A stretch of 64,000 nt of DNA from a candidate division Zixibacteria bacterium RBG_16_53_22 (GTDB lineage Bacteria > Zixibacteria > MSB-5A5 > UBA10806): NCBI GenBank assembly GCA_001775395.1, contig MEWP01000063.1, positions 1-64,000 of the forward strand, in the 5' to 3' direction. Position 1 is the stretch's first letter. Each line of letters opens with the position of its first letter. Below are positions 1 through 64,000 of the stretch, in pieces. The position numbers and the translations under genes were made by a program. Under the pieces are notes generated by a model, which was not told where the DNA came from, did no database searches, and saw only the letters and a program-made list of their open reading frames with translations.

Positions 1-268
1 CAGTCAGTTTACCCGCCACAATCTCGATCTTATCAACTTCCCTGTGTTCCAGGAATAGGCGCAGATCCTTGAAAAACAGCCCGTAATCGTCGAAGTAAGA
101 CAATGGCACGCAATACCATTCTACGTCATATAGGTCCAGCGTGTCCTTCATGGTGATGTCGAAGAGTTTTTCCGCATTGGCTTGGCCATCCCCATGATAC
201 ATCTGGGATAGGGTATGGCTATCGCCAGTTGAGAGTGAATTGCCGCTATAGCTGGCTTGATCATTCAT
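1..268 (-). CDS. hypothetical protein, 3' part runs off left edge
   Basis: Open frame on minus strand from ATG at 268 (MNDQASYSGNSLSTGDSHTLSQMYHGDG...) to window edge; ATG overlaps the stop of the next upstream CDS; not in ORF track because no stop in window. Confidence 0.6.
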   Translation of the reverse strand, partial: MNDQASYSGNSLSTGDSHTLSQMYHGDGQANAEKLFDITMKDTLDLYDVEWYCVPLSYFDDYGLFFKDLRLFLEHREVDKIEIVAGKLT

Positions 269-518
269 TTGCGATCTCCTTGTTTTGCAAGCGCACCCTT
301 ATCCTGGCCTCTGAGTACATGCTACCAGATGTCTCGTAATCCTTAAGAACTTCCAATAGCTCGCAGTCGATGCCTGGGTCACATTTGCTGAGAAGTGGTT
401 CTACAATGAAAGCCATGTGCTCCAGGATAACGCCTTGAATGATCCTGAGCGCTGCATATTCAGATTGCACCCTTCTGATATTCATGACCACTTCTGGATC
501 TAACTTCTTAAATGTCAT
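261..518 (-). CDS. hypothetical protein (85 aa)
   Basis: ORF with upstream RBS (TATAGGAGGGCGAAAATG). Confidence 0.7.
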   Translation of the reverse strand: MTFKKLDPEVVMNIRRVQSEYAALRIIQGVILEHMAFIVEPLLSKCDPGIDCELLEVLKDYETSGSMYSEARIRVRLQNKEIANE

Positions 519-592
519 TTTCGCCCTCCTATAAAGGCTCTAAGGTTTGTTACCCCACGTCTGCCCACATCCATAGGCAGGCGTCGGACAAC

Positions 593-628
593 AAAAAAAG
601 GCCGCACATCTCTTTGAGACATGCGGCC
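593..628 (-). terminator. rho-independent terminator
   Basis: Minus strand GGCCGCATGTCTC-AAA-GAGATGTGCGGCC (13-bp stem with G-U pairs) followed by T7; lies just downstream of CDS ending at 670. Confidence 0.9.
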
Positions 629-669
629 CATCGGTCGCTATCGCTTAACGTCCATCGACTATTAAGTTG

Positions 670-855
670 TTACTCTATTAAGATAAATATTGACCTCCAT
701 TTGCGTACCAATTTCCTGAGCTGGCCTTTGGTTCTGGTTGCTACACGATTGGGCGTCAGGAAATTGTCCAGGTGCTTGAATAACTCATCGAGTTCCTGGA
801 TGCAATCCTGGCACACGCCACCATCGCAGTCATCGCAACAGAAGAGACACTCCAT
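670..855 (-). CDS. small Cys-rich protein (MECLFCCDDCDGGVCQDC), putative zinc-binding
   Basis: ORF; CxxC clusters. Confidence 0.6.
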   Translation of the reverse strand: MECLFCCDDCDGGVCQDCIQELDELFKHLDNFLTPNRVATRTKGQLRKLVRKWRSIFILIE

Positions 856-1226
856 TATGTCTCCTCCTCGATAGGCGAGAAGGGGATGTCCGTGCCAGGA
901 TAGAAGTGATGGCCTGGCTTGACCTTATCCCATTCTCCCTTTGGAACGGCACTGCCATCGATGTACTTACCGGCATAATTGACGCGCCATTCCAGGATAT
1001 GGCATAGGGTTACGTCCAGCAGGGCATCTGCGTAACCCGTCACCTCCTCTCTGCCCCAATGGGGCAATTTCCGGTAATGCTCGTTGTCCCAGATCCGATA
1101 TGCCAGGTGCTCCAGAATCCATTGGTGCTGCTTGTGCTCTCGCCAGGCCAACATGTAGATGCCCAGGGCTGCTCCCTTCAGGGAGCCTATGCGCTCCAGA
1201 TGGCGATCCAATGCTGTCTTAGCCAT
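855..1226 (-). CDS. hypothetical protein
   Basis: ORF; start moved from 1355 to ATG at 1226 (MAKTALDRHLERIG), which overlaps the upstream stop. Confidence 0.65.
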   Translation of the reverse strand: MAKTALDRHLERIGSLKGAALGIYMLAWREHKQHQWILEHLAYRIWDNEHYRKLPHWGREEVTGYADALLDVTLCHILEWRVNYAGKYIDGSAVPKGEWDKVKPGHHFYPGTDIPFSPIEEET

Positions 1227-1662
1227 TGTCGGCCTCCCGGTACTTCTCGCACCATTCGTGGTAAGAGCCTGGCGCATCCACCTGCCTGCCACACCACGGG
1301 CAGTAGGCCCAGTAGCCATAGCACGCGCCATCCCCTTCGTGTGACGAGAAGCCACAATGGCGTGGTGCGATCTCGTCTAACAAGCTCCAGATGTCTTCGT
1401 TCAGGATGTACTCTGCCACTTCAGCCGATGACATGCCGTCCTGGAAATCGTCATCGTCGGCGTAATAGGGTTGGTGATAGCCTGGTTTGTGGATGAGCTT
1501 CAGCCGATCCACATCGGCCTGGAGTGCCTTGACGCGCCTGACGATGCGGCACTGTTGCGCCACGCCATCCAGGAACGCCATGAACTTTGGGATTAAATCC
1601 TCGGCTCGCATGGTAGCCGACGAAAGCGGGCCGATGTACTCTCTCGAAAGTCGCTTGCTCAT
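1219..1662 (-). CDS. zinc-ribbon-containing hypothetical protein
   Basis: ORF; start at 1662 with AAGGAGGATAATAATG; YCPWCGRQ...WC. Confidence 0.7.
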   Translation of the reverse strand: MSKRLSREYIGPLSSATMRAEDLIPKFMAFLDGVAQQCRIVRRVKALQADVDRLKLIHKPGYHQPYYADDDDFQDGMSSAEVAEYILNEDIWSLLDEIAPRHCGFSSHEGDGACYGYWAYCPWCGRQVDAPGSYHEWCEKYREADNG

Positions 1663-1673
1663 TATTATCCTCC

Positions 1674-1925
1674 TTATACAAGATCGACGTTGGAAAACAC
1701 GACCAATTCTACGGCACGCCCACGCCATTCTTCAGGGAAGCAGGCGATGCGCGTCCTGTCCGGGCATCGCTGGATGACTTGCTTGAAGGCACGTTCAAAT
1801 TCCCAATCGTAGGCGGCCATGAGCGCCGTAGTGACGCCCACGACGATGCCACGTCCGTACTCTGGACTTGCCCCCGACTTTGGATGCAGGTTGTATAGGG
1901 CATCCCTTATCAAGCTGTCTTTCAT
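1674..1925 (-). CDS. hypothetical protein (83 aa)
   Basis: ORF, coupled with neighbours. Confidence 0.6.
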   Translation of the reverse strand: MKDSLIRDALYNLHPKSGASPEYGRGIVVGVTTALMAAYDWEFERAFKQVIQRCPDRTRIACFPEEWRGRAVELVVFSNVDLV

Positions 1926-2191
1926 CGGTTACACCCCCTTATTTCTCGCATCTTCTGCGAGTATACATTGACGTGACAAAACGGTTTCCAATACGGTGTG
2001 GGATCGTATACCAGATTGGGGGCAATCTCGTTTAGCTTACTGCCGTATTGCAGCAATCCGATGTCGGTTGCGTTGCCCTTTACTCTGATATAGACGAAAT
2101 CCTGGCTAAACACAGGTATGTCTTTGCCCGGATTGTGGCGTGTGAATGGGCAATCTATGGCTTGAGCTGTTTGCGCCTGTGGGTTGCCCAT
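1922..2191 (-). CDS. hypothetical protein
   Basis: ORF; start adjusted to MGNPQAQTAQ. Confidence 0.55.
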   Translation of the reverse strand: MGNPQAQTAQAIDCPFTRHNPGKDIPVFSQDFVYIRVKGNATDIGLLQYGSKLNEIAPNLVYDPTPYWKPFCHVNVYSQKMREIRGCNR

Positions 2192-2490
2192 AGCAGCGTC
2201 TCCTCGCACATCTGGATCTGAAGGTCCATAAAGCCGTCGATGTACATGCTACTGACACCGAACTGGTTTATGTCAATTCTGTATCCATTGTACACAAACC
2301 AGATTTTGTTGTGGTCCAGGCGTCCCTCCGCCACTAGAAGCTGGACGTAGTAGAAGATGTTGTCTGTGCTGTATACGAACGGCACAGTGCTTTCATCGTT
2401 AACCCAGGGCTCGATGGTCTCGTGGAATGTTTTCCTGATGTCGAAATCTGACACTGCTTGCCCGTCGCTTGAATACACCAGCTCGATCAT
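2155..2490 (-). CDS. hypothetical protein (111 aa)
   Basis: ORF; RBS AAAGGAGGCAACAAATG. Confidence 0.65.
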   Translation of the reverse strand: MIELVYSSDGQAVSDFDIRKTFHETIEPWVNDESTVPFVYSTDNIFYYVQLLVAEGRLDHNKIWFVYNGYRIDINQFGVSSMYIDGFMDLQIQMCEETLLWATHRRKQLKP

Positions 2491-2588
2491 TTGTTGCCTC
2501 CTTTGCGCCTCTTCTGGTTCTGGCGATGCTTCTTCGCCACCTTGTTAGGTCGATTGGTTCTCTTGACGCCAGTCCGGTTAGTTGCCAT
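2487..2588 (-). CDS. 33-aa highly basic microprotein (MATNRTGVKRTNRPNKVAKKHRQNQKRRKGGNK)
   Basis: Hand-translated; ATG overlaps stop of upstream CDS and TGA overlaps ATG of downstream CDS; below ORF-track size cutoff. Confidence 0.55.
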   Translation of the reverse strand: MATNRTGVKRTNRPNKVAKKHRQNQKRRKGGNK

Positions 2589-2871
2589 TGCGCAACTCCG
2601 CATACAGCCAGTTCAAAGAATGCTCCAGGTGTGCGATTACTGGATTGTCTGTGTCAGCCATCGGGATCAGGTCTGTTTCCCCGGTGCTTACATTGTACAT
2701 GGTTGCCCATAGGTCTCCATCTCTGTCTCTGTAGAACATGGCATGGATTTCTATACCTTTTATCTGGAGCGCATTGGCCTCTGGGCAGAAATTCATGTGT
2801 GCGCTGGAGTCCATCTCCTGCTGACAGAATGGGCAAAACTCTGCCATAACCCTACGAATTTGTTTTACCAT
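2578..2871 (-). CDS. zinc-finger-like hypothetical protein (CPFCQQEMDSSAHMNFC)
   Basis: ORF; start at 2871 (MVKQIRR) behind AAGGAGGCTCTCG. Confidence 0.65.
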   Translation of the reverse strand: MVKQIRRVMAEFCPFCQQEMDSSAHMNFCPEANALQIKGIEIHAMFYRDRDGDLWATMYNVSTGETDLIPMADTDNPVIAHLEHSLNWLYAELRNGN

Positions 2872-3085
2872 CGAGAGCCTCCTTATCTCGATCATACTGT
2901 GCGGCATGTTCACGTAGCTCATCTGCGTATTGCTCCCATTCCAGTAGTGTGCCGCTATTCTGACTGGACAGGAACACTACGACGCGCTGTATGGTGCGCA
3001 AATCAGGCTTGGGCAAGTTGTGCCTGACAGCTACCTGATGCGCCGCCCAATTGGCGCGATTGAATTGGCGTGTGCGAAAGATCAT
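2852..3085 (-). CDS. hypothetical protein (77 aa)
   Basis: ORF; AAGGAGGCATGTTACATG. Confidence 0.65.
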   Translation of the reverse strand: MIFRTRQFNRANWAAHQVAVRHNLPKPDLRTIQRVVVFLSSQNSGTLLEWEQYADELREHAAQYDRDKEALDGKTNS

Positions 3086-3101
3086 GTAACATGCCTCCTT
3101 A

Positions 3102-3434
3102 TCATTCCTGAAATTTCAATTCGCGTAGCCTGGCATTTGCCTTTGCAACAAATTGTGGATACATTCCCGATTGATCGCCACCAACGTGAAGATGTGGCCT
3201 GTCACATTCATCGCTGCTGTAATAGATCTTCAGACCAGCGCCATTGAGTCGGTAGCTGCCATCCTCGCCTCCAGCAATCTCGTCTATAAGTTCCTGGTAT
3301 CTATGCGGCTCTTGCAATGCCGACTTAATAAAGTAAGACATTGCATCCCACTCCGTCTGTAGCGCAATCATTGCCAGATCACCAAATGCGAGCTTGGTGA
3401 CAATATTGCGCCACACTAAACTGTTTTTGTCCAT
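3102..3434 (-). CDS. hypothetical protein
   Basis: ORF; start MDKNSLVWR behind AAGGAGGAACCG. Confidence 0.65.
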   Translation of the reverse strand: MDKNSLVWRNIVTKLAFGDLAMIALQTEWDAMSYFIKSALQEPHRYQELIDEIAGGEDGSYRLNGAGLKIYYSSDECDRPHLHVGGDQSGMYPQFVAKANARLRELKFQE

Positions 3435-3444
3435 CGGTTCCTCC

Positions 3445-3693
3445 TTATGCAATGGGGCCTTTGCCCTTGAGAGTGAACACATCCTCGACCAGATCCTTGG
3501 AGTCCTTAAGACTCAGTGACAGCAGATTGCGCACGACCCTGATGCGTTGGATGAGCGTGTGTGGCTGGTTAGTCTCTTCCAGTATTGCATCGACGTGTTC
3601 TCCGAGTGATCGCTTCTTACCGCGTGACCAGTTAATGGGATCGACTGGCCCCTTCTCGATTGAGAAGGAATAACCGAACAATTCAAACTGCAT
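3445..3693 (-). CDS. small protein with ribosomal bL12 C-terminal-domain-like segment
   Basis: IQRIRVVRNLLSLSLKDSKDLVEDVFTLKGKG resembles bL12 CTD ([33 protein letters not shown]); RBS AAGGAGGCATTACC. Confidence 0.7.
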   Translation of the reverse strand: MQFELFGYSFSIEKGPVDPINWSRGKKRSLGEHVDAILEETNQPHTLIQRIRVVRNLLSLSLKDSKDLVEDVFTLKGKGPIA

Positions 3694-3786
3694 GGTAATG
3701 CCTCCTTATGGATCGAACTGATGTTTTTGAGCCGCCCATGAGCACCTCGATGCACATGGGCCGCCCCAAAACAAAGTGAAAGAGAG

Positions 3787-3810
3787 GTCGAGTCCAAATT
3801 TGGACTCGAC
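3787..3810. repeat. dispersed palindrome copy, GTCGAGTCCAAATTTGGACTCGAC (perfect 24 bp)
   Basis: Read directly; 10 bp past the stop of CDS 3820..3996. Confidence 0.95.
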
Positions 3811-3819
3811 CCGGATGGA

Positions 3820-3996
3820 CTATTTAGACTTGATGCAGACGTGTTCAGCGTGTATGTCATTCCACGTGACGCGCCATAGGGTTGCTTTTCCCCACATTCC
3901 GACCTGGCGATTGAATTCTTTGAGCGCCAGGTGCAAATCTGAGCTATCGTATTGTCTGTTGAAAAATTGGCTATGGACCTCATAGAAGTATCTCAT
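3820..3996 (-). CDS. 58-aa hypothetical protein (MRYFYEVHSQFFNRQYDSSDLHLALKEFNRQVGMWGK...)
   Basis: Hand-translated; RBS CCAAGGAGTATAGACG; just below ORF-track cutoff. Confidence 0.65.
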   Translation of the reverse strand: MRYFYEVHSQFFNRQYDSSDLHLALKEFNRQVGMWGKATLWRVTWNDIHAEHVCIKSK

Positions 3997-4202
3997 CGTC
4001 TATACTCCTTGGCCGTGTACTTACGCGGCAACGATGCCTTGCGTGCTCTAAACTCGTACAGGTGTTCGTCTTTGCCATTCAATCCAAGATTGGCCTGAAC
4101 ATCATCACAGGCTGTACCGCCATCGCAAGCATGGACGTAGAACGGCTTTTTGAACGATGTTAATCCTTGTTGGAAGATCCACACGGCGTATAACATGGTC
4201 AT
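3993..4202 (-). CDS. hypothetical protein (69 aa)
   Basis: ORF, overlaps neighbours by 4 nt. Confidence 0.6.
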   Translation of the reverse strand: MTMLYAVWIFQQGLTSFKKPFYVHACDGGTACDDVQANLGLNGKDEHLYEFRARKASLPRKYTAKEYRR

Positions 4203-4471
4203 TCTCCATCTCCAAACACCCGGCGCACGAAGCGCCGCATTTGGTCCATCTGATACCAGCGCGCCATGAAGTAATTGCGCTGTACAACGGCTCTTTTTTC
4301 ACGTCTACTGCGCTCCAGGCGATTGCCAGGGAAATCGATTGGGTCCCAGCGTACCCACTCATTGAAATGCCACATGGACCTAAACTCTCTTTCGGCCTGG
4401 CGCTGGGCAATCTCTTGCAAGAACTTATCCCGCACGTAGTTGGCCTTCCATTGTACTCTGAAGCTTGCCAT
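4199..4471 (-). CDS. basic hypothetical protein (90 aa)
   Basis: ORF; RBS GGGAGGTATACC. Confidence 0.65.
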   Translation of the reverse strand: MASFRVQWKANYVRDKFLQEIAQRQAEREFRSMWHFNEWVRWDPIDFPGNRLERSRREKRAVVQRNYFMARWYQMDQMRRFVRRVFGDGE

Positions 4472-4540
4472 GGTATACCTCCCTTTTGGCTAATTTATTG
4501 AGTCGTGTCTGCGCATCTTAATGCCCAAACGCCACGCAAC

Positions 4541-4603
4541 AAAAAAGCCGCACCGATCCCCCAAACGATGTCAGTAACCGTTAAGGTAGGATGGTGCGGC
4601 TTT
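4541..4603 (-). terminator. rho-independent terminator (long loop)
   Basis: AAAGCCGCACC(4544-4554)/GGTGCGGCTTT(4593-4603), extended by GGAT/ATCC with a bulge; T-run on minus strand; downstream of CDS ending at 4656. Confidence 0.75.
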
Positions 4604-4655
4604 AGATCCATCGCGCTGCAAAAGCCGCAAAAGCACGCGATGGAAAGCTATTAAG

Positions 4656-5045
4656 TTATGCGCTGAAATTGTCTACGATCTTCTTGAACTCGCTGAACGT
4701 GATGCGCTTATGCCGTAGGGCAATGGCCGCCTGGATGACCTCAGCCTCATCGCTTGGCTGATACGTTAAGAAGTCAGGTGGATCTTCATCTTCATCTATA
4801 TCAACATGGAAGTAGCAGGCATGACAACCATCGAAACTATGGCCGACTGGCTCACTGTTGACGGCATCGCGTTTTTCGTGTGCTTCTGTCAACGTCAATC
4901 CCTCGAAAGCACAGGCGACGCTATTGCCACTCAGATCGTCATGATCGCCTGCGTGTCGCATGATCAAATGATCTTCGACCATCTCGTACCACGCTTCACA
5001 CATGCCATAACCTGATCCAGCACTAACTTTTATGAACACGATCAT
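4656..5045 (-). CDS. hypothetical protein
   Basis: ORF; start MIVFIKVSAGSGYG behind AAGAAGGAGA. Confidence 0.65.
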   Translation of the reverse strand: MIVFIKVSAGSGYGMCEAWYEMVEDHLIMRHAGDHDDLSGNSVACAFEGLTLTEAHEKRDAVNSEPVGHSFDGCHACYFHVDIDEDEDPPDFLTYQPSDEAEVIQAAIALRHKRITFSEFKKIVDNFSA

Positions 5046-5093
5046 TCTCCTTCTTCCCATAGGTGCAGGAGTCCGCCCTATGAGAGCTAATGA

Positions 5094-5234
5094 TTATTTG
5101 ATAACACGTGCCGCCAATCTCGCAAACTGGCGGCTGAACATGGACGCTAAATTGAAATCATCCACGTGTCCAGTCCGATACCAAATTGCCCAGTAATAGG
5201 CGCATTTCTGCGCCAGGCGCTCCAATTCACTCAT
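5094..5234 (-). CDS. hypothetical protein (46 aa, MSELERLAQKCAYYW)
   Basis: ORF; AAAGGAGATTATC RBS. Confidence 0.55.
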   Translation of the reverse strand: MSELERLAQKCAYYWAIWYRTGHVDDFNLASMFSRQFARLAARVIK

Positions 5235-5312
5235 GATAATCTCCTTTCGACTATAGAGCTTATAGAGCCACATGGACGCCCCATGAGACGCCCATGTCAC
5301 CCTATAAACACA

Positions 5313-5350
5313 AGAAAAAAACCGCCGAGGCCGACGCCCAGACTCGGCGG
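5313..5350 (-). terminator. rho-independent terminator
   Basis: CCGCCGAG(5322-5329)/CTCGGCGG(5343-5350) then T7 on minus strand; downstream of CDS ending 5362. Confidence 0.9.
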
Positions 5351-5361
5351 ATTGGAGCTAC

Positions 5362-5640
5362 CTAATCGCGATACCCACAGGCAAACGCATAACCTGCCTG
5401 ATATGCGCGATATTCCCCTTCACTGTTATCGACCGCATCATCGAGAATCTCCCCATGCCCATTAAGGGCAAAGGCTGACTCAACGAAGGTTTTACATTCC
5501 TTGAGAGACAAATTCTCCCCTAACACCCACAAAGTCTTTATCCTGGCTATCATGATAGCGTTGTCAGGCAGTCCAATACTCTCCGGGTGATTTAACCTCA
5601 TATACTCTATAGCATGCGCCAATGCAACACGTTCATTCAT
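5362..5640 (-). CDS. second bL12-CTD-like small protein
   Basis: IMIARIKTLWVLGENLSLKECKTFVESAFALNGHG aligns with the same motif as 3445..3693; start MNERVALAH with RBS ATAGGAGGGTAAAA. Confidence 0.6.
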   Translation of the reverse strand: MNERVALAHAIEYMRLNHPESIGLPDNAIMIARIKTLWVLGENLSLKECKTFVESAFALNGHGEILDDAVDNSEGEYRAYQAGYAFACGYRD

Positions 5641-5680
5641 TTTTACCCTCCTATAGAGCTGAATAAGATTCTTGATCGAC

Positions 5681-5839
5681 CTACGCGCGCACCAATTGCC
5701 ACATATCGAAATTCGCACGCATGAGAATACCTGCCTTGGCAAACATGAAACCAATGCATTCCTCAAACGTACCACGACAAGCTACACTGCCATGCGCATA
5801 CAACGCTGAGTCAGAACGATATACCAATACTTTGTACAT
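5681..5839 (-). CDS. 52-aa hypothetical protein (MYKVLVYRSDSALYAHGSVACRGTFEECIGFMFAKAG...)
   Basis: Hand-translated; RBS ATAGGGGGGTGAC; below ORF cutoff. Confidence 0.6.
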   Translation of the reverse strand: MYKVLVYRSDSALYAHGSVACRGTFEECIGFMFAKAGILMRANFDMWQLVRA

Positions 5840-5972
5840 GTCACCCCCCTATGGGTTGAAATATGGATTTTTGACCGCCCTATAAGAACCGTTACGAAAA
5901 ATCCACAAAACCAATTCTCGTAACGGGAATTCACCAGTAGTGGTGGTACACTGGACATGACGAGTAGGAAAG

Positions 5973-5990
5973 TTGACAGTATGCTGTCAA
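5973..5990. repeat. inverted repeat TTGACAG-tatg-CTGTCAA
   Basis: Read directly; intergenic. Confidence 0.85.
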
Positions 5991-6002
5991 ACACTGCCTA
6001 CC

Positions 6003-6079
6003 TTACTAGAGCCCACATACTGGGTGTGCATGTGGGCTCTAGTAAAGCAAAGACTCCCCCTTGTGGGGGGGGAGTCTTT
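6003..6079. terminator. tandem hairpins, possible bidirectional terminator/insulator
   Basis: Perfect 16-bp stem TTACTAGAGCCCACAT(6003-6018)/ATGTGGGCTCTAGTAA(6030-6045), then AAAGACTCCCCC(6049-6060)/GGGGGAGTCTTT(6068-6079). Confidence 0.8.
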
Positions 6080-6106
6080 CGTGCTAGTGGGGGAATGGTG
6101 ACGAAG

Positions 6107-6940
6107 TTACTTTTTGGCGGGCTTGGGCTTGCGCTCTGGTTCTTCAGGCAGTGATACGTTGTTGTCAACCACGCTAGTGGGGTTGGCTTTCAGCCATGCT
6201 TCTGGTGTGATCGACAAGGCGACGGTATCATTGTGGCCGTTCTGGTTAACCCCAATGCCCAGGGCATTACACGCTTCATTCCAAGTGGTATGTTTACACG
6301 CTTCTTGGAGTCGCGCGTCGGTATCGCTCCATACCTTGTTGGACTTGGCGTAGATGATAGCATGAAGCTTTTGGAGTGCCGTCTCAGTAGTGGGGTAATG
6401 GTTGGGCGTATCAGCCTGTGTGAAGGTTGCCAACAAGGTGGACTTACCCGGCTTGTCTACAGCGTACATTTCTATGCTATCAGCCAGGGAGAGGTAGAAG
6501 CGCACGTTACCGGAATGCGTGATCCGGTATGTCTCATAGGGCAAGTGTTTGTCGGCTGACTTGCTAGCAGACGACTCGCCAGTATAACTGGCCTTAAAGC
6601 CTAGTGGTATTACTACGTCGGCCACAAACGTGTCAACCCGGTAGTTGTGGGTTATGTCGGCTATAGCGACGCGGTCAGACTGGTTTAATTCAGCCAAGTC
6701 TTTCATCAACAATTGAACCTCTTCTAGCGCTTTGGGAGAGGTCATGTCTATAGTTGAGAGTTTCTGCCTTGCTGACAGTTCACGGTCAGCAATCCAGTTT
6801 TGGCGTTCCTGGACAAATTCAGCTAATTCTACGGGAATTTCATCAGCGTGCTTGCTATAGGTAGCAAGCCATGTTAGCAATTCGAGATGCTTGTCAAAAG
6901 CGCTCCCCTGCCAACCTGCTAGGTTCTTCTTCTCGTTCAT
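6107..6940 (-). CDS. hypothetical protein (277 aa)
   Basis: Long ORF with RBS TTAGGAGGCTAATCA. Confidence 0.8.
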   Translation of the reverse strand: MNEKKNLAGWQGSAFDKHLELLTWLATYSKHADEIPVELAEFVQERQNWIADRELSARQKLSTIDMTSPKALEEVQLLMKDLAELNQSDRVAIADITHNYRVDTFVADVVIPLGFKASYTGESSASKSADKHLPYETYRITHSGNVRFYLSLADSIEMYAVDKPGKSTLLATFTQADTPNHYPTTETALQKLHAIIYAKSNKVWSDTDARLQEACKHTTWNEACNALGIGVNQNGHNDTVALSITPEAWLKANPTSVVDNNVSLPEEPERKPKPAKK

Positions 6941-7069
6941 TGATTAGCCTCCTAAGCTATAGTGGTTGTGGTGTGCGCGTGCACACCTGATACCAGTATA
7001 CCACACGTTTTATTGTCAAGTTGACCTAGCGTATAGTGGTAGTATGTATGCAATACGTGGTAATACTAC

Positions 7070-7096
7070 ACACCTTACCTGTAAGTTGTAAGGTGT
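7070..7096. repeat. inverted repeat ACACCTTAC-N9-GTAAGGTGT
   Basis: Read directly. Confidence 0.85.
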
Positions 7097-7490
7097 AATT
7101 ATGAGTATACCTGAGCATACTACTACCTATAGTGGGGTGTATGTAGCTTTACTAAGCTTGACGTAACGAGTATACGTAGTTATGCATAGGTTAGTATTAG
7201 AACATATGTACCAATTTGGTACTTCTATGGAAAGCTACATAGATTTTAAGGTATGTGTTGACATAAGGGTATAGTAGGGTATACCTGGCTCTGCTGGGAG
7301 AGGTCAGCAGGCATGCATCTCGGCGAAGATACCCCCAGCCAAAAAATAGAACAAGTGTTCTGACAACCCCGACTATCCCCCCTCCTACGCCTTACCCCAA
7401 ATTCCATACTTGACATAATAGAACGGCTAAATCCATCTACATCTGTTTACAGGAATGGGGTAGGGGAGCATGGTGATAGGGTAGGGGAGA

Positions 7491-7509
7491 GAGTCCAACT
7501 GCTGGACTC
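7491..7509. repeat. dispersed palindrome copy GAGTCCAACTGCTGGACTC
   Basis: Identical to copy at 20254-20272. Confidence 0.9.
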
Positions 7510-7548
7510 AAGCGGTAGGGTAGGGGGCTGGTGGTGGTCGCGGGCGAT

Positions 7549-7593
7549 GCGAAAAAACTGTGTTCCTCGTACCTGTGGTACTTGTTTTTTCGC
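7549..7593. repeat. inverted repeat GCGAAAAAAC...GTTTTTTCGC with inner GTACC-TGT-GGTAC
   Basis: Arms 7549-7558 and 7584-7593; inner palindrome 7569-7581. Confidence 0.85.
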
Positions 7594-7752
7594 AGATATA
7601 TAGTGGCATGGGTGAGTGTGGTCACTGGCTGGATGGTGGGGACGGGGGGAGTGGTGGGTGAGTGTGTGTGGTGTGGTGATACCCGTAGGGGGTATATTGT
7701 GGTAGGTTTACCATAAGTGGGCAAAACACGGGATTTTAGGTGCCTTTTGGGG

Positions 7753-7989
7753 TTATTTTGAGTAGTTCAGGGTGATACCGGGTGGGGGTATAGTATCATC
7801 GATAGCAGGCGGCCAGGGTAGTGGCATCCAGTGGGTTATATCATCGATGGCGATATTGTGTGCCTGTGCAGCGGTCCAGTCTTTCCAGCCGCCGTCGTAG
7901 GCCATGCAGTTCATCGCGCCGCTTGCATATACGAGCACCCAGGCGGGCGATTCGGGCAGTCTGTTTTTCATGCTTATCCAGTTACTCAT
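7753..7989 (-). CDS. DUF551-like protein
   Basis: MSNWISMKNRLPESPAWVLVYA...ITHWMPLPWPP is typical of DUF551; start moved to 7989. Confidence 0.8.
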   Translation of the reverse strand: MSNWISMKNRLPESPAWVLVYASGAMNCMAYDGGWKDWTAAQAHNIAIDDITHWMPLPWPPAIDDTIPPPGITLNYSK

Positions 7990-8183
7990 GTCTCCTCCAC
8001 CTCGATACAAATGACCTGGTGCCAGGGGACGATGCGGTAGCGACCATCAAGCTGGAACGTGAAGTAACCCACTTGTATGGCCCTTCTCAGGATCTTGAGC
8101 CACTCCTGGCTGACCGTCTCGATGTGTGCGCTATCTACGGTGTGCTCACCAGAGAAAGTATTGTAGAAGATCGCGATCTTCAC
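7986..8183 (-). CDS. hypothetical protein (65 aa)
   Basis: ORF with 4-nt overlaps both sides. Confidence 0.6.
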   Translation of the reverse strand: MKIAIFYNTFSGEHTVDSAHIETVSQEWLKILRRAIQVGYFTFQLDGRYRIVPWHQVICIEVEET

Positions 8184-8368
8184 GTATCAATTTCCTTCTC
8201 GGCTATGATCAGGTACTTGTCTTTGTATGCCACTCCAGGCCCCTTCAAGGCTGGTCCCCCACGCACAATCGCAAACCCCTGGTCATAGTACGTGGCAATA
8301 GCCTTATGATACTCGTCCAGGGTGCAGGTGATACTCAGGCGTTCGATTATCTGGCGCTTGATCTTCAT
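8180..8368 (-). CDS. hypothetical protein (62 aa)
   Basis: ORF; start MKIKRQIIERL at ATGA overlap. Confidence 0.6.
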   Translation of the reverse strand: MKIKRQIIERLSITCTLDEYHKAIATYYDQGFAIVRGGPALKGPGVAYKDKYLIIAEKEIDT

Positions 8369-8571
8369 AGATAATCCACGTACACCACGAAGGCGGCGTT
8401 GACGCGAGTGATCACTTCGTCCTGGCGCTTGACGGCAAACCAGATAGCCTTGCCATGCTCGGCGTAGGGCGCGATCTCGGCGATGCCCTTGTTTCCCACT
8501 TCCCACCACTCGTTATCGGTGCGGATCTTACGAATCTTGCGTGTGTCGGATAGTAGGGTTGCTTCCATCAT
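8365..8571 (-). CDS. hypothetical protein (68 aa)
   Basis: ORF. Confidence 0.6.
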   Translation of the reverse strand: MMEATLLSDTRKIRKIRTDNEWWEVGNKGIAEIAPYAEHGKAIWFAVKRQDEVITRVNAAFVVYVDYL

Positions 8572-8797
8572 TCACCTTCTTCTGTTTGCTGCATATTTTG
8601 CACTTCCACTTGAACCCATCCGGGCTGGAATTGTCGGCACAGAACTCAAGCATGGTCTTGATCTTCCGGCAGCCGGGGCAATACTTGAGACCCTGTCGCG
8701 CCAGCTCGTACTTGAGGTGCCAGCGTTTGTCGGCGGGCGTCCGCCAGCGGTCTGCCGGAAAGCCACAAAGCCACTTTGGCGGATCGTAGAGCTTCAT
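8528..8797 (-). CDS. zinc-ribbon protein (CPGCRKIKTMLEFC...WKCKIC)
   Basis: ORF with two CxxC pairs. Confidence 0.65.
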   Translation of the reverse strand: MKLYDPPKWLCGFPADRWRTPADKRWHLKYELARQGLKYCPGCRKIKTMLEFCADNSSPDGFKWKCKICSKQKKVNDGSNPTIRHTQDS

Positions 8798-8840
8798 ACT
8801 CCTGTCTCAACTGCTGCCGCATGGCCTCGCGCAGCTCGTC

Positions 8841-8858
8841 GAGTCCAATATTGGACTC
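8841..8858. repeat. dispersed palindrome copy GAGTCCAATATTGGACTC (perfect 18 bp)
   Basis: Read directly. Confidence 0.95.
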
Positions 8859-9327
8859 ACTTCCAGGCCCGTTTGACATCACTCACCAGCTTATCAGCTA
8901 CGATATGCCACACGTCACTGTAGGCCATACCGCCATAAATCGAGCCGCCCACTATACACGTCTCACGCCATGGCGCACCCAGGATCAGGGCGATTGCCAT
9001 GGCTGGCAAGAGCAGGATGGCAGCCCGTACCAGTGTGCCGGTGATAGGCGTGTGAGACCCAAGCAGGGTTTTCCACCAGTTGTCTCGCCATTGCCTCCGG
9101 TACATACCATAGCGATGCGGCAGGGCCTCTTCGTAGTCCTCCAGCCCCAAAAAGTCGCCTACTGCGCCCAAACGCTGTGCAATGTCGGCATCCGGGTTGA
9201 CGTAGTAGGTCAAAGTGATGCCCGTTTGCACTGCCAGAAATACCGGGAAATCGAGCAGAATTACAGAAAAGCAGCTCAAAAACTGCGCAAAGGCGGTAAT
9301 TCTGCGATGAGTTGGGCCGTTAGGCAT
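8857..9327 (-). CDS. membrane protein, possibly DUF2227-like
   Basis: MPNGPTHRRI N-terminus and hydrophobic segments; family call tentative. Confidence 0.55.
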   Translation of the reverse strand: MPNGPTHRRITAFAQFLSCFSVILLDFPVFLAVQTGITLTYYVNPDADIAQRLGAVGDFLGLEDYEEALPHRYGMYRRQWRDNWWKTLLGSHTPITGTLVRAAILLLPAMAIALILGAPWRETCIVGGSIYGGMAYSDVWHIVADKLVSDVKRAWK

Positions 9328-9520
9328 GGTCGAGTACGTCCAACGTGTCGTAGCGGTAGATCCACTTCAGACTGACCAGGCTGCGCCACAAGTCCAGTCT
9401 ACACGACTCGCGGCGGCGGATGATCAGGTCCTCAAGATCTCGCAACCTATCGTCTGCTTTGTATTGCGCTTGCTGGATGGCAGCCAAGTCGCCCACGATG
9501 CTCGTTTTAATTGTGTTCAT
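9320..9520 (-). CDS. hypothetical protein
   Basis: ORF; start MNTIKTSIVGD. Confidence 0.55.
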   Translation of the reverse strand: MNTIKTSIVGDLAAIQQAQYKADDRLRDLEDLIIRRRESCRLDLWRSLVSLKWIYRYDTLDVLDHA

Positions 9521-9909
9521 GTAAGTCTGAACTTTTTTATGTTGTGTGGCTGCCCCCACACCTGTACCCAGACTACAATAAAAAAGTCGTCGATGTAGAT
9601 TACCTCGCCCTTATGGCTGCGCTCGAAATAGTCTAGAGCCTCTTTGTATCTGATCCCGAAGAACCTAGATAGATCGGCACAACTATCCATGTAGCGGTGC
9701 TCTGGTCTGCCAGACTTGTCCAGGCCGATCACCAGAATCTTCCACTCGGCGTTCTTCTTTTTCTCCTCAATCTCTGAGAGACGCCGAGCTACTTCCAATG
9801 AGCTTGCGTAATCCTCAAGAATGCGCAACACCTTGCTGAGATCACGCCGAATATCGACAAACCACATCGAAGCTGTATCAAACCACTTGCCTACCTTCCA
9901 GATCTTCAC
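9517..9909 (-). CDS. hypothetical protein (130 aa)
   Basis: ORF. Confidence 0.65.
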   Translation of the reverse strand: MKIWKVGKWFDTASMWFVDIRRDLSKVLRILEDYASSLEVARRLSEIEEKKKNAEWKILVIGLDKSGRPEHRYMDSCADLSRFFGIRYKEALDYFERSHKGEVIYIDDFFIVVWVQVWGQPHNIKKFRLT

Positions 9910-10586
9910 CCATTCCTCCCATTTTGCTTGACAGCGGACAGCCAGCGTCGTGCTGTCCGGTCACTTATGCCAGCCTCCGCAACGATATCCATCACTGTCA
10001 GGTCAGGTGGCCTGTCAGTGTCAGACAGGAATGCATGCTTGTCTGACCAACGCCGGACATGTGTCCGGTCAATGTCCGGGTTGTCCTTATGTGTCCTCTT
10101 ACGCTCCTCCCTGGCTCTGGCTACTTCCTGTACCCGCCTGGCATGGCTGGATATGAGTGAGATCACCTGGTAAGTGACAAATGCCAGCACGAACAAAGCA
10201 GCCGGTGCATATATTACTGACTTGGGTATGACTTCCAGGATGACTGTAAGTAACAAGCCTGTTATGAAATAAATAGCGATCATGGTTTTGCCCCTGCCCA
10301 CCGGGGCAAATGGGTCGCTCTTGACTCTGGCAGGGTCACTATTGTAGTCACTCATTTCTATGGTCACATACATAGCTGCCAACCCAAGCATTTCAAGTGT
10401 TATGCCGATAGTCCATGCCACGCTGTATGGAATGTTAAAATGCCATGCCACTGACCTAGCAACCAAATAGGCTGGCGCTACAGGAGCCGCCCAAGGCCCA
10501 ATTCTGGTTGCCAAGACAATCATGATGTGCTCCAGCCTATCGAAGAACGATATTATGCCACGCTCAACACTGTCCAACTCTCCCAT
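9906..10586 (-). CDS. multi-TM protein with C-terminal helix-turn-helix-like segment (Spd/DUF2637-like architecture)
   Basis: Hydrophobic N-terminal two-thirds; C-term LTVMDIVAEAGISDRTARRWLS. Confidence 0.6.
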   Translation of the reverse strand: MGELDSVERGIISFFDRLEHIMIVLATRIGPWAAPVAPAYLVARSVAWHFNIPYSVAWTIGITLEMLGLAAMYVTIEMSDYNSDPARVKSDPFAPVGRGKTMIAIYFITGLLLTVILEVIPKSVIYAPAALFVLAFVTYQVISLISSHARRVQEVARAREERKRTHKDNPDIDRTHVRRWSDKHAFLSDTDRPPDLTVMDIVAEAGISDRTARRWLSAVKQNGRNG

Positions 10587-10609
10587 AAGTAGTCTCCCAA
10601 CTCACTCAG

Positions 10610-10933
10610 CTACTTCACCAACAATGCCTTGATGGCATAGTAATCCGGGTTGACCAGGCGTCCTACAAACTCAGACAGAGTCTCCATGAGCCCAAGGCCC
10701 AATAGCAGGAAGATCATGACACAAAACACTATAGGTATCAACCAGATTTCACTATCCGTCCCTATCCTGAACTTCCTCAAACAGAACAGGCAGCAGGCTA
10801 TCGAGCCAGCTATAGCTGCCAACAGCAAGGCCGTCCCAATGCCATGCACCCACGTCTCGTAAGCCACCTGTCGCTCGGCGATGGTCCATACGCGCGGGCC
10901 AAGACTCATGATAAGAGCCATTAAAGTTTCCAT
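10610..10933 (-). CDS. membrane protein
   Basis: ORF, 3 hydrophobic segments; start METLMALIM. Confidence 0.6.
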   Translation of the reverse strand: METLMALIMSLGPRVWTIAERQVAYETWVHGIGTALLLAAIAGSIACCLFCLRKFRIGTDSEIWLIPIVFCVMIFLLLGLGLMETLSEFVGRLVNPDYYAIKALLVK

Positions 10934-10966
10934 TTCCGTTCCTCTCCTTTTGTCCAACTAGCTCAG

Positions 10967-11221
10967 TTACTCATTGAGTAAGATACTCCATAGTACGCCT
11001 GTGGCTACCCAGGCGATGGCGGCCAGCTCGTCAGGCCGCAATAAAAGCTGCGTCGTGATGGTGCCATCCTTTTCAGCCTGGAAGTAGATGGTATCGACGG
11101 GATGTCCTACGACAGTCCCGGCGCTGAATTTGCAATTGGAATATTCCTGGCAGATCAGTTCTGTAAACTCTAGCTCACCATCTATCCAATGTCTTGGGTC
11201 GTCAATGGTCTGGTTTCTCAT
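10967..11221 (-). CDS. hypothetical protein
   Basis: ORF; start MRNQTIDDPRHW. Confidence 0.5.
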   Translation of the reverse strand: MRNQTIDDPRHWIDGELEFTELICQEYSNCKFSAGTVVGHPVDTIYFQAEKDGTITTQLLLRPDELAAIAWVATGVLWSILLNE

Positions 11222-11393
11222 TATTTTATTATCCCCCCAGTGGACCGGCGAGTTGTCCAGGTCGCTCAGCGTGCATGGTGTTGCAGTTTGGTACTGCCGG
11301 ACCAGGGACATTCCTGCTTAGAGGAAGTCAACCCCACGCTACGCCCTTCACACGCGCTGCCCTCGATGCAACTCGCCAGCCCACCGGGATGCC

Positions 11394-11726
11394 CTAAAAC
11401 CGTCTCAGCTTTCTGTATCCCATAGCTGCTTCGCCCCTGTTTCTTCCCTGTGCGTTTTGCAGCAATAGGCGTCCTTCGGGCCATATGCCACGCGATAACA
11501 ACACCACGCTGCCGATCAGGATGATCTGGCTAAGCACGTTGGTAAAGTCAACAGGTGGATAGAGACCTATATGATTGACGACCAGTGCTGTCGCCAATCC
11601 ATACAAACCGGAACGCAGCCAGTCAGCCCAATAATCTGCCAGCCCAAAGTGCTGTGCCAGCATAACCAGAGCCGTGATAAATGGCACCAACTCAAAACCG
11701 TTGAACCTTAAATCAGGCAATTCCAT
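11394..11726 (-). CDS. small membrane protein (holin-like topology)
   Basis: ORF, hydrophobic segments. Confidence 0.55.
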   Translation of the reverse strand: MELPDLRFNGFELVPFITALVMLAQHFGLADYWADWLRSGLYGLATALVVNHIGLYPPVDFTNVLSQIILIGSVVLLSRGIWPEGRLLLQNAQGRNRGEAAMGYRKLRRF

Positions 11727-11729
11727 ATC

Positions 11730-13049
11730 CTACTCCTCTCGACTATGACCATTATTACCCTCCAAAAATGCGTCTGCGTTTTGCGACCACCTCCCCTCAC
11801 GTATGTACTGGCGTAGGGCTTCCAGAGCCATAGGATATGGCAATGCCAGTAAATATGACTGCCCCTTGGTAGTCGGCGGCGTGAGTGCCCCTGCCAGCCC
11901 GTAGTTGCGGTAGGCGTTCTTCACATAATCGTACCCAAGATCCTTGTGGGTAGGTGCCATCTTGTTGATCCCAAGGATTGAGGCACCTGCCTCAAGGTTG
12001 GCGGCTGCGTCGTGAAATAGCCTGATGCGTGCATCGTCTTCCAGGGTATCTTCTATATTGGCATATATCGTAGCGTCGATGTCGCCTGGCAAGCGCACCA
12101 GCATAGCTTGCCCGTGGATCAACCCGCGCACGCCTGGCTCTTTCAACAGGAACTCACCCGGCTGCACGGGCAATTCGTTGTCGTTGGGCCGCATGCCCAG
12201 GATCACCCTGGCGTGATCGCGGCTGTCCACGCTGAACATAATCTTGCGGTCGGCATTGGTGCGGATGGGCGTGGGCACCACGTCGAACCTGGGGTGCTGC
12301 ACCGCCATGATGACCACCCCGCGTGAGCGCAACTGCGATAGGATGGTGGTCAGCAGCCGGATGGCACTAGCACGCTCGCCCCGGTCTGGGGCTTGGTGTG
12401 TCAGCATAGCTATTTCGTCGATCATGAGCAGGATCTTCTTGCTGGTGTCACCATAGCGCATATCCTGCTCGACTTCTTCCAGCAAACGAATAGCTTGTCC
12501 TATGCCAGCCTCCATGTCGATAGTGGCATAGCCCGCCAGCAGCGGTCGCCACATATGCAGACAGTCGTTCTCGTCAGCCTTCAGGTCGATCAGATATACT
12601 TTCCAACTTTCGCTGAAACGCTTGCCCTTGCTGAAGAATTGAATGAGCAGCTTGTTCAATTCATTCGTCTTTCCGCCGCCGGTACTAGATCCGATTAGCG
12701 TGTGGTGCTTGCTGAAATCGACCTTGATAGGCCGCTTGCGGTCGAAGCCAACTACAGCCATAAGTGGCTGGGATAGCTTGTACACCGACACCAGTTCCGA
12801 CACGCTATGGGCTGCCAGTGGGCGGGATGGCTGGCGCGGTCTGTTGCGGGCATTCATAATAGCCGACTCGGTACGATAGTAGATGCCGTAGACTACGTTG
12901 CACACGAACAAGATCAGTCCATATACCAGGATGCCCACCCACGTTTCCAGGCGGATCTTGGCCCGCTTGCGTGAAGCTATGTAGACAGCATGGCCCGTTC
13001 CCCACACTACGAATGCAACCCAGAAGACACCCCAGTAGCTAATCTCCAT
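11730..13049 (-). CDS. FtsK/TraB-like membrane-anchored DNA translocase ATPase
   Basis: N-terminal TMs; Walker A IGSSTGGGKT; Walker B ILLMIDEIAML; LSQLRSRGVVIMAVQHP. Confidence 0.85.
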   Translation of the reverse strand: MEISYWGVFWVAFVVWGTGHAVYIASRKRAKIRLETWVGILVYGLILFVCNVVYGIYYRTESAIMNARNRPRQPSRPLAAHSVSELVSVYKLSQPLMAVVGFDRKRPIKVDFSKHHTLIGSSTGGGKTNELNKLLIQFFSKGKRFSESWKVYLIDLKADENDCLHMWRPLLAGYATIDMEAGIGQAIRLLEEVEQDMRYGDTSKKILLMIDEIAMLTHQAPDRGERASAIRLLTTILSQLRSRGVVIMAVQHPRFDVVPTPIRTNADRKIMFSVDSRDHARVILGMRPNDNELPVQPGEFLLKEPGVRGLIHGQAMLVRLPGDIDATIYANIEDTLEDDARIRLFHDAAANLEAGASILGINKMAPTHKDLGYDYVKNAYRNYGLAGALTPPTTKGQSYLLALPYPMALEALRQYIREGRWSQNADAFLEGNNGHSREE

Positions 13050-13716
13050 AGATCGTGTTCCATAACACAGTTCTGTTATAGTCCTTAGCCTCGCGCTCTT
13101 CGATCAAACCACGCCCCAGGGCATCGAAGACCATACGCTGTGCCATGTACATGGTGGGAAAGTCATCTGGTCCTGGTCGTGGCGACGAGCCGCGCACCCG
13201 CTTGATGGATCGGTCGAAGTCAGGCGGCACACGGTTGCCGTCGATGTAGGCATTGTTATCACTACTGACGTGTACCCGTTCCATGTGCTCGCCAGTCAGG
13301 AAGCCCCACACCCGGTAACGCCAGGGCGTGGAATAGCTGACGGCAGGCGATTTATCGGTGATCGGATCGGTGATACCCTTCTGGCTAAATACGCCAGAGA
13401 ACTTGTACAGGGCACCCCCACCCCGCTCGTCGTTGCGGCATACCACGTAGATCTCGTGTAGCCAGCGCAGGAACTCCATGATGCCGAAACGAACGGGCCA
13501 TATGAGGCTGAGCACGATGGCGATGTGGTAAGGCGCGGACGACTGGAAGCCAGGGGCAGCCAGATAAGCAAAGTTCCAGATCAGGAACAGCCGCCAGCAT
13601 GCCATCGAGAACTCCTCGACGACCTCGTAGAAGGCTCGCCTGCCCCACCACTCGACGACGAGACCGGGTTGCAGGCGACTGGCTACACCTGCGGGAACTC
13701 GCCGTTGTATTGCCAT
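13039..13716 (-). CDS. membrane protein, possible PH-like domain
   Basis: ORF; hydrophobic segments followed by YKFSGVFSQKGITD... Confidence 0.55.
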   Translation of the reverse strand: MAIQRRVPAGVASRLQPGLVVEWWGRRAFYEVVEEFSMACWRLFLIWNFAYLAAPGFQSSAPYHIAIVLSLIWPVRFGIMEFLRWLHEIYVVCRNDERGGGALYKFSGVFSQKGITDPITDKSPAVSYSTPWRYRVWGFLTGEHMERVHVSSDNNAYIDGNRVPPDFDRSIKRVRGSSPRPGPDDFPTMYMAQRMVFDALGRGLIEEREAKDYNRTVLWNTIYGD

Positions 13717-13916
13717 GCCCCATTCACCACTTCTATCTGACTTCCGTTCTTACGCAAATAGCCTGCCTGGACCAAGTTTAACACCTGCTGAAATGCGGTC
13801 GCCTTGGCTACCCGCGCCATGCCCTTGATCGCTGCATAGCTGGGACTATTACCATCGTGGGTCTCCTTGTATTCGATTATCGCCTTCAAAACCCGCACGC
13901 TTGTCTTGTTTACCAT
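13683..13916 (-). CDS. LexA-N-terminal-like winged-helix protein
   Basis: TSVRVLKAIIEYKETHDGNSPSYAAIKGMARVAKATAFQQVLNLVQAGYLRKNG resembles LexA DNA-binding domain; start MVNKTSV. Confidence 0.6.
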   Translation of the reverse strand: MVNKTSVRVLKAIIEYKETHDGNSPSYAAIKGMARVAKATAFQQVLNLVQAGYLRKNGSQIEVVNGAWQYNGEFPQV

Positions 13917-14362
13917 ATCCAGAAACATACCCCATGATTTCTGCCCGTCGTGGTGTGGCAGACAACTGCACCCCACCACAAACCACGTCGGTACTTCTTG
14001 ATGAGTCCCGCCCGCCACAGTTGGTTGAGGTGCCTCGTCAGCGGCGGCCAGGCTTTGTGCGGATAGTCAGGCGGGCACCTGAATAGCCCATGCTGCCGGG
14101 CTGCTTGCATGATGTCCTGGTAGCTGAGCAAGCCACCCTCCCGAAAGATACCCCGCAACCTGGTCAACAGCGGCATAGTTTGTGGCGACAATTGTTCCTG
14201 GGTGAGTACGTATTCGGCACCGACTACCATCTCTTCCAGATCGCCCGTGATGAAGGGGTTCTTGCGTTCTTCAACCGGCACGACGGGGCGATCCTCGTAT
14301 AATATGAATTCGGGTATCTTACGCCCCTCTTTAGGATCGAAATCGTAAATTACGTCAACCAC
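13910..14362 (-). CDS. hypothetical protein (150 aa), possible wHTH at C-terminus
   Basis: ORF. Confidence 0.6.
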   Translation of the reverse strand: MVDVIYDFDPKEGRKIPEFILYEDRPVVPVEERKNPFITGDLEEMVVGAEYVLTQEQLSPQTMPLLTRLRGIFREGGLLSYQDIMQAARQHGLFRCPPDYPHKAWPPLTRHLNQLWRAGLIKKYRRGLWWGAVVCHTTTGRNHGVCFWIW

Positions 14363-14831
14363 AGGCTGTCACCCATGCGAATAGAGAGTCGGGCACTTTC
14401 CAGCCACCTGTCACACGTTCCAGTTGCCACGAGCTGTCGAAGTCCTTTGGCTTTAGACTCTTCCTGTTGTTGGCCATGGCTGCCTGTTCGACCTGATAAT
14501 AAGTGTCAAACGGCACCATGATGGCGATGCCAGCTTTCCTGTCAGTGCGCCAATTGATGAACACCAGCGCCAGCCCTACACTCGCGGCGACTATCAAGCC
14601 TGCGCGTTGGTGCGGCTTCAGGTTTTCCAGCGGGAAGCGGGGTGACTTGACCCGCTTGACTTCAGCCGCCCAGAACTTGCCGTCGATAGTCGCGCCGTAG
14701 TAGTCCCATGGCTTCTGGCGCACCTGGCGCTGGCCCGCCCGGTTGAAGGCGGCATCGTCCAGTCGCTCGGCGATTGGGTAGATGGCCCTGAGAAGCTCTC
14801 CGACCTCGCGCTCAAACTCATTCCTCGCCAC
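14355..14831 (-). CDS. RecU-like Holliday junction resolvase/nuclease
   Basis: DYYGATIDGKFWAAEVKRVKSPRFPLENLKPHQ...G.ALVFINW pattern of RecU. Confidence 0.75.
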   Translation of the reverse strand: MARNEFEREVGELLRAIYPIAERLDDAAFNRAGQRQVRQKPWDYYGATIDGKFWAAEVKRVKSPRFPLENLKPHQRAGLIVAASVGLALVFINWRTDRKAGIAIMVPFDTYYQVEQAAMANNRKSLKPKDFDSSWQLERVTGGWKVPDSLFAWVTACG

Positions 14832-15261
14832 TCTCCACCTCGATTCCTTCCAGGCTCGCCAGCAGTATATCCACGGCAGCCTGGGCTGTGCCTACCAGCA
14901 ATTCGAATGTGCCGACGTGCCCCATGCAGGCGATCTCTTGCTGCGAAACAGTCCCACGAGTAACATCCCGCTCAGGCCAGCGGTTGGCTCTGTACAGCGC
15001 CTTCAACTCGGCTTCGCAGTCGTAGCCACCTCGGTGGTGGCGCTTGTAGTGGCAGGCTGTACACAGGCTCATACGCAAGATCCAATGCTCTTTGGTCATG
15101 TCGCCCAACGCGCCCCGTCCGAAAACGTGGTGCGCCTCGGCGGCATCTACACCCGCCTCGCCCAGTACCCACTTGTGGTACTGGCAGTGACCGCCGTCAC
15201 GCATGTAGGCGATGCTGCCTGCGATAGAACGCAGGGTGATCAACGTGTCATTTTCGGGCAT
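14818..15261 (-). CDS. HNH-type endonuclease
   Basis: CQYHKW...AEAHHVFGRG...LCTACHYKRHH; beside terminase region; start MPENDT. Confidence 0.75.
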   Translation of the reverse strand: MPENDTLITLRSIAGSIAYMRDGGHCQYHKWVLGEAGVDAAEAHHVFGRGALGDMTKEHWILRMSLCTACHYKRHHRGGYDCEAELKALYRANRWPERDVTRGTVSQQEIACMGHVGTFELLVGTAQAAVDILLASLEGIEVESGEE

Positions 15262-15358
15262 TCTTGTGCTGGCTAACCAACAGGGCAAAGCCAACCCAGA
15301 AGATGCTGGCGACCACTGCCCCGCCTATCAAGCCCACCCATAGCTCTGGTATGAACAT
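15248..15358 (-). CDS. 36-aa single-TM protein (MFIPELWVGLIGGAVVASIFWVGFALLVSQHKNARK)
   Basis: Hand-translated; below ORF cutoff; overlaps HNH start. Confidence 0.55.
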   Translation of the reverse strand: MFIPELWVGLIGGAVVASIFWVGFALLVSQHKNARK

Positions 15359-15729
15359 TATTCGACCTCCCGACTGCGCCGTACTCGACGTGGCGGAGTC
15401 CAAGTATTGGACTCGACGAGCGGTTCTGCATTGGTGTCGGACTTGGATGGTGTCGATTCGATATTAGTGCTGGGCCACGATGCGCTGGTAGAGCTGGACT
15501 TGACTTCTTCCTCATCGGGTTTAGCCTCGACCTGCTTGCGACTCTCTTCGACCAGTTGCAGCACGTCCTCATTCGTCAACAAGCTATAGCCAGACATATT
15601 AAGCTCAAACAGCACTCGTCCAGCTTTGCCCAGGTAAGCGTCACGCATATGCTGCTGCTCCTGATCCCAAGCGTCAGTTGTCACATCGGCTATGTATATA
15701 GCCCTTGCCAAAACAGTTTTGTGATCCAT
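15358..15729 (-). CDS. hypothetical protein (123 aa) with Ser/Thr-rich C-terminus
   Basis: ORF; first gene behind leftward promoter, RBS GGGAGGG. Confidence 0.7.
   Translation of the reverse strand: MDHKTVLARAIYIADVTTDAWDQEQQHMRDAYLGKAGRVLFELNMSGYSLLTNEDVLQLVEESRKQVEAKPDEEEVKSSSTSASWPSTNIESTPSKSDTNAEPLVESNTWTPPRRVRRSREVE
15396..15414. repeat. dispersed palindrome copy GAGTCCAAGTATTGGACTC
   Basis: Read directly; inside C-terminal coding region of 15358..15729. Confidence 0.95.
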
Positions 15730-15757
15730 CTTTCCCTCCCGAACGTTTGTTTATACT

Positions 15758-15786
15758 AATTTACCATAAAAAGCCAGCTTAGTCAA
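15758..15786 (-). promoter_or_regulatory. leftward promoter TTGACT-N17-TAAATT
   Basis: -35 at 15781-15786 and -10 at 15758-15763 (read on minus strand). Confidence 0.75.
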
Positions 15787-15819
15787 GACCGTCACCTTAA
15801 AAACTTTAATGTAACTATC

Positions 15820-15848
15820 TTGCTAATGTTAAAAAAACGTGTTATTAT
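15820..15848 (+). promoter_or_regulatory. rightward late promoter TTGCTA-N17-TATTAT
   Basis: -35 15820-15825; -10 15843-15848; ATG at 15855. Confidence 0.65.
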
Positions 15849-15854
15849 GTTTAT

Positions 15855-16292
15855 ATGGCAAACCAGAGGCAGTTCTCGGATGAGTACATCGACCAGTTGC
15901 GCATCTATTATATCGAAAACAACATAACTATCAAGGCGCTGGCGCTGGCCTCTGAGACCCTGTTTGGGATGGCAATCGAAGAGGAAAACCTGAGATTCAT
16001 CTCTAAAAAAGACAGGTGGTCAGTCCAGAAGTCCCGTCATCTGATGGGCAAAGAAGGCTTACCCATCGATCAAGCCGACGAGCTGGACGACATGAAGCGA
16101 CTGCTGTACGACGCGATCAACGACGCCGACGAGCCACCCAATGCCAAGGAATTGCCGGGTTTGATCAAAGCCTACATGGAAATCAGCAACGCTATGGCTG
16201 CCAGCGGCGTGGCAGGCAGTGCCAAGTCCAGCCGCCAGCAGGCTATCGAAATTGCACGGGAGGTGCTAGGTGCTGACCATCGCCAACGTTGA
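15855..16292 (+). CDS. terminase small subunit-like protein
   Basis: Position upstream of TerL; DNA-packaging-like helical protein. Confidence 0.6.
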   Translation: MANQRQFSDEYIDQLRIYYIENNITIKALALASETLFGMAIEEENLRFISKKDRWSVQKSRHLMGKEGLPIDQADELDDMKRLLYDAINDADEPPNAKELPGLIKAYMEISNAMAASGVAGSAKSSRQQAIEIAREVLGADHRQR

Positions 16293-16461
16293 GTTCGACG
16301 AGAGAGATCTGAACCTGATCGCGTTCGCCAAGCTGTATGTAGAACGATTTGGTGCATTCGGGGCGTCCAACCACCACAGTATGCTGGTCATTCAAAAGCT
16401 GGCGAGCATCGTGGAGAAGCAGAACCAGTTTGCCACGGAACTGTGGCGAAGTAAGCAATAG
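16270..16461 (+). CDS. hypothetical protein (63 aa)
   Basis: ORF. Confidence 0.55.
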   Translation: MLTIANVEFDERDLNLIAFAKLYVERFGAFGASNHHSMLVIQKLASIVEKQNQFATELWRSKQ

Positions 16462-16469
16462 GAAAGATC

Positions 16470-16715
16470 ATGCAAGATCAAACAGACGAGCTGGAAAGAT
16501 GCAAAGCTGACCCTGTTCACTTTATTGAAACCTATTGCTATTCTCAGGATAAGAACACTGGACACATTGGGCCACTCAAATTGCTTCCACACCAGCGCCA
16601 ACTGTTTGAATCACTAGAGCAAGGCCATTTTACCTTGCTAAAATTTAGAGATAGTTATTCACGGAGAGCCAGGCAAATGTTATCTGTTATACCTATCCGA
16701 ACACCAGATCCGTGA
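16470..16715 (+). CDS. terminase large subunit N-terminal-like fragment (possible frameshift partner of 16762..18420)
   Basis: CKADPVHFIETYCYSQ...LKLLPHQRQLFESLEQGHFTLLKFRD mirrors CSLDPIYFIENYVYLEE...FNPFPYQRKMLRWMMEGRNVLALKSRR of next ORF. Confidence 0.6.
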   Translation: MQDQTDELERCKADPVHFIETYCYSQDKNTGHIGPLKLLPHQRQLFESLEQGHFTLLKFRDSYSRRARQMLSVIPIRTPDP

Positions 16716-16761
16716 AATAGTCCGCTGTAGTCTCGATCCTATCTACTTCATAGAGAATTAT

Positions 16762-18420
16762 GTGTATTTAGAGGAGAAAGAGACACAGCGCATTCTGCCC
16801 TTCAACCCATTCCCGTACCAGCGCAAGATGCTGCGCTGGATGATGGAGGGCAGGAATGTCCTGGCACTCAAGTCGCGTAGGGTGGGCTGCTCGTGGATCA
16901 CGGCTGCCTACGCCGCCTGGCTGCTCAACTTCCGTGAGGGTATTAACGTCCTCTTCCTGAGCAAGAAAGAGGACGATGCCAAGAAACTATTACGCAAGGT
17001 AAAATTTATACTTAAAAACTTGGCACTGCATGACAATGAAGACCACCGATTGGCAACTCGATGCAGTTGGTTATGTGGCGAGATTGGCACAGATAACCAG
17101 CAATTATTTACCATCATCTACCGTGACGATCATGGGCGAGCTACGGCTGAGAGCGAAGCGGCTTCATTGTCCACGACTTCCGAGTCGGGACGTTCCGAGG
17201 GCGCTTCGCTTATCTTTTTGGACGAATTTGGCTTCGTCAAGCCCGACGACGAAAAGACCTGGACTGCCATCAAGCCTACCGTGGCTAGAGGTGGGCAATG
17301 GATCACCGTTTCGACTCCAAACGGAGTGGGCGGCGTTCACCACCGGCTATGCATGGAAGCCCAACGTCACGAGAACAAATCCTATGAGTACATCGAGGTT
17401 CACTGGTCCGAGGCAGGCATCACTCAAGCCCAGTACGAAGCCGCTATCGAGGGCATGGACGCCGCTTCTATCGCCCAGGAATGGGAGATGGAGTTCATCC
17501 AGAGCGGCAACCCGGTCTTCAACGCAACCGACCTGGCAGCCTGCTACAAGCCGCCCGAAGAGTATCCAGAAGTAGCCAAGATGCTGAAAGACTACCGCGA
17601 GAGAGAAAGATTCTATTATAGTGGGGCTGACACCTCCGAAGGTAAGGCCCACCGCAAGTCCACCCAGAGAGACTACCACTCGTGGTGCTCGCTCACCCGT
17701 TCAGGCATCCAGGCGTTTGGGAAAAACACCAAAGAGCCACTTAGCAAGTGGGCCGGACATACGGTTACTACCACCACCGGCAAACAGCTCAACGTGCCAG
17801 GTACGACCACCAACCTGCACGTCGAATATCCCGGCCTGCTCAGGGTAGAGGACAACGGCGCAGGGGCCACGGTAGTCAACCGCCATGTCGCCCCGCTGGA
17901 TGGGCAAAGCGAGTTGATCCCCTCTCATACCGATAAACTAAGCAAGTCGCGTTATATCCGCAACTTGATGCTGTCGGTCGAAGCCCACGACATAATCATC
18001 ACCGATTTGTTTACCTACCAGTGCATGCTGGTGTATCAATTGGGCAGCCTGCCGGGCACCTACGAAGCCCCCCTGGGATATTATGATGACCCGGTTATGT
18101 CGCTGGCTATGGCAAACGACCTGCGTTACGAATATGGCGGCATGGAGTTTACCTGGGCGGATGGGGTAGCTCCCCTGCGGCGTAGCGTGTCACCTGAAGA
18201 AGCCGAGGCGCTGGACTTGACCAGCCTCCCGGCTGCGCCCGAAGTCATGACCATGGACAACCTGCGCACAAGCGAATTTATGCCGGGACCGGGCCGGTTG
18301 CCCTCGCCCGCGACCGAACATATGTTGTTACCCGATCTGAGTCTGATTTTGCCCTTGGGGGCACCAGAGGAGAGCCACAACCATAAGCGGAGGGAACATG
18401 ACAAAAACATGCGCCCGTGA
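16762..18420 (+). CDS. terL: terminase large subunit
   Basis: LALKSRRVGCSW (Walker A-like), LIFLDEFGF (Walker B), WITVSTPNGVGG motif III-like; GTG start, but homology extends upstream. Confidence 0.9.
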   Translation: MYLEEKETQRILPFNPFPYQRKMLRWMMEGRNVLALKSRRVGCSWITAAYAAWLLNFREGINVLFLSKKEDDAKKLLRKVKFILKNLALHDNEDHRLATRCSWLCGEIGTDNQQLFTIIYRDDHGRATAESEAASLSTTSESGRSEGASLIFLDEFGFVKPDDEKTWTAIKPTVARGGQWITVSTPNGVGGVHHRLCMEAQRHENKSYEYIEVHWSEAGITQAQYEAAIEGMDAASIAQEWEMEFIQSGNPVFNATDLAACYKPPEEYPEVAKMLKDYRERERFYYSGADTSEGKAHRKSTQRDYHSWCSLTRSGIQAFGKNTKEPLSKWAGHTVTTTTGKQLNVPGTTTNLHVEYPGLLRVEDNGAGATVVNRHVAPLDGQSELIPSHTDKLSKSRYIRNLMLSVEAHDIIITDLFTYQCMLVYQLGSLPGTYEAPLGYYDDPVMSLAMANDLRYEYGGMEFTWADGVAPLRRSVSPEEAEALDLTSLPAAPEVMTMDNLRTSEFMPGPGRLPSPATEHMLLPDLSLILPLGAPEESHNHKRREHDKNMRP

Positions 18421-21190
18421 GGGCTGTGGCAACCCTCTCAACAAGGGCAAATACTACTGCTCGCCATCCTGTTCGGCACAGGATCGTATACATAAACGCA
18501 ATGGCACCAGCCCTATTCCCGCCGATGTCAAACAGACACTTACCCAAGCCCTGGGCAGTCAGGACGCTTCCTTTGTATTGAAAGAGATGGAAAGCGTCAT
18601 GCTTCAGGAAGAGATCATCACCGCCCCGCCTATAGTGGTCAAGACCGAGGGCGACTTCATGTACACCTACTACATGGCCGGTGAAGATCGCCGCCCCAGC
18701 GATGCCCTGGAAGGGGAAATCATCCGCGAAATGCTCAAGAGCGGCATCGTGCTATTCGTGCTGGAGATGAAGCTTGCCAGCATGATGGGCGTCTTTCGTA
18801 ACGACCGTTCCTGGAAGGTAGTCTGCCCTGACAAGGAATTGGCTGGTGTAGCTGAGGCCAACCTGCGCCAGATCATGCCGCGTATGATGCTGGATGCACT
18901 CAGGTCCATGCTGACTTACGGGGCCTACTTCGGCGAGAAGTCGTTCGAGTACAAAAACCCCTACCAATTGGGTCTGAGCAAATCACGCGGCGCTTCCAAA
19001 GAGTACGCCGTGCCAAAGCTACCGGCTGCCTGCAACCCGGAGAGTATCACTTATATCAAGCGCACCACGGATGGTAGCTTCGACGGCTTCGTGCAAACGC
19101 CCAAGAACGTCTTCCGCGCACGCAACGAGATCGACGTAGAGCGTAAAGCAGCCCTGGTCATTCCATATCGCGGGCAATTCCGTAACCTGTGGGGCGAAAG
19201 CTATCTCAAGCCCATATACCCGATCTGGTTCTGGTACGAGATCGCCCTGCGCTCGTGGGTACGCTACATGGAGCGCATGGGCACGCCCGTGGCTGTGTGC
19301 TACGCCCCCTCGCGAGCCAAGGTACTCAAGCCGGGCACTACCACAGCCGTAGATGCCATGACCTGGGGGCTGGCGGTAGCTGGCAATATCGCCAAATCCA
19401 ACGCGGCTGTTTTGCCCAGCGACGTACACCCGGAGACCAAGATACCACTGTGGAAACTGGAATATCTGGTGGCCCAGGATCGGGGTGAGGTGTTCGGCAA
19501 GGCCATCGAGATGCTGTCGCAACTGATGATCCGCGCCGGTATGGCGGCTGACCGCGCCTTCACGCAGGGAGGCGAGACGGGCAGCTATGCCCTGGGCCAG
19601 ATCCACGATGCCGCCACGCAGATCCACAACGAGTTGATTCTGATCGAGGTGCTATGGGCACTCAACCAGTGGTTTATGCCAGACTATGTAGCATACAACC
19701 GGGGCGAGAATGGCCCACCTATGTGGCTGGAGACTGAGGGGCTCGACCCACGTGAAAAAGAGCGTCTATTCAAGATCATGTCCATCGCGGGCAACGCCGA
19801 GAACTTCAAAGAAGCCCTGTTCATGGTTAACTGGCGCGAGATGTACGAAGTCAACAACGTGCCCACCCTGACTGAGAAGGAAGTGGACGAGCTTAAGGAA
19901 AAGATGCTGCAAGAGGGTCTGACCCGCCAGGAAGAGACCATGAAGGTGCAGAAGAAGTTCGCACCCAAGCCAGGCGAGTTGCCCAAGCGTGAGGAGACGC
20001 CGCAGCAGACGGCTGCCAAGACTGAAGCGGCCACTAACGCCAACGGAGATGCTAAGAAGTTCGAGAACCTGGCCTACGCCATGCTAAATGGCAGTTACGT
20101 ACCGATCATATTGTCCGATCACGAGATGGCCCTGGTAGCTGGCATACGCGACCCAGAGGTGGTCAAGCTCTACAACCCTTTTCACGATAAGCTGGGCAAG
20201 TTCGCCGCACGGCGTGGGGCAGGCGGTTCGGTAATACCACAGGAAGGTGGTACGAGTCCAACTGCTGGACTCGGCGGCGGTGCTAGAGCCAAGCCGGGCT
20301 CATTCTTGAAAACGACGGGCTTGGCTTTGGGCATCGCTGGTCTGGGTGCGGTGGTGCTGGCAGGTCTCGCCAGTGCCACGCGAATCGAGTATGGCGAGCC
20401 TGGTGAGGTTAAAGATGAAGACAGCGCCGATCCGCCCGAATCTGCGCCAGTTTACGATAGCCTGGAGGATGCTACTCAGGCCGCTATCGGCGCATTAAAC
20501 CAGTTAGGGATTGATACAGAGGGCGACATATCGGTAAGCGTAGGGCAAGTGCCGGGTAACAATTTGGGCTACTATGACCCTGGCAAGAATGCTATGGTGA
20601 TCAGGGAAGATCTGGCACAGGACTTGATGAATGGATCACCAGCAGCTATGCATGCATTGGTTCACGAGTTGGCCCATTCAAACCAACAAACAGATGACAA
20701 TATGTTCTGGCAAGATCAAGAGTGGGCTATGGATCAGGGAACCGAGAACTTTGATAATTTCGTCCAACATCTGGAAGGCCAGAATGATGCTGTGACCATG
20801 GCAGCTCTGTCACACATGTACGGAAAGCCCATGGATTACGCCACGGTGGTTGCTATGCATGCTCAATACAGACGCGACAATGACCTTCCAGTAAACATAG
20901 TCAGACCGGGCTATCCAGATCAGGCTGCCTATTGGGCTGGCATTGCCAAGGCGAACCAGAGTCGCACGGGCGAGTCCCTCACTCAATTCAGTAGCCGGAG
21001 TCATGATACAGGGTTAAGCCCCGACAGCCAGTTCGATATACTGTGGGAACTATTTCCAGAACGCCTGGGCAGCTACCAAAAGAGTAAGACCTGGCCTTCA
21101 TATCAGCAAATCATGATATGGCTTGGCGAAGATTATGATGTTGATACCAACCAGGCATTTACAGATATGCTTGAGGAGGCACTGCAATGA
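18398..21190 (+). CDS. portal protein (DUF935-like) with N-terminal zinc ribbon and C-terminal zincin metallopeptidase domain
   Basis: N-term CAREGCGNPLNKGKYYCSPSC; portal region ...AGMAADRAFTQGGETGSYALGQIH; C-term HALVHELAHSNQ (HExxH). Confidence 0.85.
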   Translation: MTKTCAREGCGNPLNKGKYYCSPSCSAQDRIHKRNGTSPIPADVKQTLTQALGSQDASFVLKEMESVMLQEEIITAPPIVVKTEGDFMYTYYMAGEDRRPSDALEGEIIREMLKSGIVLFVLEMKLASMMGVFRNDRSWKVVCPDKELAGVAEANLRQIMPRMMLDALRSMLTYGAYFGEKSFEYKNPYQLGLSKSRGASKEYAVPKLPAACNPESITYIKRTTDGSFDGFVQTPKNVFRARNEIDVERKAALVIPYRGQFRNLWGESYLKPIYPIWFWYEIALRSWVRYMERMGTPVAVCYAPSRAKVLKPGTTTAVDAMTWGLAVAGNIAKSNAAVLPSDVHPETKIPLWKLEYLVAQDRGEVFGKAIEMLSQLMIRAGMAADRAFTQGGETGSYALGQIHDAATQIHNELILIEVLWALNQWFMPDYVAYNRGENGPPMWLETEGLDPREKERLFKIMSIAGNAENFKEALFMVNWREMYEVNNVPTLTEKEVDELKEKMLQEGLTRQEETMKVQKKFAPKPGELPKREETPQQTAAKTEAATNANGDAKKFENLAYAMLNGSYVPIILSDHEMALVAGIRDPEVVKLYNPFHDKLGKFAARRGAGGSVIPQEGGTSPTAGLGGGARAKPGSFLKTTGLALGIAGLGAVVLAGLASATRIEYGEPGEVKDEDSADPPESAPVYDSLEDATQAAIGALNQLGIDTEGDISVSVGQVPGNNLGYYDPGKNAMVIREDLAQDLMNGSPAAMHALVHELAHSNQQTDDNMFWQDQEWAMDQGTENFDNFVQHLEGQNDAVTMAALSHMYGKPMDYATVVAMHAQYRRDNDLPVNIVRPGYPDQAAYWAGIAKANQSRTGESLTQFSSRSHDTGLSPDSQFDILWELFPERLGSYQKSKTWPSYQQIMIWLGEDYDVDTNQAFTDMLEEALQ
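20254..20272. repeat. dispersed palindrome copy GAGTCCAACTGCTGGACTC
   Basis: Read directly; in-frame as SPTAGL in portal linker. Confidence 0.9.
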
Positions 21191-21414
21191 GAGCCATCTT
21201 CGAGGTTCTTAGAACATACGTTGAACGAAACGAAGCTGAAATACTCCTGATCCAGTTCGATCAAGGGCCAGACGAGGCAGACATGCTGGGTCTTGGCTTT
21301 GAGCGTGAGGGTGAATATTGGAAGATCACCCGCCAGCAAGCCGAGAAGCTTATCGCCGGACCTGACTATGACCAAGCCTGGAAACAGGAGGTGGAGCGAT
21401 GGAAGAATATGTAA
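21187..21414 (+). CDS. hypothetical protein (75 aa)
   Basis: ORF. Confidence 0.65.
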   Translation: MRAIFEVLRTYVERNEAEILLIQFDQGPDEADMLGLGFEREGEYWKITRQQAEKLIAGPDYDQAWKQEVERWKNM

Positions 21415-21713
21415 CCGTGCGCGGCTGCCAAGTGCCTGCCCAGGAGATCCAAAACCTTAAGGATCAATTCGGGGCCGAGCTGGTGCCCGACAGCGAGTGG
21501 CGAATCATCCGGGCGCTGGACATGACCCTCAAGCACTACCGCGCCATGCACGGCAAAGACCCGGACCTGGTAAAGCTGAATCAAGATCCCTTCTATTGGT
21601 ACAAGCATTGCCCACTGAATGTGGTGGAGCCAGTTACGAAGGCTAAGGTGCCTGCCAAACACAAGCCTGCCTGGTTCAGAATAAAACGCATCTTTAAGGT
21701 GGTAAAGCCATGA
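21399..21713 (+). CDS. hypothetical protein (104 aa)
   Basis: ORF. Confidence 0.65.
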   Translation: MEEYVTVRGCQVPAQEIQNLKDQFGAELVPDSEWRIIRALDMTLKHYRAMHGKDPDLVKLNQDPFYWYKHCPLNVVEPVTKAKVPAKHKPAWFRIKRIFKVVKP

Positions 21714-22330
21714 GGGTTGACCACGAAGATGGCTCGGGCAGCTTCTTACGGGCCGAGCTGCGCTGCGATCACTTCTTCGAGTGCAAGGTGGGCTACACCG
21801 ACCAATTGCTGCCCAGTCTGGACAAGGGCGCTTACTATAGTTTCGACCTGAATTATCCATGTTGGGCCTGGCATTATGGAACCGAGCGTGACACGTATTT
21901 AGTTGAGCTGGTCGTCGCTGTCGATGAGGCCGCACTGACACTATCTATCCCACCAAATCCCAATGCCAAACCTGTGTTACCCGGCATCAGTTGGCTGGTC
22001 TTCAGCGACGTTGACCTGCCAGAGCAACCTGACCCAACGCCTATGCCTGTGCCGCCCGACGAACCCGAACCTGATCCACAGCCACCTGCGCCTGTGCCCG
22101 CACCCGATCCAGATTGGGTGCCCAGGACGACTACGTTTGTCCCTGATGGGGTTATATCGCATCCCAAGGCCATCATCTGGGGTGGGAGTGATCTGGTTTG
22201 GGTGTTGCCCAACGATTTATATATGTCCTTCTTCGAGGAGACCTACATGCGCATGGCTGCCCGGCTGAGAGAGGCTATCGAGGCAGGCGAGTATACAGTA
22301 GAGGAAAGGAAAAATGATCTGGTCTTTTAG
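21710..22330 (+). CDS. hypothetical protein with Pro-rich PxPxP linker
   Basis: PEQPDPTPMPVPPDEPEPDPQPPAPVPAPDPDW. Confidence 0.65.
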   Translation: MRVDHEDGSGSFLRAELRCDHFFECKVGYTDQLLPSLDKGAYYSFDLNYPCWAWHYGTERDTYLVELVVAVDEAALTLSIPPNPNAKPVLPGISWLVFSDVDLPEQPDPTPMPVPPDEPEPDPQPPAPVPAPDPDWVPRTTTFVPDGVISHPKAIIWGGSDLVWVLPNDLYMSFFEETYMRMAARLREAIEAGEYTVEERKNDLVF

Positions 22331-22892
22331 CGAGAGCTACCAGCAGCCGACCAGGCTGGATGATTTCAGTCTGGAAGATCGAAACACCATATTGGCAGCC
22401 ATCGACTATTATGGCAAGCAGTTCCAGTTTCCCATTAAGCTGGAGTTGGGGCCTGGGCAACACGGGCCTTCTATTACAGATCGAGTGAAGTTGGGCCTGA
22501 ACCCGCAGGCAGATCCAGGCTGTGAGATATTTTTTGACCTTAACTTCGGACTGCCATTGCCAGGCGAGAGCGTGAGTTATATCCACTCCAACCAGGTACT
22601 TGAGCACTTGAATAACATCATATTCCTATTCAACGAATTCTGGCGTGTGCTTATCCCAGGCGGCACTATGGAGCATTGTGTCCCGATCTACAATGGCCCG
22701 CACGCATGGAGCGATCCCACCCACCGCAGGGCATTTACGGAGCTATCTTTTCGTTATTTCTGTGTAGACGCCAACGGTGAGCCGTTCACAGCACATTTCA
22801 GCGACTATGGCATCACCAGCCGCTTTGTTTTGGAGAAACAGGATGTCAGGCCCGGACTGGACATAACCGCCTTTTTCAAGAAACCTGCTTAG
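22314..22892 (+). CDS. class I SAM-dependent methyltransferase
   Basis: ELGPG..., HSNQVLEHLNNIIFLFNEFWRVLIPGG...HAWSDPTHRRAFTELSFRYF. Confidence 0.8.
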   Translation: MIWSFSESYQQPTRLDDFSLEDRNTILAAIDYYGKQFQFPIKLELGPGQHGPSITDRVKLGLNPQADPGCEIFFDLNFGLPLPGESVSYIHSNQVLEHLNNIIFLFNEFWRVLIPGGTMEHCVPIYNGPHAWSDPTHRRAFTELSFRYFCVDANGEPFTAHFSDYGITSRFVLEKQDVRPGLDITAFFKKPA

Positions 22893-22901
22893 GAGAGTCA
22901 T

Positions 22902-23102
22902 ATGAAACGAGAAGAACCAATAGACATAATCCAGCAATTCTCACAAATGGATACCATGCTGGAAAATATGGCCAAACTGGTTGCGAACTACTTTAATTCG
23001 ATAATGAAAGGTGGCGTTCCATACGATCTCGCAAGAGATTTGACTATTCGGTGGTATGAGCGCATGTTAGACAACATTTATAATCTGAAAAACAGGATCT
23101 AG
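22902..23102 (+). CDS. hypothetical protein (66 aa)
   Basis: ORF with GGAGAGTCAT upstream. Confidence 0.6.
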   Translation: MKREEPIDIIQQFSQMDTMLENMAKLVANYFNSIMKGGVPYDLARDLTIRWYERMLDNIYNLKNRI

Positions 23103-23111
23103 GAAAGTCAC

Positions 23112-23702
23112 ATGAACAATGTAACTGCTGAGAAGTTTCAGGAGATCCAATCAGGCGAGCTGGGATGGTGGACACATGCCAACTTCAACCCACAGATCGA
23201 GTGGAAATTTTATCTCGATGTTTTCGAGTCGCACCTGCGCCCATTCAAACGAGTAGTCGATATTGGCTGTGGGCCGGTGCCTATCTTCATGAACCCCAAG
23301 ATCGAGGCCAGCGAAGTGACAGCCGTCGATCCTTTATGGGAAGAGTACCTGAAGCTGGATAAGTATACCCAGTGGCATACCCGCCCGGTGGATCACCACT
23401 ATGCCGACGTGGACCAGGCACCTTCGCACCAATTCGACGGGGTGTTCTTTTTGAACGCCCTGGACCACGTGCGCTGCCCAAAAGAGACGCTGGATGGCGT
23501 GCAGCGCATCCTGACTTGTGACGGGCTGCTCTTTTTATTCGTCGATATTGACAAGTCGATTGATTATCTCCACCCTCACCGTCTCACTCAGTCGTGGCTC
23601 ATGATGGAGCTAGCTGGTATGGAGACGCTGGTAGTCAAGAATAATCAGAGCTGGAAGCACAAAAACCGGGTAGTGTATTACGTAGGACGCAAGATCACAT
23701 GA
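23112..23702 (+). CDS. class I SAM-dependent methyltransferase
   Basis: VVDIGCGPVPIFM...; FDGVFFLNALDHVRCPKETL. Confidence 0.8.
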   Translation: MNNVTAEKFQEIQSGELGWWTHANFNPQIEWKFYLDVFESHLRPFKRVVDIGCGPVPIFMNPKIEASEVTAVDPLWEEYLKLDKYTQWHTRPVDHHYADVDQAPSHQFDGVFFLNALDHVRCPKETLDGVQRILTCDGLLFLFVDIDKSIDYLHPHRLTQSWLMMELAGMETLVVKNNQSWKHKNRVVYYVGRKIT

Positions 23703-23866
23703 AGAGATTCAGAAAGACGTGGAAGCAACGCCGTAATTCAAAATGCGACTGCGACAGTGGCAGGAAATATAAGCACTGCTGCATGCCGCATAGAGAACGG
23801 GAACCACGCACTCAAACCCATAGGGTAAAGGAAGAACGGCGGAGGGCTAAAAGTGAAACCAGCTAA
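23699..23866 (+). CDS. SEC-C motif microprotein (55 aa)
   Basis: Hand-translated MKRFRKTWKQRRNSKCDCDSGRKYKHCCMPHRER...; ATGA overlap; SEC-C signature C-C-SG-KY--CC. Confidence 0.7.
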   Translation: MKRFRKTWKQRRNSKCDCDSGRKYKHCCMPHREREPRTQTHRVKEERRRAKSETS

Positions 23867-24923
23867 CGTTCTTATTATTATCATCGATTGTCTTCGTTAC
23901 GACAGAGTTAGTCCACAGTACATGCCCTGGCTATATGAATTTGGGCAACAGAATACTTGGTTCTCGAATTATTGGTCAACGTCCCACTGCACAGATCCAT
24001 CGATTACGTCTCTATTGAATGGTCGCTGGCCTGACGAACTCAAACTATATTCGATGATGTTCGAGTCCTATGACTATAGTATCCCACTTGGCGTCGAGAT
24101 GCTGCCACAGACCGCCAAAAAGCATGGCTACGAGACAGGCACACTCAGTAACCTGGGTCGCTGGTATACCTGGGGTGTAGACCGCTATGTAAACACTCGT
24201 GGCTGGCATGGCAGTGACATCTTCAAGTATGCAGACAGTATTATGTCAGTCATGAAACAGCCCTGGCTCATGATCGTGCACGACGACAGTTGCCACACAA
24301 ACTACCGGGGTGGCTCTTACGACCAGGCTTGTCGGGAGGTGGACAGCGACCTGGAGTGGCTGATCGGGCGGGTATTGAAGCACCAGCAGTGGACCGATAA
24401 CACTTTTGTCATCGTCACCGCTGATCATGGCGAGGGGCTGGGTGAACGCGGCATCGACCAGCACGGGAGAGGTCTGTGGCCCTTCCTGACGCACGTGCCA
24501 TTGATCATCCGCCAGCCCCGCGTTGCAAAAGCGTTATCCGTGTACGATGGGATTGTGCAACCAGTTAACATGCATGGTTTTATGGTCAACTGTATGTCGA
24601 TAGCACCTGAAGCATGGCCGCCCGGTATGAATGTGGATAAGAATGGCTATGCCCACATGGTTGGGCGCGATCCAAAGGTGTGGAACCGGGGCGTGACCAA
24701 TGGCAAGCATATGGTCATCAAGCGCCAGGAAGTCGGGGGGCCAACTACTATGTTCTACCTGGACATAGCCAGCGATCAATTGCTTGAGCCAGACGACCGC
24801 TACTACGAGATGTGGCACTATGCCCAAGAGCACGCCGCGCAGTTCGGCATCGACGCGGGCAACGATAGCCTGGACGACGAGATACTGGAGGCCAGGCTGA
24901 AAGGACTCGGTTATTTTGACTAG
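23853..24923 (+). CDS. sulfatase/alkaline-phosphatase-superfamily protein
   Basis: NVLIIIIDCLRYD; CTDPSITSLLNGRWP; VTADHGEGLGERG. Confidence 0.8.
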   Translation: MKPANVLIIIIDCLRYDRVSPQYMPWLYEFGQQNTWFSNYWSTSHCTDPSITSLLNGRWPDELKLYSMMFESYDYSIPLGVEMLPQTAKKHGYETGTLSNLGRWYTWGVDRYVNTRGWHGSDIFKYADSIMSVMKQPWLMIVHDDSCHTNYRGGSYDQACREVDSDLEWLIGRVLKHQQWTDNTFVIVTADHGEGLGERGIDQHGRGLWPFLTHVPLIIRQPRVAKALSVYDGIVQPVNMHGFMVNCMSIAPEAWPPGMNVDKNGYAHMVGRDPKVWNRGVTNGKHMVIKRQEVGGPTTMFYLDIASDQLLEPDDRYYEMWHYAQEHAAQFGIDAGNDSLDDEILEARLKGLGYFD

Positions 24924-25508
24924 ATGTGGCAGGCTGAATTTCTGGCTGTCAAACGCTTCATCGACGACATGAGGATAGACCCAACCCAGGGCAAAGCTAT
25001 CGAGGTGGGTGGTGGACCTATCGTCGTGGTAGACGACAAGCCACAAGACAACCCGCTACTCAGCCTCAGCCCACAGGTAACTTTCTTGGACGAGGGCTTT
25101 ATCACTCGCTATGGCAAGCCGCCCCATATCCTGGCTGACTTCATGAGCTGGTCGGAGATCAGCCACCTGGCAGGCAGCTTCGACCTGGTTTACTCATTTC
25201 AGACTATGGAGCACGTCAATAACCCATTCCTGTTTGTGCGACATTTAGTAGCCATAACCAAGCCAGGTGGAGCGATCTTCCTGACTACCGTCTTCTCCTT
25301 CGCCTACCACCCCAGTCCATCCGATTACTGGCGCTTCAGCCCGCAGGGGTTGCAGGAGTTATTCAAGCAAGCGGGCGACAACATGTTATTATGGGCTGGC
25401 TTTGGGCCAAACCAGGGCGGCGTGATCGCCGTAGCGCAGCGAACACCAGCTACATACTGGGCCTATCCCAACAAGCTCCGGTTCGAGGAGGTCTTGGGCA
25501 AGCTATGA
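24924..25508 (+). CDS. class I SAM-dependent methyltransferase
   Basis: FDLVYSFQTMEHVNNPFLFVRHLVAITKPGGAIFLTT...DYWRFSPQGLQELF. Confidence 0.8.
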   Translation: MWQAEFLAVKRFIDDMRIDPTQGKAIEVGGGPIVVVDDKPQDNPLLSLSPQVTFLDEGFITRYGKPPHILADFMSWSEISHLAGSFDLVYSFQTMEHVNNPFLFVRHLVAITKPGGAIFLTTVFSFAYHPSPSDYWRFSPQGLQELFKQAGDNMLLWAGFGPNQGGVIAVAQRTPATYWAYPNKLRFEEVLGKL

Positions 25509-26098
25509 TCGACAAGAATTATGTCGCGTCTATGATGACCAAAGAGGCACTGTACATGGGGGGGCACGGGGCCGAGGAGGACTACCTAGGCTTGGGCATG
25601 CTGTACTATGCCATCACCTATGTTCTGAAAGCGGAGTTGTGCGTTTGCCTTGGCTCTGGGGGTGGTTTCGTGCCCAGGTGCATGCGCCAGGCCCAACGCG
25701 ATTTGGGGATAGGCAGAACTATTTTAGTGGATGTGGGCAATGGCGCTTGGGGCAGGACCACAGTCCACGATGTAAATAGCTGGTTTAGACTCAATTTCCC
25801 TGACGTGGAAGTCTGGAAGATGTTGACTGCTGAAGCTGCGCTCATGATCAAACATGCTGACTATATCCACACCGATGCTGATCACAGCTTTGAGGGTGTA
25901 AAAACGGACTTCATGGCCTATAGCCAAATCCTGGAACCAGATGGCATCATCACTTTGCACGATACTCATATCCAGGGCGTGCGGAGTTTTGTAGACGAGC
26001 TGAGTACCCATAGTGAGTGGCAGGTATTAGAATTACCTATGTGGCAGGGGCTTGCCATAGTCATGAGAGCCGATGGACTGGAAATATCTACAAAGTGA
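25505..26098 (+). CDS. Methyltransf_24-like SAM methyltransferase
   Basis: ELCVCLGSGGGFVP...ADYIHTDADHSFEGVKTDFMAYSQILEPDGIITLHDT; start corrected to 25505 (ATGA overlap). Confidence 0.75.
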   Translation: MIDKNYVASMMTKEALYMGGHGAEEDYLGLGMLYYAITYVLKAELCVCLGSGGGFVPRCMRQAQRDLGIGRTILVDVGNGAWGRTTVHDVNSWFRLNFPDVEVWKMLTAEAALMIKHADYIHTDADHSFEGVKTDFMAYSQILEPDGIITLHDTHIQGVRSFVDELSTHSEWQVLELPMWQGLAIVMRADGLEISTK

Positions 26099-26591
26099 GC
26101 CATTTCAATTACGCTACGTACTGGCTGCATACTTAGTGCGGTATTGCATGGATGTCATCGAGATCGGGGGCTGTGAAATACCTATCCACGTCTTTATGGA
26201 TTTGCGAAACCATGGCTCCATAACAGTGGTCGATCCGCGTATGAAAACAGGTTTTACCATTGACAACAAAAGGCAAATCGCCAGTGTTGTGCATATAAAC
26301 AAACCCATTCAGGAATGTCACTTCCCATACTCGGAGTTCGGGTTGGTTATATTAGGCATGCACATCCAGGGCGACTTGGAGCCAGTCTTTGACCTGGTTA
26401 AGCGATCCAAAGTAACCGTGATCGATTTCTCACTCGACTTTAAGCCCAGTGTTGACCAATTTAATCAGATGCTTCAGGCCACGCAACGACCGATCCGTAT
26501 GCAATTCAAATTGGATCTGACTGGCAATGACTTCGGAGACCTGACAGATAGCTGGCCCGCCAGACCCATCAGGCAGATGTACGTATTATGA
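26073..26591 (+). CDS. methyltransferase-fold-like protein, divergent
   Basis: DVIEIGG...ITVVDPR. Confidence 0.5.
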   Translation: MDWKYLQSEPFQLRYVLAAYLVRYCMDVIEIGGCEIPIHVFMDLRNHGSITVVDPRMKTGFTIDNKRQIASVVHINKPIQECHFPYSEFGLVILGMHIQGDLEPVFDLVKRSKVTVIDFSLDFKPSVDQFNQMLQATQRPIRMQFKLDLTGNDFGDLTDSWPARPIRQMYVL

Positions 26592-27145
26592 GACCTAGCC
26601 AACACCCCGATTGGAATAGCATATTCGGCTGGTGCGTAAAATTCGAGGCTGACTATCTGTACGAAATTGCTCGCAGTGTGACCGGCAATATCGTAGAGAT
26701 CGGCACTTATCAGGGCCGATCCATGGTTGCTATTGGCCTGGGCTGTCTCGAATCGGGTGCTCATCTGTACACCGTGGATCATTACCTGGGCAGCCCGGAG
26801 CACAGGACACCGCCTGCCAAAGAAGTCGTGGTTCAAAACCAGTTCAAATTTGGCCTCATGCGACACGTAACGGTGTTAGAAGGCGATAGCCAGGTGGTTG
26901 TGCCTACTATCGAGGCCAGTTTTGACATGGCCTATATCGACGGCACACATTCATATAGAGCTGTGTTCGACGACTTTCTGGTATGCTGGAAGAAACTGAC
27001 CAGCCATGCCAACATTCTGTTCCACGATGCCTACAAGGGTGGTTGGACAGAAGTTGAGGATGCGGTTAAGCAGATCGCCATGCGCTGGCCTATGGAACAA
27101 GTGAACGTAGCGGGGTCTATCGTTCACTTCAGAAAGATGACGTAA
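26588..27145 (+). CDS. Methyltransf_24-like SAM methyltransferase
   Basis: NIVEIGTYQGRSMVAIGLG...DMAYIDGTHSYRAVFDDF...LFHDAYKGG. Confidence 0.8.
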   Translation: MRPSQHPDWNSIFGWCVKFEADYLYEIARSVTGNIVEIGTYQGRSMVAIGLGCLESGAHLYTVDHYLGSPEHRTPPAKEVVVQNQFKFGLMRHVTVLEGDSQVVVPTIEASFDMAYIDGTHSYRAVFDDFLVCWKKLTSHANILFHDAYKGGWTEVEDAVKQIAMRWPMEQVNVAGSIVHFRKMT

Positions 27146-27155
27146 GGAGAGCCAT

Positions 27156-27485
27156 ATGGAATTGCTATTCGGGCCGGAACATTCAGATGAAAACAGGTAT
27201 TTTGTGCAGGAAGAAATGTGCAAAGCCCTGGCGCATCAGATGTTCTATGTCCAGGATGGATACAGCAACGAATTACCAGTGCCACACTATCATGTGATGA
27301 GGGCATATAAGCATCTGGTGGCCCTGAATAGGCTCAAGATAGTCATGTTCGATCATGATATTGGTAAAGACGCAGGCGCGCCTCTTAACAACGACTTATA
27401 CTGTCTGAAAGGTGAGGTTGTTTACGAGCTACTCGTTTTGCGTAAGAATGTCGATGAATTGATCGACAAGCTGAGAGGAGACTGA
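27156..27485 (+). CDS. hypothetical protein (109 aa)
   Basis: ORF, RBS AAGGAGAGCCAT. Confidence 0.65.
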   Translation: MELLFGPEHSDENRYFVQEEMCKALAHQMFYVQDGYSNELPVPHYHVMRAYKHLVALNRLKIVMFDHDIGKDAGAPLNNDLYCLKGEVVYELLVLRKNVDELIDKLRGD

Positions 27486-27487
27486 CC

Positions 27488-27832
27488 GTGAGAAAGCTGA
27501 CATTGTTGTTGACCGTGTTTCTATTGACGAGTTGTGTGGTGCCCATCGTCACCCCGGAAGGCTATGGCTTAGCATCGCAGCCCACGCCTATCCCGACTTT
27601 GACGGCGACACCTGAGCCGACTAGTACGCCTGCACCTGTGGTAGACTCAGAAGGTGAATATTATCGGGGTATCTACGATTTATGTCGCTGGCTCATCCAG
27701 CAGACAGGCCACTATGTCGATTGCATGGCCTTTGTAGAACGATCTAATACCAGCGGTTGGTACGAGCAACCATCCAAGGATTGGCAGTGGCCTCTGCCCG
27801 CGCCAACAGTGGCACCAGGTACGTCCCTGTAA
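27488..27832 (+). CDS. lipoprotein
   Basis: Signal peptide with lipobox LLTSC; TPIPTLTATPEPTSTPAP linker. Confidence 0.8.
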   Translation: MRKLTLLLTVFLLTSCVVPIVTPEGYGLASQPTPIPTLTATPEPTSTPAPVVDSEGEYYRGIYDLCRWLIQQTGHYVDCMAFVERSNTSGWYEQPSKDWQWPLPAPTVAPGTSL

Positions 27833-28230
27833 TGCTGCTAACTCTGTACCTTTTATTCAGGCTAGTCATCGGCGGCGTGGTGGATACGCCTATCCAGCCA
27901 TGCCAGTGTGTCGTGGTCGAATACCAGGGCGCGACCGCTCTCAAGTGCGCCGTACCTGACCAGGTGGCCTGCTATCACGAGTGGCGACCAGGCAGCTTGC
28001 TGGTAAATGGGCATAACCCCGGCGTGTTCAGCCGCCTGGATGAAGTCGAAGTCGGGGATGCTATGGTCGTGACCATAGACGGCGTGACGACCACCTACTA
28101 CGTGACGACCAAAGAGGTGGTCAGGCGCGATGATCACCAGCGTTACACCGAGCTGGCTAATGTGCCAGGTGTGCTAATCGTCACCTGTTATGGTGAGCAC
28201 CATAGGCTTTTGGTTAAGGGGGAAATATGA
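27832..28230 (+). CDS. sortase-like transpeptidase with N-terminal TM
   Basis: LVNGHNPGVFSRLDEVEVGDAMVVTIDGVTTTYYVTTKEVV...ELANVPGVLIVTCYGEHHRLLVKG: His, TxTC-type Cys and Arg in sortase order; start corrected to ATG 27832 (TAATG overlap). Confidence 0.8.
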   Translation: MLLTLYLLFRLVIGGVVDTPIQPCQCVVVEYQGATALKCAVPDQVACYHEWRPGSLLVNGHNPGVFSRLDEVEVGDAMVVTIDGVTTTYYVTTKEVVRRDDHQRYTELANVPGVLIVTCYGEHHRLLVKGEI

Positions 28231-29180
28231 AGCTGGCTCATGTAAGTCTTTTCAAGCGGCACCATGGGAATGAGTACCACGCGGGAGGTGTCGAAAAGTT
28301 TGCCTTCTTTTTGAATATGGCCTTCCCGGAGATGAAGTGTTACTCTATCCAGGACTTGCCCATACCCATCCAACCCGGTACACCCGACTACAAGATCGCT
28401 GAGATCCTCAATAACTGGCTTCTGGGCGAGGGGCTGGTAGATGAGAACACCACCGTTATCGGCGATGGTTTTTGGACACTGGGTCTGGAGGGCAAGGTAG
28501 GCAGGTTGATCTCTGTAATTCATGGTGCCTATTTCGGCACTGCATTGGAATATGAAAAGTACCCCAACCCTGAAGAGACGCACGTGGGCGAGTGGGCCTT
28601 GATCCAGGAGGAAGTCTGGAAAGATCCACGGGTCGAGGTTGTGTCGGTCAGCAACCGTTCAGCTTTGGAACTTATGACTGTGTGCGGTATTCCGTCGCAT
28701 GTTATATCTCATGGGCTGCCCCTGGACATCTATAAGCCAGATGGCAAGCCTAAGAGTCGCCTGGTCTTGCACACCTCTGTGAGCTTCAGGAAGGGCCGAG
28801 ATATGATCGAGAAGATCAAAGCCTTCGGCAAGTTCGACATTCAACAACTCGGCTTCGCGCGAAGCGGAGACATGGCAGAGGAAGTAAGACTCTGGAATCG
28901 GGGTGGCATCTTCCTGAACCCAACTAGATTTGAAGGGAACCATTATTCGATACTGGAAGCTCTGGCCTGTGGATTAGTGCCAGTGGCTTACTTGACAGGC
29001 GTCACCTATGACTTTCCCTGCCACGTGGCCGAGACCACAGATGACTTCCACGAACACCGCTTCGTGATGATGCTTGAGAATGCCATGGAGTATTACTCGA
29101 ACTATTTCCCGCGTGAGTGGGCCTGTGAGAACCTGGACTTCGACATATGGGCAGCCAAGTGGAGGGCTTATCTGAAATGA
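28227..29180 (+). CDS. glycosyltransferase (GT4-like)
   Basis: LVLHTSVSFRKGRDMI...GIFLNPTRFEGNHYSILEALACGLVPVA. Confidence 0.8.
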   Translation: MKLAHVSLFKRHHGNEYHAGGVEKFAFFLNMAFPEMKCYSIQDLPIPIQPGTPDYKIAEILNNWLLGEGLVDENTTVIGDGFWTLGLEGKVGRLISVIHGAYFGTALEYEKYPNPEETHVGEWALIQEEVWKDPRVEVVSVSNRSALELMTVCGIPSHVISHGLPLDIYKPDGKPKSRLVLHTSVSFRKGRDMIEKIKAFGKFDIQQLGFARSGDMAEEVRLWNRGGIFLNPTRFEGNHYSILEALACGLVPVAYLTGVTYDFPCHVAETTDDFHEHRFVMMLENAMEYYSNYFPREWACENLDFDIWAAKWRAYLK

Positions 29181-29428
29181 AAGAGCCACTTAAGCCATTG
29201 AGGGCTAACCAGCTAATTGAGACGTTAGCATGCTCAAGAACTAAAGACAACATGGGACACTTTCTCAATTATGAGTTATACATCTCAGATGGGATACAAC
29301 TATTTCCCATGAACAAACTTTACTTCGATATTGATAGGAAGATACTGATTTTCGTACCAGAGCATGTCAAAATTGACCTGGAAAAGTTTTACGACAGACT
29401 TGAGGTAAAGGATGATGCACAAAATTGA
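29177..29428 (+). CDS. hypothetical protein
   Basis: ORF; start corrected to MKEPLKPL at ATGA overlap. Confidence 0.6.
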   Translation: MKEPLKPLRANQLIETLACSRTKDNMGHFLNYELYISDGIQLFPMNKLYFDIDRKILIFVPEHVKIDLEKFYDRLEVKDDAQN

Positions 29429-29687
29429 GTTTAAGTCAGAAAAGCTGGCGCGTTATGGGATCGTCGTGGCTGGGGACATCCAGGAGCTAGTCAAAATGAT
29501 GAACGAGATAGATGATGGTTGGTATCCACTTGGTGGCCCATTTCAAAGAATAAATGACTTTGGCAAATTACCTCTTGTATGCCAGGCTGTGGTGCGTGAG
29601 CCTAAACATTCGCTATGGAAGCTAACTGTAAATGGTGTAGAATTCGTACAAAAGGATAGTACAACCGATGCAGCCACTAGTAGTTGA
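29412..29687 (+). CDS. hypothetical protein (91 aa)
   Basis: ORF. Confidence 0.6.
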   Translation: MMHKIEFKSEKLARYGIVVAGDIQELVKMMNEIDDGWYPLGGPFQRINDFGKLPLVCQAVVREPKHSLWKLTVNGVEFVQKDSTTDAATSS

Positions 29688-32600
29688 TATTCCAACCAAG
29701 AACCGCCCGCGTGAACTGGGTCGCTGTCTGGCAGCCTTGCTGGCACAGACCTACCAGAAATTCGATCTTCTAATCGTTAATGACAATACTACCTTGCCAG
29801 TAGATTTCGACGAGGTTACGGCTGAGTGGCTGAAGCGCCACAAGGATCGCCGCCAGGTGTGGATCGAGAAAGGCACAGGCATGAGTCAGGTATACGCCCA
29901 TAACCTGGCTTTGTGGCAGCGTCCCTGGTGTGAGTACGAGTTCATCCTACGCATGGACGACGACATTCTGCTTAACTCGCGGGCTATCGAGATCATGCTG
30001 AACGCCATTCGATCCAACGTAGACATTGCCGCAGTATCAGGTCTATGGTTTGAATCAGAGACTAACGAAAACTGGTTCTCAGATCGTGATGTGCCAACCG
30101 CCGAGGAGTGGCAAAATAGCCTGGAGCTACATGGCAAAGCGGTGAATGGCATAGTCAGCAATTGGCACCAACGCTTATACCACGATTATCGCCCCAACGG
30201 CCAGGGTGAAATCATCGGTGCACCCATGGCGGTCCAGCATCTCTATTCAGCCTGTCTATATCGCGCCGCAGATATGCGTCGGGCAGGTGGCTGGCCTGAA
30301 ATCTATAGTCAGGGCATTCATCACGGCGAAGAAAGTGATGGCACATTCAGATTGGGGGCGACTAGTAAGAGATTGTGGGTCTTGCCTCAAGTCACCGGTC
30401 AACACTTACGCGCCTCTGGTGGCATCCGCAGTGCTGGTTTGGAATTGGAACACAGGACACGCCTGATCGACGATCCACTGCGCAACGAGCGCCTGCGGGC
30501 TATGCCGGGTGTATACGACCGTCCCATCAAAGTTGGTCTGTGGGGCCAGCATAGTATCTTCACGGGTGGTGGCCCGCGCATGTTCTTCGAGTTGTTGGCA
30601 GCCTTGCAGAGTGATCCAAACCTCGAAGTCTATCCAGTGGGCGATCACATGCCTTGCCACGACGTAGAGCGTGTGTTCGGCATTCACGTCGAGGATTGCA
30701 ACGCGCTGCCAGAAGAGTTGGACGTATTGATCCAACTGGGCGATGATCTGGACTGGTTCGGCAACGAGGCGATCTATATACCACCTGCCAAGTCCAAGAC
30801 GCTGTTTATCTACTACCCTTTCGGAAATAGAGCGCCGGAATTGGACGAGTTCACCCACATTGTCACCTTAAGCCAGTTCGTGGTAGACGAGATCGCTCGA
30901 CTGTGGCGGCGCAAGGCTCAATATATCTATCCGGTGGCTCACAGTATTCCACCTCTGAAGAAGCACAATTGGATACTGGTGCCCGGTCGTGTCGATCAAT
31001 GGAAGGGCACACTTTGGCTCATGGAAGCCTTCGCCGAGATGGACCTGAAGGGCTGGCAACTATACGTGGTAGGGGCTACCGAGGGCTCCATCCAAAAAGA
31101 CTACATCCAGCAGGTCAATAATTTTGCCAAAACGCACGAGAATGTACACCTCGATTTCGACGTGAGCCAGGCCAAGCTAGAAGAATATTATGGCAAGTCC
31201 AAGATCATGTGGGCAGCCAAGGGCATGCTGGCGGACGAGCACCCAGAGTTGAGCCGTGAGGCCGAGCACTATGGGCTGACACCCCTGGAGGCTATGAGTG
31301 CCGAGTGCGTACCACTGGTGTATGACTTAGGAGGGCATAGAGAGACTACAGAGGAGATTTTACGTTGGAAAAGCAAGGAAGATCTATTTCAAAAAACACA
31401 CGACTTAATTGATACAAGGTTTGTCTTTTATGACATATCCAGCTTCTTCGACAGGGAGCTGTTCAAAGAGCAATGGCTGCGCGTGGTGTACGAGTGCAAT
31501 GCCAAAACTTCCAGGCTGGAGGCAGTCAGGCTGGAAGTCACCGAGAACAGGCGACCCATCATCTTCGTCGTCACAGACAGCCCGCGTAAGCGCACGGGCT
31601 TTTCCACAGTAGCCCAACAGGTCGTGCCTGGCTTTGTCGAGCAAGGTTGGGACGTGCGCTGGTATGCTATCCTGGATGATAAGGAACCCATGCCAGGCGA
31701 GTTCGACTTTACCTTCATTCCCATGGCCGAGAGCGACATGCAGGGAGACAAGAGGTTGCTCAGGAAGATCATCCAACACGAGCCGGACGTGATCTGGGCA
31801 CTATACGACGCGGGCAACCTGTATAAGTACCTGGTCTTCAGCGAGTTCGGGGCTCAGACACATAAGTCAGATGGATCACTCCGGCCATGCGTGGCCTACT
31901 TCCCGGTCGAGGGTCTGCCGCTCCCATCTTATTACGGTGGCATGGTGCAGCATGTGCTGCGCTCAGGCGGGCAGGCTATTACCTACACCGAAGGTAGCGC
32001 CCAGGTTGTTATGGATCAATTTGAGGGCTTAAAGGTGGATTGGGCATGGCACGGTCTGGACCATGCTTGCTTCGAGCCTTATCCAACTGCCGACCGTAAG
32101 CACTTACGCCAATTGGTGGGGTTGGACAATTATTTTATCGTCGGCACTTTCGGCATCAACAAACGCACCAAGCAATTCGATACGCTGATCTATGCTGCCT
32201 GGTTCATCAAAGAGTGGGGGGAGGACAAGGATGTGCGGTTTTATTGCCACACTGAACCTAACGATCCTATCCTGCAAGGCTATCCCCTGAACGAAATGAG
32301 CAAGATCTACGGTGTAGAACATATGTTCTTATGGAAGCCGGATAGCTACTCACAGCGGGGTGGCAAGTATACTGGCGTCGAGTTCAGCAACAACAGCATG
32401 GATGAAGCCAAACGGCTAACCATGCCACCTACTGCCGAGGGGCGGGGCTACCTGCTGGGCCACTACGACATCATAGCTCGCTACAACTTACTGGATCTAT
32501 ATGCCGATGTTTCATCGGTGGAAGGCTGGGGACTTTGCGTCGGCGAGGCTTTGCGCTGTGGTGTGCCTGCCATCTCGGTAGACGATGGATCTGTACGCAG

Positions 32601-32862
32601 TGAGATCTATGGCGATGCGGCGCTCATGCTCAAGCCTACTTACGATTGGAGCACCTGGCACATCGGAGCCCGCCTAGCTCTGGTCCATCCAGAGGCAGTT
32701 GCCCGCGCTATTCTGGAGATGCGCGATAACCACGAATTGAGAAAAGAGTATGCCGAGCGGGGACGGGCAGCTACCGCTAAATATGTATGGCAGCCTACCC
32801 GCGATAAGATGGTAGCAGCCGTCAGGCAAGCATTGAGTCCAACACTTGGACTCGCCAAGTAG
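29668..32862 (+). CDS. multidomain glycosyltransferase (GT2 followed by two GT4-like domains)
   Basis: N-term PTKNRPRELGRCLAALLAQTYQKFDLLIVND...RMDDDILL; middle VPGRVDQWKGTLWLMEAF...GLTPLEAMSAECVPLVYDLGG; C-term VSSVEGWGLCVGEALRCGVPAISVDDG. Confidence 0.85.
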   Translation: MQPLVVDIPTKNRPRELGRCLAALLAQTYQKFDLLIVNDNTTLPVDFDEVTAEWLKRHKDRRQVWIEKGTGMSQVYAHNLALWQRPWCEYEFILRMDDDILLNSRAIEIMLNAIRSNVDIAAVSGLWFESETNENWFSDRDVPTAEEWQNSLELHGKAVNGIVSNWHQRLYHDYRPNGQGEIIGAPMAVQHLYSACLYRAADMRRAGGWPEIYSQGIHHGEESDGTFRLGATSKRLWVLPQVTGQHLRASGGIRSAGLELEHRTRLIDDPLRNERLRAMPGVYDRPIKVGLWGQHSIFTGGGPRMFFELLAALQSDPNLEVYPVGDHMPCHDVERVFGIHVEDCNALPEELDVLIQLGDDLDWFGNEAIYIPPAKSKTLFIYYPFGNRAPELDEFTHIVTLSQFVVDEIARLWRRKAQYIYPVAHSIPPLKKHNWILVPGRVDQWKGTLWLMEAFAEMDLKGWQLYVVGATEGSIQKDYIQQVNNFAKTHENVHLDFDVSQAKLEEYYGKSKIMWAAKGMLADEHPELSREAEHYGLTPLEAMSAECVPLVYDLGGHRETTEEILRWKSKEDLFQKTHDLIDTRFVFYDISSFFDRELFKEQWLRVVYECNAKTSRLEAVRLEVTENRRPIIFVVTDSPRKRTGFSTVAQQVVPGFVEQGWDVRWYAILDDKEPMPGEFDFTFIPMAESDMQGDKRLLRKIIQHEPDVIWALYDAGNLYKYLVFSEFGAQTHKSDGSLRPCVAYFPVEGLPLPSYYGGMVQHVLRSGGQAITYTEGSAQVVMDQFEGLKVDWAWHGLDHACFEPYPTADRKHLRQLVGLDNYFIVGTFGINKRTKQFDTLIYAAWFIKEWGEDKDVRFYCHTEPNDPILQGYPLNEMSKIYGVEHMFLWKPDSYSQRGGKYTGVEFSNNSMDEAKRLTMPPTAEGRGYLLGHYDIIARYNLLDLYADVSSVEGWGLCVGEALRCGVPAISVDDGSVRSEIYGDAALMLKPTYDWSTWHIGARLALVHPEAVARAILEMRDNHELRKEYAERGRAATAKYVWQPTRDKMVAAVRQALSPTLGLAK
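32835..32853. repeat. dispersed palindrome copy GAGTCCAACACTTGGACTC
   Basis: Read directly; last codons of 29668..32862 (SPTLGLAK). Confidence 0.95.
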
Positions 32863-32871
32863 GAACATGGA

Positions 32872-33174
32872 ATGATAATTGATAGGCCAAGACAGGATAT
32901 GGAGCTGGACTGGGATCACCTCACACTCCTATATGCCATTGATCCACTCACAGGTGGTATGACTACAGCCTACACGATTTATGGCAAACATCGCTTTACG
33001 TTCGATGTGGTCGTAACCATTCCTAAACATGGTATAAGATCTGTGTGGATGCACCCTTACTCAGATATGAAGATACATGCTATTCCGCCAAAAGGCGACA
33101 AGATGGCATATGCCAGACAATTAGGTGGCTTCTTATGTCGCGTAGTTTATGTTGAGGAGGGTAAGAATGGCTAG
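32872..33174 (+). CDS. hypothetical protein (100 aa)
   Basis: ORF. Confidence 0.6.
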   Translation: MIIDRPRQDMELDWDHLTLLYAIDPLTGGMTTAYTIYGKHRFTFDVVVTIPKHGIRSVWMHPYSDMKIHAIPPKGDKMAYARQLGGFLCRVVYVEEGKNG

Positions 33175-33544
33175 ACCATATACGTGTACCAAGTGCGGCG
33201 AACAGTTCCAGCGGGGTCAACTCAAGGAATGTCCAGTGTGCGGCGCGTCCATGCGCAAGCGCTCACGCATGCGCCTGCGCGAGCACAAACTGGACGAGAC
33301 GCCATTGCCTGCGCCAGTACAGAATGCGGGTCTGATATTTAGCGATGGGATAATCGGCGGCATCACTATTGTCCTAAAAGCTGACGGGACATACGTCATT
33401 AGCTTTCCCAGTGGCACAGTCGATAACCGCATGATCACTTGCCCTGGCTGCCACAGGAAGCTCTTCCAGAATACCAACCTGCATGGCACGAGCAGACATC
33501 GTTGCCCACGCTGCAAGGCAGATATAGTGTTGTATTTTGCTTAA
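33167..33544 (+). CDS. double zinc-ribbon protein
   Basis: CTKCGEQ...CPVCGAS ... CPGCHRKL...CPRCKAD; start corrected to MARPYT. Confidence 0.7.
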   Translation: MARPYTCTKCGEQFQRGQLKECPVCGASMRKRSRMRLREHKLDETPLPAPVQNAGLIFSDGIIGGITIVLKADGTYVISFPSGTVDNRMITCPGCHRKLFQNTNLHGTSRHRCPRCKADIVLYFA

Positions 33545-33558
33545 AAATCTGATATAAT
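33530..33558 (+). promoter_or_regulatory. promoter TTGTAT-N17-TATAAT
   Basis: Consensus -10, 17-bp spacer. Confidence 0.65.
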
Positions 33559-33564
33559 AGGGCT

Positions 33565-33645
33565 GTCGCTTGATGCTTCCAGTTCATTTGTTCGTTCCTC
33601 CTTTTTCGAGAGTCGGGGCCGCGCAACCCCGGCTCTCGATTTTAA
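33565..33645 (+). ncRNA. candidate small RNA / leader between promoter and terminator
   Basis: About 80 nt from predicted TSS to hairpin CGAGAGTCGGGG-N8-CCCCGGCTCTCG (33607-33638)+ATTTT; contains TTCCTCCTTTTT (anti-SD-like). Confidence 0.4.
33607..33643 (+). terminator. rho-independent terminator
   Basis: 12-bp stem with one G-U, followed by ATTTT. Confidence 0.75.
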
Positions 33646-33661
33646 TCTACCAAATCCCTAC

Positions 33662-33690
33662 TTGACAATAAACCAAAACAGTGTTACATT
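33662..33690 (+). promoter_or_regulatory. promoter TTGACA-N17-TACATT
   Basis: Perfect -35 and 17-bp spacer. Confidence 0.65.
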
Positions 33691-33754
33691 GATCACAACA
33701 ACAGAATAACCTGGAGAGCCAAACAGGTTTCGTCTTGTCCAGAGGTCGATACAG

Positions 33755-33790
33755 AACCCGCCAAGGGAAGAAAACCCAACGCGGGTTTTT
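33755..33790 (+). terminator. terminator-like hairpin AACCCGC...GCGGGTTTTTTT
   Basis: 7-bp stem followed by T-run. Confidence 0.7.
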
Positions 33791-33800
33791 TGCATTTCAT

Positions 33801-33822
33801 GCCCGCGCGAGCGGGCTTTTTT
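33801..33822 (+). terminator. terminator GCCCGC-GCGA-GCGGGC-TTTTTT
   Basis: 6-bp GC stem with GNRA loop and T6. Confidence 0.85.
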
Positions 33823-33865
33823 GTTGTCACCCGCGACGAGCTATCAGTTTGTAGGGAGGTGTAAG

Positions 33866-35095
33866 TTGCCAGCCAAAGTTGAAGCATGTGTCTCCAGCAT
33901 GATGGGCAAGTGGAGAAAAGATCCCAAGTCCAGACCCAAGCCGATGATGAAAGATGGCAAACCGCAGGACATGGAGGGACAGGCATGGGCAATTTGCCAG
34001 GCTTCGATGAAGGCCGAGCAGGAAATCGAGGCAGTTATGCTGGAAGGCGTCGGCCCGGTGATCCTGGGCATAGCGGCGACCAATCGCCCACACCTGCCGC
34101 TGCCGCCGATGTCTATTGTCGAGTTGACCCCGCCTACAACTGGTGGCGCTTCTACCCCTGGAACGACAAAGAGGTACGCCCGCGTTCCGTTTCTACGGCA
34201 AGGCATATACAGCCACCCACAGCACGGCAACCTGGTCTTTAACGACCAGACTATGCGCCGCATGCTGGACAACCACAGGGCCAAGGTCAACCACCATGGT
34301 GTGTCATTAGACGTGCGCCACAAGCCAGAGCTGGGTGCATTGGCATGGTTCAACGACGCGGGCTGGATACAGGAGGAAGACGATCCTGAGTACGGCAAGC
34401 TGCTGGTGGGCTATGGCCCGGTCGAGCGCCCCGAAACCGAGGAGATTATCGGCAAGGGTGTATACAAATACGCCAGTGTCGAGTTTCACCCCAACTACGA
34501 GAGTAATATCGTGGATAAGCTATCCGCAGACGATCTGCGGGCAGTCAATTTAGAAGAACTTTTACAGGAGGTAAACATGGAATTTCCTGTCAAGAACGAG
34601 GACGGGACCGTTCTCCTGTCGGCTGACCAGTTCACCGAGTACGAAGCACTCAAGGTAAAGGTAACAGATCTTGAAGCCAAGATCAAGCCACCTGAGCCGG
34701 AGCTGCCCGAACACGTCAGGGTGTTGCTGGAACGGCAAGATCAGGAGATGAAGGCCCTCAAGCGCGGTATGCTTGCCAGTCGTGTAGAAGCGGCTGTGGT
34801 CAAGGCCAAAGCCTACCGCGATGCCAATGGCTGTGGTCACGCGCCCGTGCTGTTGGAGTGGGCTACCAACGTCATGCAGGGCAGACCAGTCGGCGAAGGC
34901 GAGGCGGTCATCAAGCTGGAAGGCAACAGCGATGGTGCGTTCGTCGAGTACGTCAACCGCGCAGTCGCTCGCCTGTTGGAAACGCTGCCCGGCCAGATGC
35001 CTATGGGCAACCGAACCGAGTGGGATGATGTGCGTCTCGAAACGCCCGAAATGACTAAAGAAGACTTCAAGAGCTTCTGGAAGGCAGGAGGGTAA
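33866..35095 (+). CDS. Mu gpI-like prohead protease/scaffold protein
   Basis: N-term PAKVEACVSSMMGKW...AWAICQASM; YSHPQHGNLVFNDQTMRRMLDNHRAKV...SLDVRHKPELGALAWF; proposed TTG start at 33866 behind GGGAGG. Confidence 0.75.
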   Translation: MPAKVEACVSSMMGKWRKDPKSRPKPMMKDGKPQDMEGQAWAICQASMKAEQEIEAVMLEGVGPVILGIAATNRPHLPLPPMSIVELTPPTTGGASTPGTTKRYARVPFLRQGIYSHPQHGNLVFNDQTMRRMLDNHRAKVNHHGVSLDVRHKPELGALAWFNDAGWIQEEDDPEYGKLLVGYGPVERPETEEIIGKGVYKYASVEFHPNYESNIVDKLSADDLRAVNLEELLQEVNMEFPVKNEDGTVLLSADQFTEYEALKVKVTDLEAKIKPPEPELPEHVRVLLERQDQEMKALKRGMLASRVEAAVVKAKAYRDANGCGHAPVLLEWATNVMQGRPVGEGEAVIKLEGNSDGAFVEYVNRAVARLLETLPGQMPMGNRTEWDDVRLETPEMTKEDFKSFWKAGG

Positions 35096-35098
35096 GTC

Positions 35099-35488
35099 AT
35101 GCCGTACATCACCAGCAAGTCAAGAACCCCTATTCACCAGGTCCTCCAGGGCCACCACCACGAACGGCTGATCTCTAACTGGCTCGACTCCAGTTACATC
35201 GCCCAGGACTCGACCGGGCAGAAGTACGTCTATCCCGGCCTGATCGTGGCTCAGGATACCACCACCAAGAAGTTCGTGCCCTATTCGGCGGGCGCTTCCT
35301 ACGGCACCGGCTCGGACACGCCAGTGGGTGTGATGGACGAGTTTTTGGATGTTACATTGGGCGACGAGGCTATCACGCCCGTGTGGCACGGCGGCGTCAT
35401 CGAGGCCCATTGCTATCTGTATGGCTCGGCTATGGGCTCCGGTCTGACTACGGTCAAGACCACCCTGAACAAGATCAAGTGGGTGTAA
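35099..35488 (+). CDS. head decoration-like protein
   Basis: Position and GLIVAQDTTTKKFVPY...PVGVMDE..LDVTLGDEAITPVWHGGV. Confidence 0.65.
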   Translation: MPYITSKSRTPIHQVLQGHHHERLISNWLDSSYIAQDSTGQKYVYPGLIVAQDTTTKKFVPYSAGASYGTGSDTPVGVMDEFLDVTLGDEAITPVWHGGVIEAHCYLYGSAMGSGLTTVKTTLNKIKWV

Positions 35489-35500
35489 GGAGGTTAAGAA

Positions 35501-36682
35501 ATGGCTTACTATCCCAACGATATGCTTACGCCCCACTTTTTGACAGGGGCAATCGAGGAACGTCCGACCAGGGAGAGCATCAAACAACGCTATCTCTGGC
35601 CTGAGTTTCTACCGCTCAAGGAAGTCCCGGAGCGCAGACTGACCTGGGATGCCGTGGCGGCTGAGAACAACTTAGCCGGTTTCTACGGCACCAAGGGCGA
35701 GCCTGTGCCGGGTGACGACCTGATCTTCAAGTCGCACTTTGCCAACCTGATCGACGTGATGGCAACCCGCCACCTGGACCACGACATCCTCAACTCGGTG
35801 CGTGCACCGGGTATGCTGGCTGTCTACAAGACGGGTGGCTCGGCTGCGCCCATCCAGGGTCTTCGGGCTCGCTTCGAGGACCACATGCGCGGCTTGATCA
35901 ACTGGTGTGATGATACAGTCGAGGCGCAGATGGAGTACATGGCGATCAACGCGCTCCAGGGCACGCTGGTCTGGCCGCCCACCACGGCGGTTGGCGGGGC
36001 TATATCGCCACCCATGCCGCACTGGAACGCCAACATGACGCTCAGTTTCACCTTCCCGCTCAACGCCAACTTCATCCAGAATGCCTCCACCCTGAGTGGC
36101 CATAACGCGCGGGCCGGTGGTGCGTTTGCCTGGAACAACGCCAACGCCGATCCCATCAAGGACATGGAAGTGATTGCGGAGTATATGGTCGAGCAGAAGG
36201 GTATCAACGCCGACGACATGCTGTTGATCCTGTCGCGCACGACCCTATCGCGCATCGCCTACCTGTCGTCTATCTTGAACTGGCTCAACTCGGTGCGCTA
36301 CAATACACCGTTGGGCACCGCCGTCGATCTCAAGGCGCTCCAGGAGTTCATCTCCAGCCGGTTGGGTTGGACCATCCGCACCTACGACGCGCAGTGGACC
36401 TATCGCACCAACATCGGCACCGTCAACGAGACTGTTCAGCGTGTCAAGTTCTTGAAAGAGGGCAAAGTTATCATCATCCCCAAGGCAGAAGTCAACAGCC
36501 TGGGCAATATGATGACTACCTTCCATAAGGATGGCAGCGGGCAGTTCAAGTCAGGTAAATACTCGTGGATGCACGAGGACGACGAGCCGCCCTTTGGCAC
36601 GCGCCTGGGCGAAGGCATCGTGTCTTGGCCGGTGCTCCCCATGGCTGACAGTCAGATTTTCGTGATGGATTCCTATGCATAA
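35501..36682 (+). CDS. major capsid protein (GpE-like)
   Basis: Length, position after decoration protein, MCP-E-like sequence. Confidence 0.8.
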   Translation: MAYYPNDMLTPHFLTGAIEERPTRESIKQRYLWPEFLPLKEVPERRLTWDAVAAENNLAGFYGTKGEPVPGDDLIFKSHFANLIDVMATRHLDHDILNSVRAPGMLAVYKTGGSAAPIQGLRARFEDHMRGLINWCDDTVEAQMEYMAINALQGTLVWPPTTAVGGAISPPMPHWNANMTLSFTFPLNANFIQNASTLSGHNARAGGAFAWNNANADPIKDMEVIAEYMVEQKGINADDMLLILSRTTLSRIAYLSSILNWLNSVRYNTPLGTAVDLKALQEFISSRLGWTIRTYDAQWTYRTNIGTVNETVQRVKFLKEGKVIIIPKAEVNSLGNMMTTFHKDGSGQFKSGKYSWMHEDDEPPFGTRLGEGIVSWPVLPMADSQIFVMDSYA

Positions 36683-36694
36683 GGTGTAGTCACA

Positions 36695-37327
36695 GTGAGT
36701 GCTCCGGTCGCCCCTTACGCAGCCAGTGCCCAGGTGGCGATGCTGGTGAAGAACTTGCTGAAAGGAGCCAGCGATTTCTCCGCCAGCACCACCCCAAAAA
36801 ATACTGACGTGAACGACATCATCGACTGGGTTTCCTCCCAGGTAGATATGCAGTTCATGTCGGCTGGCTACAAGATTCCCTTCCTGGTGCTGTCGGGCGA
36901 AACGTGGGCCATGTCCCAGACCAACTACCTGACGTTTGTGGTGGTCAATGGGGCAGCCGCCTACGCGGCAGGCCACAGTCTCAAGCCTGCGCCTGCTGTA
37001 GCGCCGGGACGGGAGGGCTCGTCGGGCAATATCTTTCAGGATATGTTCGACAAGGAGCTGCGCAAGGTATGGGACGGTCGGAGCACTCGCTTGCCATGGC
37101 GGGCGCAATACTACTATGGCACCAAGGCCGAGGAGCTGTTGACGCAGCCCAGTGGGCCAACTACCGACTTCATCGAGCAGCGGTTTGATCCCATGCGTTT
37201 CTTGAGCATGTGGGATATGACCGAAGAGCTGCGCAAGGTGCAGAACGAGATCAAGGACATGGACATCGACTGGGACTACCTGTACAACTACAAGTCCTTC
37301 AATATCGGGCTGGGGAACGTTGACTGA
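36695..37327 (+). CDS. head-tail connector-region protein
   Basis: GTG-start ORF in order. Confidence 0.55.
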   Translation: MSAPVAPYAASAQVAMLVKNLLKGASDFSASTTPKNTDVNDIIDWVSSQVDMQFMSAGYKIPFLVLSGETWAMSQTNYLTFVVVNGAAAYAAGHSLKPAPAVAPGREGSSGNIFQDMFDKELRKVWDGRSTRLPWRAQYYYGTKAEELLTQPSGPTTDFIEQRFDPMRFLSMWDMTEELRKVQNEIKDMDIDWDYLYNYKSFNIGLGNVD

Positions 37328-37938
37328 TGACGCTACACGTGATCAACCGCATACCCGATTTGAGCGCGGTTATGTATGCCATGCAGACCAATCAGCGTCA
37401 TCAGAGCATCATGCATGCTCAGGCCACCCGTGGCATGGAGCGCATGCTATTTCTGACCCGCCAGTTGGCTCCCGTGGGTAAATACGAGCCGCCCTGGCAA
37501 ACCAGTCAGGGCGTGATCAACCACGGCAGACCCAGTATCCGCCAGCACAGCATGACGCTGGACACAGGTTGGACACAGCAAGTAGAGCGGGTGACGCACG
37601 GGGCGGCTTTTACGCTGTTTAACCAGGCTCCCCATGCGCCTTACGTGATCTACGGTACGCCTGCCCATCCGATCACGGGCAAGCCTGTATTGGCCTTCCA
37701 TTGGAGCAACTACAGTGCCACGGGCGAAGGTAACTGGGGGCCATACCAGGGCGATCCACCTGGCCCTTACAGTTTCCCGCGTGTCAACCATCCCGGCGCT
37801 CGACCCAACACCTTTGTGCAGCAGGCGGCGGCCCAGAACCGGCCACGCATGGTCGAGCTGTTAGGCGAAGGGGCCAAGGAAGTCAGACAGCCGCTCATAA
37901 ACTTCTTCATGGGAAGAGGACAAGGATTACTGAGATAA
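37327..37938 (+). CDS. minor head/neck protein, putative
   Basis: ORF in morphogenesis order. Confidence 0.55.
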   Translation: MTLHVINRIPDLSAVMYAMQTNQRHQSIMHAQATRGMERMLFLTRQLAPVGKYEPPWQTSQGVINHGRPSIRQHSMTLDTGWTQQVERVTHGAAFTLFNQAPHAPYVIYGTPAHPITGKPVLAFHWSNYSATGEGNWGPYQGDPPGPYSFPRVNHPGARPNTFVQQAAAQNRPRMVELLGEGAKEVRQPLINFFMGRGQGLLR

Positions 37939-38288
37939 TGTTGCCAGAGTATCTACCGCTGCTGATCCAGGTGCCTATCGTGGGGGCCTTTATATTCTTC
38001 GTGCTCATGATGACCCGGCTGTACATCCAGCACGAGGGAGAACGCGACGATCAATGGCAAACGTTCCTTAAACAGTTGTCTGATAGCGAGTGCGGAACGA
38101 TAAACACGATGCGCGAGGGCATAGGTGCCAGTATGCGCGAGATGCAACTGGCGCTCAGGGATATGTCGCGCCAGATCGCCAAGAACACAGCTATCATCCT
38201 GGCTTATGAATCCGCCCGCAGCGGCAAGGTGCATACCGATACAGTCGAGATCGCCAAGGAATTGCTCAGGAGTGTTAACGACGAATGA
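37938..38288 (+). CDS. single-TM hypothetical protein
   Basis: LPLLIQVPIVGAFIFFVLMMTRLYI. Confidence 0.6.
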   Translation: MLPEYLPLLIQVPIVGAFIFFVLMMTRLYIQHEGERDDQWQTFLKQLSDSECGTINTMREGIGASMREMQLALRDMSRQIAKNTAIILAYESARSGKVHTDTVEIAKELLRSVNDE

Positions 38289-38830
38289 ATATCGGCGCGG
38301 TCAAGGCGGCACTAAAGTCGCTCATAGAAACCAACAATGCTACGCTGTGCACGGGCATCACACACCAGGGTCAGGCCCGCACGCTCAAACACGTGACGAC
38401 CAGCGTGCTGACACCGGCTATCGGCTACTATTTCCTGGCGATCCACGTCGAGGAGACCCTGGAGCACACCCGCACCGGGGTCAATGCGCAGCGACCTGCC
38501 AGGCAGACTGAATATGACGTGCTTTTGCACATCGACGAGTTTCCCATACCCGTGGCGTCCGAGGATGAGCTGTACGAGACGGTGCATGCCGACTTCGACA
38601 AGCTGGTATCGCGTATCGTCAACCTGATCGAGACACAGACCTGGATCGGCACGAGTCCGAAATTCAGACTCGCTCGCAACGCAGCCGTGGAAGGCGACAG
38701 AAATATCATCGTCAGCAACTCGCTCCAGCCGTATTTTGACGGGGCCGAGTTGACACACGCACAGCTTATATCGCAGATCCGCTTCAGACTAAGCCAGGAA
38801 TGTGTGGATGCCGCCGACGAGCTGTACTGA
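38285..38830 (+). CDS. tail terminator-like protein, putative
   Basis: Position before major tail protein. Confidence 0.5.
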   Translation: MNIGAVKAALKSLIETNNATLCTGITHQGQARTLKHVTTSVLTPAIGYYFLAIHVEETLEHTRTGVNAQRPARQTEYDVLLHIDEFPIPVASEDELYETVHADFDKLVSRIVNLIETQTWIGTSPKFRLARNAAVEGDRNIIVSNSLQPYFDGAELTHAQLISQIRFRLSQECVDAADELY

Positions 38831-39069
38831 TGAGTTGGGTGTTTGTGGGAACTCTGGCTCGTTTGGGCAGCTTTAAGGTGATAGGCCCTGCTACGGGCAA
38901 GCAATGGATCATCAGATCCAGCGGAGACTGGATACCAGAAGAGGATGCAGAGGGCCTGTTGAAAATGGAAGTCGAGATCTGCTGCGTAAAAACACTTGGA
39001 AAAGTTATGGTCAGACCACTGCATAGGCTGGTGCCTACAGTGGACGATATGAAGAAAACACCACTCTAG
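38830..39069 (+). CDS. hypothetical protein
   Basis: ORF; start corrected to TGATG overlap. Confidence 0.6.
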   Translation: MSWVFVGTLARLGSFKVIGPATGKQWIIRSSGDWIPEEDAEGLLKMEVEICCVKTLGKVMVRPLHRLVPTVDDMKKTPL

Positions 39070-39092
39070 GTACTAGAGAAAGGAGATCTAAA

Positions 39093-39734
39093 ATGGGTTC
39101 GTACTACTCTGTCGGGGCTCCTTCAGCATCCGCTGGTTTCCTGATGCAACCAGAGTCCAAGATTAAGATCGGTACAGCCGCTCTGTATGCGTCACTAGAA
39201 CATACGTCATGGACGTACATTACGTATGAAGCGAGTATTGGTTTGCAGGCTGGCACGTCTTTCGAGCTAGGCGTGGTCGATTCGCTGTCCTTCGTGATGG
39301 AACCGACCATCGAGCCGCTTGAGTCGGCTAATATCGCCGACGCCACGATCTATCTCGTCACTGGCGAGGAGACCACGGTCGAGGTGGGTATCCAGCAATT
39401 CGATACCCGCACGCTGGAGATCGCTATGTCCACCGGTGTCATGTACGCCCTGGGCAACGAGCGGCTGATCACCTTCGGCGGCGGCTGCACCATCAAGAAC
39501 CGCCCGCTGTCTATCGAGTCAGGCAACGTGGCCTGCGATGCGCCCACCAGCCCCAACGTGAGCAATGGTATCACGGGTATCGTGGTGACTCTGTACGACG
39601 TGATTTGCTCCAGTGGCCTACCGTGGGACTCCATCGTGGCGGGTGAGATCAGCGTGATCGACTTGACCTTCGAGGCCCGCCCTGTGCTGGCACGAGCGAG
39701 GGGCAATCGACTTGGGACAATTTATGTATATTGA
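39093..39734 (+). CDS. major tail protein
   Basis: Position between terminator-like protein and tail chaperones; AGGAGATCTAAA RBS. Confidence 0.7.
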   Translation: MGSYYSVGAPSASAGFLMQPESKIKIGTAALYASLEHTSWTYITYEASIGLQAGTSFELGVVDSLSFVMEPTIEPLESANIADATIYLVTGEETTVEVGIQQFDTRTLEIAMSTGVMYALGNERLITFGGGCTIKNRPLSIESGNVACDAPTSPNVSNGITGIVVTLYDVICSSGLPWDSIVAGEISVIDLTFEARPVLARARGNRLGTIYVY

Positions 39735-39826
39735 CCAATAAATATAAATCGTGCCCAGGCTGCACGTTATCATAACCATATAGGAGGCTGCTGCTGAGAG
39801 TAGTCAAGCACCGCATCACGTACAGC

Positions 39827-40615
39827 GTGGATGACGTATTCACCCTGTATTACTTGACCGACCTACACATCGGCAATGCGCTGTGTGACGAAAAGTTACT
39901 CAAGGAAGACGTGGCCTGTATTGCCGACGATCCCAAGGCGATATGGATAGGCGGCGGGGATTACGCTGATTTCATCAACCGGGCTGACCGCCGCCACAGG
40001 GAAAGCTCCCTGGCAGCCTGGTTATATGGCAAGGATGACATAGCCCAGGAACAGATCAAGTATCTTGAGAACCTGCTGAGTCCAATTTTGGACAAGTGCC
40101 TGGGGCTATGCAGAGGCAATCACGAGGATGACATTCTCAGCAAGTCTGAGCGGGACGTATATAGTGCCATTGTCAATATGGTGGCTCGGCCCAACCGTCC
40201 TGTTCGTCTTGGTTATGGTGGTTGGGTTGTTCTGTTGTGGGAGGATGGCAAAAAGACACGCTGGCACACCACCATATTTTGCCATCACGGATCTGGTGGT
40301 GGGATACTACCGGGCGGCGATGCACTCACACTGGGTAGATTGCCCACCTGGTACGACTTCGACATCGCCATCCTGGGCCACCGACATACCAAACACTGGC
40401 TACCTAACACCATAACCGGGCCAACTTTTACAGCCAGTAAGCTGCAACAACGTGAGCAGGCTATGCTATTTGGAGGCACATACCTGGGCGGTATTGACCT
40501 GGAAGGCACCGATCTGGAATCGTATGCCGAAGCCAGGTTGCTACCACCCAGATCGGTGGGCGGCATCAAGATCCAGTTCATGCCTGCCCAGAAAACCTTT
40601 AAGATCGTCATATAA
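39827..40615 (+). CDS. calcineurin-like metallophosphoesterase
   Basis: DLHIG...GGGDYADF...GNHEDD...CHHGSGG...GHRHTKHW; true start may be slightly upstream. Confidence 0.8.
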   Translation: MDDVFTLYYLTDLHIGNALCDEKLLKEDVACIADDPKAIWIGGGDYADFINRADRRHRESSLAAWLYGKDDIAQEQIKYLENLLSPILDKCLGLCRGNHEDDILSKSERDVYSAIVNMVARPNRPVRLGYGGWVVLLWEDGKKTRWHTTIFCHHGSGGGILPGGDALTLGRLPTWYDFDIAILGHRHTKHWLPNTITGPTFTASKLQQREQAMLFGGTYLGGIDLEGTDLESYAEARLLPPRSVGGIKIQFMPAQKTFKIVI

Positions 40616-40627
40616 TAGGAGAGCCAC

Positions 40628-41074
40628 ATGTCAGAGCTAGAAGTCCGTAACAAGATCGTCTTCACCTGGGTGGATGACTCGCGTGAACCCCACGAGTACG
40701 TCAAGCATCTACGCCGTCCCAAGGGACGCCAGGCCCGCTTGAATTTGCCCAAGATAACGGCCTTCCTGGGCAAGATCGCCGAACTCCAGGAACGTATCGA
40801 GAAGCAGAGCAAAAAGGGTGCCAGCGTAGCCGACAACATGGCTATGATCGAGAGCTTCTTCACACCGGAGAACGAGCAATTGTTCCCCTTCATCCTGCAA
40901 ATGGAAACCGAAGATGAGTTGCGCATCTTGAACGAAGAGCTGACCGCCATTGAGGTCATCGAGGCTGTGTCGAAGGCAGCTACGTATATCGTGGAGGAAA
41001 GCCTGAACCGCTCCGAAGTTCAGCAGGCGCTAAAAAAATTGGGTGGAGAAGGAGTCGAGGAGGCTCCAGCTTAG
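40628..41074 (+). CDS. tail assembly chaperone (short form)
   Basis: Position upstream of tape measure; ends just after slippery A7. Confidence 0.8.
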   Translation: MSELEVRNKIVFTWVDDSREPHEYVKHLRRPKGRQARLNLPKITAFLGKIAELQERIEKQSKKGASVADNMAMIESFFTPENEQLFPFILQMETEDELRILNEELTAIEVIEAVSKAATYIVEESLNRSEVQQALKKLGGEGVEEAPA

Positions 41075-41529
41075 ATAACAACCCGCTGGCCGAGTACCGT
41101 GCCGTGCGCATGATTTGCAAGCACTTCAACTTCACCGGCGATTACGTCAACCTGGGCATGGAAGTGGGTGACTTCTTTTGCTACCTGGCCGAAGCGTTGG
41201 ATGCCGAGGAGCTGGAAGACTATCGTGAAGCCCTCATGGCGGGTGGCAAAGAAGCCAAAAAGAAGTGGAAATGGTCTACGCCCGATCACGCAGGTACACG
41301 TGCTATGGGTGGCGGTAGTCAGGATGTGCGCCAGTCCATGATGAACATGGCGCAGGCACTCACCAAGGGACCAGTCAAGAAGACAGGCAATATCTCGGAG
41401 ATCGCCAACCTGTTGGGTAAGAAGATGGTCTTTAGGACTGAGGATGGCAATTACTACGACGAGGATGGCAACCCGGTAGATGGTAAGGGCATGGTGTTCA
41501 TACCACTGGACAACCAGAAGGTAAACTGA
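40628..41529 (+). CDS. tail assembly chaperone long form by -1 ribosomal frameshift
   Basis: Slippery CTA-AAA-AAA-T at 41032-41038; -1 frame open from before the site to 41529 (KKIGWRRSRGGSSLDNNPLAEYRAVRMICKHFNFTGDY...). Confidence 0.8.
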
Positions 41530-44500
41530 GTGGCAGTTAGTCAAGAGATCTTTCGCGCAACCTTGACGGTTGAAACGAATATAGTTAGTGCCATCGAGGG
41601 TCTGGAAAAGCTATCCAAAAAAGCCATCGAGACTCTGGATAGTCTGCAAAAGATCAGTACGGCTGTGGTCAAGCCCGATCTGGGCGGCCTTAATACCATC
41701 TCTACTACAATCGAGAAGGCAACTAAAGACATTCGAGCCGACTTTGAACGATTGCGCCAAGAGGTAGTTGGCAAGTCTATTATCCCAGAAATGATAGACG
41801 CCATCGCTAAAGAGTTTGATCGGCTGCCTAACAAAACCGCCCCAGAAGTCAAAAAACTCCACCAGCAATTCGAGCAACTAAAAACCAGCGTCAAGCCCAT
41901 CGAAGATGCCATAGCTGGCATGGATGCCAGCACACGCAAGCATATGGAAGGTATAGTCGCCGAGGCTCTCAAGATGAAGGGAGCATTTAGCGACGATCAG
42001 ATCAAGGCAGCCATGGCATCTATTGGTTCTGCTACTGCCAAGACTGGATCAGAGGTACAAGGCACTATCGGGCAGCTCAATAAGTTAGCCGAGGCTGTTC
42101 GTCAGGTATACTTGACACAGAAACCACCTGCTGCCAAGGCTGCCGAGGCCGAGATAGAAAATCGCGCCAAGCGGGCGGCTGCCGAGTTTGAGAATCTTAA
42201 GAAGATTGGCGAGAAGACATTTGCAGATTATGAGCGCCAGGGCCAGAAGTTTAGACAACAGACAGCTCTGGCTACCAGTGAGTTGGGTGAAGCTGCCCAG
42301 CGCGTCACCGCCTTTGAGCAACGCTTCAGGGCCATCGGGCAGGTAGCGGCTGAAGGCTCGACTGGCTTCAGGGCGGCTGTAGCCAACATCCGGGGTGGTT
42401 TCCAATTGATGGCGGCTGAAGGCGGTAACTTCGCTTTAGGCTTGCGCCAGGCTTTCTTCGGTCTGTCGGGCTCTACCAATGTGTTGGGGCGTGCCCTGGA
42501 CTGGCTGGGTGGTCGCCACAACGAGTTGAGCCGGGCTACCGGCAAGCTGGAGCAGGAAACCCTGCGCATAGATAATATCATGCGCCGCTTCACTACTGGT
42601 ATGCGCGACCAGATGGACGTGCTCAAGGAAGTGGGCAAGGAAGAGGGTGTCCAGAAGGCGGCTCTAAGCGAGATCGACGTTCAAGTCAAGCGCGTCGAAA
42701 AAGCCTTCAAGGATATGAACACCACTATCGTGGCGGGTGGCAAGCCCACCGAGCAACAGATGGCGCGTATCCGCGAAGAAGTGCGTATCCTGGAACAGTC
42801 CTACCGTCAGCTCAAGGTACAGGGCATCATCCCGGCTGGCTCGGCCACTGACGACATGTTCAAGCAAATGCTAAAGGGTATTGAGACCCAGCGGGTAGGT
42901 TCTAACCAGATGATCGCCCGTGTCATCGCCCTGCGCAAAGAGGTGGAAAAGGCCGAGCAGAGCGAGAAACAATCCAATGCCACTTCCGAGAAGCGGGTAG
43001 GTATCTTCCAGCGTGTATCTATCGCCTTCTCCAATCTGTTCAACATCACCCGTAACGTCACCAACGAGACCAAGAACTTCAACCAACAACTGGATCAGAC
43101 CGGGGCGAAGATGGGCGTGGTAGCTCGCACTGCCGACGTAGCCAAGGGTGCTTTCGTCGGCTTCGTGGGTGCGGCAGCGGCCATCACCGGCCTGCGGTAT
43201 GCCATCGACGGCATTGGTTTTGCCATACGCAACCTGGGCGGCAAGTTCCTGGAAGTTAACAACACTGCCCAGAATTTCGGCATCACGCTGACCAATATGC
43301 TGCGCGGCTCGAAAATCGAAGATCAGGCTGAAGAGGTGGTGGGCGGCGCTATGGACTTCATCAAGGAAGCCGTAGCTGCCACACCCTTCGAGCTGGCGGA
43401 TGCCATCGAAGCCTTCCAACGCCTGATCATAGCCGGGCTTGATCCCAAACAGTGGATGGAGCCCATCGCCGACGCGGCGGCTATCATGAATAAGCCCATG
43501 GATCAATTGATCGGCGCTTTCCAGCGTTTGACGGTAGGCGACACAGGCCAGGCGCTCATGATGATGCGCGACTTCGGCATCAACGTCAACCGCGCCGCAG
43601 TCTTTGTCGATCAAGCTACTGGCAACCTGCTAAGCTATGACCAGGCCCAGCAGGCCGTCAACATGAGCGCTGAGCAATTGGCAGCCAAGGGTTGGGCCAA
43701 GCTTAATCTGGAGTTCTCCAAAGGCGGTGAATTGACCACCGACACAGCCACAGCCCTCAAGATATTGAACGGCTACTTGACGCAGAATTCCACCATTGCC
43801 GGTACGGCTGCCTCTCGCTCGCTCTCACTCCAGGGCGTCATGTCCAACCTGAAGGATAGCGTCAGTAACCTCTTCATCGAGATGGGCAAGCCTATCATGG
43901 AGAAGTTGACCGGGGCGGGTAGTGGCCTGTTAGACAAAATTAACGAGCTACAGCCTGTTTTGAATGCCCTGGCTGCCAATATCGGCGTGGCTCTATCAGG
44001 CGCTATCGACTTTGCCATCAACTTCATTTCCAATTTCAAAGAGAACTTCGCCGGGCTGATCGAGGTGGTGCAGACCGTCATTTCTATCGTCGCTAGTATC
44101 TTCGCCGGTGACTGGCAGAACGCCTGGTTCCTGTTCCTGGATGCCATCGACGTAGGCTTGTCCAACGCAGTCCAATTTCTGGACTCGTGGATCAGTAATG
44201 CCTTCACCTGGGGCTGGAACTTCGTAGTCGAGATCGCCAATGGCGTGCTAGACAGCGCCAGTTCAGTGCTGATGGAAGCCCTCAACTCCGTGGGCGAGAT
44301 GATCAGCTCCTTCCTGGCCCCTGGCTCAGCCCCTGAAGTCGGACCACTCTCGACCATCGACGAGTGGGGCGCGGCCCTCATGGACATCTTTGGGGCAGGT
44401 GTAGCCGACATCAACGACGACAACATCAACACCGCCATGGAAGAGATGAAGAAGCTGATCCAGGCGTCTGGCGGCCAGTTGTCCGATGGTTTTTACGAAG

Positions 44501-47500
44501 CCTTCTCTTCGATAGACTTTGCGGCAGCTATCCAGAACGCGCGTGCGCAGTTGAGTGACTTGCTCGCCAGCTTTGCCAACCTGGATATGAGCAAGGTGCT
44601 GGGCTCGCTCAAGTCGGTCGATTTCAGCTTTATCCGCGATGCCCTATCGCCTGTCAAAGACTTCTTCAAGACCATGGGCTCGGAAGGCACCGAACCATTC
44701 CTCAAAGTACGCGACTCCATGGCGGCCATCGTGGCCGAGCTGAATGCGACGGGTGAAATCAACGAAGAAGCCTTTGCCAAGATCGGCGAGGTACTGGGCG
44801 ATCAGAATAAGGAGATGACCAAGTACCTACGGCTGCAATTGGAACTGCATTCTGCACAGAGAAAACTCCAGGATGTCCAGGGCGAAGTAGCCGCTGCTGA
44901 GGCCAGGGGCTTTGTGCCCGCTGCATTGAAGGCCAAGCTGGCGGCTGCCGAAAAGGATGTTGAGGATAAGAAGGAAGCTGTCGATTGGCAAAAGGAATAC
45001 GTGGCCTGGCAAAAGGAGGGCAACCAATTACAACAGGAATTCGTAGGTGGCCTGGACAAAGCTGCCAAGGCTATGGGCAAGGCAGCCTCGGCAGCAGGTA
45101 GTGCTGCCAAGGCCCAGGCCAAGCAGATCGAAACCTTAGCAGAGTGGTACGCCCGCGAGAAGGCCCTGATCGAAGAGAAATATCGCCTGGGCGTTATCGG
45201 CGAGCAGGAATATGTACAGGCTCTTCTCAATTTGGAGAAGCAGTATGTAGATCGCTCGTTGGAAGAGGGCATTCCCGCTGGTCTGGATGCCCATGTACAG
45301 GCGATTAAGGAGTTAGAACTTCGCCTGGAGGGCCTCAAGGAAAAGACCAAAGAGGCGCAGGGTCAGGCGTCCAAAGGTATCGAGATGCAGACGCCTGCCG
45401 AGATTCTGGGTAAATTTGCAAAAAATATACAGGAAATAGCCCAACAGACAGGCGGCGATTTCGCCGATGGATTCGTGCTTGCCATGCGCGAGGGTATCCC
45501 GCGTAATGTGCCCGGCTTGATGGCTGACATATGGGCCAAGATACTTGAAGGCTTTGTAACCATCTTTAACAACATCCGTAACTTTTTGGCACAGAACGTC
45601 ACGCCTCAGAACTTTCCTATATTCGCGGTTGTTGCCGGACTATTTACCCAATTGGCAGCTTCACCTATTATGAACTTCGTTACCAGGCTGGCTGCCAGGA
45701 TTGCGCCAGTCATTGTTAGATTGGGCGGTCTCAGAGGTATCTTGCTAAAGCTACTGGGTGTGCTTGGCAGAGCTGCATTGCTAGGTGGAATTATCATCAC
45801 TATCTTCTTGAATTGGGATAAGATTGTAGCTGCACTCAGTCCAGTTATAACTAGTTTATCTACAGCCATCAAGGCACTTGCAGACGAGGCTATAGCTGCC
45901 ATTATAGAGCGCATGGGCGGTGCGGAGCAGGCGGCCATCAAGTTTAATGCTGCTTACGAAACGATGCGCAGCATTGTAGCTGGTGTCGGCGAGGTATTCA
46001 ACATGCTGATCACCAGCGGTTTCTCAGAGATCGGCCAAGCTATCGAGGGCGCGTTTAAGTCCGCAGTCATGGCTATGCCGACCCAGGGTATTTCAGGCGC
46101 TATCTCAACTTTCTTCACTACGCTCATCAGCTCGCTAAGCACAACCAATATAGGACAGGCTATCACAAACCTGTTTACCAATGCCGTGGCTGGCATCAGA
46201 GAGACCATACTTCCCATCTTCTCAGATGTTTTGGGTGGTATAGGAACTGCTCTTGGGGGCCTGGTGCCACCTGGTGTGGTAGATACGTTCAACCAATTGC
46301 GTCAGTCGATTGCAGCCTTTTTCGAGGAAGGCAGACTGGGCGGAGAAATCGTTAGACTTTTCGGCGACCTAAAAGAGTTGATGGTAGCTCTAGCCCCCAT
46401 TGCCAAGGCTCTTCTATCTGTTTTGGCAGCCCTGGCTGGCCTTGTGGCTAATTCTCTGGTAGCCGCATTCCAGACCATTATAGATATTCTGCCGAATATT
46501 GAAGGCTTCTTTGCTGGCCTGGTGAGAATAGTGCGAGGCGTGCTGGATGTAGTGAGCGGTTTAGCCACATTAATACAATCTGCGTGGGCACTTATCACAG
46601 GTGATACAGAAAAAGCCCAAACCCTTTTCCAGACGGCGATAGGTCAAATAGGTAGTGGGTTGGGTGAAATCTTTAGTGGCATAACTCTGGCTGTCAGCAA
46701 TGCCGCTCAGGCGATACTGGGGTTCCCTATAACCTTCATAAGCCACTTTGTAGATAATATAATCGCCTTCCTTCCCCAGGGATCTAGTTTCTCGCAAACG
46801 CTCCAGGCCATTGGTGGTGCTATATCCAGCTTAAAAGACATTCTCACTGGCGCATTAGAAGCCATAGGTAGCGGTATAAGCGCTATCGGCATGGTCATCA
46901 GCGACTTCCTATCTGGACAAATCAGTTTTCAAGAAGCCTGGAACCAAATAAAGACGATCTTTGCATCGACCGTCGATGCCGTATCAGAAGCACTCGCACC
47001 ACTGGGACAGGCATTATTGGATGGTATTCTTAATGGGGTTGAGTGGCTAAGAACCAATGCCCCCATAATTTTGCAGACTATCGGTGCCTGGGTTACAGAC
47101 ACACTTGTTCCCGGCATAGCCAGTTTTGCGGCCTCACTAGCTACTGGCTTCGTGGATCTATTTGGCAAGGCAGTCGAATATGTAGGTGCTAACTGGCCTA
47201 CCTGGCTAGAAACCTTAAATAGTTACGCTGCATCGATCATAGCTGGTGTCGTCACGTTTGTCACTACTACTCTACCAGTGTGGGCAAGTGCGTTAGCAAC
47301 CAAGGTTGGCGAGCTGTTCCAGGCAGCTCTGGATTATGTACAGACTAACTGGCCTGCCTGGTCTGCTACACTTAACAGTTATGTCGGTCCCATCATAGAT
47401 GGAATCATTATTTTCTTCACGGCTACACTACCGACATGGATAACTGATCTGATCACCAAGTTCGGTGAGTTAGTACAGGGTTTACTTATTTATGTGGGTC

Positions 47501-49284
47501 AGAATTGGCAAACTTGGGCTATCGAATTAGCTGGTTTCATGGGCAACGTCTTTGGTTATATTTTGACTGGGTTGGTTGCTATTCCATATTTGATAATCCA
47601 GTTGTCGGGTAAATTCCTGCAACTCATCCAGGGCTTGATCGATTATGCCAGCCAAAATTGGCCTACCTGGGCGGCTGAGTTAGGTACTCATGTAGCATCT
47701 ATCATCAGCAGTGTAGTGACGTTCGTTACCACTACCCTACCAACATGGATAGCCGATCTGTCTGCGAAGTTATCGGAACTTATTACTGGCTTCCTGGCTT
47801 ACGCAGGCGAGAATTGGCAAACCTGGGCCGTTGACCTGGCGGGCTTCGTCGGAAAAGTGTTTGGCTACATTATCATTGGCCTGGTAACTATTCCATACTT
47901 GATAATCCAATTAATAGGTAAATTGGCTGAGCTGATCCAGGGTCTCTTCTCCGGCGCTGACGAGAAAGAGGGCGAATGGGGCACGACACTGGGAAAGACT
48001 ATCGGCAAGGTGTTTGCCGGTGTCGTCACCTGGCTGATCGATAATGGCCCGACTATTGCTTCTGATCTGTTCAACGGCTTCAAGGACGTGATCGCCGCCC
48101 TGTGGACGTTCATAACCGCCACATTACCAGAATGGTCGGTCCAACTGGCAGATTTCATGAGCCAGCTTATGACCGCCTTTGGCAAGGGTATGCTCGAATC
48201 AGCTCCCTGGCTGGCCGATGCCCTAGCAGCCGGGCAGCAATTCGTAGACAACATCAAAGCTGGCATCGAAGCTGCGTGGATAGGCATCGTCACCTGGTTC
48301 GCGGGCAAGGTGCAAGAGCTATTAGCGCCTATCCTGGGAGCCAGAGAAACCATCGAGAATGCCTGGAGTGGCCTAAAGGAAGGCGTAACACAGCCTGTCG
48401 AGGGAGCCAAGAACGCCGTGGTGGGCGCTTTTGGTGGCTTGCAGGAGGGTATCAGCAGCACCGCCGAGAATGCGACTGGCAGCGTGATCGGCTTTTTCGA
48501 CAACTTGCGCAATACGTTGGTCGGCAACTCTATCGTGCCAGAGATGACCACGGCTATCGTCACCAACTTCACCACCATGGACACCACACTATCCGCAGGC
48601 TTGACCACGTTCACCACCTTTGCCACCAGCCTATGGCAACAGTTCACCCAGAATATCCTGATCATGTGGCAGGACATGGTGCAATTCGTGATTGAGCTGG
48701 CCCAGCAGCTAGAAGAAGTCCTGACCGAGATCATCCAGCGTATCGTAGAGTTGTTCAATGCCTGGCGAGAGGCTGTCGATAAAGTTATCGAGGGACTCAA
48801 GGCATTACCGGAGCCGTTAGGAGCCCTGGCCGAGTATATTCCCATCGTCGATCAATTAGCCGACAAATTTAACGATCTGTACAACAAGCTAAAGAATGCC
48901 ACCTCGCAGGCCGAGAAATTAGCCAAGGCACTCGAAAAGGTCAATTCCATGGGCGGCAATATGGCGGTATCTGTCTCCGGGGCAGCGCAGGGTGGCCTAT
49001 GGCGTGTGCCGAGTGTTTCTACCTGGACACTCCATCCCGGCGAGATGGTTTTGCCCGCCGGGGCTGCCGAGGCATTTCGCAGCTTCGCGGGCGGTGGTCT
49101 GCCTGCCATGGGTATGCCTGCCACTGAGTCCAACTCTGGACTCAACAAGCAGTATATCTTCGGACCGGGTGCCTTCCAGGGTGCTTTCCCCGGTGTGCGG
49201 ACTGCCCACGATGCCGAGGGTCTACTGAATCGCCTGGATCAACTGGCTCAGATCGCCGAACTTAAGGGGAGGGTAGTCAGCTAA
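41530..49284 (+). CDS. tail tape measure protein (2584 aa)
   Basis: Very long, alternating hydrophobic/helical, internal Trp-rich repeats, follows chaperones. Confidence 0.92.
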   Translation: MAVSQEIFRATLTVETNIVSAIEGLEKLSKKAIETLDSLQKISTAVVKPDLGGLNTISTTIEKATKDIRADFERLRQEVVGKSIIPEMIDAIAKEFDRLPNKTAPEVKKLHQQFEQLKTSVKPIEDAIAGMDASTRKHMEGIVAEALKMKGAFSDDQIKAAMASIGSATAKTGSEVQGTIGQLNKLAEAVRQVYLTQKPPAAKAAEAEIENRAKRAAAEFENLKKIGEKTFADYERQGQKFRQQTALATSELGEAAQRVTAFEQRFRAIGQVAAEGSTGFRAAVANIRGGFQLMAAEGGNFALGLRQAFFGLSGSTNVLGRALDWLGGRHNELSRATGKLEQETLRIDNIMRRFTTGMRDQMDVLKEVGKEEGVQKAALSEIDVQVKRVEKAFKDMNTTIVAGGKPTEQQMARIREEVRILEQSYRQLKVQGIIPAGSATDDMFKQMLKGIETQRVGSNQMIARVIALRKEVEKAEQSEKQSNATSEKRVGIFQRVSIAFSNLFNITRNVTNETKNFNQQLDQTGAKMGVVARTADVAKGAFVGFVGAAAAITGLRYAIDGIGFAIRNLGGKFLEVNNTAQNFGITLTNMLRGSKIEDQAEEVVGGAMDFIKEAVAATPFELADAIEAFQRLIIAGLDPKQWMEPIADAAAIMNKPMDQLIGAFQRLTVGDTGQALMMMRDFGINVNRAAVFVDQATGNLLSYDQAQQAVNMSAEQLAAKGWAKLNLEFSKGGELTTDTATALKILNGYLTQNSTIAGTAASRSLSLQGVMSNLKDSVSNLFIEMGKPIMEKLTGAGSGLLDKINELQPVLNALAANIGVALSGAIDFAINFISNFKENFAGLIEVVQTVISIVASIFAGDWQNAWFLFLDAIDVGLSNAVQFLDSWISNAFTWGWNFVVEIANGVLDSASSVLMEALNSVGEMISSFLAPGSAPEVGPLSTIDEWGAALMDIFGAGVADINDDNINTAMEEMKKLIQASGGQLSDGFYEAFSSIDFAAAIQNARAQLSDLLASFANLDMSKVLGSLKSVDFSFIRDALSPVKDFFKTMGSEGTEPFLKVRDSMAAIVAELNATGEINEEAFAKIGEVLGDQNKEMTKYLRLQLELHSAQRKLQDVQGEVAAAEARGFVPAALKAKLAAAEKDVEDKKEAVDWQKEYVAWQKEGNQLQQEFVGGLDKAAKAMGKAASAAGSAAKAQAKQIETLAEWYAREKALIEEKYRLGVIGEQEYVQALLNLEKQYVDRSLEEGIPAGLDAHVQAIKELELRLEGLKEKTKEAQGQASKGIEMQTPAEILGKFAKNIQEIAQQTGGDFADGFVLAMREGIPRNVPGLMADIWAKILEGFVTIFNNIRNFLAQNVTPQNFPIFAVVAGLFTQLAASPIMNFVTRLAARIAPVIVRLGGLRGILLKLLGVLGRAALLGGIIITIFLNWDKIVAALSPVITSLSTAIKALADEAIAAIIERMGGAEQAAIKFNAAYETMRSIVAGVGEVFNMLITSGFSEIGQAIEGAFKSAVMAMPTQGISGAISTFFTTLISSLSTTNIGQAITNLFTNAVAGIRETILPIFSDVLGGIGTALGGLVPPGVVDTFNQLRQSIAAFFEEGRLGGEIVRLFGDLKELMVALAPIAKALLSVLAALAGLVANSLVAAFQTIIDILPNIEGFFAGLVRIVRGVLDVVSGLATLIQSAWALITGDTEKAQTLFQTAIGQIGSGLGEIFSGITLAVSNAAQAILGFPITFISHFVDNIIAFLPQGSSFSQTLQAIGGAISSLKDILTGALEAIGSGISAIGMVISDFLSGQISFQEAWNQIKTIFASTVDAVSEALAPLGQALLDGILNGVEWLRTNAPIILQTIGAWVTDTLVPGIASFAASLATGFVDLFGKAVEYVGANWPTWLETLNSYAASIIAGVVTFVTTTLPVWASALATKVGELFQAALDYVQTNWPAWSATLNSYVGPIIDGIIIFFTATLPTWITDLITKFGELVQGLLIYVGQNWQTWAIELAGFMGNVFGYILTGLVAIPYLIIQLSGKFLQLIQGLIDYASQNWPTWAAELGTHVASIISSVVTFVTTTLPTWIADLSAKLSELITGFLAYAGENWQTWAVDLAGFVGKVFGYIIIGLVTIPYLIIQLIGKLAELIQGLFSGADEKEGEWGTTLGKTIGKVFAGVVTWLIDNGPTIASDLFNGFKDVIAALWTFITATLPEWSVQLADFMSQLMTAFGKGMLESAPWLADALAAGQQFVDNIKAGIEAAWIGIVTWFAGKVQELLAPILGARETIENAWSGLKEGVTQPVEGAKNAVVGAFGGLQEGISSTAENATGSVIGFFDNLRNTLVGNSIVPEMTTAIVTNFTTMDTTLSAGLTTFTTFATSLWQQFTQNILIMWQDMVQFVIELAQQLEEVLTEIIQRIVELFNAWREAVDKVIEGLKALPEPLGALAEYIPIVDQLADKFNDLYNKLKNATSQAEKLAKALEKVNSMGGNMAVSVSGAAQGGLWRVPSVSTWTLHPGEMVLPAGAAEAFRSFAGGGLPAMGMPATESNSGLNKQYIFGPGAFQGAFPGVRTAHDAEGLLNRLDQLAQIAELKGRVVS
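44168..44186. repeat. dispersed palindrome copy CAGTCCAATTTCTGGACTC (one arm mismatch)
   Basis: Read directly; in frame as VQFLDS. Confidence 0.75.
47179..47950 (+). repeat. internal Trp-containing tandem repeats in tape measure protein
   Basis: NWPTW/NWPAW/NWQTW modules; ~103-aa supramodule ENWQTWA..LAGF.G.VFGYI..GLV.IPYLIIQL..K repeated (47503 and 47812). Confidence 0.85.
49126..49143. repeat. dispersed palindrome copy GAGTCCAACTCTGGACTC
   Basis: Read directly; in frame as ESNSGL near C-terminus of tape measure. Confidence 0.9.
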
Positions 49285-51908
49285 TGGGTATCGCCGACGC
49301 GACTCTGATACTCCATGCGGAAGGTAGAGCTAGCATCACTTTTGACACGTTGAGCATAGATGGTGCCACGGCAGGCTATTATGTTCCGGCTGAGACGCTG
49401 ATCTTCAACGAAGCCGAGCGGGAGCAGATCGTCTACTCGGAAGGAGCCAATATCGATGGCGGTGAGTATATCACCAGCTTCGCGCCCCTGGTAGATGTCT
49501 CGTTCACGTGTTACTGCTGGGGTGACACTAGGGTGGCTGCCATCCAGCGTGCCCAGGCGCTCAAGTTGGCGGTCGGCAACGAGCACGGTGGGCAATTGCA
49601 ATACATGCCTGCCGACGTAATTACTCGCTCTACCTATTATCACTACGTCAAGAGTCCCATCCCGCCCATGGCCGACGTGACTGACAATACCTGGGACAGT
49701 CGCCTAAAGGCTACGCAGAGCATTGGCAACAAGTACGTGGTGGTCCTGGAAGTCGTGCTCAAGACCATGCCGGTTGCCACCAGCGATCCCGACAACCTGG
49801 TGGCGTTGTCGCTATCTCGCTCGACATTGGATGACCACGTGTACGGGGCAGCCTACAACTATTTCGACATCACCGGCAGCGCCGTCAAGGGCGACCAACC
49901 CGCCTACGTGCGTTTCCGCGCTCGCAACTCGCAGTCAGGCACCAATGAGGAGATCGCCAAGCTGTACCTGACCTCGCGCAGCTCCCTGCTGTCCACACTC
50001 AATTACTACCAGCACGTGTACCAGGCCGAAGATGCTACCAGCCTGACCCCCACGGCGGTATGGTCCACGCCTGCCGATGGTTCACGCTCTGGCTCTGCTT
50101 ACCGGCGCTGTAACCCCGGTGCGGAGTACAACGATGACCAGTTGGGTTTACGCTTCACGCTGTCCAACGAGAGCCACCATCGCGGGCGCTGCACGGTACT
50201 GGGCGTGGTACGGGCCAAGACTGCCTACTGGTCCAGCCAGGTCAAGTACACCATCGCCGGTGAGGTGGTGGCCTATAGCTCAGCCTACAACTATGCCGAG
50301 CACTTCGATAAGTGGTCGATCATGGTTCTGGGCGAGATCGACATGCCTGCCATGATCATCAGTGGGCTGGAGACTATCGCGCCTGCCCTGGAAGTGTACT
50401 TTACTCGCAGCGATGGCTCAGAGGGAGACTACGTGGACCTGGACTTTATCATGCTGGCTTTCAACGACGAGTGCCTGGCTTTGTTTAGCCACGCGGACGG
50501 CTTTACCAACGACCAGAAGCTACTCTTCGAGCGACTGGCAATGGGCAAGAGCCTGGCGCACTTGATCAACCAATCTACGTCGGCCTTTGAGGACGAGGTA
50601 GATGCGCACTATGGCTCGGAGGTGTTGCCAGTTCCGCCTGGCTTCGACACACGGGTAGGTGTGCTGTTCCAGCGGATCGATCCAGTCGTATTCGAGGATG
50701 ACTTCAGCAGCTACGATGGTGTCAGCTTTTTGCGTCTGGCACAGATGAATCTGGACGAGTCGTGGACTGAAGATCCAAGTGATGGCACTGTGGAAGTTGT
50801 GCTCGATTCAGTCGTATATCGCGTCGAGGGTGATGCATCTCTAAAGTTGATACCTGGCCCCATAACCCAACTTGCCAGTTCCTACCTGTCCATTACGCCC
50901 ATCAACCTGGGCAGTGGATCGCTTTTCACAGATGGTGACTTTCTGTGTTGGTTTGTTGATTGTCTGAATGTTTCCAAGTTATCCGATGCCATCATTGCAC
51001 TGGGTGAGTTAGGGGCAGTAGGTCCATACATTAGTAGTGCCCTGGGCGATTTTTCACTGGCAGCAGGCTACAATTTCAAGTATGTGCTTAAGACTGTTAT
51101 CCGGGGCTATAGCCTGGGTATGAATGCCACATCATTGGTGGGTATTCAGTATGCAGCTACCGATGGCTCCGGGCCTGTCTTTTATACCGACTATCTCAGA
51201 ATCGAAAAAGCTGATCCAGATGATGCCACCCGACCCAATGCCACAGGTGCCAATTGGAACTTCCAGCCCAACGATGGCAGGTGGGCTATTACTTATGACG
51301 GACCAGGCGGAGATAACGAGGCAGTTCTGGCTTGTTTTGAACAGGCGGCTGTTGGGGTTGCCACGGCTGCCCGCGACATAACTACACCCGATGACGTGGC
51401 TGGATTCTGCAAAATTGCATTCAGAAATAGCACGTCTCATTCAGCCGGTATCGCCTTCAGGTTAAGCGACCAGACATTGGGTAGCGAGGATGGCTACGTC
51501 TTCATCCTGTATGGCTATGGCTACATTCGCCTGATGAAGTACGTAGCTGGTACGCCTACCTACCTGGCAGAGGTCGGGCTGGCTACCGGCAATCTATCGC
51601 TCGATACATGGTATTGGCTGGGTTTCAAGGCAGATGGCAACTCGCTCAAGGCATATTTGAGCCTGACCGAGCCGGTGGGCGACAGCAATTCCGAGAAATT
51701 AGCCAACCTACTATCCGAATCTAACCTGGTCGTCAGTGTGACAGATGCCACTTTCAGTTCTGGATCTGTGGGGGCCATGTCACACAATTCTGGCACACGC
51801 TTCGGGGAATTTTATGTCGAGCACGTCGAGGATCTACATATACCAGCCGACCAGGTAACAGTCGAGGCGGCGGCATTATTCAGGGGTGTTTACCCCTTCC
51901 CGGACTAA
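49284..51908 (+). CDS. distal tail/tail-tip protein with C-terminal lectin-like region
   Basis: Position after TMP; 874 aa; concanavalin-like C-term (GIAFRLSDQTLGSEDGYVFILYGYGYIRLMK). Confidence 0.65.
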   Translation: MGIADATLILHAEGRASITFDTLSIDGATAGYYVPAETLIFNEAEREQIVYSEGANIDGGEYITSFAPLVDVSFTCYCWGDTRVAAIQRAQALKLAVGNEHGGQLQYMPADVITRSTYYHYVKSPIPPMADVTDNTWDSRLKATQSIGNKYVVVLEVVLKTMPVATSDPDNLVALSLSRSTLDDHVYGAAYNYFDITGSAVKGDQPAYVRFRARNSQSGTNEEIAKLYLTSRSSLLSTLNYYQHVYQAEDATSLTPTAVWSTPADGSRSGSAYRRCNPGAEYNDDQLGLRFTLSNESHHRGRCTVLGVVRAKTAYWSSQVKYTIAGEVVAYSSAYNYAEHFDKWSIMVLGEIDMPAMIISGLETIAPALEVYFTRSDGSEGDYVDLDFIMLAFNDECLALFSHADGFTNDQKLLFERLAMGKSLAHLINQSTSAFEDEVDAHYGSEVLPVPPGFDTRVGVLFQRIDPVVFEDDFSSYDGVSFLRLAQMNLDESWTEDPSDGTVEVVLDSVVYRVEGDASLKLIPGPITQLASSYLSITPINLGSGSLFTDGDFLCWFVDCLNVSKLSDAIIALGELGAVGPYISSALGDFSLAAGYNFKYVLKTVIRGYSLGMNATSLVGIQYAATDGSGPVFYTDYLRIEKADPDDATRPNATGANWNFQPNDGRWAITYDGPGGDNEAVLACFEQAAVGVATAARDITTPDDVAGFCKIAFRNSTSHSAGIAFRLSDQTLGSEDGYVFILYGYGYIRLMKYVAGTPTYLAEVGLATGNLSLDTWYWLGFKADGNSLKAYLSLTEPVGDSNSEKLANLLSESNLVVSVTDATFSSGSVGAMSHNSGTRFGEFYVEHVEDLHIPADQVTVEAAALFRGVYPFPD

Positions 51909-51919
51909 GGAGAGCCAAC

Positions 51920-53182
51920 TTGAAACGAATAGCGATTATGTCAACCTTCTTCGAGGCCACCAGCGGCTACTCGCTCATCGGCGTAGCCGAGACGCAAATC
52001 CGCATGCTGCTGGATCATGGTTACGAGCCGGTGGTGCTCGTGCAGGATAATTTTACGTCACCTCCATCTCCCACACTCTGGTCAGAAACCATGATAGATT
52101 TGCGTAAATGCCTGCCCTTCATGCACTTACGCACCGACGTGGCCCCCGATTTTGAAGAGAGGGTTAGCAAGATCGAAGCAGCCCTGGCAGAGCACTTGGC
52201 TGATGTCAATGTCTGCATCACGCACGATATTATGCTTCAGGACTTCTACAAGGAGCACAACGCAGCCGTGCGGCGCTATGCCAAAAGTAGACCCGACTTA
52301 CTTTGGCTTCATTGGCTGCACAGTTGCCCCTCACCCAGCAATGAGGCCCAATACCCCAACGCCCTGCGCTATATCTCGCCACCAGGCTTTCTCGTGTATC
52401 CTAACTCGACCGATCTAAGCCGTGTGTGCCAGACCTACCATCTGGGCGGGCAAGAGTGGCGTGCCAAAGCCTGCCGCGCCGGGCACGCCATCGATCCCTT
52501 GCGAGTGTGGCATTACGACCCTTTGACAGTCGATCTGGCGACCAGGGCCAGATTGCTGTCGGGTGAGGTGGTAGCGGTCTATCCAGCCAGATTGGATCGT
52601 GGAAAACAGCCAGAGAAGATCATCTATCTCATGGCAGGTGTCAAAGAGGCTGGCTACGAGCCACGCCTGCTGGTCATCGACTGGCAGAGCGCCGGGCAGC
52701 GTTTCCAGCAGTACATCGATGAGTTATTGGCCTTGAGTGAGAGCCTGGGTCTGGGCGATTGTGTTAGTTTTACCTCACGCCTGGATGACCGCTGTAGCCA
52801 GGGCGTGCCACGTCACGTGGTTGTGGAGCTGATGGATCTGTCCAATACGTACATTCATCCCAGTCGGGTGGAAACCTATAGCTTGGTAGTCCACGAAGCC
52901 GCTCTGCGCGGTAAGCTGCTATGTCTCAACCATGACCTGCCACCCATGCGTGAGCTATTTGGGGATAACAGCATCTTTTTCGACTTCGAGAGTGACCGCT
53001 TCAGCCGCAGGTACGAGCCGGATGAGCGTATCTTCTGGCAGGGTGAGGCCAAACGTCTGATCGCCGAGTTGAAACAGAACCGGGCTTTGTGGGCACAGAC
53101 GGTGGCCCGCAGAGAGTGGACACCCGAAGCCATGTGGAAAGAATTCGAGACGCTATTTTTCCTGGAGTCAGTCGGTGAGTGA
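51920..53182 (+). CDS. glycosyltransferase (GT4-like)
   Basis: VVAVYPARLDRGKQPEKIIYLMAG...YIHPSRVETYSLVVHEAALRGKLLCLNHDLPPMRELFG. Confidence 0.75.
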   Translation: MKRIAIMSTFFEATSGYSLIGVAETQIRMLLDHGYEPVVLVQDNFTSPPSPTLWSETMIDLRKCLPFMHLRTDVAPDFEERVSKIEAALAEHLADVNVCITHDIMLQDFYKEHNAAVRRYAKSRPDLLWLHWLHSCPSPSNEAQYPNALRYISPPGFLVYPNSTDLSRVCQTYHLGGQEWRAKACRAGHAIDPLRVWHYDPLTVDLATRARLLSGEVVAVYPARLDRGKQPEKIIYLMAGVKEAGYEPRLLVIDWQSAGQRFQQYIDELLALSESLGLGDCVSFTSRLDDRCSQGVPRHVVVELMDLSNTYIHPSRVETYSLVVHEAALRGKLLCLNHDLPPMRELFGDNSIFFDFESDRFSRRYEPDERIFWQGEAKRLIAELKQNRALWAQTVARREWTPEAMWKEFETLFFLESVGE

Positions 53183-53756
53183 TTATCACAGTCTGATGCG
53201 TAATTGGTCAGATACCTGGTTTATGGGTGTGCAGTGTAGTCAGTACGCTGTAGACTTCGTGTTGTGGGAACGCCTGCTGAACCATAACCCTGACGTGGAT
53301 CGCATCATCGAGCTGGGTACACTGTGGGGCGGTTTCAGCCTTTTCTTGTTTTTACAAGCCCTACAGCGCAATATGACATTTATCACCTTCGATGATGGAT
53401 CATATGCAGTTACACAATGCAAGACTGATGGTCCACTGGCTGTTGATACGCCACTTGGACAAAGACTCGATCTGACTGATCACTGTGTACATGGCAATGT
53501 ATTCGATGATTGCTACGAGATAGTGACTTCATATTTGCAAGGCCCAGGCCGCTGTGTCTTGTTCTGTGACGACGGCAATAAGCCCAAAGAGTTTGCTACC
53601 TTCGCGCCACTTGCCAAGCCAGGCGACATCATCGTGGTGCACGATTGGGGCACCGAGATACTGGAGCAGCACATCGACTATGATTTGGTGGACGAGATCA
53701 TGGCAGAGGATTGCCATAGCCTGGGCAGCCTGAGCCATTTCTTCATCAGGAGGTAA
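53175..53756 (+). CDS. class I SAM methyltransferase-like (CmcI-like)
   Basis: DRIIELGTLWGGFSLFL...FITFDDGSY...CVLFCDDGNKPKEF..FAPLAKPGDIIVVHDWG. Confidence 0.7.
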   Translation: MSDYHSLMRNWSDTWFMGVQCSQYAVDFVLWERLLNHNPDVDRIIELGTLWGGFSLFLFLQALQRNMTFITFDDGSYAVTQCKTDGPLAVDTPLGQRLDLTDHCVHGNVFDDCYEIVTSYLQGPGRCVLFCDDGNKPKEFATFAPLAKPGDIIVVHDWGTEILEQHIDYDLVDEIMAEDCHSLGSLSHFFIRR

Positions 53757-53757
53757 T

Positions 53758-54012
53758 ATGGCAGGTAGAAACATCAACGTCTGGATCGAGAACTGGACCA
53801 ACGATGGCGTGAACGTTCAGGTGCCGCGTTATTCGGTTAGCGTGCGCATCGAGTGGACTAAAGCGGACGGCACGCCTGGTAGCCACGAGAATGCCTACAG
53901 GTTTCCCAACGCACTGCAAAACGTGCCGGTGGCACGTCTGCGGCGCTACATGGAGGAGATCATTTTGCGTGAGGTACGGATTCAATTGGGCATAGACGAG
54001 GCGCAGGAATGA
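53758..54012 (+). CDS. hypothetical protein (84 aa)
   Basis: ORF. Confidence 0.65.
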   Translation: MAGRNINVWIENWTNDGVNVQVPRYSVSVRIEWTKADGTPGSHENAYRFPNALQNVPVARLRRYMEEIILREVRIQLGIDEAQE

Positions 54013-55385
54013 CTACCTATTATGTCGGCTCCGGTGGCAATGACGGCAATGACGGCCTTACATGGGGCGCGAGAAAATTGACCCTCAACGGGGTCGAAGA
54101 CATTCCCGTCGTAGCAGGCGATACCGTCTACGTCGCGCCGGGCGTCTATCGAGAACTACTGACCTGTGACGTATCTGGCTCGGCGGGTAATCCTATCACT
54201 TATATCGGTGATGTGACGGGCGAGCATACTGATGGCATAGGTGGCATCGTGCGTGTCACTGGCAGTGACAACGATACGAGCACTGCCAGGAATTATGGCA
54301 TCACCGGCACTGGGCGGAATTTCCGCACTTTTCGCGGCTTCCGTATCGATGCATGCACGCTGGACGGCATTATTCTCGACGGCACGAACTGGATCGTCGA
54401 GGATTGCGCCATATTCGACACCACTCGGTATGGCATTTACGTAAACGGGGCCAACCAGGCCAGTAACACATTCCGGCGCTGTTGCATGTTCGGCTGCAAA
54501 CAGACGGGCATCCTATTTTATCATAGTGCCGACGTAGCCGGGACGAGCCAACTGGTCGAGAATTGCTTAATTCTCGATTCCGACTACGGCCTGCACAGCC
54601 TGATCGAAGTTTGGAACATCGATGGAATCACTATCAAACATTGCCTGCTGAGCGGCGGCATCGGCGCGGGTGTCCGCGTCCAGGCCAACACAGGCAACCC
54701 CATGGTCACTGTACGCAATTCGATGATCCAAAACTGCTGGCGAGGATTCAACGCCGTGGCCGCAGGCGACATCGACGAGAATTATAATAATCTGTACGGC
54801 AACAACGCGAATCGGACTAACACGAACATCGGTGCCAACTCGACGACGTACCCGCCCCTGCTGGCAGCGCCACTACTATTGGACGGCATCAGGCTGCCGT
54901 GGTGGTTCGGTAGGCTCTCGGAATGGTCAGCCATGCGGCAATTGACAGGGGAAAGCATGTCAGACGACGACCTGTCCGGCATCACGCGCCCGGCAACGGA
55001 CAGTAAGAAATCGTGGGGAGCAGTGCAGTTCCAACCCATGGTGCGTGAGGCAACCACGGTGCGTACCGGGGCAGCCAGCCTGGAACTGTCCGACGCGGGC
55101 GAGCACCAGATCATAGTGCCGGTATCCAATGAGAGCACGACCATCAGTGTCTATTGCTACCGCGAGGCGGACTATACTGGGACCAACCCACGTATGGTCA
55201 TCAAGCAGCCTGGGCAATCTGATCGGACTACGACCGACGCTGGTGCGGCCTCGCAATGGAATCAACTGACAGACACCTTCACCCCGGCAGCCATCCCGCC
55301 CTACGTGGTGGTATGCCTGCAAAGTCTGAACACAGCAGCAGCTACGGATTTCAAGGTCTATTTCGATGACTTGGTGGTTTCATAA
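54009..55385 (+). CDS. right-handed parallel beta-helix tailspike-like protein
   Basis: Repeated GI..DG/NWIVEDCAIFDT..YGIYVNGA...NTFRRCCMFGCKQTGI. Confidence 0.75.
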   Translation: MTTYYVGSGGNDGNDGLTWGARKLTLNGVEDIPVVAGDTVYVAPGVYRELLTCDVSGSAGNPITYIGDVTGEHTDGIGGIVRVTGSDNDTSTARNYGITGTGRNFRTFRGFRIDACTLDGIILDGTNWIVEDCAIFDTTRYGIYVNGANQASNTFRRCCMFGCKQTGILFYHSADVAGTSQLVENCLILDSDYGLHSLIEVWNIDGITIKHCLLSGGIGAGVRVQANTGNPMVTVRNSMIQNCWRGFNAVAAGDIDENYNNLYGNNANRTNTNIGANSTTYPPLLAAPLLLDGIRLPWWFGRLSEWSAMRQLTGESMSDDDLSGITRPATDSKKSWGAVQFQPMVREATTVRTGAASLELSDAGEHQIIVPVSNESTTISVYCYREADYTGTNPRMVIKQPGQSDRTTTDAGAASQWNQLTDTFTPAAIPPYVVVCLQSLNTAAATDFKVYFDDLVVS

Positions 55386-56885
55386 GTGGCAAACCCACAA
55401 AACCCAGGCACCTTCGATTTCTGGATCACCGACCGGCTGGCCTTCCAAAATGCGCCGCCCCGGTCGGGTGATACAGGCACGTTCGACAACTGGGTTACAG
55501 ACAGGGTTTATTTCCAGGATTATGTCGAAGCTGCTGGCGAGGCATCCAGCAGCAGCTCGTCCAGCTCTTCGTCATCCAGCTCAAGTTCTTCCTCTAGTTC
55601 TAGTTCATCGAGTACTAGCTCGTCCAGTTCTTCATCATCCAGCTCCAGCAGCAGCTCGTCGTCCAGTTCTAGCTCATCTTCATCGAGTAGCTCAAGTACG
55701 TCGAGCAGCAGCAGTTCATCGAGTTCAAGTTCTAGCTCGTCGAGCACTAGTTCGTCTTCATCCAGTTCAAGCTCATCTTCGAGTAGTAGTAGCTCATCCA
55801 GTTCGTCGTCTTCGTCTAGCAGTAGCTCAAGCTCCTCAACGAGTTCATCTTCTAGTTCGAGCACAAGTTCCTCGTCTAGTAGTTCTAGTTCTTCATCTTC
55901 GTCCAGCAGCTCAAGTTCATCGTCGAGCTCGACTAGTAGCTCATCTTCATCGTCGAGCAGTAGTAGTTCGTCGTCGTCTAGCTCCAGTAGTTCCAGCTCA
56001 TCATCTAGCAGCAGTTCAAGTTCCAGCTCGTCGTCTAGCTCTAGCTCGACAAGCTCTAGCAGCTCTTCGAGTTCAAGCAGTAGCACTTCATCGTCGTCAT
56101 CTAGCTCGACTAGTAGTTCTAGTTCGAGTTCATCCAGCAGCTCTTCGTCGAGTAGCAGCAGCTCAAGTAGCTCAAGCTCGACTACCAGCTCATCGTCTAG
56201 CTCAAGCAGTTCCTCAAGTTCATCGTCTAGCAGTTCCAGTTCATCTTCATCCAGCAGCAGCTCGTCATCCTCAAGCTCGACCAGTAGCTCTAGCAGCACA
56301 TCTGAATCATCAAGTTCGTCGAGCAGCTCAAGTTCGAGTTCATCGAGTTCGAGCAGCAGCAGTTCCAGCTCATCATCCAGCTCCAGTTCGTCGAGCAGTA
56401 GCTCTACATCGTCCAGTAGTTCCAGCTCGTCATCTAGCTCAAGCAGTAGTAGTTCTAGCAGTAGTTCATCTTCGAGTTCGTCCATCTCAAGTAGCAGTTC
56501 GACTTCTATATCCAGCAGTTCCAGCTCGTCCAGCAGTAGCTCGTCATCGAGTAGCTCTTCAAGCTCATCTAGCAGTACATCTGTATCGTCGTCCAGCAGC
56601 AGCTCAAGCTCAGGCAGTAGTAGCTCGTCTTCGTCCAGCTCGTCTTGGTCATCCAGTAGTTCGAGTTCATCCAGCAGTATATCCAGCGTATCCTCGTCTT
56701 CGAGCAGCAGCTCGACTTCAATTTCAAGTTCAAGCAGCTCGATTAGTATCCAATACCAGCCTGATGCACTGGACTTCAACGTGACTATCTCACGCCTGAG
56801 TCTAGAATTCGACGTGGAGTGTGCGGATACACTGGACTTCGACGTAGAGTATACAGATACGCTGGACTTCAATGTAGAGAGGTAA
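55386..56885 (+). CDS. poly-serine virion-associated protein (Ser tract 55545-56750, about 400 residues)
   Basis: Codon-level reading; N-term TFDFWITDRLAFQ/TFDNWVTDRVYFQ repeats; C-term DALDFNV..LEFDV..DTLDFDV..DTLDFNV repeats. Confidence 0.85.
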   Translation: MANPQNPGTFDFWITDRLAFQNAPPRSGDTGTFDNWVTDRVYFQDYVEAAGEASSSSSSSSSSSSSSSSSSSSSSSTSSSSSSSSSSSSSSSSSSSSSSSSSSSTSSSSSSSSSSSSSSSTSSSSSSSSSSSSSSSSSSSSSSSSSSSSSSTSSSSSSSTSSSSSSSSSSSSSSSSSSSSSSTSSSSSSSSSSSSSSSSSSSSSSSSSSSSSSSSSSSSSSTSSSSSSSSSSSTSSSSSSSTSSSSSSSSSSSSSSSSSSSSSSSTTSSSSSSSSSSSSSSSSSSSSSSSSSSSSSSSTSSSSSTSESSSSSSSSSSSSSSSSSSSSSSSSSSSSSSSSSTSSSSSSSSSSSSSSSSSSSSSSSSSISSSSSTSISSSSSSSSSSSSSSSSSSSSSSTSVSSSSSSSSSGSSSSSSSSSSWSSSSSSSSSSISSVSSSSSSSSTSISSSSSSISIQYQPDALDFNVTISRLSLEFDVECADTLDFDVEYTDTLDFNVER

Positions 56886-56889
56886 TTTT

Positions 56890-57204
56890 ATGGAAGCACA
56901 CCACAATGATATTGGTACGATCCTACGCCTGACGGTGCGCCGTCAGGATGGCAACGTGGAAAGCGGTCTGGGCTTGGCTACCAATCTATACATCTACCTG
57001 ACGCCGCCCAGTGGCGTAGATAAGACCAAGGCAGCCGTATTAAGCAGCAATGGATCTGACGGGAAAATGCAATACGTCACCGTGAATGGCGATCTGGATG
57101 AGACAGGCTCCTGGCAGATCCAGGGCTACATCAAGTTCAGCAATAGCCAGATATTCAAGACCAGCGTGCGCCAGTTCAACGTGCTGGCGAATTTGGTGCC
57201 GTAG
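56890..57204 (+). CDS. BppU-N-like baseplate/tail protein
   Basis: NDIGTILRLTVRRQDGNVESGL...YLTPPSGVDKTKAAVLSSNGSDGKMQYVT...GSWQIQGYI. Confidence 0.6.
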   Translation: MEAHHNDIGTILRLTVRRQDGNVESGLGLATNLYIYLTPPSGVDKTKAAVLSSNGSDGKMQYVTVNGDLDETGSWQIQGYIKFSNSQIFKTSVRQFNVLANLVP

Positions 57205-57207
57205 TAT

Positions 57208-59646
57208 ATGCCTATCATAAAAGCAAGTATCTGCTCACTTGATAACCTGCCTATCCTGAAAGAACAGGTCGAGATTCTAAGAGATGACCCCTTAATCAAC
57301 GAGATCATAGTTGTTATAAATGGGTCTATCGATGGCAGCCGTGAGTGGATTGCAACCCAAACAGGCTTAACAGTAATCAACATGGAAGAGAACAGAGGGG
57401 CCAGTGTTGGCAGAAACACCGGCATAGATACCGCAGGCAAATTTGATTACATTCTATTGCTAGATGGCGGAATTGTTCCATTGCGTGGTAGCATTGGGTA
57501 TATGCTTGACTATCTTGAAAAGCACCCTGAAGTAGATGTCATCTCACCAGAAATAGCCACATGTTTTTCTACGAATAGAGAAGAAGCCTGGAGACGCATG
57601 CCTGGCCCAATCGACGAGAGCACTTGCTTCCCACAACGCATGCTAAGTAGTACAGCCTATGCTCTATGTAGATTTAATGCATTTGATGGCATCAGATTTA
57701 CAGAAGAAGGCCCATATGGTAAATCTGGTTGGAAATGCGAAGACAACTGGATGGCTTTTGTCTGGAATGAAGCTGGCATCATCCACCACGATTTTGGCGG
57801 CATCAAAGCATATCGCAAGCAGTCTGGTTCTTTCGCCAGGCAATACAAAGAAACTGGCGTATATCCATCGCAGTATGGGTCTGTGTATGAACAAGCCCTG
57901 GTCTTGCTCTGGCAACGCTTCCCCCACCAATGGAACCAATGGAACACCTATCGTAACCCGGTCCTCGACGTATCCTGCGTGGTGTTGGGCTGGAACGAGT
58001 ATCCCATGTTTGCGCGTGCCATCAAGGCGCTGCACGACGAGCTGCACGATACGCCGCACGAGGTTATCTTTGTTGACAACGGCTCGACCGACAAAACGAA
58101 GTGGTGGCTGGACACTTTCGCCCTGCGCCAGCCCCACGGCGACACCACCATCGATGGCGAGACAGACGAGATATTGAGACGAGGTGAGCAGCTTGAATCC
58201 ATCTGGACAGGCAACGTTATCCGAGTGGACTTACCAACTAATATGGGTGCCGGTTACGGTTACAACGCTGGTTTTGAACATAGTAGAGGGAAGTATGTAT
58301 TCTATCTGTCGGGCGATATATTGCCCGTCCCAGGCAGTGTGCTTGGCCTCAAACGCTACCTCGACGAGCATCCCGACGTTGATTACGTAGCCGCCAATGC
58401 CTGGTGCAGTCAGGACCAGAGTGAGCAGGTCGAGTTCTCGCCCGCGAGCTACGAGGGCCTACCTGCCATGGGTTTAGGCAATTATGCCTTTTGCTACGCC
58501 ATGATACGCAGGCGAGTGATCGACGCGGGCGTGCGCATGGGCGACCAGGGGCCATTTGCCGGACCTGGCTGCGGCTTCGAGGATGCCGAGTTCGCCAACC
58601 AGATGTATGAGAAGAGTTTCCGTGGCTTCGTCTTCAACCAGCCCGCTTACTACCACCAGCGACGCGACTTCAAGAGAAGCGGGCTTGTCCCCACCGAGGC
58701 AGATTGGGCAAGCGAGTCCAAAATCAGACTCGCACTTGACGAGCGCCGCCAGTGGCTATGGACGCGCTGGCCCAAGAGCAATTTTGCCATCCTGCACTAT
58801 CACGACCAGCCGCCAGCGCGCCACATCAGGAAGGTTGCCGTCGTGTGGCAGGCAGTCGAGAACCAGCCGGGGCCAGGTGGGCACTTGCTGGCGGCTTTGC
58901 AAAGTATATGCCAGGCCGATCACTTCAACCCTGGCGACGAGCCAGAAGGCTACGATAACTACGTCTACGTAGACGATGGGCCGAGCAGCTACCTGGAGCC
59001 GCTGCGCCGACCGGCCTACTTCTGGGCCATTGACATGATCCTGCCCCACCAGACGTGGAGGCAGGCACCTGAGACCTACCTGGAACGCGCCCGCCATTTC
59101 GATAAGACCTTTGCCGCGCAGCCATGTGCAGTGGAGTATTTCAAGGAACGCGGTATCGATGCCGAGTGGCTGCCACTGGCGGCTAACCCGGACTATCACA
59201 AGCCTTATGATGAAACTAAGGATTATGATTGGATCGCCCTATGGCACAACACGGGCTTGCGGGTGGACTATGCCCAACTGGCGATCTTCAACTTCCCGCG
59301 TGGCTACGTGGGCTATGCGCCAGGCGAAGCCTACAGTCAGTATCTATCACGGGCTCGCTGTGCGCTCAACCTGAGCCGGTCAGACGAACTAAACCTGCGC
59401 GTGTTCGAGGTCATGGCAACCGGCGTGCCATTGATTACAGACCGGGCCAGGGGAGTAGATACGCTGTTCGCGGAGAACGAGCACTACCTGGGCTTCTCCA
59501 ACAGCGACGAGGTGCTGGCGCAGATAGCCTGGGTGATCGGGCACCCTGGTGAAGCCGAACTCATGGCGACCAGGGCCAGGCAATTGGTTCTGGATAAGCA
59601 CACCTATTATCAGCGCACGTTACAAATATTTGGCAGGCAGGAGTAA
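57208..59646 (+). CDS. multidomain glycosyltransferase (two GT2 domains plus CgeB-like domain)
   Basis: EIIVVINGSIDGSREW...; EVIFVDNGSTDKTKWW...NMGAGYGYNAGFEHSRGKYVFYLSGD; C-term NLSRSDELNLRVFEVMATGVPLITDRARGVDTLF. Confidence 0.85.
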   Translation: MPIIKASICSLDNLPILKEQVEILRDDPLINEIIVVINGSIDGSREWIATQTGLTVINMEENRGASVGRNTGIDTAGKFDYILLLDGGIVPLRGSIGYMLDYLEKHPEVDVISPEIATCFSTNREEAWRRMPGPIDESTCFPQRMLSSTAYALCRFNAFDGIRFTEEGPYGKSGWKCEDNWMAFVWNEAGIIHHDFGGIKAYRKQSGSFARQYKETGVYPSQYGSVYEQALVLLWQRFPHQWNQWNTYRNPVLDVSCVVLGWNEYPMFARAIKALHDELHDTPHEVIFVDNGSTDKTKWWLDTFALRQPHGDTTIDGETDEILRRGEQLESIWTGNVIRVDLPTNMGAGYGYNAGFEHSRGKYVFYLSGDILPVPGSVLGLKRYLDEHPDVDYVAANAWCSQDQSEQVEFSPASYEGLPAMGLGNYAFCYAMIRRRVIDAGVRMGDQGPFAGPGCGFEDAEFANQMYEKSFRGFVFNQPAYYHQRRDFKRSGLVPTEADWASESKIRLALDERRQWLWTRWPKSNFAILHYHDQPPARHIRKVAVVWQAVENQPGPGGHLLAALQSICQADHFNPGDEPEGYDNYVYVDDGPSSYLEPLRRPAYFWAIDMILPHQTWRQAPETYLERARHFDKTFAAQPCAVEYFKERGIDAEWLPLAANPDYHKPYDETKDYDWIALWHNTGLRVDYAQLAIFNFPRGYVGYAPGEAYSQYLSRARCALNLSRSDELNLRVFEVMATGVPLITDRARGVDTLFAENEHYLGFSNSDEVLAQIAWVIGHPGEAELMATRARQLVLDKHTYYQRTLQIFGRQE

Positions 59647-62600
59647 ATGCCCCCCAGTGTAACCGCCGTATTTGACGCCAACAGCGAAGGAACCCTTGTT
59701 GCCAGCCTGACTATTTCGGGCGTGACCACCTCTGGCAGCAACCGCCAATTGTTGGTCGGGGTAGCTATCCGGTCTGATTCGTCTACGATCAGTGGCGTGA
59801 CGCGGGGAGCCGAGACTTTTACCAGCCTGGGCAATGCCGCCAGCGGCTCGCTGTTGCGGGTGTATCTATTCCGCTGTGACAGTGAGCCAGCCACGGCGGC
59901 CACGGACATAGTGTGTACCGTCAGCGGTGCAGATCGCCCGGTAGCCGCCAGCGCTGTGGCATTACAAGATGTACACCAGACCACGCCGTATGGCACTGCC
60001 GCTACTGCCGCTACTGCCAGCGACGTAGGTCTATCTGTATCGCCTGGCAGCGCCCTGGGCGACCTGATCATAGACGTGCTGACCACCCATGCCAATGCGA
60101 CTGCGCATGCCACCACTCAATCTGGACAGAATATCGAGGTCAGCAACCCGGCAGGCAGCGATGCGGCTACACGTATGGACGAGTACCAGTCCAGCCGCGC
60201 CGGTGCAGCAGGCAATACCACCATGGGCTGGTCGTGGACTACCGCCACAGAAGGCGGCCTGGTAGGTGTGGCAGTCAAGCCATCTGAGGCATCCTCCAGC
60301 AGCAGCTCGTCCAGCTCATCTTCGACTTCGAGTAGCTCGTCTTCGTCCAGCTCGTCCTCCAGCTCGTCTACTACTTCGTCATCATCATCGTCGCTGCCGC
60401 CCTCCGCTTACCCGGTCATCATCGACCACGAGGAAGGTGATTTCACCGATTACGACTCGACTGTAACCGACGGCGGGCGATTGCAGGTCACAGCCGCCGC
60501 TGCTATGGTCAGTCTATACGGACTGTCGGTGCCCACTGATGGCGACACGGATGCTATTTATGGACACAAGGACATGCCCACCCTGTCCACCGGGCTGGTG
60601 CGCTGCCGTTTTTACTTCGACCCTAACAGCACAGCCACCATCGGCGAGTTCTCGGATATACCCATCCTGGAGCTTAACAGTGCAGCCGGGCGGGTGGCGT
60701 CGGTCACATACCGCGTCACCAGCTCAGCAACTCGCAGTGTGCGTGCCACTATCGTGAACGACGCGGGCACGCCCAGCCTGACCGCCCTGATCACCATCAC
60801 CGACGCGCAGCATTATATCGAGATCAGGCTGGAACGGGCCGCTGATTCCGGTAGCAGCGACGGGCGTGTCGATATTTGGGTAGACGGTGCCGGGCTACAA
60901 AGCGTGACGGGCATCGACAACTACGACAGGTTCGACGACCTGGATAGCCTGCGGGCGGGCGCACTGGCGGATCAGGGTGGCGACCCGCTGAGCGGCACCC
61001 TGTACATCGACGAGATCGTGGTGTCTGACGAAGATGTCGAGATAGGGCCGGTTTATGACTGGCAGGTATCAGCCGATTCAGATGATTGTTACGACACTGA
61101 CTCGGCTGGATTCTACCTGGGTGGCTACGAAGGCTTAATTTACCTGGGGAACTCTATCTCTGGCGGGAATGACGCTGGTGGTTTCAGATTCCAGAATATA
61201 ACCATACCCAATAGCTCAACCATCAATTCAGCAACATTGCAAGTCTACTCAACAGGCAGCATAGTCGGTACACCAGAAACTAAAATCGTAGCCGAAGCTG
61301 CTGACAATCCTGGACCTTGGGCCGGTAGCACACACGAGCCCATCGGCATCAGTGAAACCACAGCCAAAGTAGATTGGGATATAGCTTCATGGACAAGTGG
61401 CTGGCGTATTTCGCCAGACATCGCAACTGTTATTCAGGAGATTGTCAATCGTGCTGGTTGGTCGAGCGGCAACGCTATATGCCTGGTAGTGCGTAACGAT
61501 GGTTCCAGTAGTGAGGAGTGCGAATTATATGACTACACTGGCAATAATGCACTGACTGCCAGATTAAGTATTAGTTATACGGAGCCCAGCAGCTCGTCGT
61601 CAAGCTCATCTTCGACCAGCAGCACATCGTCCAGTACGAGTTCGTCGTCGAGTAGCAGTTCATCCAGTTCGAGTTCATCTAGCAGCTCGTCGTCGAGCAG
61701 CAGCAGCTCAAGCTCGTCGAGTTCGTCAAGTACAAGTAGCAGCTCGTCGAGCAGTTCCAGCTCGTCGTCATCCAGTTCTTCATCGTCGAGTAGTAGCAGC
61801 TCGTCCAGCTCGTCTACTACTACTTCTTCTTCGTCGTCCATACCGCCATGCGTCAGCCCGGTCTACAAAGACGATGCCAACCTGCAAGGCTTGTGGCTGT
61901 TGGAGGAGGCCAGCGGTACGCGCTATGACTACACGCCCAACAACAACGATTTAACCGACGCCGCTTCGGTGGCCCAATCTGCTGACCATAAGGAAGGCAG
62001 CTACAGCGCCGATTTCGAGGCTGGCGACGTAGATTACCTGGAGATCGCCGACGCAGCCCAGGTCGGGCTGGACATCACGGGCAATCTGACCATCTGCTGC
62101 TGGTTCAAGGCGGAGAGTTTCCCACAAGACAGGCAAATCCCGGTTTCCAAGATGGGTGCATCGAGTCAATTCGGTTATGGATTATATATTGACCGCAATA
62201 TCACAGATCGCCTGTTGGTAGCTCAACTTTCCGGCGATGGCAGCAGTACCAGCTCGGCCATAGGAGCAACCAGCCTCAGTGCGGAGACGTGGCATCACGT
62301 CGCCATGGTTTACAACGGCACAGATATTCGCATCTACCTCAACGGCGTGCTGGACGAGAACGGCGCGTCAAACCCACTGAGTTATTCGTCCGGTATTTAC
62401 AATAACAATGCCGCCTTCCAGATCGGGCGTAGCGTGGGCGATGGCGACAGCTATACCTTTGACGGCCTGATCGACGAGGTGGCTGTCTTTGACCGGGCCT
62501 TGTCGGCTGACGAGATCATGTGCATCTATCTGAACGGTATCGAAGACCCGATACCCAGTAGTAGTTCATCGTCGTCTTCGAGTAGCAGCTCATCTTCATC

Positions 62601-64000
62601 GTCAAGCAGCTCGTCTACTACCAGCAGCTCGTCTTCGTCCAGCTCCAGCTCGTCCTCCAGCTCGTCGTCAAGCTCGTCTTCGACCAGCAGCACATCGTCC
62701 AGTACGAGTTCGTCGTCCAGTAGCAGCTCAAGCTCGTCGAGTTCGTCCAGTTCCAGTTCGTCCAGCAGCACGTCATCGAGTTCAAGTTCAAGCAGTAGCT
62801 CGTCGTCGTCCAGCAGTTCAAGCTCAAGCAGCAGCTCGTCGTCGAGCAGCAGCAGCTCCAGCTCTTCGTCGTCATCCAGCTCCAGTAGTTCTAGCTCATC
62901 ATCCTCCAGCTCATCTACAAGTTCTTCATCTTCGAGCAGTAGCTCGTCGTCTACCAGTAGCTCATCTTCGTCCACGTCCACACAGACCAGCTCCAGCTCG
63001 ACTTCGAGTAGCTCGTCGAGCTCTACGTCCATCTCGTCGAGCTCGTCCAGCACCACATCCAGCAGCTCGTCCAGCACCAGCAGCTCGACTTCGAGCAGTA
63101 GCTCGTCCAGCTCGCAATCGTCTTCGTCCACATCCAGCTCAACTTCCAGCTCGTCGAGTAGCATATCCAGCTCGTCGTCGTCAAGCAGTACGTCCATCTC
63201 CGTGCCACCCGTGGCCCACCCGGTCCACATCGCCCGACCCATCCTGGAAATCTACGATCACGCGGGTAAGCAGTTCCGCATGCACGACGCCACTGCCATC
63301 AAGTACAGCAACCACTACTCGGAAGAGGGCTCCGGCTACGGTTACTTAGCCTTCAACCTCAAGCGCAAGGTGGGCTACGACTACCAGGACATCGGCTTCG
63401 GCTACCGCGCCATACTGCGCAAGGGCATCAACATGGTCCTGTTCGACGGCGTGATCGTCAAGATCGACGAGACACACGGCGGCGAGGGCGACCAGATCGT
63501 GGTCGGCTGTGTGGGCTGGAATAGCTTGCTGGCCTTCGACGTGAAGAACTTCATATTGAGTGATAGCCGCCTCAACCGCTGGCTGGGCTCACAGGTGGTA
63601 TCGGGCTCGTTCACGCCCGACAAATTCGACGCCAACAACTCGTGGACGGTAGACGACGTGAGCTACAGCGGGCTACAATTCAAGCCACGCCGAGGCAGCG
63701 ACTATATAGAGGATGACTACACCTACTTGCGCTACACTTTCGAGTTCGGCGAGACGGTAGCCAAATTAAGCTACGACTGGGAAACGGCCTTTCCCAACTC
63801 GTGGCCGGGCAAGTTCGAGGTGCTCGATGCGAATGGTACGGTGCTGCACTCGGAGACTGTCACCGGCTCAGGCAGCAAGACGCTTTCCATCTCCGGCGGC
63901 AATCACGTCGAAATCCGCATGTACGTGACGCAGGCAGGCGAGAGCACCGCCGAGGATAACACGGTGTACATCAGGTTGCAGAACGTGATAGTCTATTCCA
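59647..64000 (+). CDS. giant modular tail-tip/adhesin protein with three poly-Ser linkers; runs off right edge
   Basis: Hand-translated, no stop from ATG 59647 to window end (>=1451 codons); LamG-like domain 61843-62556 (TWHHVAMVYNGTDIRIYLNG...IDEVAVFDRALSADEI); C-term 63202- resembling siphovirus Gp37-like tail domain; absent from ORF track because no stop in window. Confidence 0.9.
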   Translation, partial: MPPSVTAVFDANSEGTLVASLTISGVTTSGSNRQLLVGVAIRSDSSTISGVTRGAETFTSLGNAASGSLLRVYLFRCDSEPATAATDIVCTVSGADRPVAASAVALQDVHQTTPYGTAATAATASDVGLSVSPGSALGDLIIDVLTTHANATAHATTQSGQNIEVSNPAGSDAATRMDEYQSSRAGAAGNTTMGWSWTTATEGGLVGVAVKPSEASSSSSSSSSSSTSSSSSSSSSSSSSSTTSSSSSSLPPSAYPVIIDHEEGDFTDYDSTVTDGGRLQVTAAAAMVSLYGLSVPTDGDTDAIYGHKDMPTLSTGLVRCRFYFDPNSTATIGEFSDIPILELNSAAGRVASVTYRVTSSATRSVRATIVNDAGTPSLTALITITDAQHYIEIRLERAADSGSSDGRVDIWVDGAGLQSVTGIDNYDRFDDLDSLRAGALADQGGDPLSGTLYIDEIVVSDEDVEIGPVYDWQVSADSDDCYDTDSAGFYLGGYEGLIYLGNSISGGNDAGGFRFQNITIPNSSTINSATLQVYSTGSIVGTPETKIVAEAADNPGPWAGSTHEPIGISETTAKVDWDIASWTSGWRISPDIATVIQEIVNRAGWSSGNAICLVVRNDGSSSEECELYDYTGNNALTARLSISYTEPSSSSSSSSSTSSTSSSTSSSSSSSSSSSSSSSSSSSSSSSSSSSSSSSTSSSSSSSSSSSSSSSSSSSSSSSSSSSTTTSSSSSIPPCVSPVYKDDANLQGLWLLEEASGTRYDYTPNNNDLTDAASVAQSADHKEGSYSADFEAGDVDYLEIADAAQVGLDITGNLTICCWFKAESFPQDRQIPVSKMGASSQFGYGLYIDRNITDRLLVAQLSGDGSSTSSAIGATSLSAETWHHVAMVYNGTDIRIYLNGVLDENGASNPLSYSSGIYNNNAAFQIGRSVGDGDSYTFDGLIDEVAVFDRALSADEIMCIYLNGIEDPIPSSSSSSSSSSSSSSSSSSSSTTSSSSSSSSSSSSSSSSSSSSTSSTSSSTSSSSSSSSSSSSSSSSSSSSSTSSSSSSSSSSSSSSSSSSSSSSSSSSSSSSSSSSSSSSSSSSSSSSSSTSSSSSSSSSSSTSSSSSSTSTQTSSSSTSSSSSSSTSISSSSSSTTSSSSSSTSSSTSSSSSSSSQSSSSTSSSTSSSSSSISSSSSSSSTSISVPPVAHPVHIARPILEIYDHAGKQFRMHDATAIKYSNHYSEEGSGYGYLAFNLKRKVGYDYQDIGFGYRAILRKGINMVLFDGVIVKIDETHGGEGDQIVVGCVGWNSLLAFDVKNFILSDSRLNRWLGSQVVSGSFTPDKFDANNSWTVDDVSYSGLQFKPRRGSDYIEDDYTYLRYTFEFGETVAKLSYDWETAFPNSWPGKFEVLDANGTVLHSETVTGSGSKTLSISGGNHVEIRMYVTQAGESTAEDNTVYIRLQNVIVYS
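60292..60393 (+). repeat. poly-Ser linker 1 of 59647 CDS
   Basis: Codon reading. Confidence 0.95.
61588..61839 (+). repeat. poly-Ser linker 2 of 59647 CDS
   Basis: Codon reading. Confidence 0.95.
62557..63201 (+). repeat. poly-Ser linker 3 of 59647 CDS (about 215 residues)
   Basis: Codon reading. Confidence 0.95.

Follow-up and report, generated by a model that had tools for sequence, protein, structure and literature searches.

The window analysed here comprises the first 64,000 nucleotides of contig MEWP01000063.1, which is binned with a candidate division Zixibacteria genome (GCA_001775395.1), and within it two small overlapping genes form the subject of this report (Table 1). The first encodes a predicted lipoprotein composed of a signal peptide (MRKLTLLLTVFLLTSC), the lipobox LLTSC, a TP-rich linker and a small two-Cys domain, and its Shine-Dalgarno sequence is strong. 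The TAA stop of this gene overlaps the ATG of the second gene (TAATG), the TGA of which in turn overlaps the ATG of the gene that follows (ATGA). Judged by these junctions, the second gene is translationally coupled to the lipoprotein gene. A programmed frameshift fusing the two products was considered and set aside, as inspection by eye revealed no slippery heptamer at the overlap. The lipoprotein has no family match in Pfam, NCBIfam or PHROG, and tblastn found no match to it in 50,697 phage records.

The full contig (94,133 bp) is phage from end to end by inspection, with no terminal repeat and no recognisable bacterial flank. It carries a T4-like terminase, a Mu-like portal, a major head protein, a tape-measure-sized protein, a sliding clamp and DNA methyltransferases. 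The second gene lies in a tailed phage, as the earlier note had it. The cassette that contains the gene pair is placed between the portal and capsid genes, and its methyltransferase, sulfatase-family and glycosyltransferase neighbours suggest modification of the surface or of glycans rather than an operon for pili or LPxTG proteins. Within the virion region, 22314-32862 and 51920-59646 of the window encode an unusually large number of methyltransferases, along with the sulfatase-family protein and glycosyltransferases of several domains. Very long poly-serine tracts mark two large proteins encoded at 55386-56885 and 59647-64800 (contig numbering, as the window ends at 64000); one of them has LamG-like stretches, several glycosyltransferase genes adjoin, and both are candidates for O-glycosylated tail or fibre proteins.

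Table 1. Genes, codons and predicted features of the sortase locus, in window coordinates
Feature	Position	Strand	Basis
Upstream cassette: five methyltransferase-family proteins, a sulfatase-family protein (23853-24923) and one protein without family	22314..27145	+	Pfam
Predicted lipoprotein gene, 114 aa, GTG start	27488..27832	+	Sequence; KD17 2.42; SD GAGGAG
Compact phage sortase gene, 132 aa, ATG start	27832..28230	+	PF04203 E=1.5e-12; phmmer to PDB sortases E=6e-5; AF2 and Foldseek
Hydrophobic N-terminus, putative membrane anchor or signal peptide	27832..27882	+	KD17 2.19; helix in single-sequence model; topology inferred
Predicted catalytic His61 codon (GHN)	28012..28014	+	Invariant column, 14-sequence alignment
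Predicted catalytic Cys119 codon (IVTC)	28186..28188	+	Invariant column; strand E96-103 of trimmed model
Predicted catalytic Arg125 codon, Cys+6, unusually short beta7-beta8 turn	28204..28206	+	Invariant column; strand E107-114 of trimmed model
Next cassette gene, glycosyltransferase-like	28227..29180	+	Weak Glyco_trans_1_4, below cut-off
Multidomain glycosyltransferase, GT2 and GT1 domains	29668..32862	+	PF00534 E=1.5e-18, PF00535 E=2.8e-12

Sortases cut bacterial surface proteins and then re-attach them covalently, and the 132-residue product of the second gene is almost certainly a member of this family. It matches PF04203 with 47.8 bits against a gathering cut-off of 26.6 bits, and its sequence matches in the PDB are sortases. 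A separate sortase profile scores it at 115 bits, a value inflated by the inclusion of the protein itself, whereas the Pfam score is free of that inflation; with the same profile, neither any of 5,000 shuffled versions nor any other open reading frame of the contig exceeds 9.7 bits. On these scores the match to sortases is far beyond chance. Codon usage in this frame is also phage-like, scoring 0.12 where the other two frames score -0.44 and -0.51, and its GC3 is 0.68. The best NCBIfam scores came from class D (37.6, cut-off 165), class C (33.4, cut-off 160) and the generic sortase model TIGR01076 (29.6, cut-off 39.35), followed by GN (27, cut-off 158), F (23.7, cut-off 166) and E (16.2, cut-off 160), and because all of these lie below their cut-offs the protein falls outside every named class, though C and A are the closest by sequence and fold. 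Close relatives were absent from IMG/VR, 85,462 GTDB species, 50,697 phages and 72,556 plasmids, as searched with 8-mer patterns or tblastn, and tblastn against GenBank phages returned nothing even at E<=10. A degenerate motif, GHx4FxxLx5GDx41TC, recovered from IMG/VR only the contig itself and three chance non-sortases.

The residues expected of a sortase active site are all present in the sequence. His61 lies in GHNPGVFSRL, Cys119 in LIVTCYG and Arg125 in HHRLLVKG, and each aligns with an invariant residue of 13 other divergent sortases, drawn from cellular genomes and IMG/VR, in a 14-sequence alignment that also conserves the F..L and Gly-Asp motifs. The earlier note had given this reading frame, these three motifs and a sortase-like identity, and all of them stand, the family cut-off being exceeded in PF04203 and no class-level cut-off (C, D, E, F or GN) being reached. 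In common with PF04203/C60 sortases, the protein has the His-Cys-Arg set, the GxxFxxLxxxxxGD and [LIV]xTC motifs and a predicted beta-barrel. It differs from them in its total length, in having about 10 residues fewer between the first strand and His, in passing no class-level cut-off, in having no sorting-signal partner that we could find, and in the spacing of Arg, which is Cys+6 here and about Cys+9 to Cys+13 in the known enzymes. An exact-spacing pattern, which is strict and therefore only indicative, and which also accepts Ser codons, found no cellular sortase with Arg at Cys+6 in 85,462 GTDB species; its seven matches were five class-GN proteins with a later Arg and two chance occurrences. 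Read from the alignment, the gene encodes a minimal sortase with a complete predicted catalytic set.

Structural prediction points in the same direction. An AlphaFold2 model built on the 14-sequence alignment reached a pLDDT of 76 and a pTM of 0.75, and a Foldseek search of the PDB with this model gave 74 matches at E<=1e-3, of which the 50 listed were all sortases, with a best TMq of about 0.67 among them. The alignment behind this model itself consisted of sortases. A single-sequence model was poor (pLDDT 57), yet all 50 of its listed PDB matches were again sortases. Cys119 and Arg125 sit in the paired last two strands of the alignment-based model. The phage protein is thus predicted to adopt the sortase beta-barrel, the fold that its proposed identity calls for.

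Membrane insertion or export of the enzyme is likely from its N-terminus, where 17 residues have a mean KD of 2.19. The earlier note had read this stretch as a transmembrane segment; the hydrophobic segment is there, but as an anchor it is weak, with Arg10 inside it and no basic residue ahead of it. Because the segment is short and contains this Arg, anchoring is probable rather than certain. The partner gene is as the earlier note described, with its lipobox, TP-rich linker and a stop overlapping the sortase start. The C-terminus of the lipoprotein (...WPLPAPTVAPGTSL) has neither a hydrophobic segment nor a basic tail, and a C-terminal sorting signal is absent from it. An LPxTG-type C-terminal signal was likewise found in no open reading frame of the 94-kb phage, and no PF00746 sorting-signal match in the bin genome rose over the cut-off, so that the LPxTG-like signals for which the earlier note proposed a search were found in neither place and no substrate can be named. 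The true host may nevertheless encode substrates.

Sortases in tailed phages had been described in the earlier note as rarely reported, which is true but overstated. A Foldseek search of viral models (BFVD) led from the phage sortase to gp43 of Streptomyces phage TP1604, which is compact and secreted, carries AHN and SC motifs and is of a kind present in 20 Streptomyces phage records. It belongs to phrog_17228, with Samy gp76, Zuko gp45 and Frankenweenie gp208 among the other members, a family annotated as 'cysteine protease/peptidase'; the Samy record cites PDB 4D70, a sortase D5, and the Samy prophage paper leaves sortase unmentioned. A home-made profile of six Streptomyces phage members scores our protein at 20.7 bits (best of 5,000 shuffles, 9.3), though phrog_17228 is not among its hmmscan matches at E<=10. 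Both kinds are small and predicted to be secreted, with [AG]HN and [ST]C motifs and a short N-terminal half. The Streptomyces phage proteins alone have a long proline-rich linker and an Arg out of the canonical register (C+11/12), and their gene neighbourhoods differ. The phrog_17228 proteins of L040 (34395-34991) and L041-L045 look like compact secreted sortase-like enzymes.

A further form occurs on two phage-like IMG/VR contigs of 86-93 kb, which carry class-C sortases (L037:5560-6318 and L038:5560-6318; PF04203 E of about 1e-25). Both match phrog_22228 weakly and that of L037 also phrog_23668, which are PHROG families of unknown function. These rumen-phage-like cases share with ours a sortase inside a phage genome and no adjoining LPxTG gene; they differ in being 252 aa long, with standard class-C spacing, a C-terminal TM and an adjoining NinI-like phosphatase. 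The GenBank phage records matched by class-A and class-C queries were all without annotation, many being short pieces of entries split into several contigs, and these look like bacterial contamination. K08600 (sortase B) is among the viral auxiliary genes listed in a gut virome study (PMC13011395), and a literature search for the phrase 'phage-encoded sortase' found no paper. Given this gene, the Streptomyces phage set and the IMG/VR pair, phages carry sortases of at least three dissimilar types, mostly unlabelled. Phage sortases are uncommon rather than new, and the compact 132-aa form is a new variant of a known enzyme; its compact Streptomyces phage relatives suggest recurrent phage use.

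The assignment of a host requires more caution. The bin that holds the contig is of the metagenome type, with 169 contigs and no 16S. Its only PF04203 match is the phage gene, and a PF04203 and protein-query search over 133 genomes of the phylum, in which three control genomes gave the expected matches, found no sortase besides it. Two readings fit this: a phage that supplies a sortase to a lineage lacking one, or a contig placed in the wrong bin. Mis-binning is a possibility to which several observations point, none of them decisive: no other sortase, related capsid or matching DNA was found in the bin lineage, oligonucleotide usage differs (correlation of 0.40 between phage and bin, 0.67 within the bin), and the length of the contig far exceeds that of eight sampled contigs of the bin (<=47 kb). 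Capsid searches of the phylum found no related phage or prophage, terminase searches for related prophages there gave only weak or partial matches, and terminase 8-mers found no related phages. A 20-kb piece of the phage (14000-33990), compared with the bin's family for CRISPR-spacer or other DNA matches, matched only itself. RecU- and FtsK/SpoIIIE-type genes on the contig lean weakly towards a monoderm host.

The best explanation of these data, to which we assign a probability of roughly 45%, is that a compact sortase, acting at the envelope and partnered by the lipoprotein, remodels host surface proteins. The enzyme would be made with the lipoprotein from the same operon and would probably operate on the external side of the infected cell's cytoplasmic membrane. 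There, Cys119 would attack a threonine-containing motif in the target surface protein, giving a thioacyl intermediate, assisted by His61 and Arg125, and the surface protein would then be released by hydrolysis or joined to a new amine by transpeptidation. The most likely role is remodelling of the host surface in late infection or lysogeny, since genes of methyltransferase, sulfatase and glycosyltransferase type surround the pair in the interval from portal to capsid; surface proteins might, for example, be trimmed or re-anchored so that other phages cannot adsorb. The lipoprotein would serve as partner rather than substrate. Against this explanation stand the want of a sorting signal in the phage, or over the cut-off in the bin, and of any other sortase in the bin, as well as the weak N-terminal anchor, the shortened region before His and the lack of a close homologue that could show selection on the active site.

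The main rival, doubtful on present evidence, is a plain secreted protease, that is, a sortase-fold cysteine endopeptidase and not a transpeptidase, which would cut and release an envelope protein of host or phage, such as a receptor or a lysis or exclusion factor. The annotation of the compact Streptomyces phage proteins is in keeping with this, as is the failure to find an anchoring substrate in the phage, and binding of the acceptor might be changed by the short turn between Cys and Arg and by the loss of the N-terminal segment; our protein, however, keeps the canonical Arg and the TC motif, whereas the Streptomyces phage family has no Arg in register. Rather improbable is a cargo gene that is decaying or neutral and now serves no function in the phage, for although no searched collection holds a close homologue and the N-terminal half is trimmed, the frame is intact and phage-like in codon usage, tightly coupled to both neighbours, and retains every catalytic residue.

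The proposal of the earlier note that the sortase links the neighbouring lipoprotein covalently to the cell wall, so as to exclude superinfecting phages, now appears quite improbable. The stop-start overlap of the two genes speaks for it, and superinfection-exclusion lipoproteins are a known kind in phages, as illustrated by Ltp of S. thermophilus phage TP-J34 (PMC3952083). The lipoprotein, however, bears no C-terminal sorting signal, matches no known family and is by prediction already lipid-anchored. Least credible is the companion idea that the enzyme joins virion proteins covalently during assembly, the poly-serine tail or fibre candidates for instance, for while the cassette lies among structural genes and the poly-serine proteins are encoded in the virion region, no sorting motif was found in these proteins, the hydrophobic N-terminus points to the membrane, and virions assemble in the cytosol.

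Work on sortases treats them both as enzymes that anchor bacterial surface proteins and as tools for protein ligation. In its broadest form, the remodelling reading would be that tailed phages of unrelated hosts repeatedly took up sortases and shrank them into a compact secreted host-surface remodelling enzyme, and that this phage brings one into a phylum without any, a generalization that we regard as unlikely. The 132-residue version described here, with all of its catalytic residues, taken together with compact phage relatives that are at present annotated only as peptidases, would imply covalent editing of the host protein surface by phages, a way of masking receptors or excluding superinfection that has been little explored. 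This version could also be among the smallest natural sortases.
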